Shown: positions 1-64,000 of the stretch, piece by piece
Layout of the letters: the number at the start of each line of letters is the position of its first letter
Numbering within the stretch: position 1 is the stretch's first letter
Assembly: GCF_003931855.1 (NCBI RefSeq)
Contig: NZ_CP034248.1
Coordinates: 1,054,001 to 1,118,000 of the forward strand
Reading direction: 5' to 3'
From: Paenibacillus lentus
GTDB taxonomy: Bacteria; Bacillota; Bacilli; Paenibacillales; Paenibacillaceae
Length of the DNA: 64,000 nucleotides
Made by a program: the position numbers and the translations under genes
Notes under the pieces: generated by a model
Seen by the model: the letters and a program-made list of their open reading frames with translations, nothing else
Told to the model about the DNA's origin: nothing
Databases searched by the model: none

Positions 1-2
1 TA

Positions 3-371
3 ATTGCTAGGCCGACCCTAAACAGCCTGGGTCATGCTGTACCAAGCTTCCCGCCGCTGCGGGATTGGAGATTGCCGAGATCGTTGATTTGGTACTATCT
101 CGTCACGGTATTGCTTACACTATTTGGCGGGCCAGCACTGATGGATGGCTTCATCGGCACGATTCTGCTCAATTTGTCGCCTATGCTCAATTTCTTATTT
201 ATGATTCAAGCTGCCAGCTTTTTCTTCTTCCTGGCCTATCATAAGAAGTGGAATCCAGCGATTCCGGTATTGCTCATTATCGTGATGCTGTTCATCCCGC
301 CGCTGAAAATTGTCGGCATATTGGATATTGCTGCTCCGCTGCGTGAGATGATTACGAGATCAAGACGATAG
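3..371 (+). CDS. YybS-like membrane protein (DUF2232), 3' part only
   Basis: This is the C-terminal end of a gene that begins before the window; the frame is open from base 3. The visible part is almost entirely hydrophobic, with about three membrane segments and a basic tail (SRR). The stretch around the double proline in FPPLRDWRLP followed by membrane helices is typical of the DUF2232/YybS family. It sits 11 bases upstream of gdpP, as yybS does in Bacillus. The function of YybS is unknown; family assignment rests on sequence style plus position. Confidence 0.7.
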   Translation: MARPTLNSLGHAVPSFPPLRDWRLPRSLIWYYLVTVLLTLFGGPALMDGFIGTILLNLSPMLNFLFMIQAASFFFFLAYHKKWNPAIPVLLIIVMLFIPPLKIVGILDIAAPLREMITRSRR

Positions 372-382
372 GGTGAGAAATC

Positions 383-2371
383 ATGCCTAATTTACTTCAA
401 AAACGTTGGTACGGCTATCAGACCGCCTGGGTGTTCGCGCTGCAGCTTCTACTTGTCATATTCATCTCGTATTATAATTGGATTCTCGGCTTGGTCAGTT
501 TATGTATGGTTTGCGGCTTGGCTTTTATGATGCTGCAGGCGGAGCGGCGCTTTCGCAAGGAGCTCGTTCGTTATGTGACCGATCTGACTTATCGAATTAA
601 ACGAGTGGAAGGCGAGGCAGTGAGCAGGCTGCCATTTGGCATCCTTCTATATAGCGAGGAGCGGACGGTAGAGTGGCACAATAAGTTTGTGAACAATATG
701 TACGGGCTAGACTCGGTTGTCGGACAACCGCTAACCGAGCTGCTGCCGTCATTGCCGCTGCATGTCCCTCGGGATAAGAAGGATGCTGCAGCAAATTCAA
801 TCACTACGGTCGAGGCGGTCGTAGCAGATCGCCATTACGAATTGACGATGCTGCATGATGAACGCCTGATTTACGTTCACGACATTACCGAGCTTACGGT
901 TCTTCGCGATCGCTATGAAGATGAGAGGGCCGCACTCGGCATCGTCATGCTTGATAATCTGGATGAGGCGGCCCAGGGGATGGACGATCAGCAGCGGACT
1001 GCACTCATCGCGCGCGTGGCGACGGCGCTTACTGAATGGGCGAAGCAGTATAGAGTCTATCTGCGGAGATTGTCCTCGGAGCGTTATTTGATGATGCTGA
1101 ATCAAAAATCGCTGAACGAGCTGGAGCAGAGCCGGTTCGTCATCTTGGATGAGGTTCGCGAGATGACTGCGGACCTCAAGGTGCCGATAACGCTAAGCAT
1201 CGGCCTCGGCTTTGGTACCGAGCGGTTCAGCGAGCTGGGCGAACTTGCCCAGTCGAGTCTGGATATGGCGCTCGGGCGCGGGGGTGACCAGGCCGCCGTG
1301 AAGGCCGGTCAGCGGCTGTCTTTCTATGGCGGCAAGTCCGGCGCCATAGAGAAGCGAACGCGCGTGAGAGCGCGCGTCATCGCCCATGCTCTCCGCGATT
1401 TGATGCAGGAGAGCGACAAGGTCATTATTATGGGGCACCGCATGCCGGATCTGGACGTCATCGGTGCCTCCATCGGTGTGCTGAAGGCAGCCGATATGTT
1501 CCAGGTCGAGGCGCATATCGTGCTTGATGACAAGAACCCTGGCATCGACCGCCTGATGGAGCGGATCGAGAAGGAAGAATCTTTGCGGCGCCGATTTATT
1601 ACGTCAGAGCATGCGCTGGATATGATGACAGAGCACACGCTACTGGTTGTCGTTGATACGCATAAGGCATCGATGACGATGGAGCCTAAACTGGTTGAAG
1701 AGGCCAGTCGGGTGGTTGTCGTCGATCATCATAGGCGGGGTGAGGAATTTATTAACGATGCGGTGCTCGTCTATTTGGAGCCTTATGCATCCTCGGCCTG
1801 TGAGCTTGTTACCGAGCTGCTCCAGTATATTCATGAGAAGGTAGAGCTCAGCTCGCTAGAGGCGACGACATTGCTAGCGGGGATCACGGTAGATACGAAG
1901 CATTTTGCCCTGCATACCGGGTCGCGGACTTTTGAAGCTGCGGCATTTCTGCGAAGAATCGGTGCGGATACGGTGATGGTGCAGCGCGTGCTTAAGGAAG
2001 ACCTGCAGGAATATATTGCAAAAGCCGATATTATCAAGCATGCGCGCATGATTTATAATCATATTGCCCTGGCGGTAACAGAACCTAATCGTAAGATTCC
2101 GCAATTGTTAATCGCCCAAGTGGCGGATACACTGTTGAATATGACGAATGTGCTGGCTTCGTTTGTGATTAGCGAGCGACCTGACGGCCTGATTGGAATT
2201 AGCGCCCGCTCACTCGGCAACATGAATGTACAGATTGTCATGGAGCGGCTAGGCGGCGGGGGGCATTTAACGAACGCTGCAGTTCAATTAGAGGGTACCC
2301 AGGCTGAGGCAGAAAGAAGACTGCTCGAGGTACTGGAAGAAATAGAAAAGGAAGAGGGGTTATTCGAATGA
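383..2371 (+). CDS. gdpP: Cyclic-di-AMP phosphodiesterase GdpP
   Basis: 662 residues, the usual length for GdpP (YybT), which hydrolyses the second messenger c-di-AMP at the membrane. Two membrane helices lie in about residues 14-55, then a PAS-like domain, a degenerate GGDEF domain (about 175-305) and a DHH/DHHA1 phosphodiesterase unit. Metal-binding motifs are visible: H353 with D356-L-D358, D425 in DTHKAS, and the DHH signature D448-H449-H450 preceded by VVVV. A GGGGH motif near the C-terminus marks DHHA1. The start follows GGTGAGAAATC. The stop overlaps the rplI start by 4 bases (ATGA), so the two are translationally coupled, as in Bacillus. Confidence 0.95.
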
Positions 2372-2811
2372 AGGTTATTTTCTTGAAAGATGTGAAGGGT
2401 CAAGGTAAAAAAGGGGAAATCAAGAATGTATCCGAAGGTTACGCACAGAACTTCCTGCTGCCGCGGGGATTGGCTCGCATAGCGACCGAAGGCAACGTCA
2501 AGACGCTGGAAGTTCAAAATGCGGCAGAACAGAAACGTAAAGCCCAGGAGAAGGAAGAAGCGGTCCAGCTGGGTAAGAAACTGGAGGAAATGACAGTAAC
2601 GGTACAGGCCAAAGCAGGGGAAGGCGGCCGCCTGTTCGGTGCAATCACGAATAAACAAATTGCTGAAGCTTTGGCTAAAGTCGGTGTGAAAATCGATCGG
2701 CGAAAAATTGAGCTGGCCGAACCCATTCGGACGCTTGGCGTAACTCAGGTGCCAGTGAAACTTCACCCTGATGTGAAATCAACGTTCAAGGTTCAAGTAA
2801 CGGAGGAGTAA
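2368..2811 (+). CDS. rplI: 50S ribosomal protein L9
   Basis: 147 residues, full length for bL9. The N-terminal globular domain begins [16 protein letters not shown] and contains the conserved [13 protein letters not shown] segment; a long connecting helix rich in Lys, Glu and Ala and a C-terminal domain ([22 protein letters not shown]) follow. It overlaps gdpP by 4 bases and is one base upstream of dnaB, so gdpP-rplI-dnaB is probably one transcript. No anomaly seen. Confidence 0.97.
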
Positions 2812-2812
2812 A

Positions 2813-4174
2813 ATGGCTGGAGATCAATTTTTCGACCGAATTCCTCCACAGAATCTTGAGGCGGAGCAGGCGGTGCTTGGAGCTATTTTGCTGCAATCCG
2901 AAGCGCTGATTACAGCTATGGAGCGGGTACGGACGGAAGATTTCTATGACCCTCCCCACCAATTGATCTATGATGCCATGGTTCAGCTGGGAGAGGAAAG
3001 CCAGCCGATCGACCTTATTACACTTACCTCGAAGCTTCAGGATCGAGGACAGCTGGAGGATATCGGTGGCGTCAGTTATTTGGCGAAGCTGGCCAATGCG
3101 GTACCTACGGCGGCTAACGTTGATTATTACGCTAGGATTATCGAAGAGAAGTCCATGCTTCGTCGCTTAATTCGGACAGCTACGCAAATCGTCAGCGAGG
3201 GCTATTCCGGCGGCGAAGACGTATCCGGCATGCTGAGTGATGCGGAGCGGAAAATCCTCGAAATATCCAATAGCCGTTCTGGCAGCGGATTTATTGCGAT
3301 TCGTGATGTTCTCATGGAAGTGTTCGAGAAAGTGGAAGAGCTGCATCAAAATCGGGGCAATACGACTGGAATCCCCTCGGGCTTTGTCGATTTAGACAAC
3401 ATGACGTCTGGATTCCAGCGTAACGATCTGATTATCGTAGCGGCTCGTCCGTCTGTTGGTAAGACGGCGTTTGCTTTGAACATTGCCCAGAACGTGGCCG
3501 TTCGGGCCAAAGAGACCGTCGCTATCTTCAGTTTGGAGATGTCGGCGGCTCAGCTCGTTCAGCGGATGATCTGCGCAGAGGCGAATTTGGATGCAGGGGT
3601 TATGCGGACAGGCGATTTTAAAAATGATGATGATTGGTCCAAGCTGACGATGGGGATCGCTGCTTTATCGGAATCCGAAATATATATTGATGATACCCCC
3701 GGGGTGACGGTAGCCGATATTCGCGCGAAATGCCGCCGACTCAAGAAGGAGAAGGGCCTTGGCATGATCGTAATTGACTACTTGCAGCTTATCCATGGTC
3801 GAGGCAAGCCGGGGGAGAACCGGCAGCAGGAGGTCTCGGAAATTTCCCGTACCCTGAAGCAGATCGCTCGTGAACTCGAAGTTCCGGTCATTGCTTTGTC
3901 CCAGCTTAGCCGGGGGGTGGAGCAGCGGCAGGATAAGCGTCCGATGATGTCCGACCTGAGGGAATCGGGTTCGATTGAGCAGGATGCGGATATCGTTGCT
4001 TTCTTGTACCGTGATGATTACTACAATCAGGAAACGGAGAAGAAGAATATTATCGAGATCATTATTGCTAAGCAGCGTAATGGCCCGGTAGGTACAGTTG
4101 AGCTAGTGTTCTTGAAGAATTTCAATAAGTTCGCGAATTATGAGCGCGCGCATGGCGATGCGTTTGCAGGTTAA
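2813..4174 (+). CDS. dnaB: Replicative DNA helicase DnaB (DnaC of B. subtilis)
   Basis: 453 residues, typical of the hexameric replicative helicase. The N-terminal primase-interacting domain has the conserved PPQNLEAEQAVLGA opening. The RecA-like C-terminal domain carries Walker A ARPSVGKTAF (Lys217), the Walker B region MIVIDYLQL and the DnaB motif LRESGSIEQDAD. It loads at the fork and unwinds DNA ahead of the polymerase. The start codon follows rplI by one base, with the GGAGG of the rplI 3' end serving as ribosome site. It is followed by a 235-base gap that holds the purA control region. Confidence 0.97.
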   Translation: MAGDQFFDRIPPQNLEAEQAVLGAILLQSEALITAMERVRTEDFYDPPHQLIYDAMVQLGEESQPIDLITLTSKLQDRGQLEDIGGVSYLAKLANAVPTAANVDYYARIIEEKSMLRRLIRTATQIVSEGYSGGEDVSGMLSDAERKILEISNSRSGSGFIAIRDVLMEVFEKVEELHQNRGNTTGIPSGFVDLDNMTSGFQRNDLIIVAARPSVGKTAFALNIAQNVAVRAKETVAIFSLEMSAAQLVQRMICAEANLDAGVMRTGDFKNDDDWSKLTMGIAALSESEIYIDDTPGVTVADIRAKCRRLKKEKGLGMIVIDYLQLIHGRGKPGENRQQEVSEISRTLKQIARELEVPVIALSQLSRGVEQRQDKRPMMSDLRESGSIEQDADIVAFLYRDDYYNQETEKKNIIEIIIAKQRNGPVGTVELVFLKNFNKFANYERAHGDAFAG

Positions 4175-4236
4175 ATTATAGATAAAATAGGCTTGTGCTC
4201 TACTTTTGTCCTAATAAATTGAATAATTCATCATCC

Positions 4237-4280
4237 AAATACGAACAATCCCATTTATTTATGAGTGATTGTTCGTATTT
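4237..4280 (+). promoter_or_regulatory. PurR operator (pair of inverted PurBoxes) upstream of purA
   Basis: Two identical 13-mers, AAATACGAACAAT at 4237-4249 and its exact reverse complement at 4268-4280, are separated by 18 bases. They fit the known PurBox pattern (AWWWCCGAACWWT, two boxes in inverted orientation) except for A instead of the first C, a common variant. PurR represses purine genes, including purA in B. subtilis, when PRPP is low. The same inverted repeat, followed by a T run, could also end dnaB transcription; both roles may hold. Confidence 0.75.
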
Positions 4281-4284
4281 TTGT

Positions 4285-4313
4285 TTGACTTAGAAAAAAA
4301 CACCTGTTACACT
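4285..4313 (+). promoter_or_regulatory. Sigma-A type promoter of purA
   Basis: TTGACT at 4285-4290 and TACACT at 4308-4313 with a 17-base spacer lie directly downstream of the PurBox pair. This leaves a leader of about 90 bases before purA. PurR bound to the boxes would sit immediately upstream of the -35 element, as in Bacillus pur promoters. Confidence 0.65.
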
Positions 4314-4409
4314 GATTATGCTCTTTTTTTGAGCACAGAACAGTCGAATATCACGTACGAAATCCTGCATGGCCAATAAGGGTGCTCGTGCACCGATGGG
4401 GGAATGCAC

Positions 4410-5696
4410 ATGTCAACAGTAGTAGTTGTGGGAACACAATGGGGAGACGAAGGTAAGGGCAAAATTACGGATTACCTGGCTGAGAGTGCAGATGTGGTGG
4501 CGCGTTACCAAGGTGGTAACAATGCCGGTCACACCATATTTATTGACGGGAAGAAGTACAAGCTGAGTTTAATTCCATCGGGTGTTTTTTATGAAGATAA
4601 AGTATGCGTTATCGGTAATGGAATGGTTTTGAATCCGGCAGCGCTTATTGAAGAGATTAACTATATTCACGAACAGGGGTTTACGACGACCAATTTGGTG
4701 ATCAGTGATCGTGCCCACGTCATCCTGCCTTATCATATGGTGCTGGATGCGCTGGAGGAGGACCTCAAGGGCCCGAATAAGATTGGAACGACCCGTAAGG
4801 GAATTGGCCCGGCTTATATGGATAAAGCAGCTCGTAACGGCATTCGCGTGGCTGATTTGCTTGATCCGGAAGAGTTTGAGTCAAGGCTTCGTCATTTGAT
4901 GAAGGAGAAGAACCAAATTCTTGAACAAGTGTATGGATCTGAGCCGATAGATGTGGAAGAAATGCTGAAGCAGTATTTGGAGTATGCAGAGGTTATGCGT
5001 CCCTATGTTAAGGATACTTCGGTCATCCTGAATGATGCCATTGATGCGCAGAAAAAGGTACTTTTCGAAGGGGCGCAGGGAATTATGCTGGATATCGACC
5101 AGGGGACGTATCCGTTCGTAACTTCCTCTAATCCATCTGCAGGCGGGGTCTGCATCGGCTCTGGCATTGGTCCCTCTAAGATTGACCAGGTTATCGGTGT
5201 GGCGAAGGCCTATACAACGCGTGTTGGTGACGGTCCGTTCCCAACGGAGCTGAACAATGTTATAGGCAATGCGATCCGCGAAGCAGGACATGAATACGGC
5301 ACGGTAACGGGGCGACCGCGCCGTGTCGGCTGGTTTGACAGCGTTGTTGTCCGCCATGCTCGCCGGGTTAGCGGTCTGACCGGGCTATCCTTGAACTCGC
5401 TGGACGTGCTGACTGGACTGGAAACGGTCAACATTTGCACTGCTTATAAATATCGCGGCGAGGTCATCAGCCATTATCCAGCCAGTCTTAAAATGCTTGC
5501 AGAATGCGAAGCGATTTATGAGGAGCTCCCAGGCTGGTCTGAGGATATCACGGGGGCAAAGACGCTGGCTGACCTGCCGGAAACAACGCAGAACTATGTA
5601 GGGCGCGTATCTGAGCTGACAGGCATTCCGATAGCTATCTTCTCGGTAGGCCGGAACCGTGATCAGACGAACCAAATATTGCCGATATACGAATAA
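4410..5696 (+). CDS. purA: Adenylosuccinate synthetase
   Basis: 428 residues from the ATG at 4410, chosen because GGGGGA sits 7 bases upstream; an in-frame ATG at 4404 is too close to that site. The enzyme joins IMP and aspartate with GTP to make adenylosuccinate in AMP synthesis. The N-terminus [15 protein letters not shown] carries the GTP-binding P-loop and catalytic Asp; [18 protein letters not shown], the GAQG loop and the R(D/N)Q-type C-terminal SVGRNRDQT are present. A strong terminator follows, so it is probably monocistronic under PurR. Confidence 0.97.
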
Positions 5697-5735
5697 GGTG
5701 GTATGCGATATAATTGATTTAAGCGTCATAAACTT

Positions 5736-5770
5736 AACCGTTTGGAGCCTTAGCTCTAAGCGGTTTTTTT
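5736..5770 (+). terminator. Rho-independent terminator after purA
   Basis: A 13-bp stem (AACCGTTTGGAGC pairing, with G-U pairs, to GCTCTAAGCGGTT) with a 4-base loop runs into seven T residues. Confidence 0.9.
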
Positions 5771-5850
5771 GCGTCTTTTCCTGCTTGAGGAGGTTGAATT
5801 TCCGCTCTATCGTCCATACTGGTTGGTAGGAAGATGAAGGAGGGATAGAG

Positions 5851-6645
5851 ATGAGGTGGGTCGTTTGGGTAGTAAAGCTATCGATTACTGTCGTTATAGT
5901 TAGTATGTTAACTGTTGTAACGACAGGATATGTAGTCAATTGGTATGTACAATCGCTGCTGAGCAGCTATAATATTCCAATCGAAGTCCAATCGCTGAGC
6001 GTCGGGAGTATGATGAAGGGCATGTTGGGCTTTGGAGGCAAGGGTACGGGCAGTAAGAGTGCTAATAGTAAGAGTCCTAGCAATAAGAGCAATAGTAGTG
6101 GAGAAATAGACAGCAATAGCTCTGACAAGGGCAAGGAAAGCGCGAAGGCGAATGCGAATGCGAATGTGAATGGAAGTGCCGATGCGAATGACAAATTGAA
6201 TAGTGATGCCCAGAATAATGGAGCTGAAAATGGAAAAGGGACTCTCCAAGATGAAAATAACGATAACGGCCCGACGAACAAGGATGTGGACACAGGGGAG
6301 AGCATTCCAGAGGATGCCTTTCCGGTGATGGGCGGGATATCCGGCCAATCTCAGCAATCGCAACAGTCTCAGCAATCGCAGCAGGAAGGCGCGGGCGGCA
6401 ATCAAGATCAGATGGTTGTCATTACGCCCGATGATTTGCTGGCGAAGAAGGACGAGTTGCCGGATCAGCAGAAGGAAGAGGTATTTAATCTATTGATGTC
6501 CAAGCTGCCGGAGGAGGATATGCGTAAAATGACGGAGGCGATGGAGGATGGATTAACGGAAGCCGAGATGATCGAAATTCAGCAAATTTTGTCCAAGCAT
6601 CTAGATAAAGAGCAATATGCAAAGGTTATGGAAATACTAAAATAA
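5851..6645 (+). CDS. Membrane-anchored low-complexity protein, unknown function
   Basis: 264 residues. The start follows GAAGGAGGGATAGAG. An N-terminal membrane helix (about 4-26) with few basic residues before it would place the rest outside the cell. Residues about 60-145 are low complexity: Ser/Asn/Lys runs, then an Ala-Asn stretch. A Ser-Gln repeat (SQQ units, about 166-178) follows. The last 75 residues are charged and helical (SKLPEEDMRKMTEAMEDGL, then two LTEAEMIEIQ-like helices). No catalytic motif or family is recognised. The position between purA and the M23 hydrolase, outside the wal operon, suggests an envelope role, but that is inference. Confidence 0.8.
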   Translation: MRWVVWVVKLSITVVIVSMLTVVTTGYVVNWYVQSLLSSYNIPIEVQSLSVGSMMKGMLGFGGKGTGSKSANSKSPSNKSNSSGEIDSNSSDKGKESAKANANANVNGSADANDKLNSDAQNNGAENGKGTLQDENNDNGPTNKDVDTGESIPEDAFPVMGGISGQSQQSQQSQQSQQEGAGGNQDQMVVITPDDLLAKKDELPDQQKEEVFNLLMSKLPEEDMRKMTEAMEDGLTEAEMIEIQQILSKHLDKEQYAKVMEILK

Positions 6646-6738
6646 ATGTGTAATTACACGAGTCTACTATTATAACAGCGATTCCATTCACAGAATTGTA
6701 AATATAATACTTGCTGGTTAATTTAGTAAAAACCATTG

Positions 6739-6765
6739 AAACCCGCTCCTGAAGTGGGTTTTTGG
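6739..6765 (+). terminator. Rho-independent terminator
   Basis: AAACCCGCT (6739-6747) pairs with AGTGGGTTT (6753-6761), loop CCTGA, followed by more T residues. It separates the low-complexity protein gene from the hydrolase gene. Confidence 0.8.
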
Positions 6766-6885
6766 CATTTGTGAACAAAGTTGAAATTCTAGATAGTCGT
6801 ATGCTAAAGTAGACGATAGTGATAAATGGTTAAAATTTTGAAACTATTTATTGTCGAATAGTGTCAACTAGAAAAGGAGATTACC

Positions 6886-8442
6886 ATGAAAGGTTTCAGG
6901 GGAAAGCTCGGGCTCGGTTGGCTCGCAAGACGCTTTCAGGCTATGAGAAGGAATATAGAACCGAACCACAATCTAGCACAAAAAGAACAAGACCATATAG
7001 AAGATCACATAGATAGCACAAATATAAAACCGCAAGTAAAATCACGGAGAATTCGGATCGGGGCTATAACTGCCGTACTTACGATAGGGATGTTCCTGGC
7101 AGGATATCAATATGTGCAGGCACACACCGTTACTTATTACCATGTCATGATTAATGATGAAGAGATCGGTGCGATTGAGAACGAGGAGCAGTTGCTTGCG
7201 CTTTATGAACGTAAGAAGCAGGAATATGCGCAGAAGTATCCGCAGGCTGATATGGTAGTGAATACGAAGGGCATTACTACAGTCGAGGCGAAGAAGTATA
7301 AAGCCAAGATCGATGCGGAAGCAACGCTTGCCGAACTGGAAGGCAGACTTACTGGTTATTCCAAAGGCGTGGAACTACAGGTCGATGGGAAGACCATTGC
7401 GATCGTAAAGGATCAGGCTATAGCGAATGCGATTTTGGAGCAAGTGAAGGGGAAATACATACCAGACACTACATCCAACAATGCGCCGAAATTTAAATTG
7501 CTAAGCAGTAACCCGAAAAATGCGGCGAAGTCGACAGGGAGTGACGTGACGATTGAATCCGCTGTTATTGTGGAAGATGTAACACAGGTTGCTGTGAAGG
7601 CTGATCCGAATAAGGTGCTGGGTGCTGAGGAGGCGCTGCAGCGCATTATGGAAGGCAGTGAGGCCGCGATTACCTACACGGTGCGCGAGGGAGATACAAT
7701 CTCTTCTATAGCCAAACGATACGGGGTCACACAGAAGGAAGTGTTCGCTAATAACCCTGGCGTTCAAGAAAAGACGCTGCAAATCGGAACCGAGCTGAAT
7801 GTAAGGGCTATGAAGCCAGCGCTTACCGTAAAGACCGTTGAGTTGATGTCTGAAGAGATTGTGACGGAGCCAGAGGTTATTATCCAGAAGAATGCGGATA
7901 TGCAGGCAGGCAAGTCCAAGGTCATAGCAGAAGGGCAGAGCGGACTTAAAGTGATGGAATATCGGCTGACGAAGGAAAATGGTGAGGTAGTCGCCGAGGA
8001 ATGGCTCGGTCAGGAAGTAATAAAGGCATCCTCCCCGCGAATTATTATGAAGGGTACGAAAGTGATCGGAGAGGGCAGTGGACAATTCGCATGGCCGGTA
8101 TCCGGTGCTCGTATGACGAGTAGCTACGGAAAGCGTTGGGGGCGAACCCATAAAGGAATCGACTTGGTTTCCTCTAACCGGAACATCCTAGCAGCGGATG
8201 AAGGAGTTGTCAGCTTCGCAGGCACCAAATCAGGATATGGTAATGTTATCATAATTAATCATAATAACGGATTTGAGACGTTGTACGGGCACTTGAGCAA
8301 GATCAGTGTGGAGAAAGGCGACATCGTTGAGAAGGGCGATAAGATTGGAGTTATGGGTAGCACGGGAAGGTCTACCGGCACACATTTGCATTTTGAAATT
8401 CATAAGAACGGCACAGTGCAAAATCCAATGAAATATTTATAG
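6886..8442 (+). CDS. LysM-G5-M23 peptidoglycan metallopeptidase
   Basis: 518 residues. Predicted cell-wall endopeptidase that cuts peptide cross-links. Order: basic cytoplasmic N-terminus, membrane helix (about 59-78), an extended N-terminal extracellular part, a LysM domain (about 262-306; YTVREGDTISSIAKRYGV), a G5 domain (about 313-395) and a C-terminal M23 domain. Zinc ligands and catalytic residues are present: H422 and D426 in HKGIDL, the YGH motif (about 468), and H500/H502 in HLHFE. Start chosen at ATG after AAAAGGAGATTACC. Such hydrolases are typical WalR targets and this one lies near walRK, but I saw no clear WalR box in front of it. Confidence 0.92.
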   Translation: MKGFRGKLGLGWLARRFQAMRRNIEPNHNLAQKEQDHIEDHIDSTNIKPQVKSRRIRIGAITAVLTIGMFLAGYQYVQAHTVTYYHVMINDEEIGAIENEEQLLALYERKKQEYAQKYPQADMVVNTKGITTVEAKKYKAKIDAEATLAELEGRLTGYSKGVELQVDGKTIAIVKDQAIANAILEQVKGKYIPDTTSNNAPKFKLLSSNPKNAAKSTGSDVTIESAVIVEDVTQVAVKADPNKVLGAEEALQRIMEGSEAAITYTVREGDTISSIAKRYGVTQKEVFANNPGVQEKTLQIGTELNVRAMKPALTVKTVELMSEEIVTEPEVIIQKNADMQAGKSKVIAEGQSGLKVMEYRLTKENGEVVAEEWLGQEVIKASSPRIIMKGTKVIGEGSGQFAWPVSGARMTSSYGKRWGRTHKGIDLVSSNRNILAADEGVVSFAGTKSGYGNVIIINHNNGFETLYGHLSKISVEKGDIVEKGDKIGVMGSTGRSTGTHLHFEIHKNGTVQNPMKYL

Positions 8443-8443
8443 C

Positions 8444-8477
8444 ATAGAGGTAGTACAAATATAGAGGTAGTACAAAT
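8444..8477 (+). repeat. 17-bp tandem duplication
   Basis: ATAGAGGTAGTACAAAT occurs twice head to tail (8444-8460 and 8461-8477) between the stop codon of the M23 gene and the terminator. Probably a replication-slippage duplication; no function evident. Confidence 0.9.
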
Positions 8478-8480
8478 AAA

Positions 8481-8537
8481 AATGGCCTGCGCGTTTGGCG
8501 TTCCTGTTGGAACACCGTCGCGCAAGGCCATTTTTTT
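8481..8537. terminator. Bidirectional terminator between convergent genes
   Basis: AATGGCCTGCGCG pairs with CGCGCAAGGCCATT (one bulge), with T runs on the plus strand and A residues before it serving the minus strand. It serves the M23 gene and the efflux operon converging on it. Confidence 0.85.
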
Positions 8538-8539
8538 AA

Positions 8540-9589
8540 TCAGTTTGTCGCAGCTGCCTCGACCTCTTGTTTATCCTTCAACTGGTGTTGACCCGATACC
8601 ACGACCTGATCTCCCAAAGCCAAGCCTTCGATGACCTCCTGATACAGTTCGTTGAGCCGGCCTAGTTCTACCTGCCGTTTCTCGGCTCTGCCTCCGGAGA
8701 AGAGGTAGACGTAGGTGTTGCTCTCTTCCCGGATAATCGCCGTAGTTGGAATGGTGAGCACTTCCTGCTCCGCTTCATCGGTCAACCTCAGTTGCACCTT
8801 GGTCCCCGGCTTGAGCGCCAGGTTGGCGTTGTCGGCTTGCAGCTCCAGCTCATAGGTTCTGTTCATCGTATCCATAATGTCCGCAAAATAGACGGTTTTT
8901 CCCTTGAACAACTGGTCAGGCTGATTGGTCGCATAGAACGAAAGCTCGGTTTTGCCTTTAAGGAGCTTGGCGTTTTCTTCCGTGATGTTCGCCTTGATTT
9001 TGACCGGGTTGATCTGCTGAATTTTACCGACGATCCCTTGGTTTATGGTCATGCCGGATTCAACTGAGAAATCAGTCAGATTACCGCTGATAGGCGCGGT
9101 CACTTTAAAATTGTCTAAGGTGCGATTGATTTGCTCGATATCGATTTGTGCCATTTGGATCTGATCTTTCAGCGGCTGCAGGGAATCCAGATCGTCTTGG
9201 GCTGCAAACTGGCCGTCCTTCAGACTTTTCTGGGCTGTGCGGAGCAGGATTTCTGCTTTTTGCTTCTGGAGCAGCACATCGGCCGGATCCAGTTCAAACA
9301 ATAGTTCTCCCTGTTTTACCTGATCACCACGCTTTTTCAATGCTTTAAGCACATCACCGCTCGCTTTGACCACGACATCTCTTTCGGCCGAAGCTGTCAC
9401 TTCGGCTACCGTTTCCTGCGGAGCGCCAATGCTTCGCTTTTGAACCTCACTGATCTTGACTAACGGTTTCTGAACATTCTGCACTTCCGTTTGGGCTTCC
9501 TTAGGGGCATTGCAGCCGGCCATGGCCATTCCGCCCATGGCCAGCAATGCGCTGCTTATCATAATTTGTATCCATCTTTTGTTTTTCAT
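8540..9589 (-). CDS. RND efflux adaptor (membrane fusion) lipoprotein
   Basis: 349 residues. An N-terminal signal with lipobox MAGC predicts a lipid-anchored protein outside the membrane. The HlyD/AcrA fold is visible: a biotinyl-lipoyl-like half (VVVKASGDVLKALKKRGDQV, GELLFELD), a helical hairpin (about 105-145), the second lipoyl half (FKVTAPISGNLT), beta-barrel strands and a C-terminal membrane-proximal domain (GLALGDQVVVSGQHQL). It overlaps the RND permease gene by 4 bases and is last in the operon. In a one-membrane cell it would work with the pump without an outer-membrane channel, as proposed for SwrC-like systems. Confidence 0.88.
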   Translation of the reverse strand: MKNKRWIQIMISSALLAMGGMAMAGCNAPKEAQTEVQNVQKPLVKISEVQKRSIGAPQETVAEVTASAERDVVVKASGDVLKALKKRGDQVKQGELLFELDPADVLLQKQKAEILLRTAQKSLKDGQFAAQDDLDSLQPLKDQIQMAQIDIEQINRTLDNFKVTAPISGNLTDFSVESGMTINQGIVGKIQQINPVKIKANITEENAKLLKGKTELSFYATNQPDQLFKGKTVYFADIMDTMNRTYELELQADNANLALKPGTKVQLRLTDEAEQEVLTIPTTAIIREESNTYVYLFSGGRAEKRQVELGRLNELYQEVIEGLALGDQVVVSGQHQLKDKQEVEAAATN

Positions 9590-12500
9590 TGACCTACAAC
9601 TCCCTCACTGATGTCGTCAGATGATTTATCGACACGACCGCCTCTATGGAACAAACGCCCCACCCGATTCTTGAACGATTCGAGCAATTCGTAGACGACT
9701 GGAACGACGACCAGCGTCAGAATCGTCGAAGTAACGAGCCCGCCGATAACGACGACGGCCATGCCTTTCGAAATGATGGCTCCGCCTTCGGTAAATCCAA
9801 GTGCAAGCGGCAGCATGGCGGCCATCGTCACGACCGCCGTCATAATGATCGGTCTTAGGCGGAGCATACCCGCTTCAACCAAGGCGTAACGAACAGTGTA
9901 GCCTTCTTCGCGAAGCTGCTGCGTCCGGTCGATCAGCAGAATCGCGTTGGTCACGACGATCCCGATCAGCATCATGAAGCCGATCAGCGAGGTGATGCTC
10001 AGCGGTTCGTCGCTGATCAAGAGACCTAGCAAACCGCCTATGACGGCAAGCGGCAGCGAGAAGAGGATAACAAACGGCGCGCTCAAATTGCCGAAAGCAA
10101 TAACCATGATCAGATAGACGATAAATACGGCTGCTCCCATAGCGACAAACAGCTGGAGAAAACTTTCTGCGATATCTTCATTAATCCCACCGATTTCACG
10201 CGACACGCCGTCTGGGAGCTCAACCTGATCCAGCGCCATCGCGACTTGACCGGCAACGCCACCTTTATTTTGGCTGTCGATTTTGGCGGTAATGTTTACG
10301 ACCTGTTCTTGGTCATTGCGCTGAATGCTGGAGGCGGCATTGATCATGTTCAGCTTGGCCACTTCCTTCAGATAAACGATGGAGCCGCTCCCGGAGTGGA
10401 ATGGGATGTCGCCCAGTTTGGACAACGTATCGATGCCCGATTTATCCAATTGAACCGTTGTCGTGTAAGTGATGTTATCCAGCTTGACATCACCGATCTC
10501 ATCCTCCGTAAGCCAACTGGCAACGGTCTGATGTACCGTGGAGGCGCTTAGTCCATATTGCCATACTTTGTTCTGATCAACTTCGATCTCAAGCTCCTTC
10601 TTGGCATCGCTGAGAGAATCCTCTACTTCCTTAATTTCCGGAAATTCCTTCAGCTTCTCCTTCAGCAGCGCGGAAGCTTCAACCAGCCGGTTGAGGTCGT
10701 TCCCTTTCAAAGAATATTGAAAATCGGTGCCGCCAGAATTACTTTCGAACGATCTAACGTCTAGTTCAGAGTCTTTCGGCAATTCGGCCATCAAAATGTT
10801 TTTGTATTGCTCCTGAATAGTTTTGACATCGCTGCCTTCGCTAACTTCGGTGAAAATCTGCGCCCGATAAGGCGTTGCCTCCGTGGAGTCGTTAAACCCG
10901 ATTAGTGATTCGGTAAAGGTGAATTGTGGCTGGCCATCGGAGGCGTTCGCACCATGCAAAATATCCTCCATATCTTTGACTTTGGCATCCATGGTTTTCA
11001 AAGAAGTTCCGTACGGCATTTTAATGACGAAGTAAAACTGCCGCGGAGGCTCTTCTTCCGGCATTAAAGTGATCGATAAAAACGGCACCGTTCCAATAAT
11101 TGACGCGATGAACAAAAATCCTGCCGCCAGAAGCGTTTTGATCCGGTGGCGCAGCGACCATTCCAGCACCCGGCGGTAAAAACCTGTTGTATGTCCTGCT
11201 TTCTCTTCATGGTGCTTGATCTTGGTTCCGCGGAGCACCAGCACCTTGGCCAGCATCGGGATCACCGTCAATGCTACGAGTAGTGAGGCCAGCATGGCGG
11301 TGGACAAAGTAATTGCGAACGGCTGGAACAATTGCCCGACCATACCGCTGACAAATGCGAGTGGGGCGAAGACCCCGACCGTGGTCAGTGTGGATGACGT
11401 AATAGCTGCGCCAACTTCGCGGGTGGCCAGCTTTATGACGGATTCCCCGCGCTCCTGCGCTTTTTGCAAATGAGAATATATATTTTCGATAACGACGATA
11501 CTGTCGTCCACGACCCGTCCGATCGCGATGAACATGCCGCCTAGCGTCAGAATGTTCAAGGAGATGTCTAAGGAATTCATGACGAGCAGCGTAATTAGGA
11601 TCGACAGCGGAATTGAGACCAGAACGATCAAGGTCATGCGTATATTCCGCAGGAATAGCAGGATGACGAGCGCCGCCAGCAGAGCGCCGATAAGCCCTTC
11701 ATGCACCATTCCGCTAATAGAGGAACTGACGAGTTCCGAAGTGTCATAAATCGTCTTAAAGCCGATATCGGGAAGCTTCTGCTCCCAGTCTGCGAAGAGG
11801 GACTCAACCTCCCTCGCGAAATCTACGGCGTTGGCATCGCTAGTTTTGTAAAGTTGGATGCCGATGGCTGGCTGCTGATTCAGGCGTGCTACAAAATCGG
11901 ATTCCGAGATAGATTCAACCTTGCCCAGCTGATTCAAGCGAACCCGGGCGCCGCTCTGGGTCAGCAGGTCCATATTATCTAGGTTGTATACGCTATTGGT
12001 ATCGCTCTTTACACGGGCCATCAAGGAAGTGCCATCGAGATCGACGGCTCCTGCCGGCAGCGAAGTAAGGTTTTGGCGAACCTGGCCGGACACTTGTCCG
12101 GGGGTAAGGCCAAAATCGTTCAGCTTCCCGGCATCAAGCTTGATGGTAAGCTTCGTTTCCCGTGCTCCGATTTCGTCCATATGGTCGTAGCCGGGGATCG
12201 ATTCCAGTTCAGGCTTAATCTCGTTAGCATACCATTGATCCAGTTCCGTTTGACTCATCCCATTTCCACCATAGATGGCGAAATAATAGGCCGGAATCGA
12301 GGCATAACCGAAGGTGGCCACCTTCGGGGTACTGGCTGAAGCGGGAAGACTGACCTCTTGCAGCAAGCTTTCAATATCTTGCTTTTTCTTTTCGGGGTCG
12401 GCCTTATCAGTCAACATGACTATGATGGTCGTAAAGTTATCGCTTGACGTAGAATCCAGCGAGGTAACTCCCTCTAAGTTGGCTATTTTTTTCTCTATCG

Positions 12501-12696
12501 GTTTAGTTACTTGTTCCATGACGTCGCTGGGAGACCCGGGATATTGGGCCGTTATGAATACCATGGGAATCGAGATGTCCGGCATGATCTCCGTCTTTAA
12601 TTTCCCAGCGGCATACAGGCCGCCGCCAAACAACATAATGATCATGATAAACAAGGCGCCTATATTCTTCATGGAAAAACTGGTCAGTTTGTTCAT
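9586..12696 (-). CDS. RND family efflux permease (AcrB/SwrC type)
   Basis: 1036 residues, full length. Twelve membrane helices in the RND pattern: one N-terminal, five after the first large extracellular loop, then the duplicated half. The proton-relay pair D397-D398 is present in helix 4 (IGRVVDDSIVVIEN). Conserved family blocks (PSDVMEQVTKPIEK, ASLLVALTVIPMLA, SLPLAVIGGLLGLL) are intact. It probably exports amphiphilic compounds such as lipopeptides or antibiotics, in exchange for protons; the substrate cannot be read from sequence. Start codon lies directly behind a hairpin containing its ribosome site. Co-directional with the sensor-regulator pair upstream. Confidence 0.93.
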   Translation of the reverse strand: MNKLTSFSMKNIGALFIMIIMLFGGGLYAAGKLKTEIMPDISIPMVFITAQYPGSPSDVMEQVTKPIEKKIANLEGVTSLDSTSSDNFTTIIVMLTDKADPEKKKQDIESLLQEVSLPASASTPKVATFGYASIPAYYFAIYGGNGMSQTELDQWYANEIKPELESIPGYDHMDEIGARETKLTIKLDAGKLNDFGLTPGQVSGQVRQNLTSLPAGAVDLDGTSLMARVKSDTNSVYNLDNMDLLTQSGARVRLNQLGKVESISESDFVARLNQQPAIGIQLYKTSDANAVDFAREVESLFADWEQKLPDIGFKTIYDTSELVSSSISGMVHEGLIGALLAALVILLFLRNIRMTLIVLVSIPLSILITLLVMNSLDISLNILTLGGMFIAIGRVVDDSIVVIENIYSHLQKAQERGESVIKLATREVGAAITSSTLTTVGVFAPLAFVSGMVGQLFQPFAITLSTAMLASLLVALTVIPMLAKVLVLRGTKIKHHEEKAGHTTGFYRRVLEWSLRHRIKTLLAAGFLFIASIIGTVPFLSITLMPEEEPPRQFYFVIKMPYGTSLKTMDAKVKDMEDILHGANASDGQPQFTFTESLIGFNDSTEATPYRAQIFTEVSEGSDVKTIQEQYKNILMAELPKDSELDVRSFESNSGGTDFQYSLKGNDLNRLVEASALLKEKLKEFPEIKEVEDSLSDAKKELEIEVDQNKVWQYGLSASTVHQTVASWLTEDEIGDVKLDNITYTTTVQLDKSGIDTLSKLGDIPFHSGSGSIVYLKEVAKLNMINAASSIQRNDQEQVVNITAKIDSQNKGGVAGQVAMALDQVELPDGVSREIGGINEDIAESFLQLFVAMGAAVFIVYLIMVIAFGNLSAPFVILFSLPLAVIGGLLGLLISDEPLSITSLIGFMMLIGIVVTNAILLIDRTQQLREEGYTVRYALVEAGMLRLRPIIMTAVVTMAAMLPLALGFTEGGAIISKGMAVVVIGGLVTSTILTLVVVPVVYELLESFKNRVGRLFHRGGRVDKSSDDISEGVVGQ

Positions 12697-12726
12697 GGTA
12701 ATCCTCCTATCTTAGGAAAGATTACC
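12697..12726 (-). promoter_or_regulatory. Hairpin covering the ribosome site of the RND permease
   Basis: On the minus strand GGTAATC (from 12726) and GATTACC (ending at 12697, adjacent to ATG) form a perfect 7-bp stem; inside, TTTCCTA and TAGGAGG can pair further. The Shine-Dalgarno AGGAGG is thus inside the stem. It may limit translation of the pump mRNA or act as an operator. Confidence 0.5.
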
Positions 12727-12801
12727 AGGTAAATGTGAACTGAGTATGAATTAAATGGTTAAAATTATAATTAATTCGCATTGATCAAAGAATTAAATTA
12801 C

Positions 12802-14151
12802 TTAGGATGGCAGGATGACCGTGATTTCTGTCCCGGTTCCGGGATCGCTGCGTACTTCAATATGACCGTGATGCAGATCCACGATTCTTTTGACGATCGC
12901 CAGGCCCAGCCCGTTGCCGTTATGTACCCTGTTGCGGGAGCGATCCGCTTTGTAGAATCTTTCGAACAAATGGGCTTGATCCTCCGGTGCAATGCCGATT
13001 CCCGTATCTTTGACCGTCACAGCAACCTGGTGGATGCCCGGCCGAATGTAAATGGCGATTATGCCGCCTTCTGGAGTAAAGCGGATACTGTTCCCCAGCA
13101 GGTTGATCCACACCTGATCCAGCTGGTCGCGGTCGCCGCAAATTTTGACGACGGGCAGATCTAGATTGATCGAAATCGATTTGGCGGCCCATTGCGGTTC
13201 AAGAGCAACAGCTGTTTGGCGGATCTGTTCATCGAGCCGGAATGAGGCAGGATGGAAAGGGTGATGCTTTGATTCAAGTGAGGCGAGCTGCAGCAGGTTA
13301 TCACTCATTCGGGACATTCGCTCACTTTCCGCGATAATGATGCCAAGATAACGATCTCGCTCCATATGGCCGAGCGTTTCGTTCTCCTTCAGCGCTAGGG
13401 CGAAGCCACGGATGGATGTGAGCGGCGATTGAATTTCGTGGGAGACGTTGGAGACGAAATCCTGGCGCATCTCCTCGATTTGCTGGAGCTGCCGCCGCAT
13501 TTCGTTAAAGCTCTGCACCAGTACGCCCAATTCGTCTTTGCGCCGCGCCTTCAGTTCGCTGCTAAAATCTCCTTGGGCCATCCGCTTCGTCGCCTCTGTC
13601 ATTTTACGCAAAGGCTGGATCAAAAAGGCAGCCTCCACGACAAAAAACAAGCTGCCGCCCACCAACAGGACAGCGATCCCGGTAAGGATGATGCCGCCGA
13701 TCGGATAACTGATCTGGCTGTTTGAACTTGGCTCGATAAACATGGCATAGGTATGGTCTTGATGAGCGAAAGGCAGCCCCACATAGATATGCCCTTCGGA
13801 GGTGACTCCCTTCAAGGTTTCTCCTTGAAGTACGCTCTCGATTTGCTCTCGACTTACCTCGATTAGGGAGCTCGAGCCATACTTTTCCTCGGACAGGGAG
13901 CTGTCGAAGATTTGCATGCTGACCATACTGGCCAGATCCTTGATGTCGTCCATCACTAGGGCCCGGCGGTCGTATCCAACCCGCTCGAAAATCCGGATCA
14001 GGCTTTGGCCCAGCGTAATCATAGTTTCCTGGGTTTGATCCTGGATCTGACGCTGGTATAGATAGCCGATAATGATCGTGGAGGTCAGCAGGCTGACGAG
14101 AATGGCCACCAGAAACATCACGACGATACGGACGTATAGTGATTTGATCAT
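12802..14151 (-). CDS. Sensor histidine kinase of the efflux operon
   Basis: 449 residues. Membrane helix about 9-30, extracellular sensor domain about 31-155, second helix about 158-180, HAMP (about 180-232), HisKA with phospho-acceptor H238 in NVSHEIQSPLTS, and HATPase with DTGIGI and GNGLGLA boxes. The H-box has Ile-Gln in place of the usual Leu-Arg after the Glu, seen in some BaeS/YkoH-type kinases. It overlaps its response regulator by 4 bases and is 105 bases upstream of the RND permease, so it probably controls the pump. Confidence 0.92.
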   Translation of the reverse strand: MIKSLYVRIVVMFLVAILVSLLTSTIIIGYLYQRQIQDQTQETMITLGQSLIRIFERVGYDRRALVMDDIKDLASMVSMQIFDSSLSEEKYGSSSLIEVSREQIESVLQGETLKGVTSEGHIYVGLPFAHQDHTYAMFIEPSSNSQISYPIGGIILTGIAVLLVGGSLFFVVEAAFLIQPLRKMTEATKRMAQGDFSSELKARRKDELGVLVQSFNEMRRQLQQIEEMRQDFVSNVSHEIQSPLTSIRGFALALKENETLGHMERDRYLGIIIAESERMSRMSDNLLQLASLESKHHPFHPASFRLDEQIRQTAVALEPQWAAKSISINLDLPVVKICGDRDQLDQVWINLLGNSIRFTPEGGIIAIYIRPGIHQVAVTVKDTGIGIAPEDQAHLFERFYKADRSRNRVHNGNGLGLAIVKRIVDLHHGHIEVRSDPGTGTEITVILPS

Positions 14152-14834
14152 TTTTCCACCACAAGCCGGTAGCCGAGTCCGTATACGGTAGCGATATGAA
14201 AGGAAGGAGGCTCCTGATCGTTTGCAGAAAAGCGTTCGCGCAGCCTTTTGATATGGACGTCGACCGTCCGGTCATCCCCTGTATAGTGGGGACCCCAGAT
14301 TTGTTCGATTAGCTGCTCGCGGGTAAAGATCTGCCCGGGATAACTTCCGAGCTTAAATAAAAGCTCGAACTCCTTGGGTGGGAGTATGAACTCTTCGGAA
14401 CCCCGCCTTACTTTATAGCTTTGGCGGTCCAGCAATATGCTGCCAAGCTGAATGCTTTGGGAGGAAGCGATTTTGTAGCGCTTGAGCAGCGCTTTGATAC
14501 GGGCCACCAGCTCGAGCGGCTCAAACGGCTTTACGACATAATCGTCGGCACCCAGGTCAAACCCCTTTATTTTTTGCCCAGTCTCGCCTTTCGCGGTAAC
14601 CATAAGCAGCGGCGTATCCGGGTATAGGCGACGCAGCTCGGCGCACAACTCCCAGCCGTCCATAACCGGCATCATGATATCGAGTACAACCAGGTCGATG
14701 ATTTCCTGCTCCATCAATTTCAGTGCCATGGCACCGTTTTCGGCCTGAATGGGATGGAACCCTTCATTCGATACATAGAGACAGATCAGTTCACGTATAT
14801 GTGGATCGTCATCAACGAGCATAATAGTGGGCAT
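14148..14834 (-). CDS. OmpR-family response regulator of the efflux operon
   Basis: 228 residues from the ATG at 14834; the frame extends further upstream, but MPTIMLVDDD is the natural receiver start and AAGGAGG lies 12 bases before it. The receiver has the acidic pair DD, the phosphorylation Asp in VVLDIMMPVMDG and Lys in VKPFEP; the C-terminal winged helix ends in DRTVDVHIKRLRERF and VYGLGYRL. First gene of the minus-strand efflux operon, divergent from walR. Likely activates the RND genes. Confidence 0.93.
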   Translation of the reverse strand: MPTIMLVDDDPHIRELICLYVSNEGFHPIQAENGAMALKLMEQEIIDLVVLDIMMPVMDGWELCAELRRLYPDTPLLMVTAKGETGQKIKGFDLGADDYVVKPFEPLELVARIKALLKRYKIASSQSIQLGSILLDRQSYKVRRGSEEFILPPKEFELLFKLGSYPGQIFTREQLIEQIWGPHYTGDDRTVDVHIKRLRERFSANDQEPPSFHIATVYGLGYRLVVEK

Positions 14835-15047
14835 GGGTATAATTATCCTCCTTAAGCAACTGGTAAAAATGGGTAAATATATGTATGATCTAAAGCGACC
14901 GGGATTGTCACCACTAATGATAGAGTAACAGTTTTTGGCAGGAGCATTCAATACTTGCTCTTGGCTTTCTAATAGCTGATGCTACTTAGGATATGGTAAG
15001 ATAGAAGAAGAGTGGCCAAGGCCTGAGAGTTTGGGGTGAAGTACAAT

Positions 15048-15761
15048 ATGCAAGGTAAAATTTTAGTCGTGGACGATGAGCGTCCAATTGCGGATATTTT
15101 GAAATTTAATTTAGAGAAAGAAGGATACGAAGTCATCCTGGCTTTCGACGGAATTGAAGCTGTAGAGCTGGCGTTCACCGAGCAGCCGAATCTTATTCTG
15201 CTGGATCTGATGCTGCCGGGTAAGGATGGTATGGACGTATGCAGGGAGGTGCGCGCCAAGCTGCAGACACCGATCATTATGCTGACCGCTAAGGACGGCG
15301 AGATTGACAAGGTGCTTGGCCTGGAGCTTGGAGCTGATGATTATGTCACCAAGCCGTTTAGCACCAGGGAGCTTCTCGCCAGAGTGAAGGCGCAGATGCG
15401 CCGGCAGCAGAGGCCAGCTCAGCTGGAAAGTGCAGAAGGCAAGCAGGGAATTAGCTTGTTCGAGCTGTTGATTGATACAGATATGTATACGGTATATAAG
15501 AACGGTGAACCGCTTGATCTGACTCATCGGGAGTTTGAGCTAGTTCATTATTTGGTAAAGAACGCCGGAAAGGTGATGACTCGGGAGCACCTGTTGCAAG
15601 CGGTTTGGGGGTATGACTATTTCGGGGATGTACGCACGGTGGATGTGACGATCCGCAGGTTGCGGGAGAAGATTGAGAGTGATCCGAGCAAGCCGGAGTA
15701 TATTCTGACCCGGCGCGGGCTCGGCTATATGATGCGCAGCTCCAAGGCGGGTGGATTCTAG
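15048..15761 (+). CDS. walR: Essential response regulator WalR (YycF)
   Basis: 237 residues from the ATG at 15048 ([11 protein letters not shown]); a GTG 12 bases upstream overlaps the GGGGTGA ribosome site and is unlikely. Receiver with phospho-acceptor D53 in [11 protein letters not shown] and Lys in TKPFS, then an OmpR winged helix ([24 protein letters not shown]). WalR governs cell-wall hydrolase genes and is essential in most Firmicutes. First gene of the wal cluster; walK follows by one base. Confidence 0.97.
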
Positions 15762-15762
15762 G

Positions 15763-17586
15763 ATGAATCTGCCCTCCTTCTTCCGTACGATCCAGGCTAA
15801 GCTGATCATCATTTACGTGCTGCTGATCCTGATCGCTATGCAATTGATCGGGGTCTATTTCGTGAGCGCGATGAAAACTTCGCTGACCAGCAACTTTACG
15901 AAAGAGCTGCAGGAGCGGGCGGCATTGTTATCGGTTCTGGCTGCGCAAAATCTGGGGGTTACCGGAGAATCGGCAGATGCATCGCTAGATAATTTAAGCG
16001 TTCTCGTCAACAATTTATTCAATATTAACGGTGCCGAGATCCAGGTGTTGGATGCGAGTGGCCGGGTTCTGACGACTTCGAAGCCGTCTCACGCCGACTA
16101 TGTCGGAACGAAGAATACGCAAACAGTAGTCAGCCGCGCGCTGCAGGGCATACGTGATAATGAAGAATACATGATCGATGAAGATAATGTCCGCAAGAAA
16201 GTGGTGGCCAAGCCCGTCATAAGAGACGGAAAGACGGTTGGCGCCATTTATATTGCGGCTTCTATGACAGAGCTATATAACACAATGGAGCGGATTAATA
16301 GTATTTTTATTTCCGGTTTATTGCTAGCTCTTGCTTTGACCGCTGTGTTGGGCGTAATTCTTGCTCATACGATTACTTCGCCGATTAAAGAGCTGACCCG
16401 GCGCGCAACTGCCGTAGCGGAGGGGAATTTTCACCAGAAGATGCCGGTGCTTGGCAATGATGAGATCGGCCAATTGAGCAAAGCATTCAACTACATGACG
16501 AGTCGGCTGCAGGATGCGCTGGCTCAGAACGAGGAAGAGAAGGAGAAGCTCGCTTCGATTCTTACCAATATGAGTGATGGCGTAATCGCGGCAGATGAGA
16601 AGCACCAGGTTATTCTAATGAACCGTCGAGCCAGCGAGATGCTGCGGGTTCAGGAGCAGGCGGTAAGTGGGAAGGATATTATGACGCTGCTTCATTTGCC
16701 GCTGGAGGAACGCGCCGTGCTGGAGCGGGGAACGATGCATTCCACGATTCTGGAGATCGATTCTCCAGAAGGGGATACATTTCTTATTCGCGTCACATTT
16801 ACACCGATTCATCGGCGGGAGTTTGGATTGAGCGGTACGATCGCTGTGCTGCAGGATGTAACGGAGCAGGAGAAGCTGGAGGCTTCCCGCAGGGAGTTCG
16901 TCGCGAACGTTTCACATGAGCTGCGCACGCCGCTGACGACGATCAAGAGTTATACTGAGGCTCTGGAGGATGGTGCGCTGGAAGACCCGGAGCTTGGCCC
17001 GCGGTTTGCCTCCGTGATTCAAAATCAGACGGATAGGATGATTCGCCTTGTTACGGATTTGCTTCATTTATCCCGTCTCGATTCCAAGGAGGCTTTGCTG
17101 CGTAAGCAATCTACCGGGGTGCTGGAAATGCTGGAAGAGGTCGTGGATCGCTTTTCCTTTCAAATGCAGGAGAAGGAGATTCATCCGGAGATTTTTATCG
17201 AGGATGGTGTGGACACGGCATGGATGGATCGGGATCAGATTGATCAGGTGTTGGACAACCTGATTTCCAATGCGATGAAGTATACACCGGAAGGTGGGAA
17301 AATTACGTTTGAGGCTCGCAGGGTGGATGATGGAATGATAGCCATTTCTGTTAAGGACAATGGAATCGGCATTCCTAAGCGTAATTTGGATCGTATCTTT
17401 GAACGGTTCTATCGGGTGGATAAGGCCAGGGCGCGCAATATGGGAGGTACGGGTCTAGGTCTATCCATTGCCCGGGAAATTGTGAGGGCCCATGGTGGGG
17501 CGATCACTTTAGATTCCGAGCTGGGGGAAGGCACCACAGTTACCTTTACACTGCCGACACAGGAACAAGGAGGCGAAGGAAAGTGA
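15763..17586 (+). CDS. walK: Sensor histidine kinase WalK (YycG)
   Basis: 607 residues from ATG 15763 (MNLPSFFRTIQAKL), preferred over GTG 15751 that lies in walR. Two membrane helices (about 15-33 and 178-200) flank an extracellular Cache/PAS-like domain; then HAMP (about 203-255), cytoplasmic PAS (about 262-372), HisKA with H385 in NVSHELRTPLTT, and HATPase with DNGIGIP and GTGLGLS. Complete domain set of WalK. Stop overlaps the walH GTG start. Confidence 0.97.
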   Translation: MNLPSFFRTIQAKLIIIYVLLILIAMQLIGVYFVSAMKTSLTSNFTKELQERAALLSVLAAQNLGVTGESADASLDNLSVLVNNLFNINGAEIQVLDASGRVLTTSKPSHADYVGTKNTQTVVSRALQGIRDNEEYMIDEDNVRKKVVAKPVIRDGKTVGAIYIAASMTELYNTMERINSIFISGLLLALALTAVLGVILAHTITSPIKELTRRATAVAEGNFHQKMPVLGNDEIGQLSKAFNYMTSRLQDALAQNEEEKEKLASILTNMSDGVIAADEKHQVILMNRRASEMLRVQEQAVSGKDIMTLLHLPLEERAVLERGTMHSTILEIDSPEGDTFLIRVTFTPIHRREFGLSGTIAVLQDVTEQEKLEASRREFVANVSHELRTPLTTIKSYTEALEDGALEDPELGPRFASVIQNQTDRMIRLVTDLLHLSRLDSKEALLRKQSTGVLEMLEEVVDRFSFQMQEKEIHPEIFIEDGVDTAWMDRDQIDQVLDNLISNAMKYTPEGGKITFEARRVDDGMIAISVKDNGIGIPKRNLDRIFERFYRVDKARARNMGGTGLGLSIAREIVRAHGGAITLDSELGEGTTVTFTLPTQEQGGEGK

Positions 17587-18863
17587 AGGAAAAGGTGAAA
17601 TCGCTCTTGCTCACTTTTCTTATCGTTTGCAGTTTAGTGCAGAGTTATTTCCTGATTTATCGGCTGCCGGGCAGTAATCCTGTAGTCAAGACAGAGAATG
17701 ACTATATCAAAACGGTGAATATGGGCGCAGAGATGCGGGCCGAAGAGCTGATATTTCCCGCACAAATCTCTATTCATATGGGTGACAACCGTCATACGGT
17801 TTTTTATCCGGATTCGATGTTCTACGACCTGATTTATTCGCGCTTGAAGGGCCGGATGTTTGAAGGGTTTCAGCGTTATCCCGTGGACAATTTGAACTGG
17901 TCAGAGATTCGCAGCCGGTATGCGGGTGTGGAGCTGCAGTTTGGCAGCGGCGTACCCGTCTCCCTTCTGCAGAAGGTAATGCAAATTACTGCTGATCCTA
18001 TATTTGAGAAAGAGAGCGTCCACCGGGTGCTCATTTACAATGGGGAGAATGAAGAGCGGGCACGAGTGTTCTTTTTTAGCTCGCAGGGGGATGTCGTGTA
18101 CGAAGCGACGAAGGCGGATTTAACGGTACAGGACGTCAAGCAGCAGGTTGATTTTGGAAAGGACTGGATTCCGTATACGCTGAAGGATGGCTATTACATC
18201 CCGGAAAAGCCGATCGATATGGTGGAAACTGTACTGAAGATAGGTGTTTTCTCAACAGAGCAAATTCAGAGCAGCTTGTTCTTTGACCCGAGCATTACGA
18301 GGATTATTCGGGAGAAAGACGGCTCAGAAATTTATACGGACAGCAGAAGAAGTCTGCAAGTGAAACAGGATGGGAATTGGATCAATTACACCGATCCAGC
18401 GGCACCGTCCGCAGGTGAGAACAGCCCGGCGAAGAACGCATTGTCCTCGATCGATTTCATAAACCAGCATGGCGGCTGGAATGGCAGCTATCGTCTGGAG
18501 CAGGTGGACGGTCTGGAGGAGATGGATACGGTCGTTTTCCGTCAATACTTCGGGAAGGGACAGTTTGGGGCTTTTCCGATTATGGATTTTAACAATTTTC
18601 GCTACGGCACCATATCTCTCGACATGCGTCAAGGCACAATTACGGGATACGAGCGGTCTCTAATGTACGTTAAAGCAGGAGATTGGGAGAAGCAGGTCGT
18701 TCAGCTGTCTAGCGGTAAAGAGTTAAAGGATAAGATCGGACGGCTGTCTGGCATTGTTAATTTGTATCCGGCGTATCTCCCTTCGTTAAGCCAGGAGGGG
18801 CTGCTGCTGAGGCCGACCTGGATTGTCGAGCTAAAAAGCGGTGCTGTGCACGAATTGAAATAA
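17583..18863 (+). CDS. yycH: WalK regulator YycH (WalH)
   Basis: 426 residues, GTG start after AAGGAGGCGAAGGAAA, overlapping the walK stop. One N-terminal membrane helix (about 7-26), then an extracellular part with the YycH fold hallmarks. In Bacillus YycH and YycI form a membrane complex that restrains WalK. Assignment rests on length, topology and position. Confidence 0.92.
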   Translation: MKEKVKSLLLTFLIVCSLVQSYFLIYRLPGSNPVVKTENDYIKTVNMGAEMRAEELIFPAQISIHMGDNRHTVFYPDSMFYDLIYSRLKGRMFEGFQRYPVDNLNWSEIRSRYAGVELQFGSGVPVSLLQKVMQITADPIFEKESVHRVLIYNGENEERARVFFFSSQGDVVYEATKADLTVQDVKQQVDFGKDWIPYTLKDGYYIPEKPIDMVETVLKIGVFSTEQIQSSLFFDPSITRIIREKDGSEIYTDSRRSLQVKQDGNWINYTDPAAPSAGENSPAKNALSSIDFINQHGGWNGSYRLEQVDGLEEMDTVVFRQYFGKGQFGAFPIMDFNNFRYGTISLDMRQGTITGYERSLMYVKAGDWEKQVVQLSSGKELKDKIGRLSGIVNLYPAYLPSLSQEGLLLRPTWIVELKSGAVHELK

Positions 18864-18892
18864 GTTATTTAAACCAAGGGAGGTCATGGAGT

Positions 18893-19642
18893 ATGGATTG
18901 GGGCAGAGCTAAAAATGTGCTCATTTACGCTTTTTTGCTGCTGAATTTAGTGCTCGGTTACCAGCTCTGGAGTGATCTGAGGGAGCAGGCAGATTCCAAT
19001 CCAGACCTTACATCCCTGGAAAGTAATATACAAAAGATCATGGAGAGCAAACGCATTAAGGTGTTGGCACAAATTCCAAGCGATACACCGCAGCTGCGTA
19101 AAATTTCATACCGTTTTGTAGACGGGCAACAGAGCCATAAGCTGGTTCATCTGCCGACGCCTGTGGATAGTAAGCTGATTTTTACACCGAAGGAGCTAGC
19201 CAATGCATTACGGTCGAGTTTGCCGGATATTGGGGATTATCGCTATGACGAGTTTGCCGGAAGCGAGAGCGTATTTGTGATGCATCCGCTGGTGGACGGA
19301 AAATGGCCGCTTTTTAAAATCAATTTAGAGCTGCACTACAGTAACCAGAAGATTGTATCGTATCGCCAGGATATCATCGAGATTAATGAATCTGCAGATG
19401 AGAAGGAGCAGCAGGTGCTTTCCGCGCCCAAAGCTCTGGGCAACTTGATAGAGAATTTTTTGCCTGAGGGTGCCGTCGTGACAAGCATTGAGCTTGGTTA
19501 TTACGGGCAGGTGTTTGACTCGGACGCTGACCTTCCGGCTTCGCCGGCATGGCGTTTCCTGCTGGAGAGTGGTGAGGAGTATTATGTACAGGGTATTAGC
19601 GGGGACGTTATCAGTCCAAACACGAAGGAATCAAAGGAGTAA
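18893..19642 (+). CDS. yycI: WalK regulator YycI (WalI)
   Basis: 249 residues. One N-terminal membrane helix in MDWGRAKNVLIYAFLLLN, with the WGRAK opening typical of YycI, followed by an extracellular beta-rich domain. Start follows AAGGGAGGTCATGGAGT. Acts with YycH on WalK. It is followed within 9 bases by walJ. Confidence 0.92.
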   Translation: MDWGRAKNVLIYAFLLLNLVLGYQLWSDLREQADSNPDLTSLESNIQKIMESKRIKVLAQIPSDTPQLRKISYRFVDGQQSHKLVHLPTPVDSKLIFTPKELANALRSSLPDIGDYRYDEFAGSESVFVMHPLVDGKWPLFKINLELHYSNQKIVSYRQDIIEINESADEKEQQVLSAPKALGNLIENFLPEGAVVTSIELGYYGQVFDSDADLPASPAWRFLLESGEEYYVQGISGDVISPNTKESKE

Positions 19643-19650
19643 TGGGGAAT

Positions 19651-20457
19651 ATGGGCTTACGATTTACGGTACTGTCGAGTGGTTCTACCGGGAATGCAAC
19701 GGTGGTTACTGATGGAGAGGTAACATTGATGATTGATGCGGGGTTTAGTGCCCGCCGTATAGATGAGTTGCTGCTTGAGCGCGGATTGACGGGGGAGAAT
19801 TTGACGGGCATACTGGTGACCCATGAGCATTCTGATCATATAAAAGGGCTTGGGCCAGTAGCGAGAAAATATAATCTGCCCATTTACGCCAATGAGAAGA
19901 CGTGGCAGGCGATGGAGAAATCGATTGGCAACATTGCTGAGGAAAATCGTTGTCTTCTGGGAACGGGAGAATCACGCGATTTTGGTTCTATGCGAGTAGA
20001 ATCGTTCGGCATTTCGCATGATGCGGCCGAGCCTGTCGGCTATAGTTTTAGCGACGGGCGGGAGAAGCTGAGTGTTTGTACCGATTTGGGCTATGCCAGT
20101 GATAAAGTGAAGCAAGCCATTGCGGATTCCGATGTGCTTGTACTTGAGGCGAATCATGATATCGAAATGCTGCGCATGGGGCGTTATCCCTGGAACATTA
20201 AACGGCGCATACTTGGCGATATGGGGCATCTATCGAATGAGGCTTCCGGCGAGGTGCTTAGCGAGCTGCTGAACGGCCGCATGAAGCGAGCCTACCTAGC
20301 TCATCTCAGCCAAGAGCACAACATGCTGGATTTAGCCAAAATGTCGGTTCGCAGCGCCATGGAGGATCGCGGTTGCTTCTACCGGGACAGCGAATTCCGT
20401 CTTTGCGACACTTATGCGGATCGTCCTACGCCGTGGGATAAGGTGGGCGAGCGTTAA
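19651..20457 (+). CDS. walJ: Metallo-beta-lactamase-fold exonuclease WalJ (YycJ)
   Basis: 268 residues. ATG 19651 (MGLRFTVLSSGSTGN) is chosen: AAAGGAG lies 11 bases upstream, whereas ATG 19642 is only 2 bases away. Metal ligands H58, H60, D62, H63 in THEHSDHIKG and later His/Asp residues of the fold are present. YycJ is a 5'-exonuclease linked to DNA repair and cell division coordination. Its 3' end overlaps a small gene on the other strand by 32 bases. Confidence 0.94.
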   Translation: MGLRFTVLSSGSTGNATVVTDGEVTLMIDAGFSARRIDELLLERGLTGENLTGILVTHEHSDHIKGLGPVARKYNLPIYANEKTWQAMEKSIGNIAEENRCLLGTGESRDFGSMRVESFGISHDAAEPVGYSFSDGREKLSVCTDLGYASDKVKQAIADSDVLVLEANHDIEMLRMGRYPWNIKRRILGDMGHLSNEASGEVLSELLNGRMKRAYLAHLSQEHNMLDLAKMSVRSAMEDRGCFYRDSEFRLCDTYADRPTPWDKVGER

Positions 20458-20632
20458 TGTGCTCCAGCTCGAAAGCTCTTTGTGCAATTTCATCACGGCT
20501 AAGAACGCCCTTCTCAATGAGCAGCTCCATCATGGCGCTTAGCGCCAGTAGCTGCTGGTAATGATCTTCCTTGAGATCGGCTAATTTGGCCAAGATATTG
20601 ACCTCATTCATCGGGGAGAAATAAGAATCCAT
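20426..20632 (-). CDS. Small hypothetical protein, 68 residues
   Basis: Start chosen at ATG 20632 with AAGGAGG six bases upstream (an ATG at 20638 abuts the site). Predicted soluble and helical: MDSYFSPMNEVNILAKLADL, then a segment LIEKGVLSRDEIAQ that resembles the short N-terminal helices of nitrile-hydratase-beta-type proteins, but this is only a resemblance. Tail-to-tail overlap with walJ. The strong ribosome site and amphipathic helices support a real gene. Confidence 0.65.
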   Translation of the reverse strand: MDSYFSPMNEVNILAKLADLKEDHYQQLLALSAMMELLIEKGVLSRDEIAQRAFELEHINARPPYPTA

Positions 20633-20723
20633 AATCATCCTCCTTAAGTTGAAATTCCCGGTATTTCCCTCCATGGAAAAAACCTTCAGTAACGCGTCGT
20701 ATATGATAGAATGAATCTATGAA

Positions 20724-20793
20724 GATATCGCAAGAAAAACTACCGCTAACCGCGGTCTGTCTGTTTAGAGCTTACAACGATAATGTTTTTCTT
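20724..20793 (+). repeat. 70-bp intergenic repeat, copy 1
   Basis: Begins GATATCGCAAGAAAAACTAC and ends AATGTTTTTCTT. Matches copy 2 at about 66 of 70 positions. Its ends can pair (AAGAAAAAC with GTTTTTCTT) and CCGCGG lies in the middle, so the transcript can fold. Confidence 0.9.
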
Positions 20794-20830
20794 TAGATAT
20801 CAAACTGAAATACATCTGGCATAGCATCTT

Positions 20831-20900
20831 GATATCGCAAGAAAAACTACCATTAACCGCGGTCTGTCAGCTTAGAGCTTACAACGATAATGTTTTTCTT
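20831..20900 (+). repeat. 70-bp intergenic repeat, copy 2
   Basis: Direct repeat of 20724-20793, separated from it by 37 bases. The remainder of this 511-base gap (20633-21143) between the small gene and htrA holds no other recognisable element apart from the htrA ribosome site. Confidence 0.9.
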
Positions 20901-21143
20901 ATTAGTGTAGTCTATTATGAGTGGAAACATTCCCTAATGCTTAAAAAATTAAAGAATCGCGGGAAGCCAGCAACTTCATACTGAACCATCTCGTCAGAAG
21001 GTAAGGGTTTGTACGGACATATGGCTTTGCCTACCCGGAATAAGGTGAAGTAGAGCTTCACTTCTTTATGATTACAAGTTGTGAGAATGAGACGTACGGG
21101 AGCAAATGGCCTGGGAGCAGAGTCACGGAGGGAGAGAGTTCGG

Positions 21144-22433
21144 ATGGGATTGTTTGATGACGATTTTTATTCCACGAAGGTATCGCGGCGGTACGAGCGT
21201 AGAATGGAGAGCAATCGCGGCTGGAAAAGAAGGAAGCGCGGCTCGGGATGGTCGACACTGCAGATTTCGATCGTCTCTTCTGTGCTCAGCGCGATTGTGG
21301 CGGTCCTGATGTTCAGCTTCATTACGGGTCTTCCTTCTTCTAAGGCTAGTATTGGCTCCGGTGGAGGGGCTATTTTCGGCGGCGATCTTGACCCGTTCAG
21401 CCGCATTAGCACGGCTGCTGCTAAAGTCGGGCCAACGGTCGTTAGCATTCTGAACCATAACGAATTGTCGGGCGGCGATCCAGAGCAGGCGGCATTAGGA
21501 TCTGGGGTTATTTTTAAGAAGGAGAAGGGCAAGGCCTTCATTATTACGAATGCGCATGTTATTTCCGGAGCGAGCGATTTGGAAATCTTGACGAGCAGTG
21601 GTGATTCTAAAGAAGCTAAAGTTGTGGGGCAAGATGCAATTAGTGATATTGCCGTTTTGGAAGTCGACGATAAGGGGATTACTTCAGTCATTACGCTGGG
21701 TGATTCCACCAGCCTGCGGCCAGGCGAGACGGTGCTTGCCATAGGAAATCCGTTGGGTCTCGGGGGGACGCTGACTTCAGGCATTATCAGCTATACGAGC
21801 CGTGTGATTCCTGTATCGATCAACCAGGACGGCAACTATGACTGGGAGCAGGAAGTGATTCAGACGGATGCGGCGATCAATGACGGCAATAGTGGAGGGG
21901 CGCTAGTCAATCTAAACGGTGAGTTGATTGGTATTAATACGATGAAGATCGCTGATATGGGCGTTGAAGGCCTTGGATTCGCAATTCCGGTCAGCGAGGT
22001 CATGAAATCGGTCGACGATTTGATGGAGTTCGGGAGGGTGGCTCGTCCATTTTTGGGCGTATATACTCTGAATTTGAACAATCCGTTCTCTGAGTTTAGC
22101 GAGGAAGATTATCGCGAATTGATGCTGCCGAAGGATGTAAAGGAAGGTGTCATTGTGCTGGAGGCTCACGGTCCGGCGAAGTCGGCGGGGCTAAAGCTAA
22201 ATGATGTCATTGTCCAGCTTGATAAGCAGCCGATCCATTCGACGCTTGATCTACGCAAGTACTTGTATGGGCACAAGAAAATTGGTGAAGAGCTGGAGGT
22301 CAGCTTTTATCGGGACGGCGAGTTGCAGCGAGTTAAGGTGAAGCTCGCGGATAAGCCTGAAGATGCAGAGCTGGAGGACGATATATACGAGGGAGAGTAT
22401 GATTCCGATCAGGAATTCCGCCTGGATGAATAG
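21144..22433 (+). CDS. htrA: HtrA-like membrane serine protease
   Basis: 429 residues from ATG 21144 (MGLFDDDFYS), with GGAGGGAG upstream; the open frame begins earlier but lacks a ribosome site. Arg/Lys-rich cytoplasmic N-terminus, a membrane helix (about 50-72), trypsin-like domain with catalytic H138 (TNAHV), D168 (DIAVLE) and S250 (NDGNSGGALVN), then one PDZ domain (about 310-400) and an acidic tail. Degrades misfolded proteins outside the membrane. Position after walJ matches yycK/htrC of Bacillus. Confidence 0.95.
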   Translation: MGLFDDDFYSTKVSRRYERRMESNRGWKRRKRGSGWSTLQISIVSSVLSAIVAVLMFSFITGLPSSKASIGSGGGAIFGGDLDPFSRISTAAAKVGPTVVSILNHNELSGGDPEQAALGSGVIFKKEKGKAFIITNAHVISGASDLEILTSSGDSKEAKVVGQDAISDIAVLEVDDKGITSVITLGDSTSLRPGETVLAIGNPLGLGGTLTSGIISYTSRVIPVSINQDGNYDWEQEVIQTDAAINDGNSGGALVNLNGELIGINTMKIADMGVEGLGFAIPVSEVMKSVDDLMEFGRVARPFLGVYTLNLNNPFSEFSEEDYRELMLPKDVKEGVIVLEAHGPAKSAGLKLNDVIVQLDKQPIHSTLDLRKYLYGHKKIGEELEVSFYRDGELQRVKVKLADKPEDAELEDDIYEGEYDSDQEFRLDE

Positions 22434-22500
22434 TAGAGCGTTGAGCTTAATCCACAGTACCTGTAATAAGTGTCTGTTTTGAAGCGAATGAAGTTAATAT

Positions 22501-22562
22501 AAGGGATCACATTACGAGATAGCCGCATGAAGCACGGTGAAGAAGTAATTGTGGTCCCTTTC
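22501..22562 (+). terminator. Stem-loop terminator after htrA
   Basis: AAGGGATCACATTAC pairs with GTAATTGTGGTCCCTT around a loop of about 30 bases and is followed by TCTT; the stem is strong but the T tract is short. Confidence 0.6.
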
Positions 22563-22586
22563 TTGCGATAGAAGGAGGTAGATGAA

Positions 22587-24194
22587 ATGACAGCTCCGTT
22601 TGCAAGCAAGATGAGACCGCATTTACTTCAGGAGATGGAACGAGCGCCCCTTGATTTACTCATCATCGGCGGTGGAATTACTGGCGCTGGAATTGCCCTA
22701 GATGCAGCTGCCCGGGGTATGAGAGTGGGTCTTGTCGATATGCAGGACTATGGGGCGGGTACATCGAGTCGATCGACGAAGCTCGTTCATGGCGGGTTGC
22801 GTTATTTGAAGCAACTCAACATTGGCATTGTGGCTGAGGTGGGTAAAGAACGGGCGATTGTGTATGAGAACGGACCGCATGTGACGCTGCCGGAACGAAT
22901 GCTCCTGCCAATTTATAAGGAGGGCACGTTCGGCAGGTTCAGTACGGCGCTTGGGCTCAAGGCATATGATTACTTGGCTGGCGTGAAGCGGGGGGAGCGC
23001 CGACAAATGTTGAACGCGGAACAGACGCTGATGAAGGAGCCGCTGCTGCGCCAAGAAGGTTTGCAGGGTGGGGGCTATTATGTGGAGTATCGCACAGATG
23101 ATGCCAGGCTAACGTTAGAGGTGCTAAAGGAAGCGGCGGCGCATGGAGCGCTTGCCGTGAATTATGCGTGTCTGGAGCGGTTTAGTTATGAAGAAGGCCG
23201 GGTTGTGGGCGCAGAAATTGCGGATGTTCTAAGCGGCCGGGTTGTTAGGGTGAGGGCTAGGCGAGTCGTGAATGCAGCTGGCCCATGGGTGGATACGCTG
23301 CGGCAGCTCGACGGCTCGAAGCAGGGCAAACGGCTGCTGCTGACCAAGGGAGTTCATCTTGTGGTGGATCAGCGTCGTTTTCCGCTTAGCCAGGCCGTGT
23401 ACTTCGATACGCAGGATGGCAGAATGATGTTCGCCATTCCTCGCGACGGTAAGACGTATATAGGTACTACGGATACGGAATATGCAGGGGATATGACGCA
23501 TCCCCGCATGACAGAGCCGGATCGGCAGTATTTGCTCGATGCGGTGAATGGCATGTTCCCGGAATTGAGGGTTACGGAGGAGGACATCGAATCCAGCTGG
23601 GCGGGCATCCGCCCGCTCATTTACGAGGAAGGGAAAGGTCCTTCGGAAATATTCCGCAAGGATGAGATCTGGCAGTCGGATTCCAGGCTGATCACCATAG
23701 CTGGCGGCAAGCTGACGGGCTACCGTAAGATGGCGGAGACTGTGGTGGATCGGGTTGCGGCTCAATTGGAGGAGGAAGCTGTAAAGGCTGTACAGGATTC
23801 AGAAGCACTGGAAGCAAAAGGAGCAAACGCAGCTGTGGCGGGGGAGGCAGTTGAGGAGGCGGAGATCATCCCACCGACCGCCAAGACTGAAACAGCGGAA
23901 GAGCCTGCTGCTGCACCCCGTGTGTCTGATGCGGCTGGCCTTCCTTTGGAAGTGAGCATGCCATTGTTGTACGCGATGGAGTATGAGATGGCGGTGACGC
24001 TGGAGGATTTTTTTGTCCGCCGGACAGGAGCGTTGCTGTTTAATATCGATTGGGTAAGGAAATGGAAGGAGCCTGCTGCCGTGTATATGGCATTGTATTT
24101 GGACTGGAGCGCCGAGGAGCAGGCTCGTTATTTGGAGCAACTAGAGAAGCAATTGCATGATGCAGTCGTGCCAGAGGATGCAGTGGAAGGATAG
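22587..24194 (+). CDS. glpD: FAD-dependent glycerol-3-phosphate dehydrogenase
   Basis: 535 residues. Oxidises glycerol-3-phosphate to dihydroxyacetone phosphate at the membrane. FAD-binding GGGITGAGIALDAAARG starts near residue 26; RSTKLVHGGLRYL and GGKLTGYRKMAE are family signatures. The C-terminal domain is unusual: after GGKLTGYRKMAE a stretch of about 60 residues rich in Ala, Glu and Pro (about 394-455) replaces the usual first helices, and only the last helical part (YEMAVTLEDFFVRRTG) is kept. Start behind GAAGGAGGTAGATGAA. No glpF or glpK is adjacent, so a link to glycerol uptake cannot be read here. Confidence 0.9.
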   Translation: MTAPFASKMRPHLLQEMERAPLDLLIIGGGITGAGIALDAAARGMRVGLVDMQDYGAGTSSRSTKLVHGGLRYLKQLNIGIVAEVGKERAIVYENGPHVTLPERMLLPIYKEGTFGRFSTALGLKAYDYLAGVKRGERRQMLNAEQTLMKEPLLRQEGLQGGGYYVEYRTDDARLTLEVLKEAAAHGALAVNYACLERFSYEEGRVVGAEIADVLSGRVVRVRARRVVNAAGPWVDTLRQLDGSKQGKRLLLTKGVHLVVDQRRFPLSQAVYFDTQDGRMMFAIPRDGKTYIGTTDTEYAGDMTHPRMTEPDRQYLLDAVNGMFPELRVTEEDIESSWAGIRPLIYEEGKGPSEIFRKDEIWQSDSRLITIAGGKLTGYRKMAETVVDRVAAQLEEEAVKAVQDSEALEAKGANAAVAGEAVEEAEIIPPTAKTETAEEPAAAPRVSDAAGLPLEVSMPLLYAMEYEMAVTLEDFFVRRTGALLFNIDWVRKWKEPAAVYMALYLDWSAEEQARYLEQLEKQLHDAVVPEDAVEG

Positions 24195-24358
24195 CACGCA
24201 GGATGATGCGAGAACGGGGTATATTTACAGTACAATTTGTGAGGAAAGATAGTTCCTTTTTGCCCCGGAGTGTGGTAGAACTGAAAAGGGTATACTGTGT
24301 TTACGTGGAATCGAGAGTCGGATCGTGAGACGTGCTAGAGAAAGGATGCTTTCACTTT

Positions 24359-24526
24359 ATGTATGTAGTTTGCAAAGATCATGTAGAATTAGCGATCGAT
24401 ATGTTCGTGGACGAATTCGAGGAGGCTCCGGACATTGTCGATCTGGATCAAACGAAGTTTATCGAATGGGATCCCCCTGTGACTTGTGAGGAATGCGAGC
24501 AGCGGGCGAAGTTTTTGATTATTTGA
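24359..24526 (+). CDS. CxxH/CxxC small protein
   Basis: 55 residues from ATG 24359. Contains VCKDH (C-x-x-H) near the N-terminus and CEECEQ (C-x-x-C) near the C-terminus, with an acidic middle, which is the pattern of a small protein family found next to the wal cluster and rlmH in Bacillales (CxxH/CxxC protein). Probably a zinc-binding protein of unknown role. The ribosome site AAAGGA is about 13 bases upstream, rather far; an in-frame GTG at 24332 is less likely. Confidence 0.8.
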   Translation: MYVVCKDHVELAIDMFVDEFEEAPDIVDLDQTKFIEWDPPVTCEECEQRAKFLII

Positions 24527-24587
24527 GACACGGTCAGTCCTCTGAAAATGCAAAATGTACATCGATAGACGTTATTTGTTATGCAAG

Positions 24588-24627
24588 GGCAGCCTACTTC
24601 TTTTTATAGGAGGAGAGCTGCCTTTTT
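24588..24627 (+). terminator. Rho-independent terminator
   Basis: GGCAGC (24588-24593) pairs with GCTGCC (24617-24622), extended by partial pairing of CTACTTC with GGAGGAG-type bases, then TTTTT. It closes the wal-side transcription unit before the glucarate gene block. Confidence 0.8.
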
Positions 24628-24861
24628 GTGTCTGGCCCAGGTAACGGCACTATCTGAGGGGAAGCTAGCCCGCTATATTTAACAATTTATGTTGAGTTGA
24701 ACTGTTAGGCGTTGTGCTACCGCCCAATTTTTTTATAAAAAAAGATCGCAACATTGTGGATGGATAACAATGTCGGATATTAAACAGAAGTGTATAGTTA
24801 AACCATAGATGTTATTTAAAAAAATCTTTTGGTTGCGTATCCATGCACTGAATTGGACTCG

Positions 24862-24887
24862 GATTCGGTGCCGAATCTTGAATTCAA
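24862..24887. promoter_or_regulatory. Adjacent palindromes upstream of the glucarate genes
   Basis: GATTCGGTGCCGAATC (24862-24877) is a perfect palindrome with 7-bp arms, followed directly by TTGAATTCAA (24878-24887). They lie about 110 bases before the glycerate kinase start in a 472-base gap. A candidate operator, perhaps for the CdaR-like regulator; no second copy was noticed. The rest of the gap beyond the terminator shows nothing recognisable. Confidence 0.35.
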
Positions 24888-24998
24888 CGAGGTCAAGCAT
24901 AGGCCTTATTTTTTTGAAAGCGTATGATTGCAACGAATTTTTGGCACGGTGTGATACCGGTTGAATTCCAGATAAAGAGGATCATTAGGAGTGATGGA

Positions 24999-26171
24999 AT
25001 GAAGATTTTGATAGTGCCTGACTCATATAAAGGGAGTCTTAGCTCCAAAGAAGTAGCCGATTGTATGGAGCAAGGCATTTTGGACGTACTGCCTGAAGCG
25101 ATAGTACACAAAATTCCTATTGCCGACGGTGGCGAGGGTACGGTTGAGGCTATTCTTAGCGTTACCTGCGGGGAATCTCGAGAATTAGAAGTGATAGGGC
25201 CGCATGGGGGCCCGGTAACCGCCACTTACGGTGTTTATGATAATGGGCGATCCGCCGTCATTGAAATGGCTTCGGCATCGGGGATTATGCTGATGTCACA
25301 AGATAGTTTAAATCCATGGGGCGCGACAACTTATGGTACGGGACAGGTTATTAAAGCCGCACTTGAGGAAGGTGCCCGTAGGTTGGTGATCGGTATTGGA
25401 GGAAGCGCCACGAACGACGGCGGCGTTGGTATGGCACAAGCGTTGGGTGTTCGTTTTCTAGACGCTGCAGGGGAAGAGATCGGATTTGGCGGCGGCGAAC
25501 TGCAGCGTATTTGCTCAATCGATATGAGCGGCATCCATCCGACAATCGCCCAATGCGAAATAACGATAGCCAGCGATGTGACAAATCCGCTATGCGGACA
25601 TAAGGGGGCAGCTCATGTGTTTGGCCCACAGAAGGGTGCGACCCCTGAGATGGTTGTCAAGTTGGATGAAGGCCTTAAACATCTTGCGATGATTATCCGG
25701 GAGCAGGTCGGCATTGATATTGAGAATGTGGCGGGAGCAGGAGCAGCAGGTGGACTTGGCGCTGGCCTCATGGCTTTTTTAAACGCAAAGATGGCTCGGG
25801 GGATCGACATTGTGCTTGAAGCTGCCCGGTTTGATGAGGTAGTTCGTGATGCGGATTTGGTCTTTACAGGAGAAGGCCGAACCGATGCGCAGACTGTATT
25901 CGGAAAAACGCCAGCTGGGGTCGCGAAGCTATCCAAAAAATACAATAAACCAGTCATTTGTATTTCTGGCGGAGTCACGACGGAGGCTTTTGAAATTTAC
26001 AATATCGGCATTGATGTAATTATTGGAGCGACACAGATTCCTATGACATTGGAAGAAGCTATAGGAAAAACGCCAGCCAATATCCGCCATGCTGTATCCT
26101 CCGTGTTGCGAGCGATTCTAATTCCAGAGAAATACGGCATTGGCCGTCTCAGGAAGTTACCAGTGGTCTAG
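24999..26171 (+). CDS. garK: Glycerate kinase (GarK/GlxK family)
   Basis: 390 residues from ATG 24999 ([16 protein letters not shown]), with TTAGGAG upstream; earlier in-frame ATG lacks a site. Phosphorylates D-glycerate, in this family mostly to 2-phosphoglycerate. Family hallmarks: [49 protein letters not shown] and [11 protein letters not shown]. First of four genes that together make a glucarate catabolic path; the last ten residues (GRLRKLPVV) are basic and unlike the core. Confidence 0.94.
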
Positions 26172-26215
26172 CTAACAATAAATTTATATACTTATCAAAT
26201 TCGGAGGTTCTTACC

Positions 26216-27583
26216 ATGATGAACGAGACAACTAAGCAGGAGCCGGCAGCATTTGCGGGAACGCCGATCATTACAGAAATGACTGTCATTCCGGTTGCCG
26301 GTCATGACAGCATGCTTCTGAATCTAAGTGGCGCACACGGCCCGTACTTTACGCGCAATATTGTGATTTTGAAGGACAACTCTGGCAGAACCGGTGTGGG
26401 TGAGGTACCCGGCGGGGAGAACATACGCAAAACGCTTGAGGATTCACGTGATCTGGTAGTTGGTCAATCTATTGGCACTTATAACAATATTCTAAACCAA
26501 ATGCGCATTGCCTTCGCAGACCGTGATGCCGGCGGACGTGGGCTGCAAACGTTCGATCTGCGCGTTGCTATTCATGCTGTCACGGCGATGGAAGCCGCGC
26601 TGCTTGATTTGGTCGGTCAATATCTCGGCGTTCCCGTAGCCGCTTTGCTTGGGGAAGGCCAGCAGCGCAAGAAGGTAGAGATGCTCGGATACTTGTTCTA
26701 TATCGGCGACAGAAATAAGACGGATCTCCCTTATTCCACACCTTACGAAGCCAACGATGAATGGTATGCTGTTCGCCGCGAAGAAGCCATGACGTCGGAA
26801 GCGATTGTACGTCTGGCCGAAGCCGCCTATAAGAAATACGGATTCAATGACTTCAAGCTTAAGGGGGGGGTGTTGCGTGGTGAAGAGGAAATCGAAGCAG
26901 TTACAGCTTTGGCTGAGCGTTTTCCCAATGCTCGCATTACACTGGATCCCAATGGCGGTTGGCTTTTGAAGGACGCTGTGCGCCTTTGTCGTGATAAACA
27001 CCAAGTATTGGCTTATGCCGAGGATCCTTGCGGGGCAGAGGAAGGATATTCAGGACGCGAAATAATGGCTGAGTTTAAAAAACAGACGGGACTGCCAACG
27101 GCTACGAATATGATTGCAACGGACTGGCGCCAATTGGGGCATACCCTAAGCCTGCAATCTGTTGATATTCCGCTGGCTGACCCGCATTTTTGGACGATGC
27201 AGGGCTCTGTTCGCGTCGCGCAGCTTTGCCATGAGTGGGGGCTGACCTGGGGGTCACACTCCAACAACCATTTCGATATATCATTAGCAATGTTTACGCA
27301 TGTAGCCGCGGCGGCTCCCGGTACTATTACAGCGATCGATACCCATTGGATTTGGCAGGAAGGAGAAGATCGGCTTACGAAAGAACCGTTTCAAATTGTT
27401 GATGGTATGGTCGAGGTTCCTGAAAAACCAGGATTAGGTGTAGAAATCGATATGGAGCAAGTTATGAAGGCGCACAAGTTGTATCAGAGCATGGGACTTG
27501 GCTCTCGGGATGATGCTGTGGCAATGCAGTATTTGATCCCGGGCTGGAAGTTTGATAACAAACGTCCTTGCATGATGCGTTAA
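26216..27583 (+). CDS. gudD: D-glucarate dehydratase
   Basis: 455 residues, enolase superfamily. Converts D-glucarate (and often L-idarate) to 5-keto-4-deoxyglucarate. N-terminal capping domain with the GARD/GudD-type opening ([21 protein letters not shown]), then a TIM barrel with the general base pair K-x-K in FKLKGG, metal ligands in LDPNGGW, EDPCG and TNM, and the second base His in SHSNNHFD. Start after CGGAGGTTCTTACC. It is 44 bases after garK. Confidence 0.93.
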
Positions 27584-27621
27584 ATAGACCTGATTTAGTA
27601 ATCTAAAGGAGGAATTATAAA

Positions 27622-28509
27622 ATGAAGAAGGTTGGATTTATTGGGCTTGGGATCATGGGAAAGCCAATGAGCTTGAATTTGATCAAAGCTGGCTATAATT
27701 TGGTTGTTCTTGACAGAAACTCCGAGGTAGTAGAGGAATTGAAAGCAGCAGGTGCGACCGTTGCTGTTAATCCTGCAGATGTGGCTAGACAGGTGGAAGT
27801 CGTCATTACGATGCTGCCCAACTCTCCACATGTGATGGAGGTAGTACTCGGCGAGAACGGTATTATCGAAGGAGCTAAACCAGGTACTGTTGTCATCGAT
27901 ATGAGTTCCATTGCTCCGCTCGTCAGTCAAGACATCGCTACTACACTTGAGCAGCGGAGCGTTGCCTTCCTGGATGCCCCGGTTAGTGGCGGAGAGCCGA
28001 AGGCGATCGACGGTACTCTGTCAGTTATGGTCGGCGGAGACAAGAAGCTGTTCGATGAGTACTATGATCTTCTGAAGGCGATGGCGGGCTCTGTAGTACA
28101 CACTGGCAAGGTTGGTGCAGGGAACATTACCAAATTGGCGAATCAAGTGGTTGTTGCTCTAAATATTGCCGCCTTGTCTGAAGCATTTGTCTTGGCCAAT
28201 AAGGCAGGGGTTGAGCCAGAGTTGGTATTTGAAGCGATTCGCGGCGGATTGGCAGGAAGTACGGTCATGGAAGCGAAAGCCCCATTGATGCTGGATCGGA
28301 AGTTCGATCCTGGCTTCCGAATCGATTTGCATATTAAGGATTTAACGAATGCACTGGAAACTTCGCACGGCATCGGTGTACCGCTTCCGCTTACCGCTTC
28401 GGTGCTGGAAATGATGCATGCGCTCAAAGTGGACGGTTTGGGAACTGCCGATCATAGCGCGCTGCTGCAATATTATGAAAAGTTGGCCCATACAGAAGTT
28501 AAACGATAA
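27622..28509 (+). CDS. garR: Tartronate semialdehyde reductase (2-hydroxy-3-oxopropionate reductase)
   Basis: 295 residues, beta-hydroxyacid dehydrogenase family. N-terminal NAD(P) motif FIGLGIMGKPMSLNL, substrate loop DAPVSGGEPKAIDGTLSVMVGG, and catalytic Lys in GAGNITKLANQ. Reduces tartronate semialdehyde to D-glycerate. Within the family it could in principle be a 3-hydroxyisobutyrate dehydrogenase, but the neighbours garK and gudD make GarR much more likely. Start after AAAGGAGGAATTATAAA. Confidence 0.9.
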   Translation: MKKVGFIGLGIMGKPMSLNLIKAGYNLVVLDRNSEVVEELKAAGATVAVNPADVARQVEVVITMLPNSPHVMEVVLGENGIIEGAKPGTVVIDMSSIAPLVSQDIATTLEQRSVAFLDAPVSGGEPKAIDGTLSVMVGGDKKLFDEYYDLLKAMAGSVVHTGKVGAGNITKLANQVVVALNIAALSEAFVLANKAGVEPELVFEAIRGGLAGSTVMEAKAPLMLDRKFDPGFRIDLHIKDLTNALETSHGIGVPLPLTASVLEMMHALKVDGLGTADHSALLQYYEKLAHTEVKR

Positions 28510-28528
28510 TCTGCGAGGAGATGTCGCT

Positions 28529-29419
28529 ATGGATACCGATTTTATTCGCGGGGTAATTCCCCCGATCGTTACGCCTGTGGACGACAATGAGCGTCTGGAT
28601 GAGCAGAGCTTTCGGTGCATTGTGGATCATGTAATTGAAGGCGGAGTCCATGGAATTCTGGCGCTGGGCAGCAATGGGGAGTTTTTTGGACTTGATCCGG
28701 AGGATCTTGGACGTGTGGTGGCTGTTACGGTTGAGCAGAGTGCGGGAAGGGTGCCGGTTTATGCCGGCATTGCCGCTATTTCAACAAGGGAAGGGATTAG
28801 GCAAGCGCGCTTGTACGAGGAGTTGGGCGCGCAGGCTATTTCCATTTTACCGCCGATGTTCGTAACACCGACTGAAAACGAACTATTTCATCATTTTAAG
28901 AAAATTGCGGAAGCTACGTCCCTGCCTATTTTGCTATACAACAACCCGGACAAGGTCGGCAACAACATCTCGCCGGGCTTGCTCGAACGCTTGGTAGAAG
29001 TGCCTAATATCGTTGGAATGAAGGACAGCAGCGGAGATCAGACGCTGACGGCTGAATTTATCCGCCGTACAAGGGATAAAGGGTTCAAGGTACTGGCGGG
29101 CAGAGACATTATGATTTTGAGTACGCTCGTTTACGGCGGTGTCGGCTGCGTAGCATCCACAGCTAATGTTGTTCCCCGGTTGGTTGTAGAAATATACGAC
29201 AAATATATGGATGGGGATATCCAAGGTGCCCTGGAGGCTCAATATAGGCTGGCGCCGCTGCGTATGGCCTGGAATCTTGGAAGTTTCCCCGTGGCTACTA
29301 AAGATGCCGTCAATTTGATTGGCCTTAAGGCGGGGAAACCGATTCTTCCCAACACAAGCTGCTCGGAAGAAAACTTATCGAAAATAAGAACTATTCTGAA
29401 GGATATGCAATATCTCTAG
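28529..29419 (+). CDS. DapA-family lyase: probable keto-deoxyglucarate aldolase
   Basis: 296 residues from ATG 28529 (GAGGAG nine bases upstream). TIM-barrel class I lyase of the DapA/NAL family: GSNGEFFGL phosphate-type loop, catalytic Tyr in LLYNNPD and Schiff-base Lys in GMKDSSGD. Two roles are possible: 5-dehydro-4-deoxyglucarate dehydratase (KdgD) or an aldolase that splits the keto-deoxy sugar acid to pyruvate and tartronate semialdehyde. The presence of GarR and GarK and absence of a ketoglutarate semialdehyde dehydrogenase favour the aldolase role; no GarL is present. Confidence 0.85.
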   Translation: MDTDFIRGVIPPIVTPVDDNERLDEQSFRCIVDHVIEGGVHGILALGSNGEFFGLDPEDLGRVVAVTVEQSAGRVPVYAGIAAISTREGIRQARLYEELGAQAISILPPMFVTPTENELFHHFKKIAEATSLPILLYNNPDKVGNNISPGLLERLVEVPNIVGMKDSSGDQTLTAEFIRRTRDKGFKVLAGRDIMILSTLVYGGVGCVASTANVVPRLVVEIYDKYMDGDIQGALEAQYRLAPLRMAWNLGSFPVATKDAVNLIGLKAGKPILPNTSCSEENLSKIRTILKDMQYL

Positions 29420-29481
29420 AAAAGTATATCAGAATTTTAACATCTTCAAACATCGGTCTGCGCTATGATAAGCAAAGAGGG

Positions 29482-29509
29482 CCGGCTACGCGATCCGTAG
29501 CCGGTTTTT
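29482..29509 (+). terminator. Rho-independent terminator after the glucarate genes
   Basis: CCGGCTACG pairs perfectly with CGTAGCCGG (loop CGATC) and TTTTT follows. It ends the garK-gudD-garR-lyase unit just before the regulator gene. Confidence 0.9.
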
Positions 29510-29537
29510 CTTATATCGCTGTCTGGGGGGATTCTTG

Positions 29538-30686
29538 ATGAAAATTACAACTGAACTGGCATTGCCGATCGCAAGTCAACTGATGTCCGTTATGGATTTT
29601 AACATCAACATTATGGATGATCAGGGAATAATCGTAGCTAGCGGCCAGTCTCAACGCATCGGTCAGCAGCATGAAGGGGCCTTGCAGGTGCTGGTGACCC
29701 GAACTCAACAATTAATCGGAGAAGAGGAGTGCCGCAATTTGCCGGGCTCCAAACCGGGTGTCAATCTGCCCATTGAATTTCAAGATAATGTTGTGGGTGT
29801 AGTAGGGATTACTGGCAATCCTGAAGAGGTCTATAAATTCGGCACTATTATCAAGATGAATGTGGAGATTTTATTGGAACAAATCCATATGAATAAACAG
29901 CTGCATTTTCGAAAAATGGCGCTGGAGGGTTTCATTAATGAATTGATCGTTCCTCACAATCTACGTGAGAAAAAGCTAAAGATGACCGCTCGTTCGCTAC
30001 AGATTGATCTTAATATGGAACGGAGTATCATGGTCGTGGAAATTGAGGAGATGAAGTGGTCCGAGGAGATGGAGAGCAGCGATTTGTTGCAAAAGATCAA
30101 TGAGCGGAAGGAACAGTTTTTGAATGGTTTGAAGGTATTAGTCAGCTTCCACTCGTTTTATGCTTATATTGAGGACGGCGCATTTTTTATCGCTGTACCG
30201 GCAGAGGATCAGTTTCAGAAGCCGATCTATGCAAAAATAGAGCAATATATTCAAAGGTTTGACTATCGTTATTATATTGGTGTCGGGAAATTCCGCTCGG
30301 GTCTTGAAGGATATAGAGCTTCATATAATGAAGCTCGCAGCTGTATACGCCTAAGCAAGAGATTTCAGCAGGCGTCTCAGGCAACCTGCATTGATGATTG
30401 GGGAATTATCCCTTACTTAGATTTGATCCCGCAGTCTGTACAGAAAGAATTTATGCAGCAGCACAAATGGTCTGGTCAGCTGAACGAAGACCACAAGCAG
30501 ACTTTAAGAACATTCCTGGATTGTAATCTGGATGTCAGGGAAACGGCTGCGTTGTTGCATGTGCACCGAAATACGCTGTTTTACCGGCTGGACAGGATTT
30601 CTCAGCTTTTGCAATTGGATTATCGCAAGTTCAATGATCTGTTCAAAATTAAGCTGCTGCTTACCTTTGAACAATTGCAAAATTAG
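29538..30686 (+). CDS. CdaR-family sugar diacid regulator
   Basis: 382 residues from ATG 29538. N-terminal diacid-recognition domain (about 1-115; ALPIASQLMSV and ASGQSQRIGQ are typical of CdaR/SdaR) senses glucarate, galactarate or glycerate; a middle GGDEF-like variant domain; C-terminal PucR-type helix-turn-helix (DVRETAALLHVHRNTLFYRLDR). Likely activates the preceding glucarate genes. It has its own space behind a terminator, with GGGGGG as ribosome site. Confidence 0.9.
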   Translation: MKITTELALPIASQLMSVMDFNINIMDDQGIIVASGQSQRIGQQHEGALQVLVTRTQQLIGEEECRNLPGSKPGVNLPIEFQDNVVGVVGITGNPEEVYKFGTIIKMNVEILLEQIHMNKQLHFRKMALEGFINELIVPHNLREKKLKMTARSLQIDLNMERSIMVVEIEEMKWSEEMESSDLLQKINERKEQFLNGLKVLVSFHSFYAYIEDGAFFIAVPAEDQFQKPIYAKIEQYIQRFDYRYYIGVGKFRSGLEGYRASYNEARSCIRLSKRFQQASQATCIDDWGIIPYLDLIPQSVQKEFMQQHKWSGQLNEDHKQTLRTFLDCNLDVRETAALLHVHRNTLFYRLDRISQLLQLDYRKFNDLFKIKLLLTFEQLQN

Positions 30687-30860
30687 GATAGGCATCGAGG
30701 GCTTGTGCTATTGTACAATTTTCTCGCGGAAAATGTCGAAGTTTTTGGATTAGCAAACGATGTGGGGACAAAGGCACAGTGATATATTTTATGTATCGGG
30801 GGACAAGCTAATCGTCCGAGGGCACCGGAAAGCACTTTTATATGACGGGAAAAGCAACTT

Positions 30861-30874
30861 TGAAATCGTTAACA
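30861..30874 (+). promoter_or_regulatory. CcpA-binding cre site
   Basis: TGAAATCGTTAACA matches every position of the cre consensus TGWAANCGNTNWCA. It lies about 110 bases before the sugar-binding lipoprotein gene, so the downstream transporter and mannosidase genes are expected to be subject to carbon catabolite control. The rest of the 298-base gap shows no other clear element. Confidence 0.75.
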
Positions 30875-30984
30875 AAAGGGCGAAGAAAGTCCCGCGCGTC
30901 AATAAACAATCATGAAGGTGCTTTCATACCAACGGGAGTTATGCAGTGTCTCAATAATACTTAAAGTAATGGGAGGGAATATTT

Positions 30985-32412
30985 TTGAAAAAGACATTTT
31001 TATACGTATTAGCAGCAGTTATGGTGTTTACGTTGCTGCTCAGTGGATGTGGTTCCAAGGACAACAGCAGCAACGCTGGTCAAGCCAATGAGTCTAACGC
31101 TCCGGCAGCAGAGAATTCTACGGGGACTGAAGATATTACTAAGAAGGTTCCAGAGGGGCAAATGATGATCACTCCGATGCTGATCGGCTATCAAAATGCC
31201 GAAATTGAGATTACATGGCAGCCGAACCCGAGCCAGTCGTTGGAAGCGACTTCGCCAGCTCGAGTAGATTACCTGACTAAGAAAATGAAAGCTTGGATTG
31301 AAGAGCATCCCAACGTAAAGATTAAGCCAATCAGTACCTCAAGCAACTCTGGCGATAACATGGCTAAGCTGCAGCTCAAGCTTAATGAAGGAAGTGCACC
31401 GGATGTGGCTGCAGTAGACTCCTTCATGATGCCGACTTTCGCTGAGTATGCACAGCCTTTGAATGATGCTTTCGCCGCAAAAGGCATTTCAATGGATGAT
31501 TACTTCCCGTTCATGCACAGTACCATGCAGCCGGATGGGCCAGGTGGAGATATTTTAAGTGATTGGTACACAACAGACGTTCGTGCTTTGTACTACAGAA
31601 AAGATTTAATTGATACACCGCCGAAGACGGTTGACGAGTTGATTAGCACAGCTAAACAGCTGCAAGAGAACAATAAGGGAATGACAGGACTCATCTATGT
31701 CGCAGGTCGTAACGAAGGTGCAGTTAATAATCATCTGGGCATATATTGGAGCCAGGGCTTCCCATTGTTGAACGAAGACAATAGTCTCGCATTTGCAGAT
31801 GGAGATGCGAATAAGGCCATGCTGAACTTCCTCTCATTCTTCGAGAATACAGTGGGAGAGGGTATTTCACCACAAAGAATTGTAGAATTTGACAAGGAAT
31901 CAAGCATGTTTGGAGATTTGACCACAGATAAATTTGGTATGTTTATCGCTTCAAGCTCGGCTGTACCCCAGTTAAGAGAAATAATAGGTGCTGATGCTTT
32001 TGATGCGAAGTGGGGAATTGCCGAGCTGCCGGTCGTCAATGCAGGCGATACAAGCAGCTCATCTGCAGGCGGATGGACAAACGTGGTGTTTGCCAAGGAT
32101 AAATTTAAAGCAGATCTGGCTGCTGATTTTGTACTAAGTCTCTATTCAGACGACTCGGCTGCCGGTGAATGGTGTGAGATCGGCGGGTTCCTTCCGACAA
32201 GAAAGTCGGTCTTTGATACGACACCAGCCTTCGCCGAGGACGAGTACTATAAGAGCTTTGCAGCCTATCTAGATCAAGCGCAAAGCCGGCCACCGGTGCC
32301 TGAGTACACGACACTATCGAGCGAGTTGCAGATTGCCATTGGTAATATTGTTACTGGTTCCAAGACGGCCGAGCAAGCTTTGCAGGAAGTTATCAAAAAA
32401 GCAGGCAAGTAA
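30985..32412 (+). CDS. Sugar ABC transporter substrate-binding lipoprotein
   Basis: 475 residues, TTG start behind GGGAGGGAATAT. Lipoprotein signal with lipobox LLSGC, then a Ser/Asn/Ala-rich linker and a family 1 extracellular binding protein fold (KLNEGSAPDVAAVDSFMMP, YYRKDLIDTPP, GFLPTRKSVFD). Captures a sugar or oligosaccharide outside the cell. Two permease genes follow; the ligand is not readable, but the alpha-mannosidase downstream hints at a mannose-containing glycan. Confidence 0.92.
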   Translation: MKKTFLYVLAAVMVFTLLLSGCGSKDNSSNAGQANESNAPAAENSTGTEDITKKVPEGQMMITPMLIGYQNAEIEITWQPNPSQSLEATSPARVDYLTKKMKAWIEEHPNVKIKPISTSSNSGDNMAKLQLKLNEGSAPDVAAVDSFMMPTFAEYAQPLNDAFAAKGISMDDYFPFMHSTMQPDGPGGDILSDWYTTDVRALYYRKDLIDTPPKTVDELISTAKQLQENNKGMTGLIYVAGRNEGAVNNHLGIYWSQGFPLLNEDNSLAFADGDANKAMLNFLSFFENTVGEGISPQRIVEFDKESSMFGDLTTDKFGMFIASSSAVPQLREIIGADAFDAKWGIAELPVVNAGDTSSSSAGGWTNVVFAKDKFKADLAADFVLSLYSDDSAAGEWCEIGGFLPTRKSVFDTTPAFAEDEYYKSFAAYLDQAQSRPPVPEYTTLSSELQIAIGNIVTGSKTAEQALQEVIKKAGK

Positions 32413-32429
32413 TTTAGGGAGTGAAACGC

Positions 32430-33350
32430 ATGCTTCAAGCCGCAACTGAATCATCTAAAAAGGGGATAATACGCAAGCTGTCTCGGGGGCCCTTCTTCTG
32501 GATTGCTCCATTAATTCTAGTATTATTGGTCACCTTCGTATACCCGGCTTTTGAAGTGATTCGCTATAGTTTTACCGATGCATCGCTGACGGGAAAAGAT
32601 TATTCCTACACACTCAGCTCATATATTCAAATATTTAGTGATAAACAAATTTATACAACGTTGTGGACAACCTTTGTCTTCGTCTTCTTCAGCGTCGTTG
32701 GTCAGACGGTTTTGGGGCTTGCGATTGCGCTTGCCATTGTAAAAGGAGAGGAGCTTAGGCTTCGCGGTACGGTATTTGTACGTGTGGTCACCTTGCTGGC
32801 ATGGGCCATTCCAGGTGTTATCATCGGGGTCATTTGGAAGATATTCCTGAATGAATCCGAGTCCGGAATTCTAACTTCTATGCTTAATGCTGTAGGTATT
32901 AACAACGTGACATTCCTAACGGCTGCTGGATCGGCGCTGGTCTGTACGATCGTCGCCAATATTTGGAGGGGAACGGCCCAAAGTATGATTCTTTCTTACT
33001 CCGGGTTAAAGACGATATCCAAGGATATTCTGGAAGCGGCTGATATTGATGGCGCTTCTGCCTGGCAAAGATTGATTCACGTAACCATTCCTTCCATCCT
33101 ATCGGTGATATCGATTAATGTCATATTAAATATTATCGCGACCTTCAATACCTTCGACATGGTCATGGCGCTGACTTCCGGTGGTCCTGGTAATTCAACA
33201 GAGATTCTTGCCTTATCCGCCTATAATCAAATCTTCGTGCATATGAATTTAGGCTCGGGTTCGGCTTACGCCACGGTTCTTCTCTTAATTAACGGATTGA
33301 TGGCGGCCTTCTACTTCTGGTTCCTTAGACGCAGCAGCGACAACACTTGA
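32430..33350 (+). CDS. Sugar ABC transporter permease (MalF type)
   Basis: 306 residues from ATG 32430, with TTAGGGAG 8-9 bases upstream; GTG 32421 overlaps that site. Six membrane helices and the EAA loop (EAADIDGASAWQRLIHVTIP) that docks with the ATPase. Forms the pore with the next permease. No ATP-binding subunit is encoded here; a shared MsmX-type ATPase elsewhere is expected. Confidence 0.93.
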   Translation: MLQAATESSKKGIIRKLSRGPFFWIAPLILVLLVTFVYPAFEVIRYSFTDASLTGKDYSYTLSSYIQIFSDKQIYTTLWTTFVFVFFSVVGQTVLGLAIALAIVKGEELRLRGTVFVRVVTLLAWAIPGVIIGVIWKIFLNESESGILTSMLNAVGINNVTFLTAAGSALVCTIVANIWRGTAQSMILSYSGLKTISKDILEAADIDGASAWQRLIHVTIPSILSVISINVILNIIATFNTFDMVMALTSGGPGNSTEILALSAYNQIFVHMNLGSGSAYATVLLLINGLMAAFYFWFLRRSSDNT

Positions 33351-33365
33351 TTACTTTATCCGTGA

Positions 33366-33400
33366 CGTGTGAATCCAAATCTTTATTTTGGATTCACACG
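33366..33400 (+). promoter_or_regulatory. Perfect 14-bp hairpin between the permease genes
   Basis: CGTGTGAATCCAAA pairs perfectly with TTTGGATTCACACG around a 7-base loop. No T tract follows, so it is not a usual terminator; likely an mRNA-processing or stabilising hairpin that sets the ratio of upstream to downstream gene products. Confidence 0.6.
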
Positions 33401-33422
33401 CTCTAGGTTAGGAGACTGTATT

Positions 33423-34262
33423 ATGAACAAGAGCGCTAAAATTAAAGCTTCAATCGGCTTATATTTTGTTTATATCCTAATTTCTCTTTTTTTCTTGTTA
33501 CCTTTTCTATGGCTCGTATCGCTATCTTTCAAGACGGTACCGGAACTATTCGCTGTTCCGCCAAAATTTTTACCAAATCAGTTTAATTTCGATAATTACA
33601 AATACGTGCTTTGGAAGACAGATATATTCGGTTACTTGAAGAACTCGCTGGTGATTATTTTTGCTACGGTCATCGGTACTTTGATCCTAACTCTACCTGC
33701 GGCTTATGCCTTCTCTAGATTTGATTATCGGGGTAAGAAAGCGACTATGCTGGCCGTATTATTCTTCCAGATGATTTCACCATTAATTATTGTTATCCCG
33801 CTATACAAGTACTTAAGCAGCTTGGGGATGCTGAACAATTATGGAAGTTTAATTTTCGTTTATATCGCCGTCGCTCTCCCCTTTGCGGTATGGTCCGTCA
33901 AGGGTTATGTTGATACAGTCCCTAGGGAATTGGATGAAGCGGCTGCCATCGACGGCTGTAATAAATTCCAAACGATGTATATGGCCATTTTGCCGTTGGT
34001 TGTTCCAGGAATCGTCTCTGTTGTCATTTTAGTCGTGGTCAAGAGCTGGGCGCAATTTATCGTACCGTTTATTCTGTTGAACGATTCCAGCATGTACCCG
34101 ATTTCGGTAGGGCTAGTTAATTTGCAGTCTACCGCTGACTCTATTACCACACATTACTTGGCGGCAGCGGCAGTTATCGCTATTTTCCCAACCTTGATTA
34201 TTTTCATCATTCTGCAAAGATTTATCGTTTCTGCTATGACGGCAGGCGCGGTGAAGGGATAG
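33423..34262 (+). CDS. Sugar ABC transporter permease (MalG type)
   Basis: 279 residues from ATG 33423 with AGGAG 9-10 bases upstream; an earlier in-frame GTG lies inside the hairpin. Six membrane helices, EAA loop DEAAAIDGCNKFQTMYMAILP. Pairs with the MalF-type permease. The following NifU-like gene starts 34 bases downstream. Confidence 0.93.
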   Translation: MNKSAKIKASIGLYFVYILISLFFLLPFLWLVSLSFKTVPELFAVPPKFLPNQFNFDNYKYVLWKTDIFGYLKNSLVIIFATVIGTLILTLPAAYAFSRFDYRGKKATMLAVLFFQMISPLIIVIPLYKYLSSLGMLNNYGSLIFVYIAVALPFAVWSVKGYVDTVPRELDEAAAIDGCNKFQTMYMAILPLVVPGIVSVVILVVVKSWAQFIVPFILLNDSSMYPISVGLVNLQSTADSITTHYLAAAAVIAIFPTLIIFIILQRFIVSAMTAGAVKG

Positions 34263-34296
34263 GGAATCGCCTTGAACATCAGAAGGAGGGTTGGAA

Positions 34297-34548
34297 ATGG
34301 AACTTGTAAAACAGATTGAAGACATTATTATGAATGAAATTCGTCCTATGACCCGTGTCGACGGTGGGGATGTGGTATTTGAAGGTTTTGAAGACAACAC
34401 GATCATTCTGGGTGCATATGGGGACTGTGCTTCTTGTCCATGCGTCGATCCGGAACTGAACGAATGGATCAGAGAGCGGGTATCTAAACGATTTGGCATG
34501 GAATTTCGGGTGAAAGTTAACAAACACATTCCTTACTACGCAAGATAG
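34297..34548 (+). CDS. Mini NifU-like Fe-S scaffold protein
   Basis: 83 residues from ATG 34297 with AGAAGGAGGG upstream. It is a stand-alone NifU C-terminal domain: IRPMTRVDGGDVVF and the cysteine motif DCASCPC (C-x-x-C plus one extra Cys). Such domains carry or transfer a 4Fe-4S cluster. Its place between a sugar permease and a glycosidase, with a 15-base gap to the latter, is odd and no iron-sulfur enzyme is seen in the operon. Confidence 0.82.
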   Translation: MELVKQIEDIIMNEIRPMTRVDGGDVVFEGFEDNTIILGAYGDCASCPCVDPELNEWIRERVSKRFGMEFRVKVNKHIPYYAR

Positions 34549-34563
34549 AACGGAGGAAATATA

Positions 34564-37500
34564 GTGGCACACATTGCGGTAGAACGCAGAAGTATTAGTA
34601 TGCAGAAATGGTCTAAGCTTGTGTTCGAGCAGGTGGATCAAAGAATTTTCAAAGAGGTATACCCGCTGGATAACTGGCTAGTACGCAATGGCCGATATGA
34701 GCCGGATGCTTACATTTGGGAAGATGATTTCCACCCAATCTTTGAAGGGGACAAATGGGGAGGGCCAGACATCACTTCCATGTTCAAGTGTGACTTTACC
34801 ATTCCGGAGGAGCTGGACGGAAAGAAGGTCTATCTGTACATGTACACGGCAACCGAAGTGATTATTTCAGACAATGGCCGCTATGTGGACGGGCTCGATC
34901 CGAACCGCAGCTGGTGTGCATTTCTGGATAAAGCCAAGGCTGGCGAGCAGCATCAAATGATTTTGGAATGCTATACCCGCTCCAAGCCGGACGATGACCG
35001 GGGGGTAGCAAGAAACTTGAAGGGCTGTATTCAGACCTTTAAGCGGCCGAGCCTGGTCGTTATTGATGAGGAAATGTTAGGGTTGAAATATGACCTGGAT
35101 ATGCTGTATCAAAGTGCTTATGCCGAGAATATGGAAGAGGGCGCCAGAGAATTTTATGCTAGTCATGTGGAGAAGATTCTCAAATTGTTCCCTTTCTTTG
35201 AAAGCGATGATGATGAGGAATTCAGACAGGCTGCTCCGCGCATTCGTGAATATATTCAACGCAATGTGTACGAGAAGAGCGGACGCTTTGGCAAAAACGG
35301 CAAGCTGGCATGCGTAGCCCATTCTCACCTTGACCTGGCCTATCACTGGACGATGGGACAGACGATCCAAAAGAACGCCCGAACTGTGCTCATACAGCTG
35401 CGCTTGATGGATCGTTACCCAGAATTTAAGTATTCTCATACCCAGGCTTGGGCTTATGAGTCGCTGCAAAAGTATTATCCATCGCTCTTTGAAGAGGTTA
35501 AGCGGCGCGTGGCGGAAGGACGCTGGGAAATCGTTGGCGCGATGTACGTAGAGCCTGACTGCAATCTGGTGAATGCGGAAAGCTTAGCACGGCAAATTAT
35601 GTACGGCAAACAGTATTTCTTGAAGGAATTCGGCGTGGATGTCGACATTGCTTGGCTGCCTGACGTATTTGGTAATAGTGCGATTATGCCGCAGATTCTG
35701 CAGCAGGGCGGCGTCAATTATTTTGTATCGAACAAAATGTCCACATGGAATGATACGAATCTGTTCCCACATAACAATTTCCTATGGCGTGGATTAGACG
35801 GAACGACTGTTAAAGCGTGTGTGCCGCCGGTACACTTCAATAGCTGGATGGATCCGAACCAGGTTATCGGAAGCTGGGAAGCCTTCCAGGATAAATCCTA
35901 TTGCGATGAGTCTTTACAAATGTTCGGATACGGCGATGGGGGCAGCGGTATCACTAATGAAATGATGGAGTATTATTACCGCGAACAGAATATGGGCGGT
36001 ATTCCGCAGATGCGTCTGACGACGGGCAAGGAGTATCTGGATACTGTATTTGCGGATACCTCGGAGTTCCCGACTTGGGACGGCGATTTGTATTTGGAGA
36101 TGCACCGCGGCACCTTTACGACGAAGGGTGAGCTGAAGCGGTTCAACCGCAAAGGCGAGTTCCTTGCGCAGCAAACGGAGGCTACCGCAGCTATCGCATC
36201 TTTGTTAGCGGGCCGTATTGTCGTTACCCAGGAAGAAGTGTCGGTTCCATGGAAGAAGCTGCTGTTCAACCAGTTCCACGATATTCTGCCGGGCAGCCAT
36301 ACCGCTCCGGTAGGGACAGATGCGATCCAAATGTATCAGGAAATGAATGAAGAATTCTATGAGCTGAATTCCAGAGCGCTGGAGGTTCTGACTCAGCCTG
36401 AGAACGGAAGCTTTGTAGCGGTTAATGCCTTTTCCGATAAGCAGACGATTTCCTATTTTGAACAGCCTGTAACGGTGCCGTCGATGATAGACAAATCTGG
36501 CCGGATTTACCCGGTGCAAAAGCAGGTATCGGCTGAAGGCGGAGAAAGATACTGCACTGAGATTGAGCTTGATGGCTTCAGCTTGGGTGAGTTCAAAGCT
36601 TCGGAGACGGTTGTCGAGAAGGCGGAAGATCTTCGGGTGTCCACAACTTGCCTAGAGAACGCACTTGTGTCTGTTCATTTGGATGCGGAAGGTAATATCA
36701 TTCAGATGGTGGACAAAGTTCGTCAGCAGCAGGTTAATGCGCCAGGCGCTCTGCTGAACCAATGGCAATTGTTTGAGGACTGCCCAGGAACGTATAATGC
36801 TTGGGATATTGTAAAATCGTACACGGATCATCAAATTAACTTCGATGGCTGGAACAACATCACTGTAGTAGAAGATGGCCCGATCTCCGTAGCGATTCGC
36901 ATGGAGAAGTCCTTCAGCAAGAGCCGGGCAGTGCAAATTGTCCGTCTGTATGCGGAAAGCCCTCGCGTTGACTTTGAAACCTGGATCGACTGGCGCGAGA
37001 AGGAAAAGCTGTTGAAAGTAGCATTCCCTGTGAATGTAAAAGCAAGAACCTACACAACAGATACTTCGGCGGGCGTGCTGGAGCGAATGAACAATAAGAA
37101 CACGACCTGGGAGCAGGCGCGTTTCGAGGTGCCGTGCCACAAATGGGTTGATCTGTCTGAAGGTACGTTTGGAGTTTCGATTCTGAACGATTGCAAATAT
37201 GGCTGCGATGTAGAGGATAATGTGATTCGCCTCAGTCTATTGAAGGCTCCGATTCGTCCTGATCGGGAAAGCGATCTGGGTACACATTACTTTACTTATT
37301 CGATCTATCCACACGGTTCAAGCGCGATTACCGAAGGCATGGTCGAAAGTGCCTATCAGCTTAATCAGCCTGCGCCTATTTATTCGGATCGAAGGTTGTC
37401 TGTTGCTGAGGGAAGCCTTCTGGAGAATACGGCATCCGCATTGAAGGTACAAGCGTTCAAGCTTGCGGAGGATGGCAGCAATGATGTTATTCTACGCTTG

Positions 37501-37677
37501 ACTGAAGTTTACGGCTCACGCGGCACAGCTCGGATTACTCTGCCGTTTGCAATCGGGTCTGCGATGGAATGTGATTTGATGGAGAATGTGGAGAAGCCAG
37601 TAGCCTTTGAGCAAAATACGATTGAGGTTCCGTATACTCCTAATCAGATCATTAGCGTGAGGTTAACACAGAAGTAA
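34564..37677 (+). CDS. GH38 alpha-mannosidase
   Basis: 1037 residues, GTG start behind CGGAGGAAATATA. Cytoplasmic (no signal). N-terminal beta domain, the catalytic GH38 barrel (zinc ligands H255 and D257 in HSHLDLAYHW; nucleophile D367 in WLPDVFGNS), middle three-helix domain (about 520-610, with LFNQFHDILPGSHT) and C-terminal beta sandwiches. Hydrolyses alpha-mannosides, probably from glycans imported by the adjacent ABC transporter. Last gene of the cre-controlled operon. Confidence 0.95.
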   Translation: MAHIAVERRSISMQKWSKLVFEQVDQRIFKEVYPLDNWLVRNGRYEPDAYIWEDDFHPIFEGDKWGGPDITSMFKCDFTIPEELDGKKVYLYMYTATEVIISDNGRYVDGLDPNRSWCAFLDKAKAGEQHQMILECYTRSKPDDDRGVARNLKGCIQTFKRPSLVVIDEEMLGLKYDLDMLYQSAYAENMEEGAREFYASHVEKILKLFPFFESDDDEEFRQAAPRIREYIQRNVYEKSGRFGKNGKLACVAHSHLDLAYHWTMGQTIQKNARTVLIQLRLMDRYPEFKYSHTQAWAYESLQKYYPSLFEEVKRRVAEGRWEIVGAMYVEPDCNLVNAESLARQIMYGKQYFLKEFGVDVDIAWLPDVFGNSAIMPQILQQGGVNYFVSNKMSTWNDTNLFPHNNFLWRGLDGTTVKACVPPVHFNSWMDPNQVIGSWEAFQDKSYCDESLQMFGYGDGGSGITNEMMEYYYREQNMGGIPQMRLTTGKEYLDTVFADTSEFPTWDGDLYLEMHRGTFTTKGELKRFNRKGEFLAQQTEATAAIASLLAGRIVVTQEEVSVPWKKLLFNQFHDILPGSHTAPVGTDAIQMYQEMNEEFYELNSRALEVLTQPENGSFVAVNAFSDKQTISYFEQPVTVPSMIDKSGRIYPVQKQVSAEGGERYCTEIELDGFSLGEFKASETVVEKAEDLRVSTTCLENALVSVHLDAEGNIIQMVDKVRQQQVNAPGALLNQWQLFEDCPGTYNAWDIVKSYTDHQINFDGWNNITVVEDGPISVAIRMEKSFSKSRAVQIVRLYAESPRVDFETWIDWREKEKLLKVAFPVNVKARTYTTDTSAGVLERMNNKNTTWEQARFEVPCHKWVDLSEGTFGVSILNDCKYGCDVEDNVIRLSLLKAPIRPDRESDLGTHYFTYSIYPHGSSAITEGMVESAYQLNQPAPIYSDRRLSVAEGSLLENTASALKVQAFKLAEDGSNDVILRLTEVYGSRGTARITLPFAIGSAMECDLMENVEKPVAFEQNTIEVPYTPNQIISVRLTQK

Positions 37678-37719
37678 GGCATCTATGTCAGTCTAGTTGA
37701 GAAATAAATTAGCACAGAG

Positions 37720-37757
37720 AAGGCAGTCCGCCCTCGAGAGAGGATGGGCTGCCTTTA
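37720..37757 (+). terminator. Stem-loop terminator after the mannosidase gene
   Basis: AAGGCAGTCC pairs with GGGCTGCCTT around a loop of about 16 bases, then a short T run. The remaining 320 bases up to rlmH show no gene or clear motif. Confidence 0.6.
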
Positions 37758-38079
37758 TTCGTGTTTCGGATGCGATGGTTTGAAGATGCACGTTGAGCCT
37801 GTGTTGACAGCCTTGGGATGGCAAACCTAAACTTGAGGAAGCTTTAATGTAGCGGTGGAGGTAGTTTTTATGAAAATATTGTACAAAGCTATAATTCATC
37901 TGGTAAAGTGATGCCGTGCTGGTAATACGGATTAGAGCTATTTCGCAACTGGAAGCTGGGATGAATTGATTAATGCTATTGAGCAATAGGGTAACTGAAC
38001 AGCTAAAAGAATGTCATGAGGAAAGCTAAAGGTTTGGTATGATCCAAAATATTTATATAAGCTAAAGTGGGGTATAAAA

Positions 38080-38559
38080 GTGTTCATTCAAATTGTAGCC
38101 GTTGGCAAATTGAAGGAGAAGTATTTGGTACAGGGGATCGCGGAGTATGCAAAGCGGCTTGCCCCGTATGTGAAATTTCAAGTCGTGGAGGTGCCCGACG
38201 AGAAGGCGCCGGAGACGATGAGTGAGGCGGAGGTGCAGGCGGTGAAGGCACGCGAGGGCGAGCGCGTGCTGGCCCAGGTGAAGAGCGATGCGCATGTCAT
38301 CGCTCTGGATGTGGGCGGCGAGCTATGGAGCTCGGAGGAGCTCGCCGCTTGCGTGGACAGGCTCGGCACATATGGGACGAGCCATGTCGTGTTTGTCATC
38401 GGCGGGAGCCATGGGCTCGCCGATGGGGTGCTCAGCCGCGCACAGCAACGGCTGTCGTTTGGGCGCATGACGCTGCCTCATCAGCTCATGCGCCTGGTGT
38501 TGGTGGAGCAGATTTATCGTGCGGTGAAGATCAATCGCGGTGAACCGTATCATAAATGA
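38080..38559 (+). CDS. rlmH: 23S rRNA pseudouridine-1915 N3-methyltransferase RlmH
   Basis: 159 residues, GTG start. SPOUT methyltransferase with the trefoil-knot SAM site ([13 protein letters not shown]) and the C-terminal [17 protein letters not shown]-type tail ending [10 protein letters not shown]. Methylates the pseudouridine in helix 69 of 23S rRNA. Unusually high GC in the middle (codons ending in G/C). The 3' end is the site where staphylococcal SCC elements integrate, and a second copy of this end lies at 53702-53725. Confidence 0.96.
38536..38559 (+). other. rlmH 3' end, left copy of attachment-like repeat
   Basis: Last seven codons and stop of rlmH (RGEPYHK*). The core GGTGAACCGTATCATAA at 38539-38555 is shared exactly with 53705-53721. 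It corresponds to the SCC attB region of staphylococcal rlmH (orfX), whose core also reads ...TATCATAA. Confidence 0.65.
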
Positions 38560-38609
38560 CGCAAAATCTTTTAATCTCTGCGGGGAACTTTATCTACGTT
38601 ATACTATTT

Positions 38610-40061
38610 GAGCATTTTGCATTAACCTGAGCCCTTGCTAGACAAAGGTTTTCAAACATAAAAAAAGGACTTCACCCCAACTTGGAGAAGTTTTCAAGTG
38701 ACTAAACAAGAAAACCCAAGGGGGAGAAGTCACTATGTATATTCTACAAGAAAGTCTATTTTCCTTTGAAGAACTTCAAAAACTTGAATTTAAAGAACGT
38801 TTGCCTATCTTCTTCAGTGCCCTGGACTTACGACCTTATGCTAAAGATTTGAGAAGTCATTCACCCCGAGGTGCCGATGGGCACTGCCGACAAGGGATTC
38901 TTCGCGCATTGCTTGCAGCGCCGCTGGAGAACATGGATACATTTAGTGGCTTGCATCGTCGTCTGGATATGGATCTTCGTTTCCGTTACCAATGCGGACT
39001 CAGGCTTGATCGAAAAGCTCCATCAATCGCCACATTAAGCCGCGTTTTCACTGAGCTAACGAATAAGGGATTGGCAAAACGTCTGTTTGAGGATCTCGTC
39101 ACACGCTGTAAGCAGGAAGGAATCATCGATGGAAGTCACGTGGCGATGGACAGCGCAGCGATCCATGCCTACGAGAAGAAACAGCCGAAGCGCAAAAGTG
39201 AGCTGACGGGGAATGCCAACTGGGGCGCGAAGTTTGACTCCTTTGGTAACAAGGTCAAGTGGTTCGGCTATAAGCTTCATCTTGCTGTCGACACCGCTAG
39301 CGAACTGCCCCTGGCCCTCTCGGTTACACCGGCTCATGTCAATGACGGTGATCTGGCACCCGCTCTTATGGAACAAGTGGCTGCCGATGCGAAAGTGAAG
39401 TTCTTTGTGTTTGATGCTGGGTATGACCAACTTAAAAACTATGAAGCGGCACGGAAGCTCAAAGCGCAAGCGATTATCCCGATGAATCTTCGCAATGAGA
39501 AGGAACCGCCTGCAGGTATAACATCTAACGGTACACCTTGCTGCTCCATGGGTTTTGCCATGACATACTGGGGAGTAGATGGCGATCACCTGAAATTCCG
39601 GTGTCCCCATGCGACCGGCAAGGTGGATTGTCCGCTGGGGATGGCAGCCTGTTCATCTTCCAACTATGGAATGGTGCTCAAGGTTGATACAAAAAGCGAT
39701 TTGCGCCGTTATTCAAGTCCGCACCGGAACACGAAACGTTGGCAAGAACTTTACAAAGAAAGAACGAGTGTAGAACGCTGCAACTCCCGAATGAAAACCT
39801 ATTTGACCGCAGACGCCATGCATGTTTGGGGCATAGAGAAAGTCATAACTCACCAATATTTAAATGCAATTGTATTGCTGGCTTCTGCCCTGGCAATGGC
39901 TCAGAAATACAGAAAAGTCGCTGCTTAAAATTTTGAATGCGCAGAAAATTCTGCAGGTCTGCCCATTTTTGAAAACCGAGTGGATTTAGCTGAAAATGCA
40001 CCACCAACTAGGTCTAGGTTCTGCTATTCAATTCTCAAATAGGGAATTATGCAAAATGCTC
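38610..40061 (+). mobile_element. Insertion sequence, about 1.45 kb
   Basis: Ends are marked by a perfect 13-bp inverted repeat, GAGCATTTTGCAT at 38610-38622 and its complement at 40049-40061. ATTT follows or precedes on both sides (38606-38609 and 40062-40065), a possible 4-bp target duplication. A second inner inverted repeat, GGTTTTCAAA (38647-38656) and TTTGAAAACC (39968-39977), also brackets the transposase gene, so the exact ends need confirmation. It lies 50 bases after the rlmH stop. Confidence 0.75.
38735..39928 (+). CDS. DDE transposase (IS5/IS1182-like)
   Basis: 397 residues, complete. N-terminal DUF772-type helical region (RLPIFFSALDLRPYAKDL, GILRALLAAPLENM), then the DDE domain with Asp in AMDSAAIHAY, Asp in VFDAGYD and Glu in RTSVERCNSR. 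The Tyr-Arg-Glu-like ERCNSRMK segment is typical of the IS4/IS5/IS1182 clan. Start after AAGGGGGAGAAGTCACT. No frameshift, so the element may be active. The exact IS family was not settled. Confidence 0.88.
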   Translation: MYILQESLFSFEELQKLEFKERLPIFFSALDLRPYAKDLRSHSPRGADGHCRQGILRALLAAPLENMDTFSGLHRRLDMDLRFRYQCGLRLDRKAPSIATLSRVFTELTNKGLAKRLFEDLVTRCKQEGIIDGSHVAMDSAAIHAYEKKQPKRKSELTGNANWGAKFDSFGNKVKWFGYKLHLAVDTASELPLALSVTPAHVNDGDLAPALMEQVAADAKVKFFVFDAGYDQLKNYEAARKLKAQAIIPMNLRNEKEPPAGITSNGTPCCSMGFAMTYWGVDGDHLKFRCPHATGKVDCPLGMAACSSSNYGMVLKVDTKSDLRRYSSPHRNTKRWQELYKERTSVERCNSRMKTYLTADAMHVWGIEKVITHQYLNAIVLLASALAMAQKYRKVAA

Positions 40062-40080
40062 ATTTATCTAAAAAGCTAAA

Positions 40081-40110
40081 GAAGGAGCGAAAAAATGCGC
40101 TCCTTCTTTA
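40081..40110. terminator. Bidirectional terminator
   Basis: GAAGGAGCG (40081-40089) pairs perfectly with CGCTCCTTC (40098-40106), with TTTA after it and AAA before it. Confidence 0.7.
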
Positions 40111-40195
40111 CAATAAAAATTAATCCAATTCAGTCTAGTTTCGCGGCTTTGGGCGAATGCAAGGCATTCAACTATATTAACTCCGTTCTTCTCAG

Positions 40196-40340
40196 TTAGG
40201 GCAATATTGGCTCCCCTCCCCCAGTAATAATTCCTTGATCGTTTGCAGGAGTTGTTTTTTCGTTCATGAGCTGGACAATCTTTTCAATATCCAACTTTCC
40301 ATCCAAATCAGATAGAAACAAATCATGGCCGTTTCCGTAC
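40196..40340 (-). pseudogene. Possible gene remnant downstream of the CPBP protease gene
   Basis: In the frame one step off from the CPBP gene the minus strand reads a protein-like string from about 40340 (GHDLFLSDLDGKLDIEKI, then QLMNEKTTP, ending GGGEPILP) to a TAA at 40196. No start codon with a ribosome site precedes it. It could be a C-terminal extension lost by frameshift, or the remains of another gene. Function unknown. Confidence 0.35.
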
Positions 40341-41159
40341 AGCACCGATCAGCATCGGAATGGCAATCACAAGTCCTAGGATCACCGTAACAATAGAGCC
40401 CTCTAGGCCAAAATCTCCCCCCGTGAGCCATGTTGGGCCGTTTGCCTTCACAGTAAACAACCCGGCCACAGGAAGCCCGGACACAGGAATGCCAAGCGCA
40501 CCTTCGAGTGCATTCCAAGCAAAATGCAGCCCCATGGCAAACCACAAATTACGCCGCCACAAGAATGCAGCTCCGAGCAGAACCCCTGCCTCCAGGGTGA
40601 TGGCAAGTGCGCTCCATGGTGTTGCTCCTGGATTGCCCAGATGGAAGGCCCCAAAGGTAAGTGAGGTTATCGCGAGTGCAATCCCGCTTCCCCCTAATTT
40701 CTGTATAGCTTGAAGCATCAATCCACGAAACACCAGTTCCTCGACGATGGCTGCGCTCAGCGCTATTTCAATGGACTTCACGAGAATAGAACCAGGATCT
40801 GCAGCAGCCGCCCATTGAAAGGAGTAGCCGCCGAGCATAACAATAATAAGCGTGGACACTGCGATAAAAATCGCTCCCGTGATTACACCCCAGACAGCTT
40901 CCATCCATGCATGCTGTCCGGATAGCTCAGGAGTAGGCCGCAGAGCCACGTATTTCATAATTAGCTTATACAATAGGATGGCCGCAAAGCCCAACAGTAG
41001 TGTTAAGAATAGGGAACCGGCGCCTTCTACTCGCTCGGTCAGCACAAAGGATAGCACCTGTACAAGAATAATAGCGACCGTACCCACAAGCATCCAGGTT
41101 ATTGGAAAGCGAAGCAGCCTCTCTATGTTGTTGGACCTTACTTTCTTCATGTCTTTCAT
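40323..41159 (-). CDS. CPBP (CAAX-like) intramembrane metalloprotease
   Basis: 278 residues with about eight membrane helices. CPBP motifs are present: EELVFRG (EExxxR type), FGAFHLG and HFAWN, which form the metal site within the membrane. Such proteins cleave membrane peptides or give immunity to bacteriocins. It lies 79 bases after the NarL-type regulator gene on the same strand. Start is either ATG 41159 or the ATG three codons on; the AGGAG site is nearer the former. Confidence 0.88.
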   Translation of the reverse strand: MKDMKKVRSNNIERLLRFPITWMLVGTVAIILVQVLSFVLTERVEGAGSLFLTLLLGFAAILLYKLIMKYVALRPTPELSGQHAWMEAVWGVITGAIFIAVSTLIIVMLGGYSFQWAAAADPGSILVKSIEIALSAAIVEELVFRGLMLQAIQKLGGSGIALAITSLTFGAFHLGNPGATPWSALAITLEAGVLLGAAFLWRRNLWFAMGLHFAWNALEGALGIPVSGLPVAGLFTVKANGPTWLTGGDFGLEGSIVTVILGLVIAIPMLIGAVRKRP

Positions 41160-41238
41160 CAGCTCCTATAACGTTTGGTAGTTATGAGTTTATGCTGAAA
41201 AAGTCATAAAGACACAGTGCCCTTTGGTCATGACATGG

Positions 41239-41892
41239 TTACTTGTGATCCAATATGCCGGAATCTCGGGCTATGCGGGCAGCTTCTCGCCTTCCCTTGA
41301 CATGAAGCTTCGAATAAATCGTTGAGATGTAATTCTTAACTGTCCCTTCACTAAGAAAAAGCGCCTCAGCAATGTCTTGATTGCGCAGGCCGGAAGCCAG
41401 CTTATGCAGCACTTCGAGTTCACGGGGGCTGAGCCCGTATTTATTACTTTTTACGGCGGAGGAATTGCTCATGTTCATGCTTTTAATCATTTTGCCCGCC
41501 ATCTCTTGTGTTATTAAGGTGCCTCCCGCATGAACCACGCGTATACCTGCAGCCAGATCCTTGGGATGGATGGCCTTGAGCAGATAACCTTCCGCGCCAT
41601 GGCTTAACGCCGCAAGCACATACTCCACTTCCTTATAAGAGGTCAGCATAATAATCTTGATGTCAGGGAATCGCTTTTTAATCAGGGCCGTTGCAGCCAC
41701 GCCGTCCATGACAGGCATATTGATATCCATTAGCACAATGTTGGGCTGAAACTGCTCGCAGCCATGAATGGCTTCCTCCCCGTTTTTTGCCAATGAGGCA
41801 ATTTCGATATCTTCCTCCATGGACAGCACGATATGTAAGCTTTCCAGGATTAATTCTTGATCATCAGCAATCAGCACTTTAATGTTCGACAT
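41239..41892 (-). CDS. NarL/LuxR-family response regulator
   Basis: 217 residues. Receiver with DDQ acidic start, phospho-acceptor Asp in VLMDINMPVMDG and Lys region, then a GerE/LuxR helix-turn-helix (LSPRELEVLHKLASG, NQDIAEALFLSEGTVKNYIS). It overlaps the kinase gene by 14 bases. LiaR/YxjL-like; a role in envelope stress or competition is possible but not proven. Confidence 0.93.
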   Translation of the reverse strand: MSNIKVLIADDQELILESLHIVLSMEEDIEIASLAKNGEEAIHGCEQFQPNIVLMDINMPVMDGVAATALIKKRFPDIKIIMLTSYKEVEYVLAALSHGAEGYLLKAIHPKDLAAGIRVVHAGGTLITQEMAGKMIKSMNMSNSSAVKSNKYGLSPRELEVLHKLASGLRNQDIAEALFLSEGTVKNYISTIYSKLHVKGRREAARIARDSGILDHK

Positions 41893-43054
41893 GCAGCAGC
41901 ACTCCCTTCAGCGGAATTTTACATCTGACTTCGGTCATCGCCTCAGCTTCCTCCTTGGAATCCACGGACAAGCTGCCTCCCAATCGCTCGATTCGATGCT
42001 TCATCGTGGTCAAGCCGAAGCCATAATCCATTTTTTTAATCGGTATGCCGTTATTTCGGACAATTAATTGCAGCGTGTTCACGGCAAACTCCAGCTCCAA
42101 GAACAATTGAGATGCCTTTCCATGCTTTAACGCATTTGTAAAAGCTTCCTGAATGACACGGAGGACCGTTTGCCGCACTTCAAAATGCACCCTGGGCTCT
42201 GTCCCCAGCAGATTGACGGTTAGTACAGTTCCCGTGTGCTCTTGGAAACGGAGGACAAGGTTCTCCACCAGCTGTGTAAGACTCGCCCCCTCTTCTTCTC
42301 CCATCTCATGGACAATGTTTCGCATGTCGTCCAAATTCTGTTCAGCGAGTGTCCTTAAACGGATTAAACGGCCTTTGACCTCTTCTGGCTTCCGATCCAG
42401 AAGGGCAATCGAAGCATCCAGGCCCATAATCAGTGAGATAAAGGAGTGCCCCAATGTATCATGAAGCTCCTTCGACATACGGTTGCGCTCTTCCTGAAGC
42501 GTCATTGTCTCGATTTCTGCAGTGTAGAGGGTTAGCAGCTTATTTTGCCGTTCCACTTCTAGTGCTAGTTTATTCTTCTCTTCATATGCTTTGGCTACGG
42601 AGCTCGCCCATATGCCGATGAAACAGAACAGCAAATTGTCTGATGCGAAGCTAAACGCCTGCTCCCAAGGCAAATGCATGTAAGTCTGCGATAAAAAAGG
42701 AATGAAGGCCACCACAGGAATAACCCAGATCGTCTTCTTCGTCATTAAGTATCCCATGATAAGGCTGAGCAGCAAATAGTCCGCCCTTGAAGTCAAATCC
42801 GGATGGATGGCAGAATTCACATAATAAGAACCGCCCAGCAGCAGCTCCAGTATGCAGAACCAGGTCTTGTTATTTCTAAACCCGGGGAACCAGAACAGCA
42901 TAGGGACGACAGACGCTAGCATTAGCCAAAAGATATTCACTACCGTTAGGATCGAAAATTCACTTACTTCCAATAGACGGGACGCTAGCAAAATATAGTG
43001 ATACAAACGAAGAGCAAATAGGCCCCAATCCATGAAAGATAATATTTTTTTCAT
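41879..43054 (-). CDS. Sensor histidine kinase (HisKA_3, LiaS/DesK-like)
   Basis: 391 residues. About five or six membrane helices in the first 160 residues with little extracellular sequence, a coiled linker, then the HisKA_3 dimerisation box ERNRMSKELHDTLGHSF with the phospho-accepting His, and an HATPase domain (LKHGKASQL, YGFGLTTMKHRIE). Pairs with the overlapping LuxR-type regulator. Intramembrane-sensing topology, as in kinases that detect envelope stress. Confidence 0.92.
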   Translation of the reverse strand: MKKILSFMDWGLFALRLYHYILLASRLLEVSEFSILTVVNIFWLMLASVVPMLFWFPGFRNNKTWFCILELLLGGSYYVNSAIHPDLTSRADYLLLSLIMGYLMTKKTIWVIPVVAFIPFLSQTYMHLPWEQAFSFASDNLLFCFIGIWASSVAKAYEEKNKLALEVERQNKLLTLYTAEIETMTLQEERNRMSKELHDTLGHSFISLIMGLDASIALLDRKPEEVKGRLIRLRTLAEQNLDDMRNIVHEMGEEEGASLTQLVENLVLRFQEHTGTVLTVNLLGTEPRVHFEVRQTVLRVIQEAFTNALKHGKASQLFLELEFAVNTLQLIVRNNGIPIKKMDYGFGLTTMKHRIERLGGSLSVDSKEEAEAMTEVRCKIPLKGVLLHVEH

Positions 43055-43169
43055 ATCGACATCCCACTTTTCCAGTAAAAATAAATCAGCACCAGTGCAT
43101 CCAGTGTATCAATTATAAGGGAAAAATATGTTAATTAGCACATTCTGTTTCCTGCCGCGGAATGAATAG

Positions 43170-43200
43170 TTGACTCTGGAGTTTGCTCCAATGTTATGAT
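43170..43200 (+). promoter_or_regulatory. MerR-type promoter with 19-bp spacer
   Basis: TTGACT (43170-43175) and TATGAT (43195-43200) are separated by 19 bases, longer than usual. The spacer contains the inverted repeat TGGAG-TTTG-CTCCA. A long spacer with a dyad between -35 and -10 is the hallmark of promoters twisted into shape by MerR-family activators, here in front of the merR gene itself. Confidence 0.7.
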
Positions 43201-43222
43201 TTTACTGGAAGGGAGGCCGACA

Positions 43223-43648
43223 ATGAAAATCAAGGATTTTGCGAACAAATATCAAATTCAAACCGATACAATTCGTTATTATGAGAAAGAAAACTTATTG
43301 AATCCAATAAGACGAGAAAATGGTTATCGGGAATTTGATGAAGAATGTGAGAAGCAGATACAGCTTATCATCGTATTAAAGCAATTAGGATTTACAATAA
43401 AGGAAATTCAACAATCCCTTATACTACGAGACAGATCCATATCTACGGAATGTAAGGATGCAACTACATTGTTATTGAATCAAAAAATAATGAATCTTGA
43501 GGAGAAAATCCGGTTTTACCAACAAGCATTGAGAGTGGTTCAAGCCATTAAAGAACTTGCGAGTGAAGTGAAGTATTCAGAGAATATTGAAGATATCGAA
43601 AACCTATTGCTTGGTTTATTTCAACAGGGTTTGAAAGGAGAGATATGA
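43223..43648 (+). CDS. MerR-family transcriptional regulator
   Basis: 141 residues from ATG 43223 (GGGAGG six bases upstream). N-terminal winged helix (IKDFANKYQIQTDTIRYYEKENLL), then a coiled-coil dimer helix and a C-terminal part with only one Cys (TECKDAT), so it is not a typical metal sensor. Likely autoregulated through the 19-bp spacer promoter. Overlaps the DUF4260 gene by 4 bases. Gene is A+T rich. Confidence 0.92.
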   Translation: MKIKDFANKYQIQTDTIRYYEKENLLNPIRRENGYREFDEECEKQIQLIIVLKQLGFTIKEIQQSLILRDRSISTECKDATTLLLNQKIMNLEEKIRFYQQALRVVQAIKELASEVKYSENIEDIENLLLGLFQQGLKGEI

Positions 43649-44001
43649 TGACAAATAAACAAATCATTCATGTTGAATATGCACTTGCCTTTGCACTTTC
43701 CTTTTTTATTTACATGCAGCTACCCTTTCCCATATGGTTGTTCGTTGTTCTTTTATTCGTTCCGGATCTTACAATGCTTGGGTACACCATGAATAAGAAA
43801 ATAGGTGCAATTGTTTATAATTTGGGACACACCTTTATTTTCCCCCTGCTTTTTGCATTAGGTTACTTATATTTTTCAAACGATTATCTATTATTAGGAT
43901 CGATCATCTGGATCGCTCATATCTGTATGGATAGAGCAATAGGTGCTGGATTGAAATATCAAAATTCTTCATTTACGAATACACATATACAAAGGCTTTA
44001 A
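43645..44001 (+). CDS. DUF4260 membrane protein
   Basis: 118 residues, four membrane helices. FVPDLTMLGYTMN, NLGHT and HICMDRAIGAGLKY are the conserved blocks of DUF4260. Function unknown. Overlaps the merR stop (ATGA), so it is the likely target of that regulator. Confidence 0.85.
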   Translation: MMTNKQIIHVEYALAFALSFFIYMQLPFPIWLFVVLLFVPDLTMLGYTMNKKIGAIVYNLGHTFIFPLLFALGYLYFSNDYLLLGSIIWIAHICMDRAIGAGLKYQNSSFTNTHIQRL

Positions 44002-44038
44002 CGTATACGATTTGACAGAAGGTTCTTAAATAACCGAT

Positions 44039-44187
44039 AGTTCAGCTACCGCTGCCACGGATGTGCAAAAGTCGGTCTGCTGCTGGCTTTAGACCCGTAG
44101 AGGCCTACAACCGAAAGTGAGCTAGCGAATGTGGTTACCATCTGGTATACCGCAAAGCGAAAGGGCCATCCCACAAAGGATGGCTCT
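44039..44187 (+). ncRNA. Candidate structured RNA or leader, unknown class
   Basis: In the 309-base gap before the secreted protein gene several hairpins are stacked: GGTCT with AGACC, GTAG-AGGC-CTAC, TGTGGT with ACCGCA, and a last stem GGGCCATCC with GGATGGCTC (44164-44187). The part TGGTATACCGC recalls, but does not match, a T-box core. No T tract follows the last stem. Weak evidence. Confidence 0.25.
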
Positions 44188-44310
44188 AACAAATTTAAAT
44201 TTCGTTCACTATTTGTACAAATTCTCCAAAAGAACTATAGACTCCAGCAAATAAGTTTACTAAAATACCCACTATAAATTGTAACAATTATCGACAAGGA
44301 GTGAAATTTA

Positions 44311-44985
44311 ATGAAGAAGAAAGCATTTGTAGCTATTATAAGCGCATCAATGCTGGTGAGCATGGGAACTGGCGCTCTAGCGGCAACTAAGCTGAAGGAA
44401 ATTAAAGCTTACCTTAATCCTGAGATAAAGGTACAGGTGGATGGAACTCATGTTGATTTGCGTGATGCCAAGGGTAACGTTATTGCACCAATCTCTTACC
44501 AAGGAGCAAATTACGTTCCTATTCGTGCCGTCGCCGATATATTTGATATAGCAGTCACTTATGATCAGGCTACTCAAACTATTATTATAGGTGAGAAAGT
44601 CGAAGGCGTTTCGATTGCTGATGGCTTCAAAGATATGTATTATACGAAAGACTCAGCTAAAACAACCTATAAAGGCAAGGACTATAAAGAGGCCTATTTC
44701 AACGATGGATCTGGCAACCGCAGTGCTAGCTTTATGCTCTATCCGAATAAGGAGTATCAAACACTATATCTTCAGATCGCAGCTGTTAATGGTGATATAA
44801 CGGACCTTACTATACAAGACGGCGATAACCAGACTACTCTGAAAAAGGTAGATGTGATCAAAGCTGAAGAGGGCTTAGTCACTATAGAAGCGGATATCGC
44901 TGGCGTTAAATCATTGTATATTCACGGGAATGTAAAAGGTGATACGGTTGTCTTTGTACCATTGACTACTTCGTACTATAAATAA
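44311..44985 (+). CDS. Secreted protein with copper amine oxidase N-terminal-like domain
   Basis: 224 residues. Signal peptide (MKKKAFVAIISASMLVSMG, cleavage near ALAA). Residues about 40-95 form the stalk domain often called copper amine oxidase N-terminal domain (GNVIAPISYQGANYVPIRAVADIF), common in Paenibacillus surface proteins. The rest is an unassigned beta-rich domain. No enzyme motif. Start after ACAAGGAGTGAAATTTA. Confidence 0.88.
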   Translation: MKKKAFVAIISASMLVSMGTGALAATKLKEIKAYLNPEIKVQVDGTHVDLRDAKGNVIAPISYQGANYVPIRAVADIFDIAVTYDQATQTIIIGEKVEGVSIADGFKDMYYTKDSAKTTYKGKDYKEAYFNDGSGNRSASFMLYPNKEYQTLYLQIAAVNGDITDLTIQDGDNQTTLKKVDVIKAEEGLVTIEADIAGVKSLYIHGNVKGDTVVFVPLTTSYYK

Positions 44986-45074
44986 GCAAAGAAAAATAAT
45001 ATACATATACATTTAAATACACTCGTTATTCCGAATACTTTTCTCTGGATTTTTCACATATTACATGGTTAGCG

Positions 45075-45112
45075 AGACCTTTGCCTATTCGTATAGGCAG
45101 GGGTCTTTTTTT
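45075..45112 (+). terminator. Rho-independent terminator
   Basis: A 14-bp stem (AGACCTTTGCCTAT with ATAGGCAGGGGTCT, two G-U pairs), a four-base loop TCGT, and seven T residues. Confidence 0.92.
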
Positions 45113-45205
45113 GTTTACAACATATCATAGAATTTGTTATCAAATGTATGTCTATACCCCGCGGTAGCAACCTAATATGTAAAGTATAAAAAAACGCATA
45201 ACTAC

Positions 45206-45676
45206 TTAATCTGCCGTCTTATTGACAAAATCAATCTCATTCCTGATCCCTTTGTGGGCATCATTCCACAGGCCCTTTGTCAGGCGAATGCGCAGTAAGC
45301 ATGTGTTAGGATCTTCATCGTTATTGGCTTCGTAATACCACTCAGCGAATATTTTGCGCAGCTTTGTCATCATCTCCGCGTTGTTCTCGTCACATACCCA
45401 GCCCAGGTTTTCACCGATCCCATCGGCCGTAAAGTTATCGACGATGATACAAACGGCGACTTCAGGGTTTTTGGCAATTTGCTGCATCTTGTATGAGGTC
45501 GCGTAGGAGACGATGTAGAACGCGCCGTCCTCATAATAGGCATCGACAATGCGGGCGGCGGGACGGCTTTGGCCATTGAACCCCGGTTTCAGCGCGATGG
45601 TAGACAGAGAGATTAGGATGTCCTTGTTGCCGAATTTTTCTTCCAGCAGCTTCATGGCTTCGTCGTACTTGCTCAT
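45206..45676 (-). CDS. Pyridoxamine 5'-phosphate oxidase-family flavin protein
   Basis: 156 residues from ATG 45676, with TAGGAGGTATTGAA upstream. Split-barrel fold: LSTIALKPGFNGQSRPAARIV, ITSYATSYKMQQIAKNPEVAVC. Similar to small stress-type proteins that bind FMN or F420 rather than true PdxH. Substrate unknown. Monocistronic, minus strand. Confidence 0.85.
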   Translation of the reverse strand: MSKYDEAMKLLEEKFGNKDILISLSTIALKPGFNGQSRPAARIVDAYYEDGAFYIVSYATSYKMQQIAKNPEVAVCIIVDNFTADGIGENLGWVCDENNAEMMTKLRKIFAEWYYEANNDEDPNTCLLRIRLTKGLWNDAHKGIRNEIDFVNKTAD

Positions 45677-45785
45677 TTCAATACCTCCTAAAGTGTAATA
45701 AGGCATACATTATTAAACGTATCATTGTAAAATCCTGCTGCATATAGGGAATAATACAAAAAATACAAATCACTATCATCCATGA

Positions 45786-46265
45786 CTAAATATTCATTGT
45801 TTTTAACCATTCTTTTTTAAGCAAGGCATACTGTAGGGTGTTTTCGTATTTGGGTGTTCCGTCGTCGTAATTTGTGAATGAGATGAATTCCAAGAAACAG
45901 CCTTCTTTGCGCATCCCTAATTTCTCGCATAGCTTCTGGGACCTATAGTTATTATCCTCAACATATGCATAAATCCTTCTAGCTTCTTTTTGAGTGAAGA
46001 GATAATGTAGTAAAGCCTCGGCACTTTCACTGGCATACCCTTTTCCTTCATAGTTCTGGTTGAAGTTCCAGCCTACACTATAGGTATCGGGTTCTTCTTT
46101 TAGAAAGAATAATTCTCCAATAAGATCACCGTTATCTTTGAGGCATACAGCAATATGTGAGTCATCTTGACTCTTTTCCTTTGCACTATTGATGGCGTCA
46201 TTTAATGTTGAAACTCTTTCACTAAGGAAACAATTGACCCTTGGATTGGCCGAATACTCCAACAT
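45786..46265 (-). CDS. GNAT acetyltransferase, 5' end non-canonical
   Basis: 159 residues from ATG 46265, but the frame stays open upstream for 18 more codons that encode a standard GNAT start (INTNRLILRNFSKKDASG) beginning with ATT at 46317-46319, inside the kinase 3' end. Either the gene starts at ATT, coupled to the kinase, or the ATG has been lost and the protein lacks its first strand. RimJ/RimL-type features: YEGKGYASESAEALLHYL acetyl-CoA loop, CEKLGMRKEG. Substrate unknown. Confidence 0.8.
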   Translation of the reverse strand: MLEYSANPRVNCFLSERVSTLNDAINSAKEKSQDDSHIAVCLKDNGDLIGELFFLKEEPDTYSVGWNFNQNYEGKGYASESAEALLHYLFTQKEARRIYAYVEDNNYRSQKLCEKLGMRKEGCFLEFISFTNYDDGTPKYENTLQYALLKKEWLKTMNI

Positions 46266-46300
46266 GCCTGAGGCATCCTTTTTAGAGAAGTTCCTTAATA

Positions 46301-47653
46301 TTAATCGATTGGTGTTAATTTCCCATCATGGGTAGGTCTCCTTAATGGCAAGCTGATCTGAATGGAATAGAACTCCTTAGTACTTGTAACAGCTATTTGC
46401 CCTTTGTGTTTTTCTATGATTTTTTGGCAGGTTTTCATACCGATTCCCGTACTACTGACGTTAGCTGCTTCTTTTATTACTGCATTTTCGATGTTGATAA
46501 ATAACAAGTCGTCCTTTACGTCGTAGTTAATTTTGACGGGCTTAAGCTTATCGGCGTACTTAATAATATTGGAGAATAGATTGTCAAGAACTCTTCGAAT
46601 AGAAATCAAATGAACATCCATGTGGAAAGGGATGTTATAAGGGGTTAATTCAAATTGGAATCCGTTGTTATCTAATAATAAGAGCTGCTCATCTATGAGT
46701 TGGCCTATTAATTGAATTCCATCGAACTGTTCATATTCCAGATCGTTGTCTTCAGTATTAAATACAGTAAAGTACTCAAATAGTTTGTCCGAAAGATGCT
46801 TAATTTGGTAAGCTTTTTCTCTGCTATTATGGATGTATTTATTAAAAGCTTCATCTGTCTGGTATTTCTTAAAATGTATAATATCCAAATATCCGACCAA
46901 TGCAGTGAGGGGGGTTCTTAAATCATGCGACATGGCGGTGACTAAATCGCTATTCGCGATTCGGGCTTGTTCCTCGTTTTCCAATCGTTCAATAAATGAC
47001 TTTCTCATCTCATTAATGCTTTGAGCGAGTGAGGAGAGTTCGTCATTCCCTTTTATTGTGATTCTATAGGTTAAGTCTCCGCCCTCCAATATCTTAATTT
47101 CATTCTCAAGAACACCAATGTAAGAGGTTTTCTTATTTATAAAGAACAGCATGATGACTATAAAGAACAAGAACGAAATGACCACACCTGAAATGGTAAC
47201 GATATAATAGTACTTGTATTCAAAGAAGCACTCCATATATATTTGGACCTCAGCATCGGAAAATTGAATATATGAAAATTGAGGATCACTCCTCAAATGA
47301 GGATTTAACAGTAAGCCACTATCCTCTGTTGCTGTAGTATAGCCATCCGTCGCATAGATAAGTTTATTGTCTTTATAGATATATACATTCACATACTTCG
47401 TTTCTCGAATCCATTTGGCTATTTTATCATGATCATTAAGTGTAAGATTATTTTCAGAAACGTACTTTTCAAATTCAGAAATGGTCAGTTGTTCTTGTTT
47501 CTCGATAAAAGAGGTTTTAGTTAAATAACGCTCGAGTATATCTTCTCCTGTGGCTTGAAACAACAAAAACAAGACTAGAGAAAGTGTTAATGAAAAAATA
47601 AGACTCAGTATTAATTTAAATTTTAAGTTACCCCATAAAAAGATCTTATTCAA
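46301..47653 (-). CDS. VanS-like sensor histidine kinase
   Basis: 450 residues. First membrane helix about 12-32, extracellular part to about 140, second helix about 148-170, HAMP (about 175-225), HisKA with His in TAMSHDLRTPLTALVGY, HATPase (IENAVIKE, GIGMKTCQKII). Overlaps the regulator by 8 bases. Group includes VanS and lantibiotic-resistance kinases. A+T-rich codons. Confidence 0.92.
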   Translation of the reverse strand: MNKIFLWGNLKFKLILSLIFSLTLSLVLFLLFQATGEDILERYLTKTSFIEKQEQLTISEFEKYVSENNLTLNDHDKIAKWIRETKYVNVYIYKDNKLIYATDGYTTATEDSGLLLNPHLRSDPQFSYIQFSDAEVQIYMECFFEYKYYYIVTISGVVISFLFFIVIMLFFINKKTSYIGVLENEIKILEGGDLTYRITIKGNDELSSLAQSINEMRKSFIERLENEEQARIANSDLVTAMSHDLRTPLTALVGYLDIIHFKKYQTDEAFNKYIHNSREKAYQIKHLSDKLFEYFTVFNTEDNDLEYEQFDGIQLIGQLIDEQLLLLDNNGFQFELTPYNIPFHMDVHLISIRRVLDNLFSNIIKYADKLKPVKINYDVKDDLLFINIENAVIKEAANVSSTGIGMKTCQKIIEKHKGQIAVTSTKEFYSIQISLPLRRPTHDGKLTPID

Positions 47654-48347
47654 TTCGGTACCCCTTTCCCCAAATGGTTTTAATGAATTTGGGGTTTTGG
47701 GGGTCCTTCTCCAATTTCAACCTGAGATTCCTGATATGAACCATGACTGTATTATTACAGCTATAAAAATAAGGTTCTCCCCAGACACTTTCATATAGAT
47801 TTTGTGCTGAAAAAATCTTGTTTCTATTACTGGACATCAAGGATAATATTTTGTACTCAATTTCGGTTAGTGTAAGTTCTTTGTCGCCCATCCACACCTC
47901 ATTGACCTTTTTATTAATAGTTAGTTCATTAATTTTGATTATCTCTGGAGATTCTGCCGTAGTATCCTTTCCTTTATAAACATAATATCTTCGAAGCAAG
48001 GCCTTTACTCTTGAAACCAGTTCCGTATAGGAGAAGGGCTTCGACAGATAATCATCACTTCCTGCAGAAAATGCCAAGTATTTATCAGAGTCTTGAGTTT
48101 TAGCGGTTAAAAATAAAATGGGAGCGATTGTTTTCTCACGAATTTCTACGCATGCTTTGAATCCGGATTTTCTTGGCATCATAATGTCCAGGATAATCAA
48201 ATCTATAGTTTCATCGACTTTATCTACTGCATCATCACCGTCTATTGCTTCAGTCACGTTATATTGTTCACTCTCCAGCAGGACACGGACAATCTCTCTA
48301 ATCTCTTCGTTATCGTCAGCAACGAGTATATTCTTGGTATGATTCAT
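47646..48347 (-). CDS. VanR-like OmpR-family response regulator
   Basis: 233 residues from ATG 48347, with GGAGGGA upstream; an earlier ATG (48365) lies in front of that site. Receiver with DDN, phospho-acceptor Asp in LIILDIMMPRKSG, Lys in SKPFSY; winged helix with NTVMVHIRNLRLKLE and WGKGYRIE. Likely binds the direct repeats at 48425. Confidence 0.93.
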   Translation of the reverse strand: MNHTKNILVADDNEEIREIVRVLLESEQYNVTEAIDGDDAVDKVDETIDLIILDIMMPRKSGFKACVEIREKTIAPILFLTAKTQDSDKYLAFSAGSDDYLSKPFSYTELVSRVKALLRRYYVYKGKDTTAESPEIIKINELTINKKVNEVWMGDKELTLTEIEYKILSLMSSNRNKIFSAQNLYESVWGEPYFYSCNNTVMVHIRNLRLKLEKDPQNPKFIKTIWGKGYRIE

Positions 48348-48424
48348 CAATCTCCCTCCAGTCATGCTAATCGTGCCTCCATTATAAAATGTAAACCACC
48401 TGCATGCTACAGATCATAAGGGAC

Positions 48425-48445
48425 TTAAGAATTATTAAGAATTAT
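48425..48445. promoter_or_regulatory. Direct repeats, candidate VanR-like operator
   Basis: TTAAGAATTA occurs twice head to tail (48425-48434, 48435-48444) and a related CTTAAG lies 12 bases on. Ten-base-spaced direct repeats are the usual binding pattern for OmpR-family dimers. The site is between the divergent regulator and TVP38/pssA operons. Confidence 0.5.
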
Positions 48446-48514
48446 AGTGCCCCCAATCTTAAGATCATTCACATAAGCTTGTAAATCATAAGCAAATAGG
48501 AGAGGTTAGAAGGT

Positions 48515-49219
48515 ATGGGTGTTTCATCGGTAAAAAAACAATTTAGCAGGATTTGCATTGCGTCACTGGGGCTTCTAATGATGGTATTAATCATTTGCTA
48601 TTCGCCTGAAATTCTTAAATTGACAATGTCCCTTGATCATTTCCGGGATCATATTCTTTCAACGGGAAAGTTAGGGCCCATAATCCTTATTTTTTTCCAA
48701 GTCCTGCAAACCGTTATTGCTCCAATACCAGGTGAAGTGATCCAAATTGCTGGTGGATATGTCTATGGAACATCTATAGGTACGCTACTCATCACTGTGG
48801 GCATGTTATTAGGGGCCATGATGGCATTTTATTTCACGAGGTTTCTGGGTGGGGCATTTGTCGAGAGGTTACTGAAGAAAGATAAATTTCAATGGATGGC
48901 AAGTATGATGGATAATAAAAGGTTCTCTATTTTCTTGTTCATTATATTTATTATTCCTGGGCTTCCCAAGGATTTGTTTATATATGCCGCGGGACTGACG
49001 TCGATAAAGCCCTTAAGATTTTTCGTGATTTTACTTGTCGCCAGGTTTCCGTGGCTGATAGCTTCTGTGAGCATTGGATCAAATATTTATCAAAAGAATT
49101 ATTTATCAACGATCATCATATCAGGAGTGGCAGGCTTAGCTTTTATATTGGGATTAATTTATAAAGATAAGCTCATTAACAAATTATCAACTTTTAAAAG
49201 AAGTAATAGTGAGTCTTAA
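48515..49219 (+). CDS. TVP38/TMEM64-family (DedA-like) membrane protein
   Basis: 234 residues, about six hydrophobic segments. The VTT/SNARE-assoc motif is visible: APIPGEVIQIAGGYVYG and the FIIPGLPKDLFIYAAGL block, with the Gly-rich loop. Recent work places related DedA proteins in lipid-carrier or phospholipid flipping. Pairs with pssA 28 bases downstream. Start after AGGAGAGGTTAGAAGGT. Confidence 0.9.
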   Translation: MGVSSVKKQFSRICIASLGLLMMVLIICYSPEILKLTMSLDHFRDHILSTGKLGPIILIFFQVLQTVIAPIPGEVIQIAGGYVYGTSIGTLLITVGMLLGAMMAFYFTRFLGGAFVERLLKKDKFQWMASMMDNKRFSIFLFIIFIIPGLPKDLFIYAAGLTSIKPLRFFVILLVARFPWLIASVSIGSNIYQKNYLSTIIISGVAGLAFILGLIYKDKLINKLSTFKRSNSES

Positions 49220-49247
49220 TACATTTCAGTATTAGTGAGGAGAAACT

Positions 49248-49769
49248 ATGTATATGAGAAGTATCCCCAATCTACTAACCTTTACGAATCTGTCATTCGG
49301 GGTATTAGCCATGATCGAAATTTTTAACCAGAATTACTCCGCAAGTGCAGTGTATGTCATGATTGCAGCAATTATAGATAGATACGATGGGAGAATCGCT
49401 AGGCGGTTAAATGTTTGTAGTGAATTTGGCAGGGAATTGGATTCCTTAGCTGATTTGGTTTCCTTTGGTATTGCTCCGGCTTTACTTGTTTATTTTAAAT
49501 TTAATTTTGATGACCTCGGCATTCTAAGGATTGTGGGGATAGCTGCTCTAATACTATACGTTGTGAGCGGTTCCTACAGATTGGCGCTATTTAATATCAG
49601 AGAATTTGAGGGTAACTTTCGCGGAATCCCAATAACCGTGGCAGGCTCTATTCTCACCATATACTCAATGATTGCGCCCAGTGCGAATAGTTCAATGATT
49701 ATATCTGTTGTTACACTGCTTATTTTTTCTCTTTTAATGGTATCAAATATAAAAATTAAGAAAATATAA
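49248..49769 (+). CDS. pssA: CDP-diacylglycerol-serine phosphatidyltransferase
   Basis: 173 residues, six membrane helices. CDP-alcohol phosphotransferase motif D-x2-DG-x2-AR-x8-G-x3-D-x3-D is complete (DRYDGRIARR ... GRELDSLAD). The NLLTFTNLSFG opening matches Gram-positive PssA. Makes phosphatidylserine at the membrane. Probably a second copy next to a house-keeping gene elsewhere; its presence in a regulated pair points to envelope adaptation. Confidence 0.9.
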   Translation: MYMRSIPNLLTFTNLSFGVLAMIEIFNQNYSASAVYVMIAAIIDRYDGRIARRLNVCSEFGRELDSLADLVSFGIAPALLVYFKFNFDDLGILRIVGIAALILYVVSGSYRLALFNIREFEGNFRGIPITVAGSILTIYSMIAPSANSSMIISVVTLLIFSLLMVSNIKIKKI

Positions 49770-49925
49770 TAGGGGGTAATTTCCTATGTAGCCTGGGCAT
49801 ATAAGCAGTTTCAGGGTACGAAGACTATATAATAAAGTTAATGATCGATGTTTTGAGCTTGGCCGTGTATTGATAATTTGATGAATTCTGTATATCGCTG
49901 TCGGTGCTGTAAAGGATAGAACGTG

Positions 49926-49975
49926 AAAAAGATCGCCAACTACCTGTCCAATCGGTTGGGAAGGTTAGGCGATCC
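49926..49975 (-). terminator. Terminator of the nucleoside operon
   Basis: On the minus strand GATCGCCTAACCT pairs with AGGTAGTTGGCGATC (with a two-base bulge), then CTTTTTCAC. It ends the deoC-cdd-nupC-pdp operon just after pdp. Confidence 0.8.
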
Positions 49976-49986
49976 TCTTGTTCACT

Positions 49987-51288
49987 TCATTGCCTTACAA
50001 TATCATGCACGAGAACGGGAGCAACCGCATGATCGGTAATCCGGATATTTGAGTGAATTTTTTCCACAACATCGGCAACCTGATCCCGATTAGCATGAAT
50101 GGTAACTAAAGACTCTCCGGCCTTGATCGAGTCGCCAATCTTCTTGTTCAGCATCAGACCAACCGCAAGGTCGATGCTGGAATCCTTCGTCGCTCTTCCC
50201 GCGCCCAGCAGCATAGCAGCCGTTCCGATCTCATCGGCAACGATTTCGGCGACAATGCCATCCGTCTTAGCAGGTACCTCAATTCGATAAGCGGCTTGCG
50301 GCAGCTTCTCGGGATGATCCACAACAGATGGATCTCCACCTTGACTTGCGATAAACTCCTTAAATTTCTCTAGTGCTTTTCCGTTATGGATAACTTCTTT
50401 CAGCATTTGCTCCGCCTCTTCCAGTGATGTTGCCTTCTTAGCGAGAAAAACCATCTGCCTTCCAAGCGCCAGACAAAGTTCCTCCAGATCCTTGGGTCCC
50501 TTTCCTTGCAGTGTTTCGATGGCTTCCTTGACCTCCAGGGCGTTACCGATCGCGTACCCGAGAGGCTGACTCATATCGGAGATGACAGCCATTGTTTTAC
50601 GGCCGACGTTGTTGCCGATCTGAACCATCGCCTCAGCCAGCTGCTTGGCTTCCTCTGCTGTTTTCATGAATGCTCCAGCCCCTGTCTTCACATCGAGAAC
50701 GATGGCGTCGGAGCCGGCAGCGATTTTCTTGCTCATAATCGAGCTTGCGATGAGCGGAATCGAATTCACTGTTCCAGTGACGTCGCGTAGCGCGTAAAGC
50801 TTCTTGTCGGCTGGCGTCAAATTTCCGGATTGGCCGATAACCGCAATTTTATGACGGTTTACTTGATCCACGAATTGCTCATTGCTGAGCTCTACATGGA
50901 ACCCTTCAATGGCCTCCAGCTTATCAATCGTTCCGCCGGTATGACCTAGACCGCGCCCGGACATTTTGGCAATAGGTATGTCGAGAGCAGCCACGAGCGG
51001 TGCCAGTACGAGGGTCGTCGTATCGCCAACACCGCCAGTGGAATGCTTATCCACTTTTACGCCTTTGATCTCTGACAAATCGATAGTGTCGCCGGAATGC
51101 ACCATCGCCATGGTCAAGTCTGCGCGCTCTCGCTCTGTCATGTCTCGGAAGAAAACCGCCATCGTCCATGCGCTGACTTGATAGTCGGGGATTTGATCCT
51201 TCGTATAGCCCTCGATGATGAAATTGATCTCTTCCGCTGTTAATTCCTTGCCATCGCGCTTCTTCTCAATCAAATCCACCATTCTCAT
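49987..51288 (-). CDS. pdp: Pyrimidine-nucleoside phosphorylase
   Basis: 433 residues, start [15 protein letters not shown] as in B. subtilis Pdp. Splits uridine, thymidine and deoxyuridine with phosphate. Signature [20 protein letters not shown] and phosphate-binding KHSTGGVGD are present. Last gene of the operon; 40 bases after nupC. Confidence 0.96.
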
Positions 51289-51328
51289 CCTCTTATTTTC
51301 CTCGCTTTCGCTTTATAATGATTTTTGA

Positions 51329-52507
51329 TTAGATGAAAATCCCTGCCACCGTAGCGGACAAGACGCTTACCATCGTAGCACCGAATAGCAATCGCAGACC
51401 AAACCGTGCGACAACGTTCCCCTGTTTCTCATGAAGTCCCTTTACCGCTCCGGCAATAATGCCAATCGATGAGAAATTAGCAAACGAGACAAGGAACACC
51501 GATACAATCCCGATACTTCTTGGGGACAATGTTTGGTTACTACTCAGGTCCAGCATGGCTACAAATTCATTGGACACCATCTTGGTCGCCATAATGCTTC
51601 CTGCCACGACCGCGTCATGCCATGGGATGCCCATGACGAATGCAACCGGTGCGAATACATAGCCCAGCATTCCTTGAAACGAAATGCCAAAGATCCCGTT
51701 GAAAATCCCGTTGATCAACGAGATCAGAGCTACGAAACCAATCAGCATTGCGGAGACGATGACCGCTACTTTGAAACCATCCATAATGTACTCGCCGAGC
51801 ATTTCAAAGAACGATTGCTTCTCTTCAGCCTGAACGACCAGGATATCTTCATCTTTATCCACTGTGTAAGGGTTGATGATGGTGGCGATGATAAACCCGC
51901 CGAACAGGTTCAGAACGAGCGCGGTAACGACATACTTAGGGTCAATCATTGTCATGTACGCACCGACAATCGACATTGACACGGTTGACATAGCGGAAGC
52001 GCAAAGCGTATATAGACGGTGCTTCGGCAGCATGCCGATCTGCTTCTTGACGGATATGAACACTTCGGATTGGCCGAGGATCGCAGAGGCGACTGCATTA
52101 TAGGATTCCAGCCTGCCCATTCCGTTAACCTTACTCAAGATTAGCCCGATATACCGAATGATGAAAGGTAGAATTCTCGTATACTGCAGGATGCCAATCA
52201 ACGCGGAGATAAAAACGATTGGCAGTAAAACACTCACGAAGAACACCATTTGTCCCTCGTTTGCGAGACCGCCGAACACAAAATTGATGCCGTCTGCCGC
52301 ATAAGCCAGAAGCATCTCAAACACGGAGGCAAAGCCTCGGATAAGAACCTCTCCTGCGCTCGTGAACAGCAATATATAAGCGAGAACCGTTTGCAGGACG
52401 AGCATGACGATAATTGGCCGATAGCGAATTTTTCGCCGGTTGTTGCTTGCCCAGAAAGTTAAACCAAAAACAACGATCACACCCAAAATGGCATTTAGAA
52501 TATTCAT
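51329..52507 (-). CDS. nupC: Concentrative nucleoside transporter NupC
   Basis: 392 residues from ATG 52507 (MNILNAILG), which overlaps the cdd stop by 3-4 bases; a longer upstream frame runs into cdd. CNT family with about ten membrane segments and motifs [26 protein letters not shown] and [14 protein letters not shown]. Takes up nucleosides with protons or sodium. Confidence 0.94.
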
Positions 52508-52920
52508 TCGATATCCCCTCTGTCGCCTAGCTCCGTCCTGTCTGGGAGTTGAAATGCTCCTGGGAGGAGCTGGGCCATTGTCCATTCCTCGACATCGCCA
52601 TGAAGATTCGTTAAATATATGATTGTGTTGTGATCACTGAATTCAGCCAGCACTTGTCGGCAAGCACCGCAAGGGGATACGGGGCCTTCCGTATCTGCCA
52701 CGATGGCGATCGCGTCAATCTTGGTATTTCCTTCGGATACTGCCTTGAAGACGGCTGTTCTTTCCGCACAATTGGTTAAACCGTATGAAGCATTCTCAAT
52801 GTTGCAGCCCCCATATATCTTCCCACCCGATAGCAGTGCGGCCCCTACCTGAAAGCGGGAATAAGGGCTGTATGCTTGCTTGCGGGACTCAAGCGCTTGT
52901 TGAATCAGTTGCTCTTTCAA
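52504..52920 (-). CDS. cdd: Cytidine deaminase
   Basis: 138 residues. Zinc-site motif NCAERTAVF and [10 protein letters not shown] are intact; NIENASYG binds the substrate. Converts cytidine to uridine for Pdp. Overlaps nupC by 4 bases (ATGA). Second gene of the operon. Confidence 0.96.
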
Positions 52921-52943
52921 CGAGACCCCTCCTATGCTGGGTA

Positions 52944-53609
52944 TTAATACGTAGTCGTTGATTGTTCACCTTCCATGATCTTTACACCTGAGCTAGCTCC
53001 AATTCGGTTAGCGCCTGATTCGATCATTCTGTTCATGTCTTCCAGGCTGCGTACTCCTCCGGATGCTTTCACGCCTACATGTGGACCGACGGTCTTGCGC
53101 ATCAGAGTGACATCTTGCAGCGTAGCGCCCCCAGTCGAGAATCCTGTGGATGTTTTGACGAAGTCCGCCCCCGCTTTAACGGAAAGCTCGCATGCGCGTA
53201 TTTTTTCTTCATCAGTCAAGAGGGACGTTTCAATAATGACTTTCACGATCGCTTGATTGGAAGCCATATCAACGACTGCTTTAATATCCTGCTCTACAAA
53301 CTCGTTATTCCCATCTTTTAACTGACCAATGTTAATAACCATGTCCACTTCAGTGGCACCATTCGCAATGGCGTCCTTCACTTCCATGGCCTTCACTGCC
53401 GATGTTGTTGCGCCTAGCGGAAATCCGATGACGGTACAAACTTTTACCTCTGTCCCCGCGATTTGTTCTGCGGCAAAAGCAACCCAGGTTGGATTAACGC
53501 AAACGGACGCAAACTTGTATTTTTTGGCTTCTTCTGTTAACTTGGCAATTTCTGCCCGGGTAGCATCCGCGCGCAGCAGCGTGTGATCAATCATGCCAGC
53601 TATATTCAT
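52944..53609 (-). CDS. deoC: Deoxyribose-phosphate aldolase
   Basis: 221 residues from ATG 53609 with AAAGGAG upstream. TIM barrel with Schiff-base Lys in [11 protein letters not shown] and second Lys in [10 protein letters not shown]. Splits deoxyribose-5-phosphate to acetaldehyde and glyceraldehyde-3-phosphate. First gene of the operon; order deoC-cdd-nupC-pdp on the minus strand is a complete pyrimidine-nucleoside use unit. Confidence 0.96.
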
Positions 53610-53650
53610 TTCTACAACTCCTTTCTCTTCCACCTCAATAAAAGATGCCC

Positions 53651-53680
53651 TAGTATCTCAATACTATGTGTGATGTGCAA
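53651..53680 (-). promoter_or_regulatory. Promoter and candidate operator of deoC operon
   Basis: On the minus strand TTGCAC (53680-53675) and GATACT (53657-53652) are 17 bases apart. The inverted repeat TAGTAT-CTCA-ATACTA (53651-53666) covers the -10, a natural place for a repressor such as DeoR. Sequence-based proposal only. Confidence 0.5.
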
Positions 53681-53701
53681 AAAGTTATTGCCTGCAGCTG
53701 A

Positions 53702-53725
53702 CGGGGTGAACCGTATCATAAGTAA
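53702..53725 (+). other. Right copy of rlmH 3' end (attachment-like repeat)
   Basis: Encodes RGEPYHK and a stop, as at the end of rlmH, but with different synonymous codons (CGG for CGC, AAG for AAA, TAA for TGA). The 17-base core GGTGAACCGTATCATAA is identical. No further rlmH sequence precedes it: TGA lies directly before. This is what a recombination site brought in by a cassette, or left in the chromosome, would look like. Confidence 0.65.
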
Positions 53726-53790
53726 GCAGAAAGTTGTCGTTAATTGTGTCGGATCGAAGAAGAGCTAAGTATTATGAAGAAGCAAAACTG

Positions 53791-53930
53791 TAGCCTAGAA
53801 AGGGAAGGTCAGCCATCGGAGGGCCTCTCTTCAAAAATTGCCGTTCTTGGCGTGGGACAACCACCATCATTTACAGCAGAGCGAAACCGCAAGCGCTGAC
53901 CTTGGTGTAGAGCCGGATATAGATAGGCCT
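53791..53930 (+). ncRNA. Candidate structured RNA, unknown class
   Basis: Long-range pairing: AAGGTCAGC (53805-53813) with GCTGACCTT (53895-53903), 9 bp perfect, closed further out by GCCTA (53793-53797) with TAGGC (53924-53928). Inside are GAGGGCCTC, GCC-GTTCTT-GGC, GTGG-GACAA-CCAC and AGCG-rich hairpins. It lies between the right repeat of the rlmH island and the 5'-nucleotidase gene, in a 438-base gap; a pyrimidine-rich run follows. It could be a riboswitch, an sRNA or a repeat element; no known class was matched. Confidence 0.4.
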
Positions 53931-54048
53931 TCTTCTCTATTCATTTTTTAACTTTTTTAACATAGATTTGATATATATTACGATTTTTATGAATTTATGC
54001 ATGTTAGAGTATTTCAGTAATAGAAATTGGAGAGGGGTTGTATAATAC

Positions 54049-56172
54049 ATGTCATGGAAACAAAATGTGGGTAAAAGTACTATTCGTATGGCGGCTGCAG
54101 TACTATTATTTTCCCAACTATTGGGGGCAACGGGTTCAGTCTCTGCTGCAAGCAAAGATGTAGAAGTACACTTGATCGGAATCAATGACCTGCACGGTCA
54201 GTTAGATACCACGTCAATAGTTAATGAAAAAAAAGTAGGAACTGCGCCAATTCTTGCAACTTACCTAAAAGAGGCGCGAGCCGAATATGAACACTCCCTA
54301 CTCTTCCATAATGGGGACGCTGTTGGCGCATCTGCTCCAATCTCATCTCTAGATCGTGATGAGCCTACGATGGAGTGGATGAATATGATGGGCTTTGATG
54401 TGGCTTCTTTAGGCAATCATGAATTCGACCAAGGTATCGCTGCATTAAAAGCACAAATCTTTGGCGGCCTTGATCCAAAAGAAGGCAAGGTAACTCATGC
54501 TGGTGCAAAATTTGATTATGTCAATGCCAACGTCATTGAAATCTCCACGGGCAGGACATTGCTTAAGCCCTACGTGATTAAAGAAGTGGGTGGCGTCAAA
54601 ATTGGATTTATCGGATTAGTAACGAAAGCTACACCATCTAAAGTATCTCCATCTGCTACAGCTGGCGTGCGCTTCTTAAGCTCGGAAGAAGAAGTTGAAG
54701 CTGTTAATAAATATGCAAAAGAATTACAAGCTCAAGGTGTAGAAACAATTATCATCTTGGCACATGATCCAGCAACAACGAAAGATGGCGTAACGACTGG
54801 AGAAGCAGCTGACTTAGCAAAGGCTTTGCCGGCAGATTCCCCTGTTGATGTTATCGTTGCCGGTGACAATCATGGTTATGCGAACGGTGAAGTGAATGGA
54901 ATATTGATTGTTCAGGCTTATTCTTATGGTACGGCATTTGAGGATATTAAGCTGATGATTGACCCTGCTACGGGGGATGTAACCGAGAAATCAGCCACAG
55001 TTATAACGACTTTTCAAGAGGGTGTAAAAGAAGACCCTGAATCTTTAGCTATTATTAAAAAATCATTAGACAAGCATCCTGAGCTAACTAAGCCGGTAGG
55101 TACAACAGATGGTTCTGTGACTCGTACAGATGCTTATAATAATGAAGCTCCTCTAGGTAACCTCATTGCAGATGCCATGCGCCAGGCAGACTTTGGTGAT
55201 CACGGAAGCGCTGCTGACTTTGCATTTATGAATCCAGGTGGTATTCGTGCGGATCTGCCACAAGGCGATGTAACCTTTGCGGATCTTGCTAAAATCCAGC
55301 CTTTTGGTAATACCTTAGTGAAATTAGAGCTGACTGGTGAGCAAATTCAAACTTTGCTGGAGCAACAATGGGGAACAAATGCAGACGGTACACCGAACAC
55401 AAAAACATTACAAATCTCTGGTTTAAAATATACTGCTGATTTTAATAAGCCAGTTGCAGAACGTGTTACTAGTCTTAGCTTTGAAGATGGCACACCTATT
55501 GATCCTGCAAAAACATATACGGCTGTAGTTAACAATTTTATGGCAGCAGGTGGAGATAATTATAAAGTGCTAGTGGAGGCTAAATCATCTTTGGCAGGCC
55601 CTATCGATTTGGATGTATTCTACCAGTACATTGTAGATACGTATAAAGGCGGCAGTATTGAGGCTAACATCGAAGGACGTATCACGAACCTAGCTGCATC
55701 TACAGAGCGAACAGATGCCCCGGTAACAACAGAATTCATTTCTCGTGCTGAGTTTGTGAGTGCACTGGTAGACATGTTGAAGCTAAACGAAGTAGCTACA
55801 GCACCTACATTCAAGGATGTTGCTGCTGACGCTACCTATGCTGATGCAATCGCTGAAGCTACTCATGCTGGATTCATTCGAGGCTACGGTGGTAACTTCA
55901 ATCCCGATCATGCTATCACTCGTGAAGAAGCAGCTACGATCCTAGCTAAATTGTTGAACAATCAAGCTTCTGATAAAAATGCGGCTACGATCCTTGCAGA
56001 CTTCGAAGATGGCAAAACCGTTTCGAAATATGCCGTTGAATCCATGGCAATACTGGTTAACAAAGGGATTTTTGGTACAGCAGATAGCAAGTTGCTTCAA
56101 CCGAAACAGGGACTTTCTTCTAACGAAGCAATAGCTTTAATCGAAAAAGCGGTTGCAGCAAAAGCTTCGTAA
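54049..56172 (+). CDS. SLH-anchored 5'-nucleotidase / UDP-sugar hydrolase
   Basis: 707 residues. Signal peptide (cleavage near VSAAS), metallophosphatase domain (GINDLHGQLD, FHNGDAVGAS, SLGNHEFDQG, AHDP, GDNHGY), 5'-nucleotidase C-terminal substrate domain (about 345-545; NPGGIRADLP, PFGNTLVKLELTG), then two SLH-type repeats (about 565-705; FKDVAADATYADAI, RGYGGNFNPDHAITREEAA) that hold it in the S-layer. Releases nucleosides from nucleotides outside the cell, so it could feed the nucleoside operon to its left. Start after GGAGAGGGGTTG. Confidence 0.93.
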   Translation: MSWKQNVGKSTIRMAAAVLLFSQLLGATGSVSAASKDVEVHLIGINDLHGQLDTTSIVNEKKVGTAPILATYLKEARAEYEHSLLFHNGDAVGASAPISSLDRDEPTMEWMNMMGFDVASLGNHEFDQGIAALKAQIFGGLDPKEGKVTHAGAKFDYVNANVIEISTGRTLLKPYVIKEVGGVKIGFIGLVTKATPSKVSPSATAGVRFLSSEEEVEAVNKYAKELQAQGVETIIILAHDPATTKDGVTTGEAADLAKALPADSPVDVIVAGDNHGYANGEVNGILIVQAYSYGTAFEDIKLMIDPATGDVTEKSATVITTFQEGVKEDPESLAIIKKSLDKHPELTKPVGTTDGSVTRTDAYNNEAPLGNLIADAMRQADFGDHGSAADFAFMNPGGIRADLPQGDVTFADLAKIQPFGNTLVKLELTGEQIQTLLEQQWGTNADGTPNTKTLQISGLKYTADFNKPVAERVTSLSFEDGTPIDPAKTYTAVVNNFMAAGGDNYKVLVEAKSSLAGPIDLDVFYQYIVDTYKGGSIEANIEGRITNLAASTERTDAPVTTEFISRAEFVSALVDMLKLNEVATAPTFKDVAADATYADAIAEATHAGFIRGYGGNFNPDHAITREEAATILAKLLNNQASDKNAATILADFEDGKTVSKYAVESMAILVNKGIFGTADSKLLQPKQGLSSNEAIALIEKAVAAKAS

Positions 56173-56207
56173 TTTAGCATTTGTTCAAACCTTATCCTAA
56201 GAATAGG

Positions 56208-56372
56208 AAAACACATCCTTTTTTGGTGAATTAGCTTTCTTCTATATGATAAGCCTTAGCTACTCCCACAACTAGTCTCTTAACTAGTCCCACGATAAGT
56301 TCCGCAATTAGTCTCTCAACTTATGAAAAGGTTATCTAGGAGAATGCTATATCTCAATTTAGGATGTGTTTT
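56208..56372 (+). repeat. 165-bp element with 12-bp terminal inverted repeats
   Basis: AAAACACATCCT (56208-56219) and AGGATGTGTTTT (56361-56372) are exact inverted repeats. Inside, AACTAGT occurs twice and TAAGTT/AACTTA form another inverted repeat. May be a MITE-like element or a large hairpin. It occupies the first part of a 715-base gap. Confidence 0.5.
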
Positions 56373-56407
56373 TTACGCTAACAATGCTCGAGCTTACATA
56401 CATACTC

Positions 56408-56432
56408 CAGTTCAGTTCAGCTCAGCTCAGCT
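56408..56432 (+). repeat. Five tandem CAGYT pentamers
   Basis: CAGTT twice, then CAGCT three times, without interruption. A short microsatellite in the non-coding gap. Confidence 0.85.
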
Positions 56433-56433
56433 C

Positions 56434-56620
56434 TAATGGTTGCTATTACCGTTAATCTGCTGATTTTTCACTTTTTGAGAATCTAACGGTTGTATATGCT
56501 GCTAATCGAACATTTTTAATAGTATGAGATGAATTAGGCACGAATAACGTGGATTATGATCGTTAGAACACCGAGCGCTCATTTTTGGCGGATTAACAGC
56601 TGTGGCGATCGTTAGAAATT
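56434..56620. other. Degenerate repeat-rich intergenic DNA
   Basis: Short phrases recur in both orientations: TAACGGTTG / ACCGTTAATC, CTGCTGATTTTT / GCTGCTAATCGA, CATTTTT, and GATCGTTAG twice. It looks like decayed copies of an intergenic repeat. No open frame is convincing here. Confidence 0.4.
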
Positions 56621-56718
56621 TGGAAAGGCATAAAGGCTTTCAACGGTAGGTTACTGAAGGTTGCTGATGTATTTGGGAAATTGTTGCCTTAAGAATGGAC
56701 AAATGTGACTCTGATTTT

Positions 56719-56753
56719 AGCCTCCCGATGTTGGATCGAGGGGCTTTTTTTTA
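56719..56753 (+). terminator. Terminator-like hairpin before the AAA+ operon
   Basis: AGCCTCCCGAT can pair with ATCGAGGGGCT (one mismatch, one G-U) around a short loop, followed by TTTTTTT. Confidence 0.7.
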
Positions 56754-56887
56754 TACTCGCGAATTATCTTAATATTTTGATCCGAGGCGAATACACATTC
56801 CAGGATTTAGGAGCAAATATAGTAGAGACATAGTATAATATAGGAAAATAGGATGAATAGTAGGCCCCAGGAGGGATAACGGGAAGT

Positions 56888-59800
56888 ATGAGAATCAACC
56901 GAAAAGGTATGGTGAAAACACTCCAAGGTGTGGTTAAAGTACTTAAATTTATTTTTCCTGAGTATCAGCTTGTTGAGTTAGTTCGGGAAAAAGGATTTAT
57001 CGCACCAAAAGAAGAACCAGCTCTAAAGAGGCAGGAACAGCAACCGAAGCAACAATATAATACAGGATCGCGAGCCAGAAGTGCAGATCCGAGCAACTCC
57101 GCGCAGACTTTTATGGACCAGAGCACTTTTTCGTCGACTTTCCGTCCTGGTCAATCTCAGGTTTATACGTCGCAGGGGGTGGGCCAAAGTGATGCGCAGA
57201 GCGTCTTTTCACCCAATCAATTGGATCGACTATTCCGAGAAGTGGAGAAGAACCTTAATAGTCAAGTAATTGGACAGCCGTTCTTCATCAAAGATTTGGT
57301 TGCGGGTTATAAACAGGGATATATGAATGGACGTCAGATTAATAAGCCAAGAAATGTGATTTTGCTGGCTGGAGCTCCCGGAACGGGTAAGAAAACAGCC
57401 TTGGAATGCCTAGTTCGAGAGATGCATGCATATCGGCTAACCTCTAGGCCCCATTTTTCAGAAATTGATTTGCAGCGATATGAGGCCGATGAAATATCCG
57501 GTAATTTTATTATTGATATGGTGGAGGCATTCCAATACTCTGAGGGGACGGTTTTATTTAAGGGGCTAAAAGGGGCTGAGCAGGCTATTATCAGCTTGGT
57601 CGCCAAGCTTGCCGAGGAAGGCAGCTTCCGAACCAAAGAAGGGTTGCGTATAATCGCCGACGATTTTTTCATCATTTTCTATATCGATGAACATGCAGAG
57701 AGAGGAAGTGAATTTGGCCAGGTTCCGTCAGGACTGGCAAATCATCTCCCGATCTCTATCTTGCAAAGCGTCCTTACGGCGGCTATCTCTTCACCGTTAG
57801 AGTGGGGGACGATGCGACAAATTGCAGAGGCCTTACTTGTGAAAGCAGTAGACGATCTGTCAAGGGATATGCAGATAACTATCGTTGTTCATCCTTCCAC
57901 GTATGAGGCGTTAGCTGATATCGCCGCAACAAATCAAACATTTGGCGAGGCAGTGCAGCACTGGATCGATAAGGAGCTTACTGTCGTATTGTCCGGCCTA
58001 CGGGCCCGTAATAAGATTCGTAGCAATGAGCGCGTGCGTATTCGTTTCAAGAACGATTCTTTTTTTGTGGAGTCGAACTCTCTTGAAATTCCGATCAAAG
58101 CACTATCGTTCGTTGGTCAGGAGTCAATTGACGATGTCCTGGAAGAGTTAAATGCGTTAACGGGCCTAGAACCTGTGAAAAAGTTTGTCTATGAGCTCAT
58201 GGAAATGGTTCAGGTGAATAAGCTGAGGGCTAGGGCAGGCGAAGGCTCTGTGCCGATGTCGCTTCATATGGTGTTTACCGGGAACCCCGGAACGGGCAAG
58301 ACGACGGTCGCCCGCTTAATCGGCCGCATTCTGAAGGCGCTAGGATTGCTGCCACAAGGTCAGTTAATCGAAGTGGCGAGGCAGGACCTTGTGGGACAAT
58401 ATGTGGGCTCTACCGCCCCAAAAACGATGGCAAAAGTCAATGAGGCCTTGGGAGGCGTATTGTTTATCGACGAAGCCTATACACTCGCTCGTCATGATAA
58501 CGACACGTACGGCACTGAAGCAATCGACACAATCGTTAAGGCGATGGAGGATCATCGAGATGATTTGGTTGTTGTGCTGGCAGGGTATACCCAGGAGATG
58601 GAGACCTTTTTGCGATCGAATCCAGGTTTGCGTTCAAGATTTCCGTTCATCGTGGAGTTCCCGGACTACAAGGCGGAAGATATGCTGGAAATTATGATTC
58701 AAATCGTGGACAAGAATGGTTTCCGCATAGATTCGGATGCGTATGAGGGTTTGATCGAGCTGTTCGATCAACGGCAAATCCCTGGCCGCAATGACAGCGG
58801 TAACGGCCGACTTGTTCGCAATCTGTTCGAGGAGGCTGTCCGCAAACAAGCTGCTCGGCTTAGAGGGCTAATGTCAGACGCAATTGCAGATACAGATTTG
58901 CAATTATTGATAGGTGCAGATTTCGGAATCGGTGAGAAAGAAGCATTTAACATCGAGAATCAACTGGCTGGGATTGTCGGGTTGGAGAAGGTCAAACTAT
59001 TCGTCCGAACGTTGGAGAAACAGCTTATTGTTGATCGAAGGCGGAAGGAAGCCGGGATTCATGTCGATACTGGGCAGACTCTCAATATGATTTTTTCGGG
59101 TAATCCCGGTACGGGTAAGACGACGATGGCGCGGCTGGTGGCAGAGATGCTCCGATCCATGGGTTATTTGAAAAAAGGACATCTGGTAGAAGTCGGGCGA
59201 TCCGATTTGGTAGCGGAGTACGCCGGCCAGACAGCCAACAAGACCAAGCTGGTTGTCGAATCTGCTCTTGGCGGCGTGCTCTTTATCGATGAAGCCTATT
59301 CGCTTGCGCAGGATGGTGCGCAGGGCGGGGGCTTCGGGAAGGAAGCCATCGATTCGTTGGTTCGTCTTATCGAGATTCATAAAGACAATTTGGTTGTCAT
59401 TTTGGCGGGATATACAGAAGATATGCAGCGGTTTGTTCAGGTCAATCCGGGGCTGTCCTCACGCTTCCCGCTACAGATCGAATTCCCTGACTACACGGCT
59501 GAGGAAATGCAGCAAATTGCCTTGATCATGGCGAAGGCACGAGGGTTTACCTTGGCTTCGGATGTGCCAGGCTTGCTCGAATCCTATTTTAATGAGAAAC
59601 AAATTCCGGGTAGAAAGGACGGAGGCAATGGCCGACTCGTCCGCAATACGCTGGAAGGGGCGATACGCAAGCAAGCGGAGCGATTGGCCGATCACCCTGA
59701 TATTGCGGCCGATCAGTTAAATGAGCTGAATCTGGAGGATTTTGGGCTGTCGACATATGTAGATCTTGCGGCGAAGCGGGCGAATGCGCTTGGAGCGCTT

Positions 59801-60583
59801 GATGCCATTGTCGGTCTGGCCTCTGTTAAGGAATTTGTGAGAAGCCTATCGGCACAAATTGAGGTGGCTAAGCGCCGTCAGGAGATGGGACTGCCCAAGG
59901 CTTCCGCTCAAGCCCTCCATATGGTGTTTAAAGGAAACCCGGGTACCGGAAAAACAACGATTGCCCGTATTTTGGCCCAACGATTTAAAGAACTAGGCGT
60001 GGTCAAGGCCGATACGCTGGTAGAAACTGATCGGTCCGGCCTGGTTGCCGGTTATGTAGGGCAAACTGCGCTCAAGACGAAAGAGGTTATCGAACGCGCT
60101 CTTGGCGGGATCTTGTTTGTGGATGAGGCTTATGCCTTGGCGGAAGGGGATCAATTCGGGCAGGAAGCGATCGATACGCTTGTCAAAGCGATGGATGATT
60201 ACCGGGACAGGCTCATCGTTATATTGGCCGGCTACGACGAAGATATGGAGCGCTTCTTGAACCGTAATGCGGGACTCCGCTCGAGATTTCCCAATATCAT
60301 TACATTCCCCGATTATACAGCCGAGGAAATGCTGCAAATCGCGCATTTGCAAGTGAAATCGCAAGGATATGTGATCGGCCGGGAGGCTGAAGGCACGCTG
60401 CTCTCCATTTTAGAGACCTATGAAGGAGATATGACCGCGGGCAATGGACGGCTCGTGCGAAATTTGGTCGAGAAAGCGATTCGAGCCCATGCCTTACGTA
60501 TGAGCAAGGAAGCTAATGCTACAGTCGAGGAATTATCTACTTTGACACCTGGAGATTTCCAAGAACAGATGGGGGTGATGTGA
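56888..60583 (+). CDS. Four-module AAA+ ATPase: Clp-like plus three CbbX/SpoVK-like
   Basis: 1231 residues, no signal peptide. After an N-terminal linker (about 1-110) comes a ClpB/ClpC D2-like module with Walker A GAPGTGKKTA (Lys168); at the Walker B position it reads TVLFKGLKGAE instead of LFDEIEKAH, so it lacks the acidic pair and is probably not an active ATPase. Three CbbX-like modules follow with Walker A Lys at 471, 744 and 1022 (spacing 273 and 278) and Walker B FIDEAYTLA, FIDEAYSLA, FVDEAYALA. CbbX, SpoVK and EccA are relatives with fewer modules. Start after AGGAGGGATAACGGGAAGT. Stop overlaps the next start by one base. Confidence 0.93.
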   Translation: MRINRKGMVKTLQGVVKVLKFIFPEYQLVELVREKGFIAPKEEPALKRQEQQPKQQYNTGSRARSADPSNSAQTFMDQSTFSSTFRPGQSQVYTSQGVGQSDAQSVFSPNQLDRLFREVEKNLNSQVIGQPFFIKDLVAGYKQGYMNGRQINKPRNVILLAGAPGTGKKTALECLVREMHAYRLTSRPHFSEIDLQRYEADEISGNFIIDMVEAFQYSEGTVLFKGLKGAEQAIISLVAKLAEEGSFRTKEGLRIIADDFFIIFYIDEHAERGSEFGQVPSGLANHLPISILQSVLTAAISSPLEWGTMRQIAEALLVKAVDDLSRDMQITIVVHPSTYEALADIAATNQTFGEAVQHWIDKELTVVLSGLRARNKIRSNERVRIRFKNDSFFVESNSLEIPIKALSFVGQESIDDVLEELNALTGLEPVKKFVYELMEMVQVNKLRARAGEGSVPMSLHMVFTGNPGTGKTTVARLIGRILKALGLLPQGQLIEVARQDLVGQYVGSTAPKTMAKVNEALGGVLFIDEAYTLARHDNDTYGTEAIDTIVKAMEDHRDDLVVVLAGYTQEMETFLRSNPGLRSRFPFIVEFPDYKAEDMLEIMIQIVDKNGFRIDSDAYEGLIELFDQRQIPGRNDSGNGRLVRNLFEEAVRKQAARLRGLMSDAIADTDLQLLIGADFGIGEKEAFNIENQLAGIVGLEKVKLFVRTLEKQLIVDRRRKEAGIHVDTGQTLNMIFSGNPGTGKTTMARLVAEMLRSMGYLKKGHLVEVGRSDLVAEYAGQTANKTKLVVESALGGVLFIDEAYSLAQDGAQGGGFGKEAIDSLVRLIEIHKDNLVVILAGYTEDMQRFVQVNPGLSSRFPLQIEFPDYTAEEMQQIALIMAKARGFTLASDVPGLLESYFNEKQIPGRKDGGNGRLVRNTLEGAIRKQAERLADHPDIAADQLNELNLEDFGLSTYVDLAAKRANALGALDAIVGLASVKEFVRSLSAQIEVAKRRQEMGLPKASAQALHMVFKGNPGTGKTTIARILAQRFKELGVVKADTLVETDRSGLVAGYVGQTALKTKEVIERALGGILFVDEAYALAEGDQFGQEAIDTLVKAMDDYRDRLIVILAGYDEDMERFLNRNAGLRSRFPNIITFPDYTAEEMLQIAHLQVKSQGYVIGREAEGTLLSILETYEGDMTAGNGRLVRNLVEKAIRAHALRMSKEANATVEELSTLTPGDFQEQMGVM

Positions 60584-61038
60584 TGAAAGTCCTGAAGTCG
60601 TTGCTAAAATGGTTGCTCGCGATTATTTTTTATCATCCATTAATGATTTTGGTCACTATCACAATGCTCTTCATGCCTTACATACTATACATTGATATAA
60701 AGAATATTCTGATTAACGAAATTCCGGTAGAAAATGGGAGCATGATGTTGGTAAGCTTTTTCGGATTTTTTATTTATTTGGCTACGAGGAGCCGATTTTT
60801 GGGCATACCCTATCGTAAAATTACGATATTGCTTCCTTTATTGCACATGCTCATCTATACTAGTTTCGCTCTATCGGTAGGAATAACGATTCTAAACAAA
60901 TGGGCTGACGAAGGACTTTATTCCAAGGGATGGGCCATAACGTTTATGCTGCTTGCGATTGTGGCTATTCGATTGTGCATGTCGCTGCTGTACTGGAAGT
61001 ACCCAATCGTTCGGCGAACAAATCAGGATATGAAATAG
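60583..61038 (+). CDS. Multi-pass membrane protein, partner of the AAA+ ATPase
   Basis: 151 residues from ATG 60583, which shares a base with the ATPase stop; GGGGGTGATG is the ribosome site. Four hydrophobic segments (about 7-35, 48-67, 80-107, 113-135) with basic ends. No family recognised. Tight coupling with the ATPase suggests a membrane docking or channel subunit. Confidence 0.85.
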   Translation: MKVLKSLLKWLLAIIFYHPLMILVTITMLFMPYILYIDIKNILINEIPVENGSMMLVSFFGFFIYLATRSRFLGIPYRKITILLPLLHMLIYTSFALSVGITILNKWADEGLYSKGWAITFMLLAIVAIRLCMSLLYWKYPIVRRTNQDMK

Positions 61039-61051
61039 AGGGGGAAGGAAC

Positions 61052-61684
61052 TTGGCGAATTACCGGCAAAACAAGGAAAGATCGAAATCACACGCTACAA
61101 ATCAATATGAGCCTCGACAAACGGATAATGAAGATGTTTCATCAGAGTATACAGAGTCACCCGGCAACGACAAGTCTTCTTCTAGGCCAAAAATAAAGAA
61201 TAAGCATCGATTTTGGATCGGGATTACGGTGCTGATCACGCTCGGGATGGGTATATACTTTCAGGGTTCATCTATCCACAGTATAAGAGACGTTCAGTCG
61301 GATGGGATCGGTAAGGGGATGAAGGCTGGTGTCCAGCTAGCTGCGGTAGATGATTCGGCGGGGCTCGAAGCTAGGGATTTCGAGATTGAGATGAAGAAAA
61401 ATACGACGACAAGCCGTATGCTAATTTGGGATTTCGCTGCCGAAGATGGCGATGTCGTTACGGTGAAGGTGGACGGAAATATTCTGCAAACGAATATAAA
61501 TATTATGCATAGCCCGGTGGCAATTGATATTCCAATTCCAAGTGTGGTCGAAATTATAGGTGTCAAGGATGGTGGAGGCGGGATTACATATGGGGTTAAG
61601 TTCCCCGGGGCCGTTCATAATAGTGCTTATTTCAATGCGGCACCAGTTGGCTCCTCTAACGTCTACACGATAACCGTACAGTAA
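61052..61684 (+). CDS. Single-pass protein with C-terminal beta domain
   Basis: 210 residues, TTG start with GAGGGGGAAGGAAC eight bases upstream. Charged polar N-terminus (about 50 residues), one membrane helix (about 51-69; FWIGITVLITLGMGIYF), then an extracellular domain, about 115-210, of repeated beta strands (RMLIWDFAAEDGDVVTVKVD, GVKDGGGGITYGVKFPG, SSNVYTITVQ). That domain resembles beta-sandwich modules of surface proteins that read DGD-x-V, but no named family is claimed. Last gene of the three-gene unit. Confidence 0.82.
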   Translation: MANYRQNKERSKSHATNQYEPRQTDNEDVSSEYTESPGNDKSSSRPKIKNKHRFWIGITVLITLGMGIYFQGSSIHSIRDVQSDGIGKGMKAGVQLAAVDDSAGLEARDFEIEMKKNTTTSRMLIWDFAAEDGDVVTVKVDGNILQTNINIMHSPVAIDIPIPSVVEIIGVKDGGGGITYGVKFPGAVHNSAYFNAAPVGSSNVYTITVQ

Positions 61685-61727
61685 GATAACGGACTTGCTC
61701 GGCAAGTGAGCAGTTATGCTGAACTAA

Positions 61728-61765
61728 AACCATTGCTGTCTTTCACATCACCAGTGGTTGCTTTT
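61728..61765 (+). terminator. Terminator after the AAA+ operon
   Basis: AACCATTG (61728-61735) with CAGTGGTT (61752-61759), one G-U pair, then GCTTTTTC. Confidence 0.6.
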
Positions 61766-61815
61766 TCTCAGCATATCATTTTTCGGCGACAGCGCTACTG
61801 TCTATCTGGCATATT

Positions 61816-61858
61816 AAAAGAACTTCCATTTCTCATTTGAGATATAGGAAGTTCTTTT
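61816..61858. terminator. Bidirectional terminator between convergent genes
   Basis: AAAAGAACTTCC pairs perfectly over 12 bp with GGAAGTTCTTTT. It serves the minus-strand gene that ends at 61874 and also backs up the plus-strand operon. Confidence 0.9.
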
Positions 61859-61873
61859 ACCCTAATTATTTTA

Positions 61874-62722
61874 CTATTTTCGGATTTCTAACGATCTCGT
61901 GAAAATTTCCAAATTCTCTGTTATCAACGGGGTATTTTTAAATCCGGTATAGGCTATTATGTCGTTAATATCCCCGACAAACTCAGTCAAGCTGGCAGTA
62001 GAGGCATTCCCAAATCGGTTCTCTCCGATGATGTCCCAGACCTGTTCGGCTGCTTCCTCTTTGTATTCCTGCACCCAGTCATTACGAGTGGATGCGTTAG
62101 TAGCGAATGTGCTCAAAATGCTGCCCCAGTCTTTCCCGTTCACAATAGCCTCTTGTAGCTTGCTCAGCGTTTCCGGCTCGAATCTCTGCATCATCTCGGT
62201 CAAATTGATATAATCCTCCGGCGCCCCAATCGGCCTTTGCGGCGGGGTTATGTAACGGATCTCATTCGTGTCAGGATCTATGGTTCTGGTTTGGGAGATG
62301 GCTCCGATTTGACGGATCGTATTCATAAATTCAGCCGCATCGTCATCATTCATGTAGTTGTCCGCGATATACTTAGCTTGAGTGAGTCCCAATTCTAGTA
62401 ACACTGCTCTTTCCTCTTCCCCAGTGATGTCTGTTATAAAATTAGACTGAATGATGCCATAAACCGCTTCCTCCACCTCAGAGGGTTGATCTTTAAGAAG
62501 GCGATTCAGCGAATCATTGATTTGAACGGTGCCAAAGTATTTAGCCGAATGATGCACAACATCGGATGCTGCCAGTTGTCTGGCAGCCGGGCTGATTTCC
62601 AATGAATCGGTGTCATGCGACAATTCGGGTATCGTGCCTGTGATTAAGGCAGGTTTATCTGCTTGTTTTTTCGAAATTGTGTATAAATTTATGTCTTGTT
62701 GGGTCGAGCCGTAAATTTTCAT
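61874..62722 (-). CDS. Hypothetical protein, 282 residues
   Basis: Start chosen at ATG 62722 (MKIYGSTQ), with GGAAAGG about 12 bases upstream; ATG 62743 has no ribosome site. No signal or membrane helix. Short motif LEISPAARQL, similar in style to flagellar/anti-sigma peptides, and helical acidic remainder (EEAVYGIIQSNF, DNYMNDDDAAEFMNTI). No family recognised. Confidence 0.8.
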   Translation of the reverse strand: MKIYGSTQQDINLYTISKKQADKPALITGTIPELSHDTDSLEISPAARQLAASDVVHHSAKYFGTVQINDSLNRLLKDQPSEVEEAVYGIIQSNFITDITGEEERAVLLELGLTQAKYIADNYMNDDDAAEFMNTIRQIGAISQTRTIDPDTNEIRYITPPQRPIGAPEDYINLTEMMQRFEPETLSKLQEAIVNGKDWGSILSTFATNASTRNDWVQEYKEEAAEQVWDIIGENRFGNASTASLTEFVGDINDIIAYTGFKNTPLITENLEIFTRSLEIRK

Positions 62723-62819
62723 AATTAACCAAACCTTTCCCATATAATCAATTTAAAAATTACCTTTCATCCATATTATCGGCATATCATCCATATTTTT
62801 AATATTAATGACAAAAAAA

Positions 62820-62850
62820 GCAATGGGCGGTTTATTCCGCTACCCATTGC
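62820..62850 (-). terminator. Terminator of the surface-protein gene
   Basis: GCAATGGG pairs with CCCATTGC, loop of 15 bases with GCGG/CCGC adding to it; on the minus strand it runs into a T-rich tract (GCTTTTTTTGT). Confidence 0.85.
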
Positions 62851-62866
62851 TCTTTCGTCGATCTTA

Positions 62867-64000
62867 TCAACCCCCGTAAATACTGTAAGCAAAATGATAC
62901 ACAACATCCGTATCGTTCGCGCTAGGGCGATCCGTTACCATCGCTAACACGCCACAAATGTCAAAATAGTGAGTGAAGCTTATGGCACCAGGCAGATATT
63001 GGCTAACGCTTCCGGTTGAGGGAGGCAGGGATAACGTAATGGAGAATTGGCCGCTGCTGTTTGTCCATGCCTTTCCGCTCCGAAATTTGTTATTACTGCC
63101 TTCGCTCCAATACGGATTTTCCCAAATGACTTCGACTTCTGCATTGGCTACGGCATAGTTATCCGAAGTTGCAGCGACGCCAGTCACCGTAAAGCTATTT
63201 CCCGTAATCCGGTAGTAGCGTCCGTATGCATAGCTAGGGTAATCATTTGGACCGCCGTTGGAGTTATAGCCTGTTATGACAATTTTATCCGCTCTTAATA
63301 CCGGCTGCAGATGGAGTGAATAGTTAATATCCGAATAGGTGTTTGTTGTATAGACCCGTAGATAATAAGTGCCTGTTCCTAGTGATACATTGCCATTTAC
63401 GGAGGGGATTAATGCCATCCGATTATTACTTAGTGCGCCGTACATTTCCGCTTTGTAGCCATTGCTTATAGACGCTTGGTCCAAATTAATACGCATCGCG
63501 TCATAATTTCTGCTTTCAGGAACCGTAATTTTATACCAATCCTGATCCACCTCCGAATTAATGGAGCGGCTCACAAGAGTAGAGCCTCCTGTTGCTACTG
63601 TGAAAGGATAGGCATGAAGTGCATTTTCGTCCGTCTCGAATGCATCATAGGTTGAGCTTGTCGAGACAGTTAAATAGAATGGTTCGTTAATGCTGGCTCC
63701 AACTGCGCCATAGACTTCAATTAAGTAGGCTTTGGAACCGACAGTATCGTTTTTCGTGCCGACATTTTCGGACAAGGTCCCGGGTCCATTTCCATAGTTA
63801 TTCAGATAAGTTCCATAAATCGAGTAATCAATTGGATTCGGGTTCAAGTCCCCGGTGGACATATCAAATTCATAGAGATAAAGATCGTAATCAAGCTGCG
63901 CTGAGGCAGGACTATCCATTTGAACCTGTAGAATGCTCCCCGGTTGTACATAAATTGGGTATAAATAAGCGGACGTACCTTCCTGCTGAATGTAGCCCGT
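62867..64000 (-). CDS. Surface or secreted beta-domain protein (PPC-like), 5' part beyond window
   Basis: The frame is open to the window edge on the minus strand: 27 further codons precede the first ATG (63919) and read like more of the same domain (YIQQEGTSAYLYPIYVQPG). Visible domains: a PPC-like beta-sandwich (LQVQMDSP ... DYDLYLYEFD), a second (QDWYKITVPESRNYDAMRIN, GTYYLRVYTT), and an Ig-like beta domain with NSSGQFSITLSLP at the C-terminus. Such domains occur in extracellular proteins. The N-terminal half is unseen, so the enzyme part, if any, is unknown. Confidence 0.8.
   Translation of the reverse strand, partial: TGYIQQEGTSAYLYPIYVQPGSILQVQMDSPASAQLDYDLYLYEFDMSTGDLNPNPIDYSIYGTYLNNYGNGPGTLSENVGTKNDTVGSKAYLIEVYGAVGASINEPFYLTVSTSSTYDAFETDENALHAYPFTVATGGSTLVSRSINSEVDQDWYKITVPESRNYDAMRINLDQASISNGYKAEMYGALSNNRMALIPSVNGNVSLGTGTYYLRVYTTNTYSDINYSLHLQPVLRADKIVITGYNSNGGPNDYPSYAYGRYYRITGNSFTVTGVAATSDNYAVANAEVEVIWENPYWSEGSNNKFRSGKAWTNSSGQFSITLSLPPSTGSVSQYLPGAISFTHYFDICGVLAMVTDRPSANDTDVVYHFAYSIYGG

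Follow-up and report, generated by a model that had tools for sequence, protein, structure and literature searches.

Those members of the CbbX clade of AAA+ proteins that have been characterised are dedicated chaperones, and the clade is recognised by Walker A and B motifs, a GY pair in sensor 1, an asparagine that precedes the arginine finger, a second arginine in sensor 2 and an AAA_lid_6 region (PMC10659427). SpoVK of Bacillus subtilis is such a dedicated chaperone at a membrane surface, and its proposed task is the activation of MurG on the surface of the forespore (PMC10659427). It consists of a single module preceded by a short N-terminal domain and has no membrane-gene partners. CbbX, the red-type Rubisco activase (PDB 3syk, 3zuh), is a soluble single-module protein with Rubisco as its client and contains neither a pseudo-module nor membrane proteins. 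EccA (PDB 9lur) has one CbbX-clade module and a TPR region, is linked to a membrane machine and travels with WXG100 and EccC genes. Tandem SpoVK-type modules, of which the N-terminal one is inactive, are found in the CoCoNuT-associated ATPases, which have two modules, a C-terminal LRR/beta-barrel region and a place in nuclease operons, with Hsp70-like proteins in the wider system (PMC11090510).

Architecture of the locus

Here, we analysed a window of 64,000 nucleotides from Paenibacillus lentus (NZ_CP034248.1), in which one chain, P1, joins four AAA+ modules and is followed by genes for two membrane proteins, P2 and P3. This observation had been made in a preliminary description of the DNA and is confirmed. 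In contrast to SpoVK and CbbX, P1 has three modules of their clade, a pseudo-Clp D2 module and membrane partners, and unlike the CoCoNuT ATPases it is encoded with P2 and P3. The locus contains the following features:

56829..56843, + strand: promoter-like element CATAGTATAATATAG, which includes TATAAT
56888..60583, + strand: P1, four-module AAA+ protein of 1231 amino acids (open reading frame; Pfam/NCBIfam; alignment with 15 homologues of 53-96% identity)
56933..57007, + strand: N-terminal peptide VVKVLKFIFPEYQLVELVREKGFIA, conserved and proposed to serve in docking; a variable linker follows
57209..58123, + strand: module 1, predicted pseudo-ATPase of Clp/HSP100 D2 type (hmmsearch, AF2, Foldseek, VIA)
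57548..57580, + strand: degenerate Walker B of module 1, TVLFKGLKGAE (residues 221-231)
58112..58936, + strand: module 2, intact CbbX/SpoVK-type AAA+
58937..59758, + strand: module 3, intact CbbX/SpoVK-type AAA+ (also placed by tree)
59759..60580, + strand: module 4, intact CbbX/SpoVK-type AAA+
60583..61038, + strand: P2, membrane protein of no known family with four hydrophobic segments, conserved in 15 further loci
61052..61684, + strand: P3, predicted to cross the membrane once and to end in a beta domain (AF2); also kept in 15 further loci
61364..61681, + strand: P3 beta domain with the signature WDxxxEDxD...PxPS...GVKDGGGGI (alignment; hhalign)

The sequence check reproduced the tight packing noted earlier: the P2 gene starts with an ATG at 60583 that shares one base with the P1 stop, and the P3 gene starts with a TTG at 61052, 13 bases after the P2 stop. 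Upstream of P1, CATAGTATAATATAG is kept in close relatives, while the intergenic DNA around it is not. The Walker A motifs of P1 begin at residues 162, 465, 738 and 1016. The near-constant spacing of 275 residues given in the preliminary description therefore applies to modules 2-4 (273 and 278 residues), but not to module 1, which precedes the next motif by 303 residues.

A degenerate HSP100 module and three CbbX/SpoVK-type modules

Profile, alignment and model agree on one Clp D2-like and three intact CbbX/SpoVK-type modules in a single chain, as originally proposed. Module 1 resembles the D2 domain of ClpC, ClpB and Hsp104 over its whole length and has the Clp/HSP100 D2 fold including the D2-small subdomain, for which a weak ClpB_D2-small match was obtained in 8 of 16 members. 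A profile search with hmmsearch matched it to ClpC (E=1.1e-11, positions 5-289 of 304), and its AF2 model (pLDDT 90) matched ClpB in Foldseek (E=1.7e-15) and ClpA 1r6b in VIA (Z=21.7, 273 residues, rmsd 4.5). In alignment, the sequence TVLFKGLKGAE falls on the Walker B strand of ClpC, and in the model it is located on the strand where Walker B would lie (model residues 113-118). The Walker B acidic pair is absent from all homologues read, and the rest of the fold revealed no alternative Walker B, so that the loss reported in the preliminary description is borne out. In addition, the TSN and GAR positions of ClpC are not retained, and by alignment the arginine finger and the sensors are missing from every homologue read. 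Module 1 is therefore without the catalytic residues of an HSP100 D2 domain (Walker B acidic pair, sensor-1 asparagine, arginine finger, sensor-2 arginine). It also differs from ClpC, ClpB and Hsp104 by the lack, by alignment, of a pore loop, and P1 as a whole has no D1 domain and no ClpP link. Its Walker A reads GTGK in the close family and GTGR in two homologues, L075 and L105. Judged from these motifs, module 1 can probably still bind ATP but should not hydrolyse it.

Modules 2-4 are complete and show the features of the CbbX/SpoVK/EccA clade: Walker A and B, the sensor-1 GY, arginine fingers, sensor 2 and a pore-loop aromatic residue. The motifs GNPGTGKT, F(I/V)DEAY, AGY, N(P/A)GLxSRF and GNGRxVRN are kept in each of the three modules across 16 homologues with single conservative exceptions, and the catalytic residues of modules 3 and 4 do not vary; in module 2, Walker A/B, pore-loop Tyr505, Arg584 and GNGR are invariant. 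In Pfam, three stretches match AAA (PF00004, E=4e-58) and three match AAA_lid_6 (PF17866). The closest solved relative of P1 is CbbX (E=7e-60), with which it shares motifs and probably also the hexameric tail-pulling chemistry; the match to EccA has E=4e-50.

The modules nevertheless stay below the curated cut-offs of the individual families. The best-scoring model is SpoVK (TIGR02881), with 306, 287 and 301 bits for modules 2, 3 and 4 against a cut-off of 422.95, while the corresponding values for CbbX (TIGR02880) are 254, 220 and 217 bits against 459. The whole chain reaches 878 bits with the SpoVK model, a value above the cut-off only by summation over the modules. Similarly, the 683 bits obtained for EccA over the whole chain are a sum over three modules, because the individual modules reach 226-248 bits, where the cut-off is 467. 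Whole-chain matches to "SpoVK" or "EccA" were therefore rejected as summation artefacts. The genome contains a separate single-module SpoVK-type gene at 3401 kb, to whose product one P1 module is 44% identical, and Rubisco genes do not recur among the neighbours in 27 loci.

The number of active modules varies among homologues from one to three. One lineage (L100) has lost the middle CbbX module, module 3, a gut contig has a single active module, and a Bacteroidota relative has tripled its module independently. The earlier idea of a half-hexamer built from three active modules and one inert module is weakened in its literal form by this variation.

Membrane partners and distant relatives

P2 has no Pfam or PADLOC match and no NCBIfam match near the cut-off, and P3 has neither a PADLOC match nor a PDB sequence match. 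P3 comprises one N-terminal hydrophobic segment and a C-terminal domain modelled as a beta sandwich (pLDDT mostly 87-96 over residues 111-210), which agrees with the single-pass protein described initially; the beta domain is probably extracytoplasmic. A fold search of this domain in the PDB retrieved only generic Ig-like, CnaB and Calx-beta sandwiches (best Z 5.7), a result that does not exclude a specific relative.

To determine the distribution of the locus, profile searches for P3 and module 1 were carried out in 395 genomes of the order. Module 1 was detected in 22 genomes, including one spurious match, which leaves 21 ATPase carriers, and P3 in 20. In 19 of the 21 carriers the ATPase and P3 genes share contig and strand and lie no more than about 4 kb apart, and P2 lies between P1 and P3 in every locus read. 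Within the close family, an ATPase homologue without an adjoining P3 is thus a rarity (2 of 21). The order P1-P2-P3 is preserved down to 31-54% identity in Paenibacillus, Cohnella, Lysinibacillus, Neobacillus and Bacillus, and the arrangement is consequently not due to chance. In one genus, P2 and P3 are fused into one protein. The conserved linkage, this fusion and the occurrence of the beta domain beside other membrane AAA+ proteins substantiate the proposed membrane linkage and indicate that P2 and P3 are real partners of P1. Clustering of neighbouring genes in 27 loci revealed no further conserved neighbour beyond generic superfamilies (response regulators, kinases, short-chain dehydrogenases, ABC), and none that would name a client or a pathway. 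A phylum-wide census with a broadened module-1 profile was swamped by ordinary ClpC/ClpE/ClpB-sized proteins in 228 of 249 genomes and was discarded.

The P-E core of the N-terminal peptide is present in every P1 read that is accompanied by P2 and P3, and it is missing from L075 and L105, which both lack P2 and P3. Because the core tracks the presence of P2/P3, we infer that the peptide serves in docking. L105 (MT837216) is listed as a phage sequence, but with its release-factor-3-like and radical-SAM-like genes it resembles a bacterial chromosome, and it was not treated as being of phage origin.

P3-like domains also occur beside other AAA+ proteins. On an alphaproteobacterial Methylorubrum plasmid (NZ_CP088249.1), a P3-like gene overlaps by one base with a gene for a TM-ClpD2 protein with an intact Walker B, and in another Bacillota class (G960) a P3-like protein and an NPCBM-like single-pass protein accompany a 4TM-CbbX fusion. 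Comparison by hhalign gave a probability of 98% for the P3 domain with each of these proteins, but only 2%, i.e. no detectable homology, for P2 with the transmembrane part of the G960 fusion. The same extracytoplasmic signature thus stands beside a membrane-anchored AAA+ protein as in P3/P1, although these pairs have one active module fused to the membrane anchor and P1 is a separate four-module chain. Both pairs are themselves uncharacterised. Plasmid searches gave no match to the G960 proteins, and the P3 domain was not found in viral contigs.

In a divergent branch without P2 and P3, an operon encodes Hsp70, a J-domain-TPR-TM protein, a TPR-pseudoClp-3xCbbX protein and a TPR-2TM protein (G287 and G1043); these are two species of one genus with the operon at the same genomic place and count as one event. 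The Hsp70 and TPR proteins take the place of the membrane pair there and suggest a chaperone context for this branch.

Candidate functions

The best reading of P1-P2-P3 is a membrane-docked chaperone with a domain for sensing or handling on the outside, and we assign a probability of roughly 0.5 to a membrane-docked AAA+ protein-remodelling machine. P1 would dock on the cytoplasmic face of a P2/P3 complex via its N-terminal peptide. The inert D2 module may act as a scaffold or regulatory platform, by binding substrates or partners or by capping a ring, rather than as a motor. The CbbX modules would assemble into hexameric rings, either within a chain or from several chains, and would use the exposed tail of a dedicated client to pull on or remodel it. 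CbbX acts in this way on Rubisco, and the same has been proposed for SpoVK and MurG (PMC10659427). The P3 domain may sense or hold a cell-wall component or a client protein outside, and P2 may relay this signal across the membrane. The client is probably a protein of the envelope or of the membrane. Of the "remodelling or export machine" suggested initially, remodelling stands as the best-supported function.

The promoter and the family scores also bear on sporulation. The -10-like CATAGTATAATATAG would fit sporulation promoters of the CATAnnnT type, but it fits a sigma-A -10 element equally. With SpoVK as the best model for modules 2-4 and as a proposed forespore MurG activator (PMC10659427), P1 could be a sporulation-specific envelope chaperone, a membrane-tethered SpoVK counterpart that acts at the forespore membrane on a cell-wall synthesis enzyme. 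We regard this as unlikely, since the genome already has its single-module SpoVK-type gene. Spo0A is present in all 14 carriers tested, which is of little information because 129 of 151 class genomes have it, and restriction to spore formers was rejected as evidence. Most spore formers of the order do without the operon, as only about 5% of the sampled genomes carry it.

A role in anti-phage defence or in conflicts with mobile elements, with the AAA+ array as a sensor/effector switch for a membrane-perturbing P2/P3 pair, appears slightly more doubtful still. The patchy occurrence of the operon (roughly 5% of the genomes in the order and 2% of those in the class), the lack of a conserved chromosomal neighbourhood in the 27 loci, the conjugation genes (TraG/VirD4, MobQ) that adjoin distant P3+AAA pairs, the likeness to the CoCoNuT ATPases (PMC11090510) and a weak PADLOC similarity to IetA are consistent with such a role. 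However, the NCBIfam model of IetA (NF042959) gives 90 bits over the whole chain against a cut-off of 510, and P2 and P3 have no PADLOC match. IetA has the protease IetS as its partner, but no protease, nuclease or defence gene recurs in the 27 loci, and the upstream neighbours in the window are ordinary nucleoside metabolism genes.

A type VII secretion-related export machine, with P1 as EccA-like ATPase and P2/P3 as channel or accessories, draws on the membrane partners and on EccA being a CbbX-clade protein, but it is very improbable and this part of the preliminary description was not upheld, since the TPR region of EccA is not found in P1, WXG100 is absent from 8 of 14 carriers and lies at about 5.03 Mb in the window's genome (operon at 1.11 Mb, chromosome 5.29 Mb), no T7SS or EccC gene recurs in linkage in the 27 loci, and P2 and P3 together offer little to build a channel from, namely four small helices and one more.

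Returning to the membrane-docked remodelling machine, a tentative extension, to which we would give somewhat less than even chances, is that different bacteria have joined the beta-domain/membrane pair, as a portable transmembrane module, to various AAA+ motors, namely two- or three-module CbbX arrays with a pseudo-HSP100 cap, 4TM-CbbX fusions and TM-ClpD2 proteins. If true, this would define a new membrane-spanning AAA+ class in which the remodelling of proteins in the cytosol is connected to a signal or substrate on the outside. The literature searched yielded no account of such an architecture or operon, which is no proof of novelty; within that literature, P1-P2-P3 would be the first CbbX-clade member wired across the membrane in this way. 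The known targets of the clade are narrow, and P1 adds up to three active modules, an inert HSP100 module and an inherited transmembrane partner. As its modules can be told apart within one chain, P1 may be a natural system in which to ask what number of active sites an AAA+ ring requires and what role a dead module has. The genes are few, self-contained and present in culturable Paenibacillus, which makes the idea directly testable.

The operon and its ATPase modules

Re-reading of the sequence bore out three open reading frames at the positions of the preliminary description, encoding an ATPase (P1), a four-helix membrane protein (P2) and a single-pass membrane protein with a C-terminal, probably extracytoplasmic, beta domain (P3):

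56888-60583, + strand: P1, ORF of 1231 aa
60583-61038, + strand: P2, ORF overlapping P1 by one base
61052-61684, + strand: P3, ORF with a TTG start, 13 bases after P2

In P1, Walker A motifs begin at residues 162, 465, 738 and 1016, and the closest relatives of this protein are the ATPases of P. woosongensis and P. bouchesdurhonensis (95-96% identity); the genome carrying the window (5.29 Mb) is Paenibacillus-like. Short stretches around GATCGTTAGAA are imperfectly repeated in the intergenic region upstream (56440-56640). Further upstream (49987-56172) lie a 5'-nucleotidase with S-layer domains and an ordinary nucleoside-use cluster, whose genes read as pyrimidine phosphorylase, nucleoside transporter, cytidine deaminase and deoxyribose-phosphate aldolase. 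The two reverse-strand neighbours (61874-62743 and 62867-64000) gave no significant Pfam or NCBIfam match.

Pfam scans with the module 1 sequence alone returned little, a Torsin match at E about 1e-3. A profile built from 16 homologues matched the D2 domains of ClpC, Hsp104 and ClpB; the ClpC match (E=1.1e-11) spans positions 5-289 of 304. With the AF2 model (mean pLDDT 90), Foldseek placed ClpB NBD2 and ClpC on top (E about 1e-15), and VIA-align, which matched ClpA over 273 residues (Z 21.7, rmsd 4.5), gave Clp/HSP100 in all 50 matches listed. All members of the close family keep Walker A (GxxGTGK) unchanged. On the Walker B strand, most Paenibacillus have TVLFxGxK and Bacillus/Lysinibacillus have TVCFTGxE, the acidic pair being absent from every homologue aligned or read, and in the alignment to ClpC the sensor-1 Asn (TSN), Arg-finger region and sensor 2 (GAR) positions are not retained either. 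Because D2 profile and fold matches coincide with a retained Walker A and the loss of the other catalytic positions, module 1 descends from an HSP100 D2 domain and is a pseudo-ATPase, in agreement with the earlier description of a Clp D2-like module lacking its Walker B acidic residues. Module 1 may retain nucleotide binding. Its Walker A lysine is replaced by arginine in two divergent loci, L075 and L105.

Modules 2-4 share 49-51% pairwise identity. The CbbX-clade motifs (feature list from PMC10659427) GNPGTGKT, F(I/V)DEAY, AGY, N(P/A)GLxSRF and GNGRxVRN, together with pore-loop Tyr505/778/1056, are kept in all 16 aligned homologues, so that the three CbbX/SpoVK-like modules are intact as proposed. 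The equivalog names SpoVK, EccA and CbbX were rejected for P1 as summation artefacts, because only the whole chain and no single module passes these NCBIfam cut-offs.

Coupling to the membrane proteins

Neither P2 (four hydrophobic segments) nor P3 (one N-terminal segment and a second, weak one inside the beta domain) reaches Pfam or NCBIfam cut-offs. Of 395 genomes in the order sample, 20 have P3 and 22 have module 1. Both are present in 19, in every case within about 4 kb of each other on a single contig and the same strand, and wherever such a locus was read, P2 lies between P1 and P3. One genome (G004) has a P3 fragment alone. A module 1 match in G311 was discarded as spurious (E=3e-4, 190-aa frame without CbbX). 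The true exceptions without P3 are two: G251, with an IS3-like transposase pair directly behind P1, and G287, with other membrane partners beside the ATPase. P3 was found in 8 of 399 genomes of the class sample; besides the window's own genome, four of seven carriers have the full operon; of the other three, G513 has a P2-P3 fusion with no ATPase in its vicinity, G590 retains a remnant of P3, and the copy in G725 is broken. P2 and P3 are also fused (346-350 aa) in one genus (G158/G230), as two tandem copies plus a third P3 (L077:8743-11611; L078:6495-9356). Nothing further was conserved beside the operon across 27 loci. Given the 19-genome co-occurrence, the fusions and the lack of other conserved neighbours, P1-P2-P3 is a self-contained unit of patchy occurrence (about 5% of the order) in which P2 and P3 are genuine partners of the ATPase. 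The proposed coupling of P1 to two membrane proteins thus stands, homologues lacking both being rare in the order sample.

At the N terminus, every P1 read that has P2/P3 starts with a short peptide built around a PE(x)Q-like core; L075 and L105, both without P2/P3, lack this peptide. Its second half is altered in L074, where P2/P3 are lost, and in the G158/G230 genus, where they are kept. This peptide could mediate docking on P2.

The AF2 model of the P3 domain is a nine-strand sandwich with generic Ig-like fold matches only. Its signature (WDxxxEDxDxVxI...PxP...GVxDGGGGI) recurs in a Methylorubrum plasmid protein (NZ_CP088249.1; hhalign 97.9%), whose gene overlaps by one base that of a Clp-D2 ATPase which has a TM anchor and an intact Walker B (L103:5764-7346), near MobQ and TraG genes. 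The genome G960 belongs to another class of the phylum; there, the gene of a P3-like protein (hhalign 98.4%) is followed by those of a single-pass NPCBM-like protein and a four-TM-CbbX fusion protein (L110:5352-7931, - strand). TraG/VirD4 genes lie near both distant cases, which are independent associations of the P3 domain with membrane AAA+ motors.

Number and descent of the active modules

In the module tree, modules 2, 3 and 4 of the Bacillota family each fall into a group of their own, so the triplication is ancestral in that family. Loss of the middle active module has left a 959-aa variant in G517 (L100:6313-9192), beside intact P2 and P3. The gut contig L105 (MT837216.1) encodes a secreted or membrane beta protein followed by a 684-aa pseudo-Clp protein with one CbbX module, which groups with module 2 (3870-7135). 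This record is filed as phage, yet apparently bacterial. In Bacteroidota, a TPR protein has three CbbX modules (L027:6713-10633), all grouping together, which were multiplied independently. The number of active modules, one, two or three per homologue, speaks against a conserved design in the form of a strict three-plus-three ring, and weakens the half-hexamer of three active modules and an inert one that was first suggested. Phages carry single-module SpoVK/CbbX-like ATPases (L106:3980-4942; Bacillus phage G gp596), and in Brevibacillus phage Emery a sigma factor gene precedes that ATPase gene (gp95).

Divergent P1 proteins with N-terminal TPRs, pseudoClp and three CbbX modules lie in a four-gene operon in G287 (L075:1749-9818) and G1043 (L135), with a short Hsp70 (PF00012, E=2e-139), a J-domain/TPR/TM protein and a TPR/2TM protein. 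The two operons are syntenic and were counted as one event; they possibly represent a dedicated membrane chaperone system.

Proposed function and placement

The comparisons establish which modules P1 has, which catalytic residues these keep or lack, the coupling and fusion of the genes, and the return of the P3 domain beside membrane AAA+ proteins; P1 docking, ring form, client class and signalling direction are what we infer. At even odds (about 0.5), P1 would dock at the membrane on P2/P3, its CbbX modules, with the dead HSP100 module as platform or regulator, would pull on a dedicated client, and P3 would sense or handle something outside. A sporulation-specific envelope chaperone is unlikely. 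Upstream of P1, close relatives keep a promoter-like element, CATAGTATAATATAG (56829-56843), which would fit either a sigma-A -10 or a sporulation -10 of the CATAnnnT type. A role in conflict or defence is slightly less probable still, and a secretion machine, close to the export function raised at the outset, is very improbable.

Earlier literature covers SpoVK, CbbX, EccA and T7SS variants, and the tandem SpoVK ATPases of CoCoNuT systems have an inactive first domain (PMC11090510), resembling inert module 1 of P1. Neither the P1 architecture nor the P1-P2-P3 operon was found described in our literature search. The system takes its place among the CbbX-clade AAA+ chaperones as a new variant, with a P2/P3 pair of no known family.
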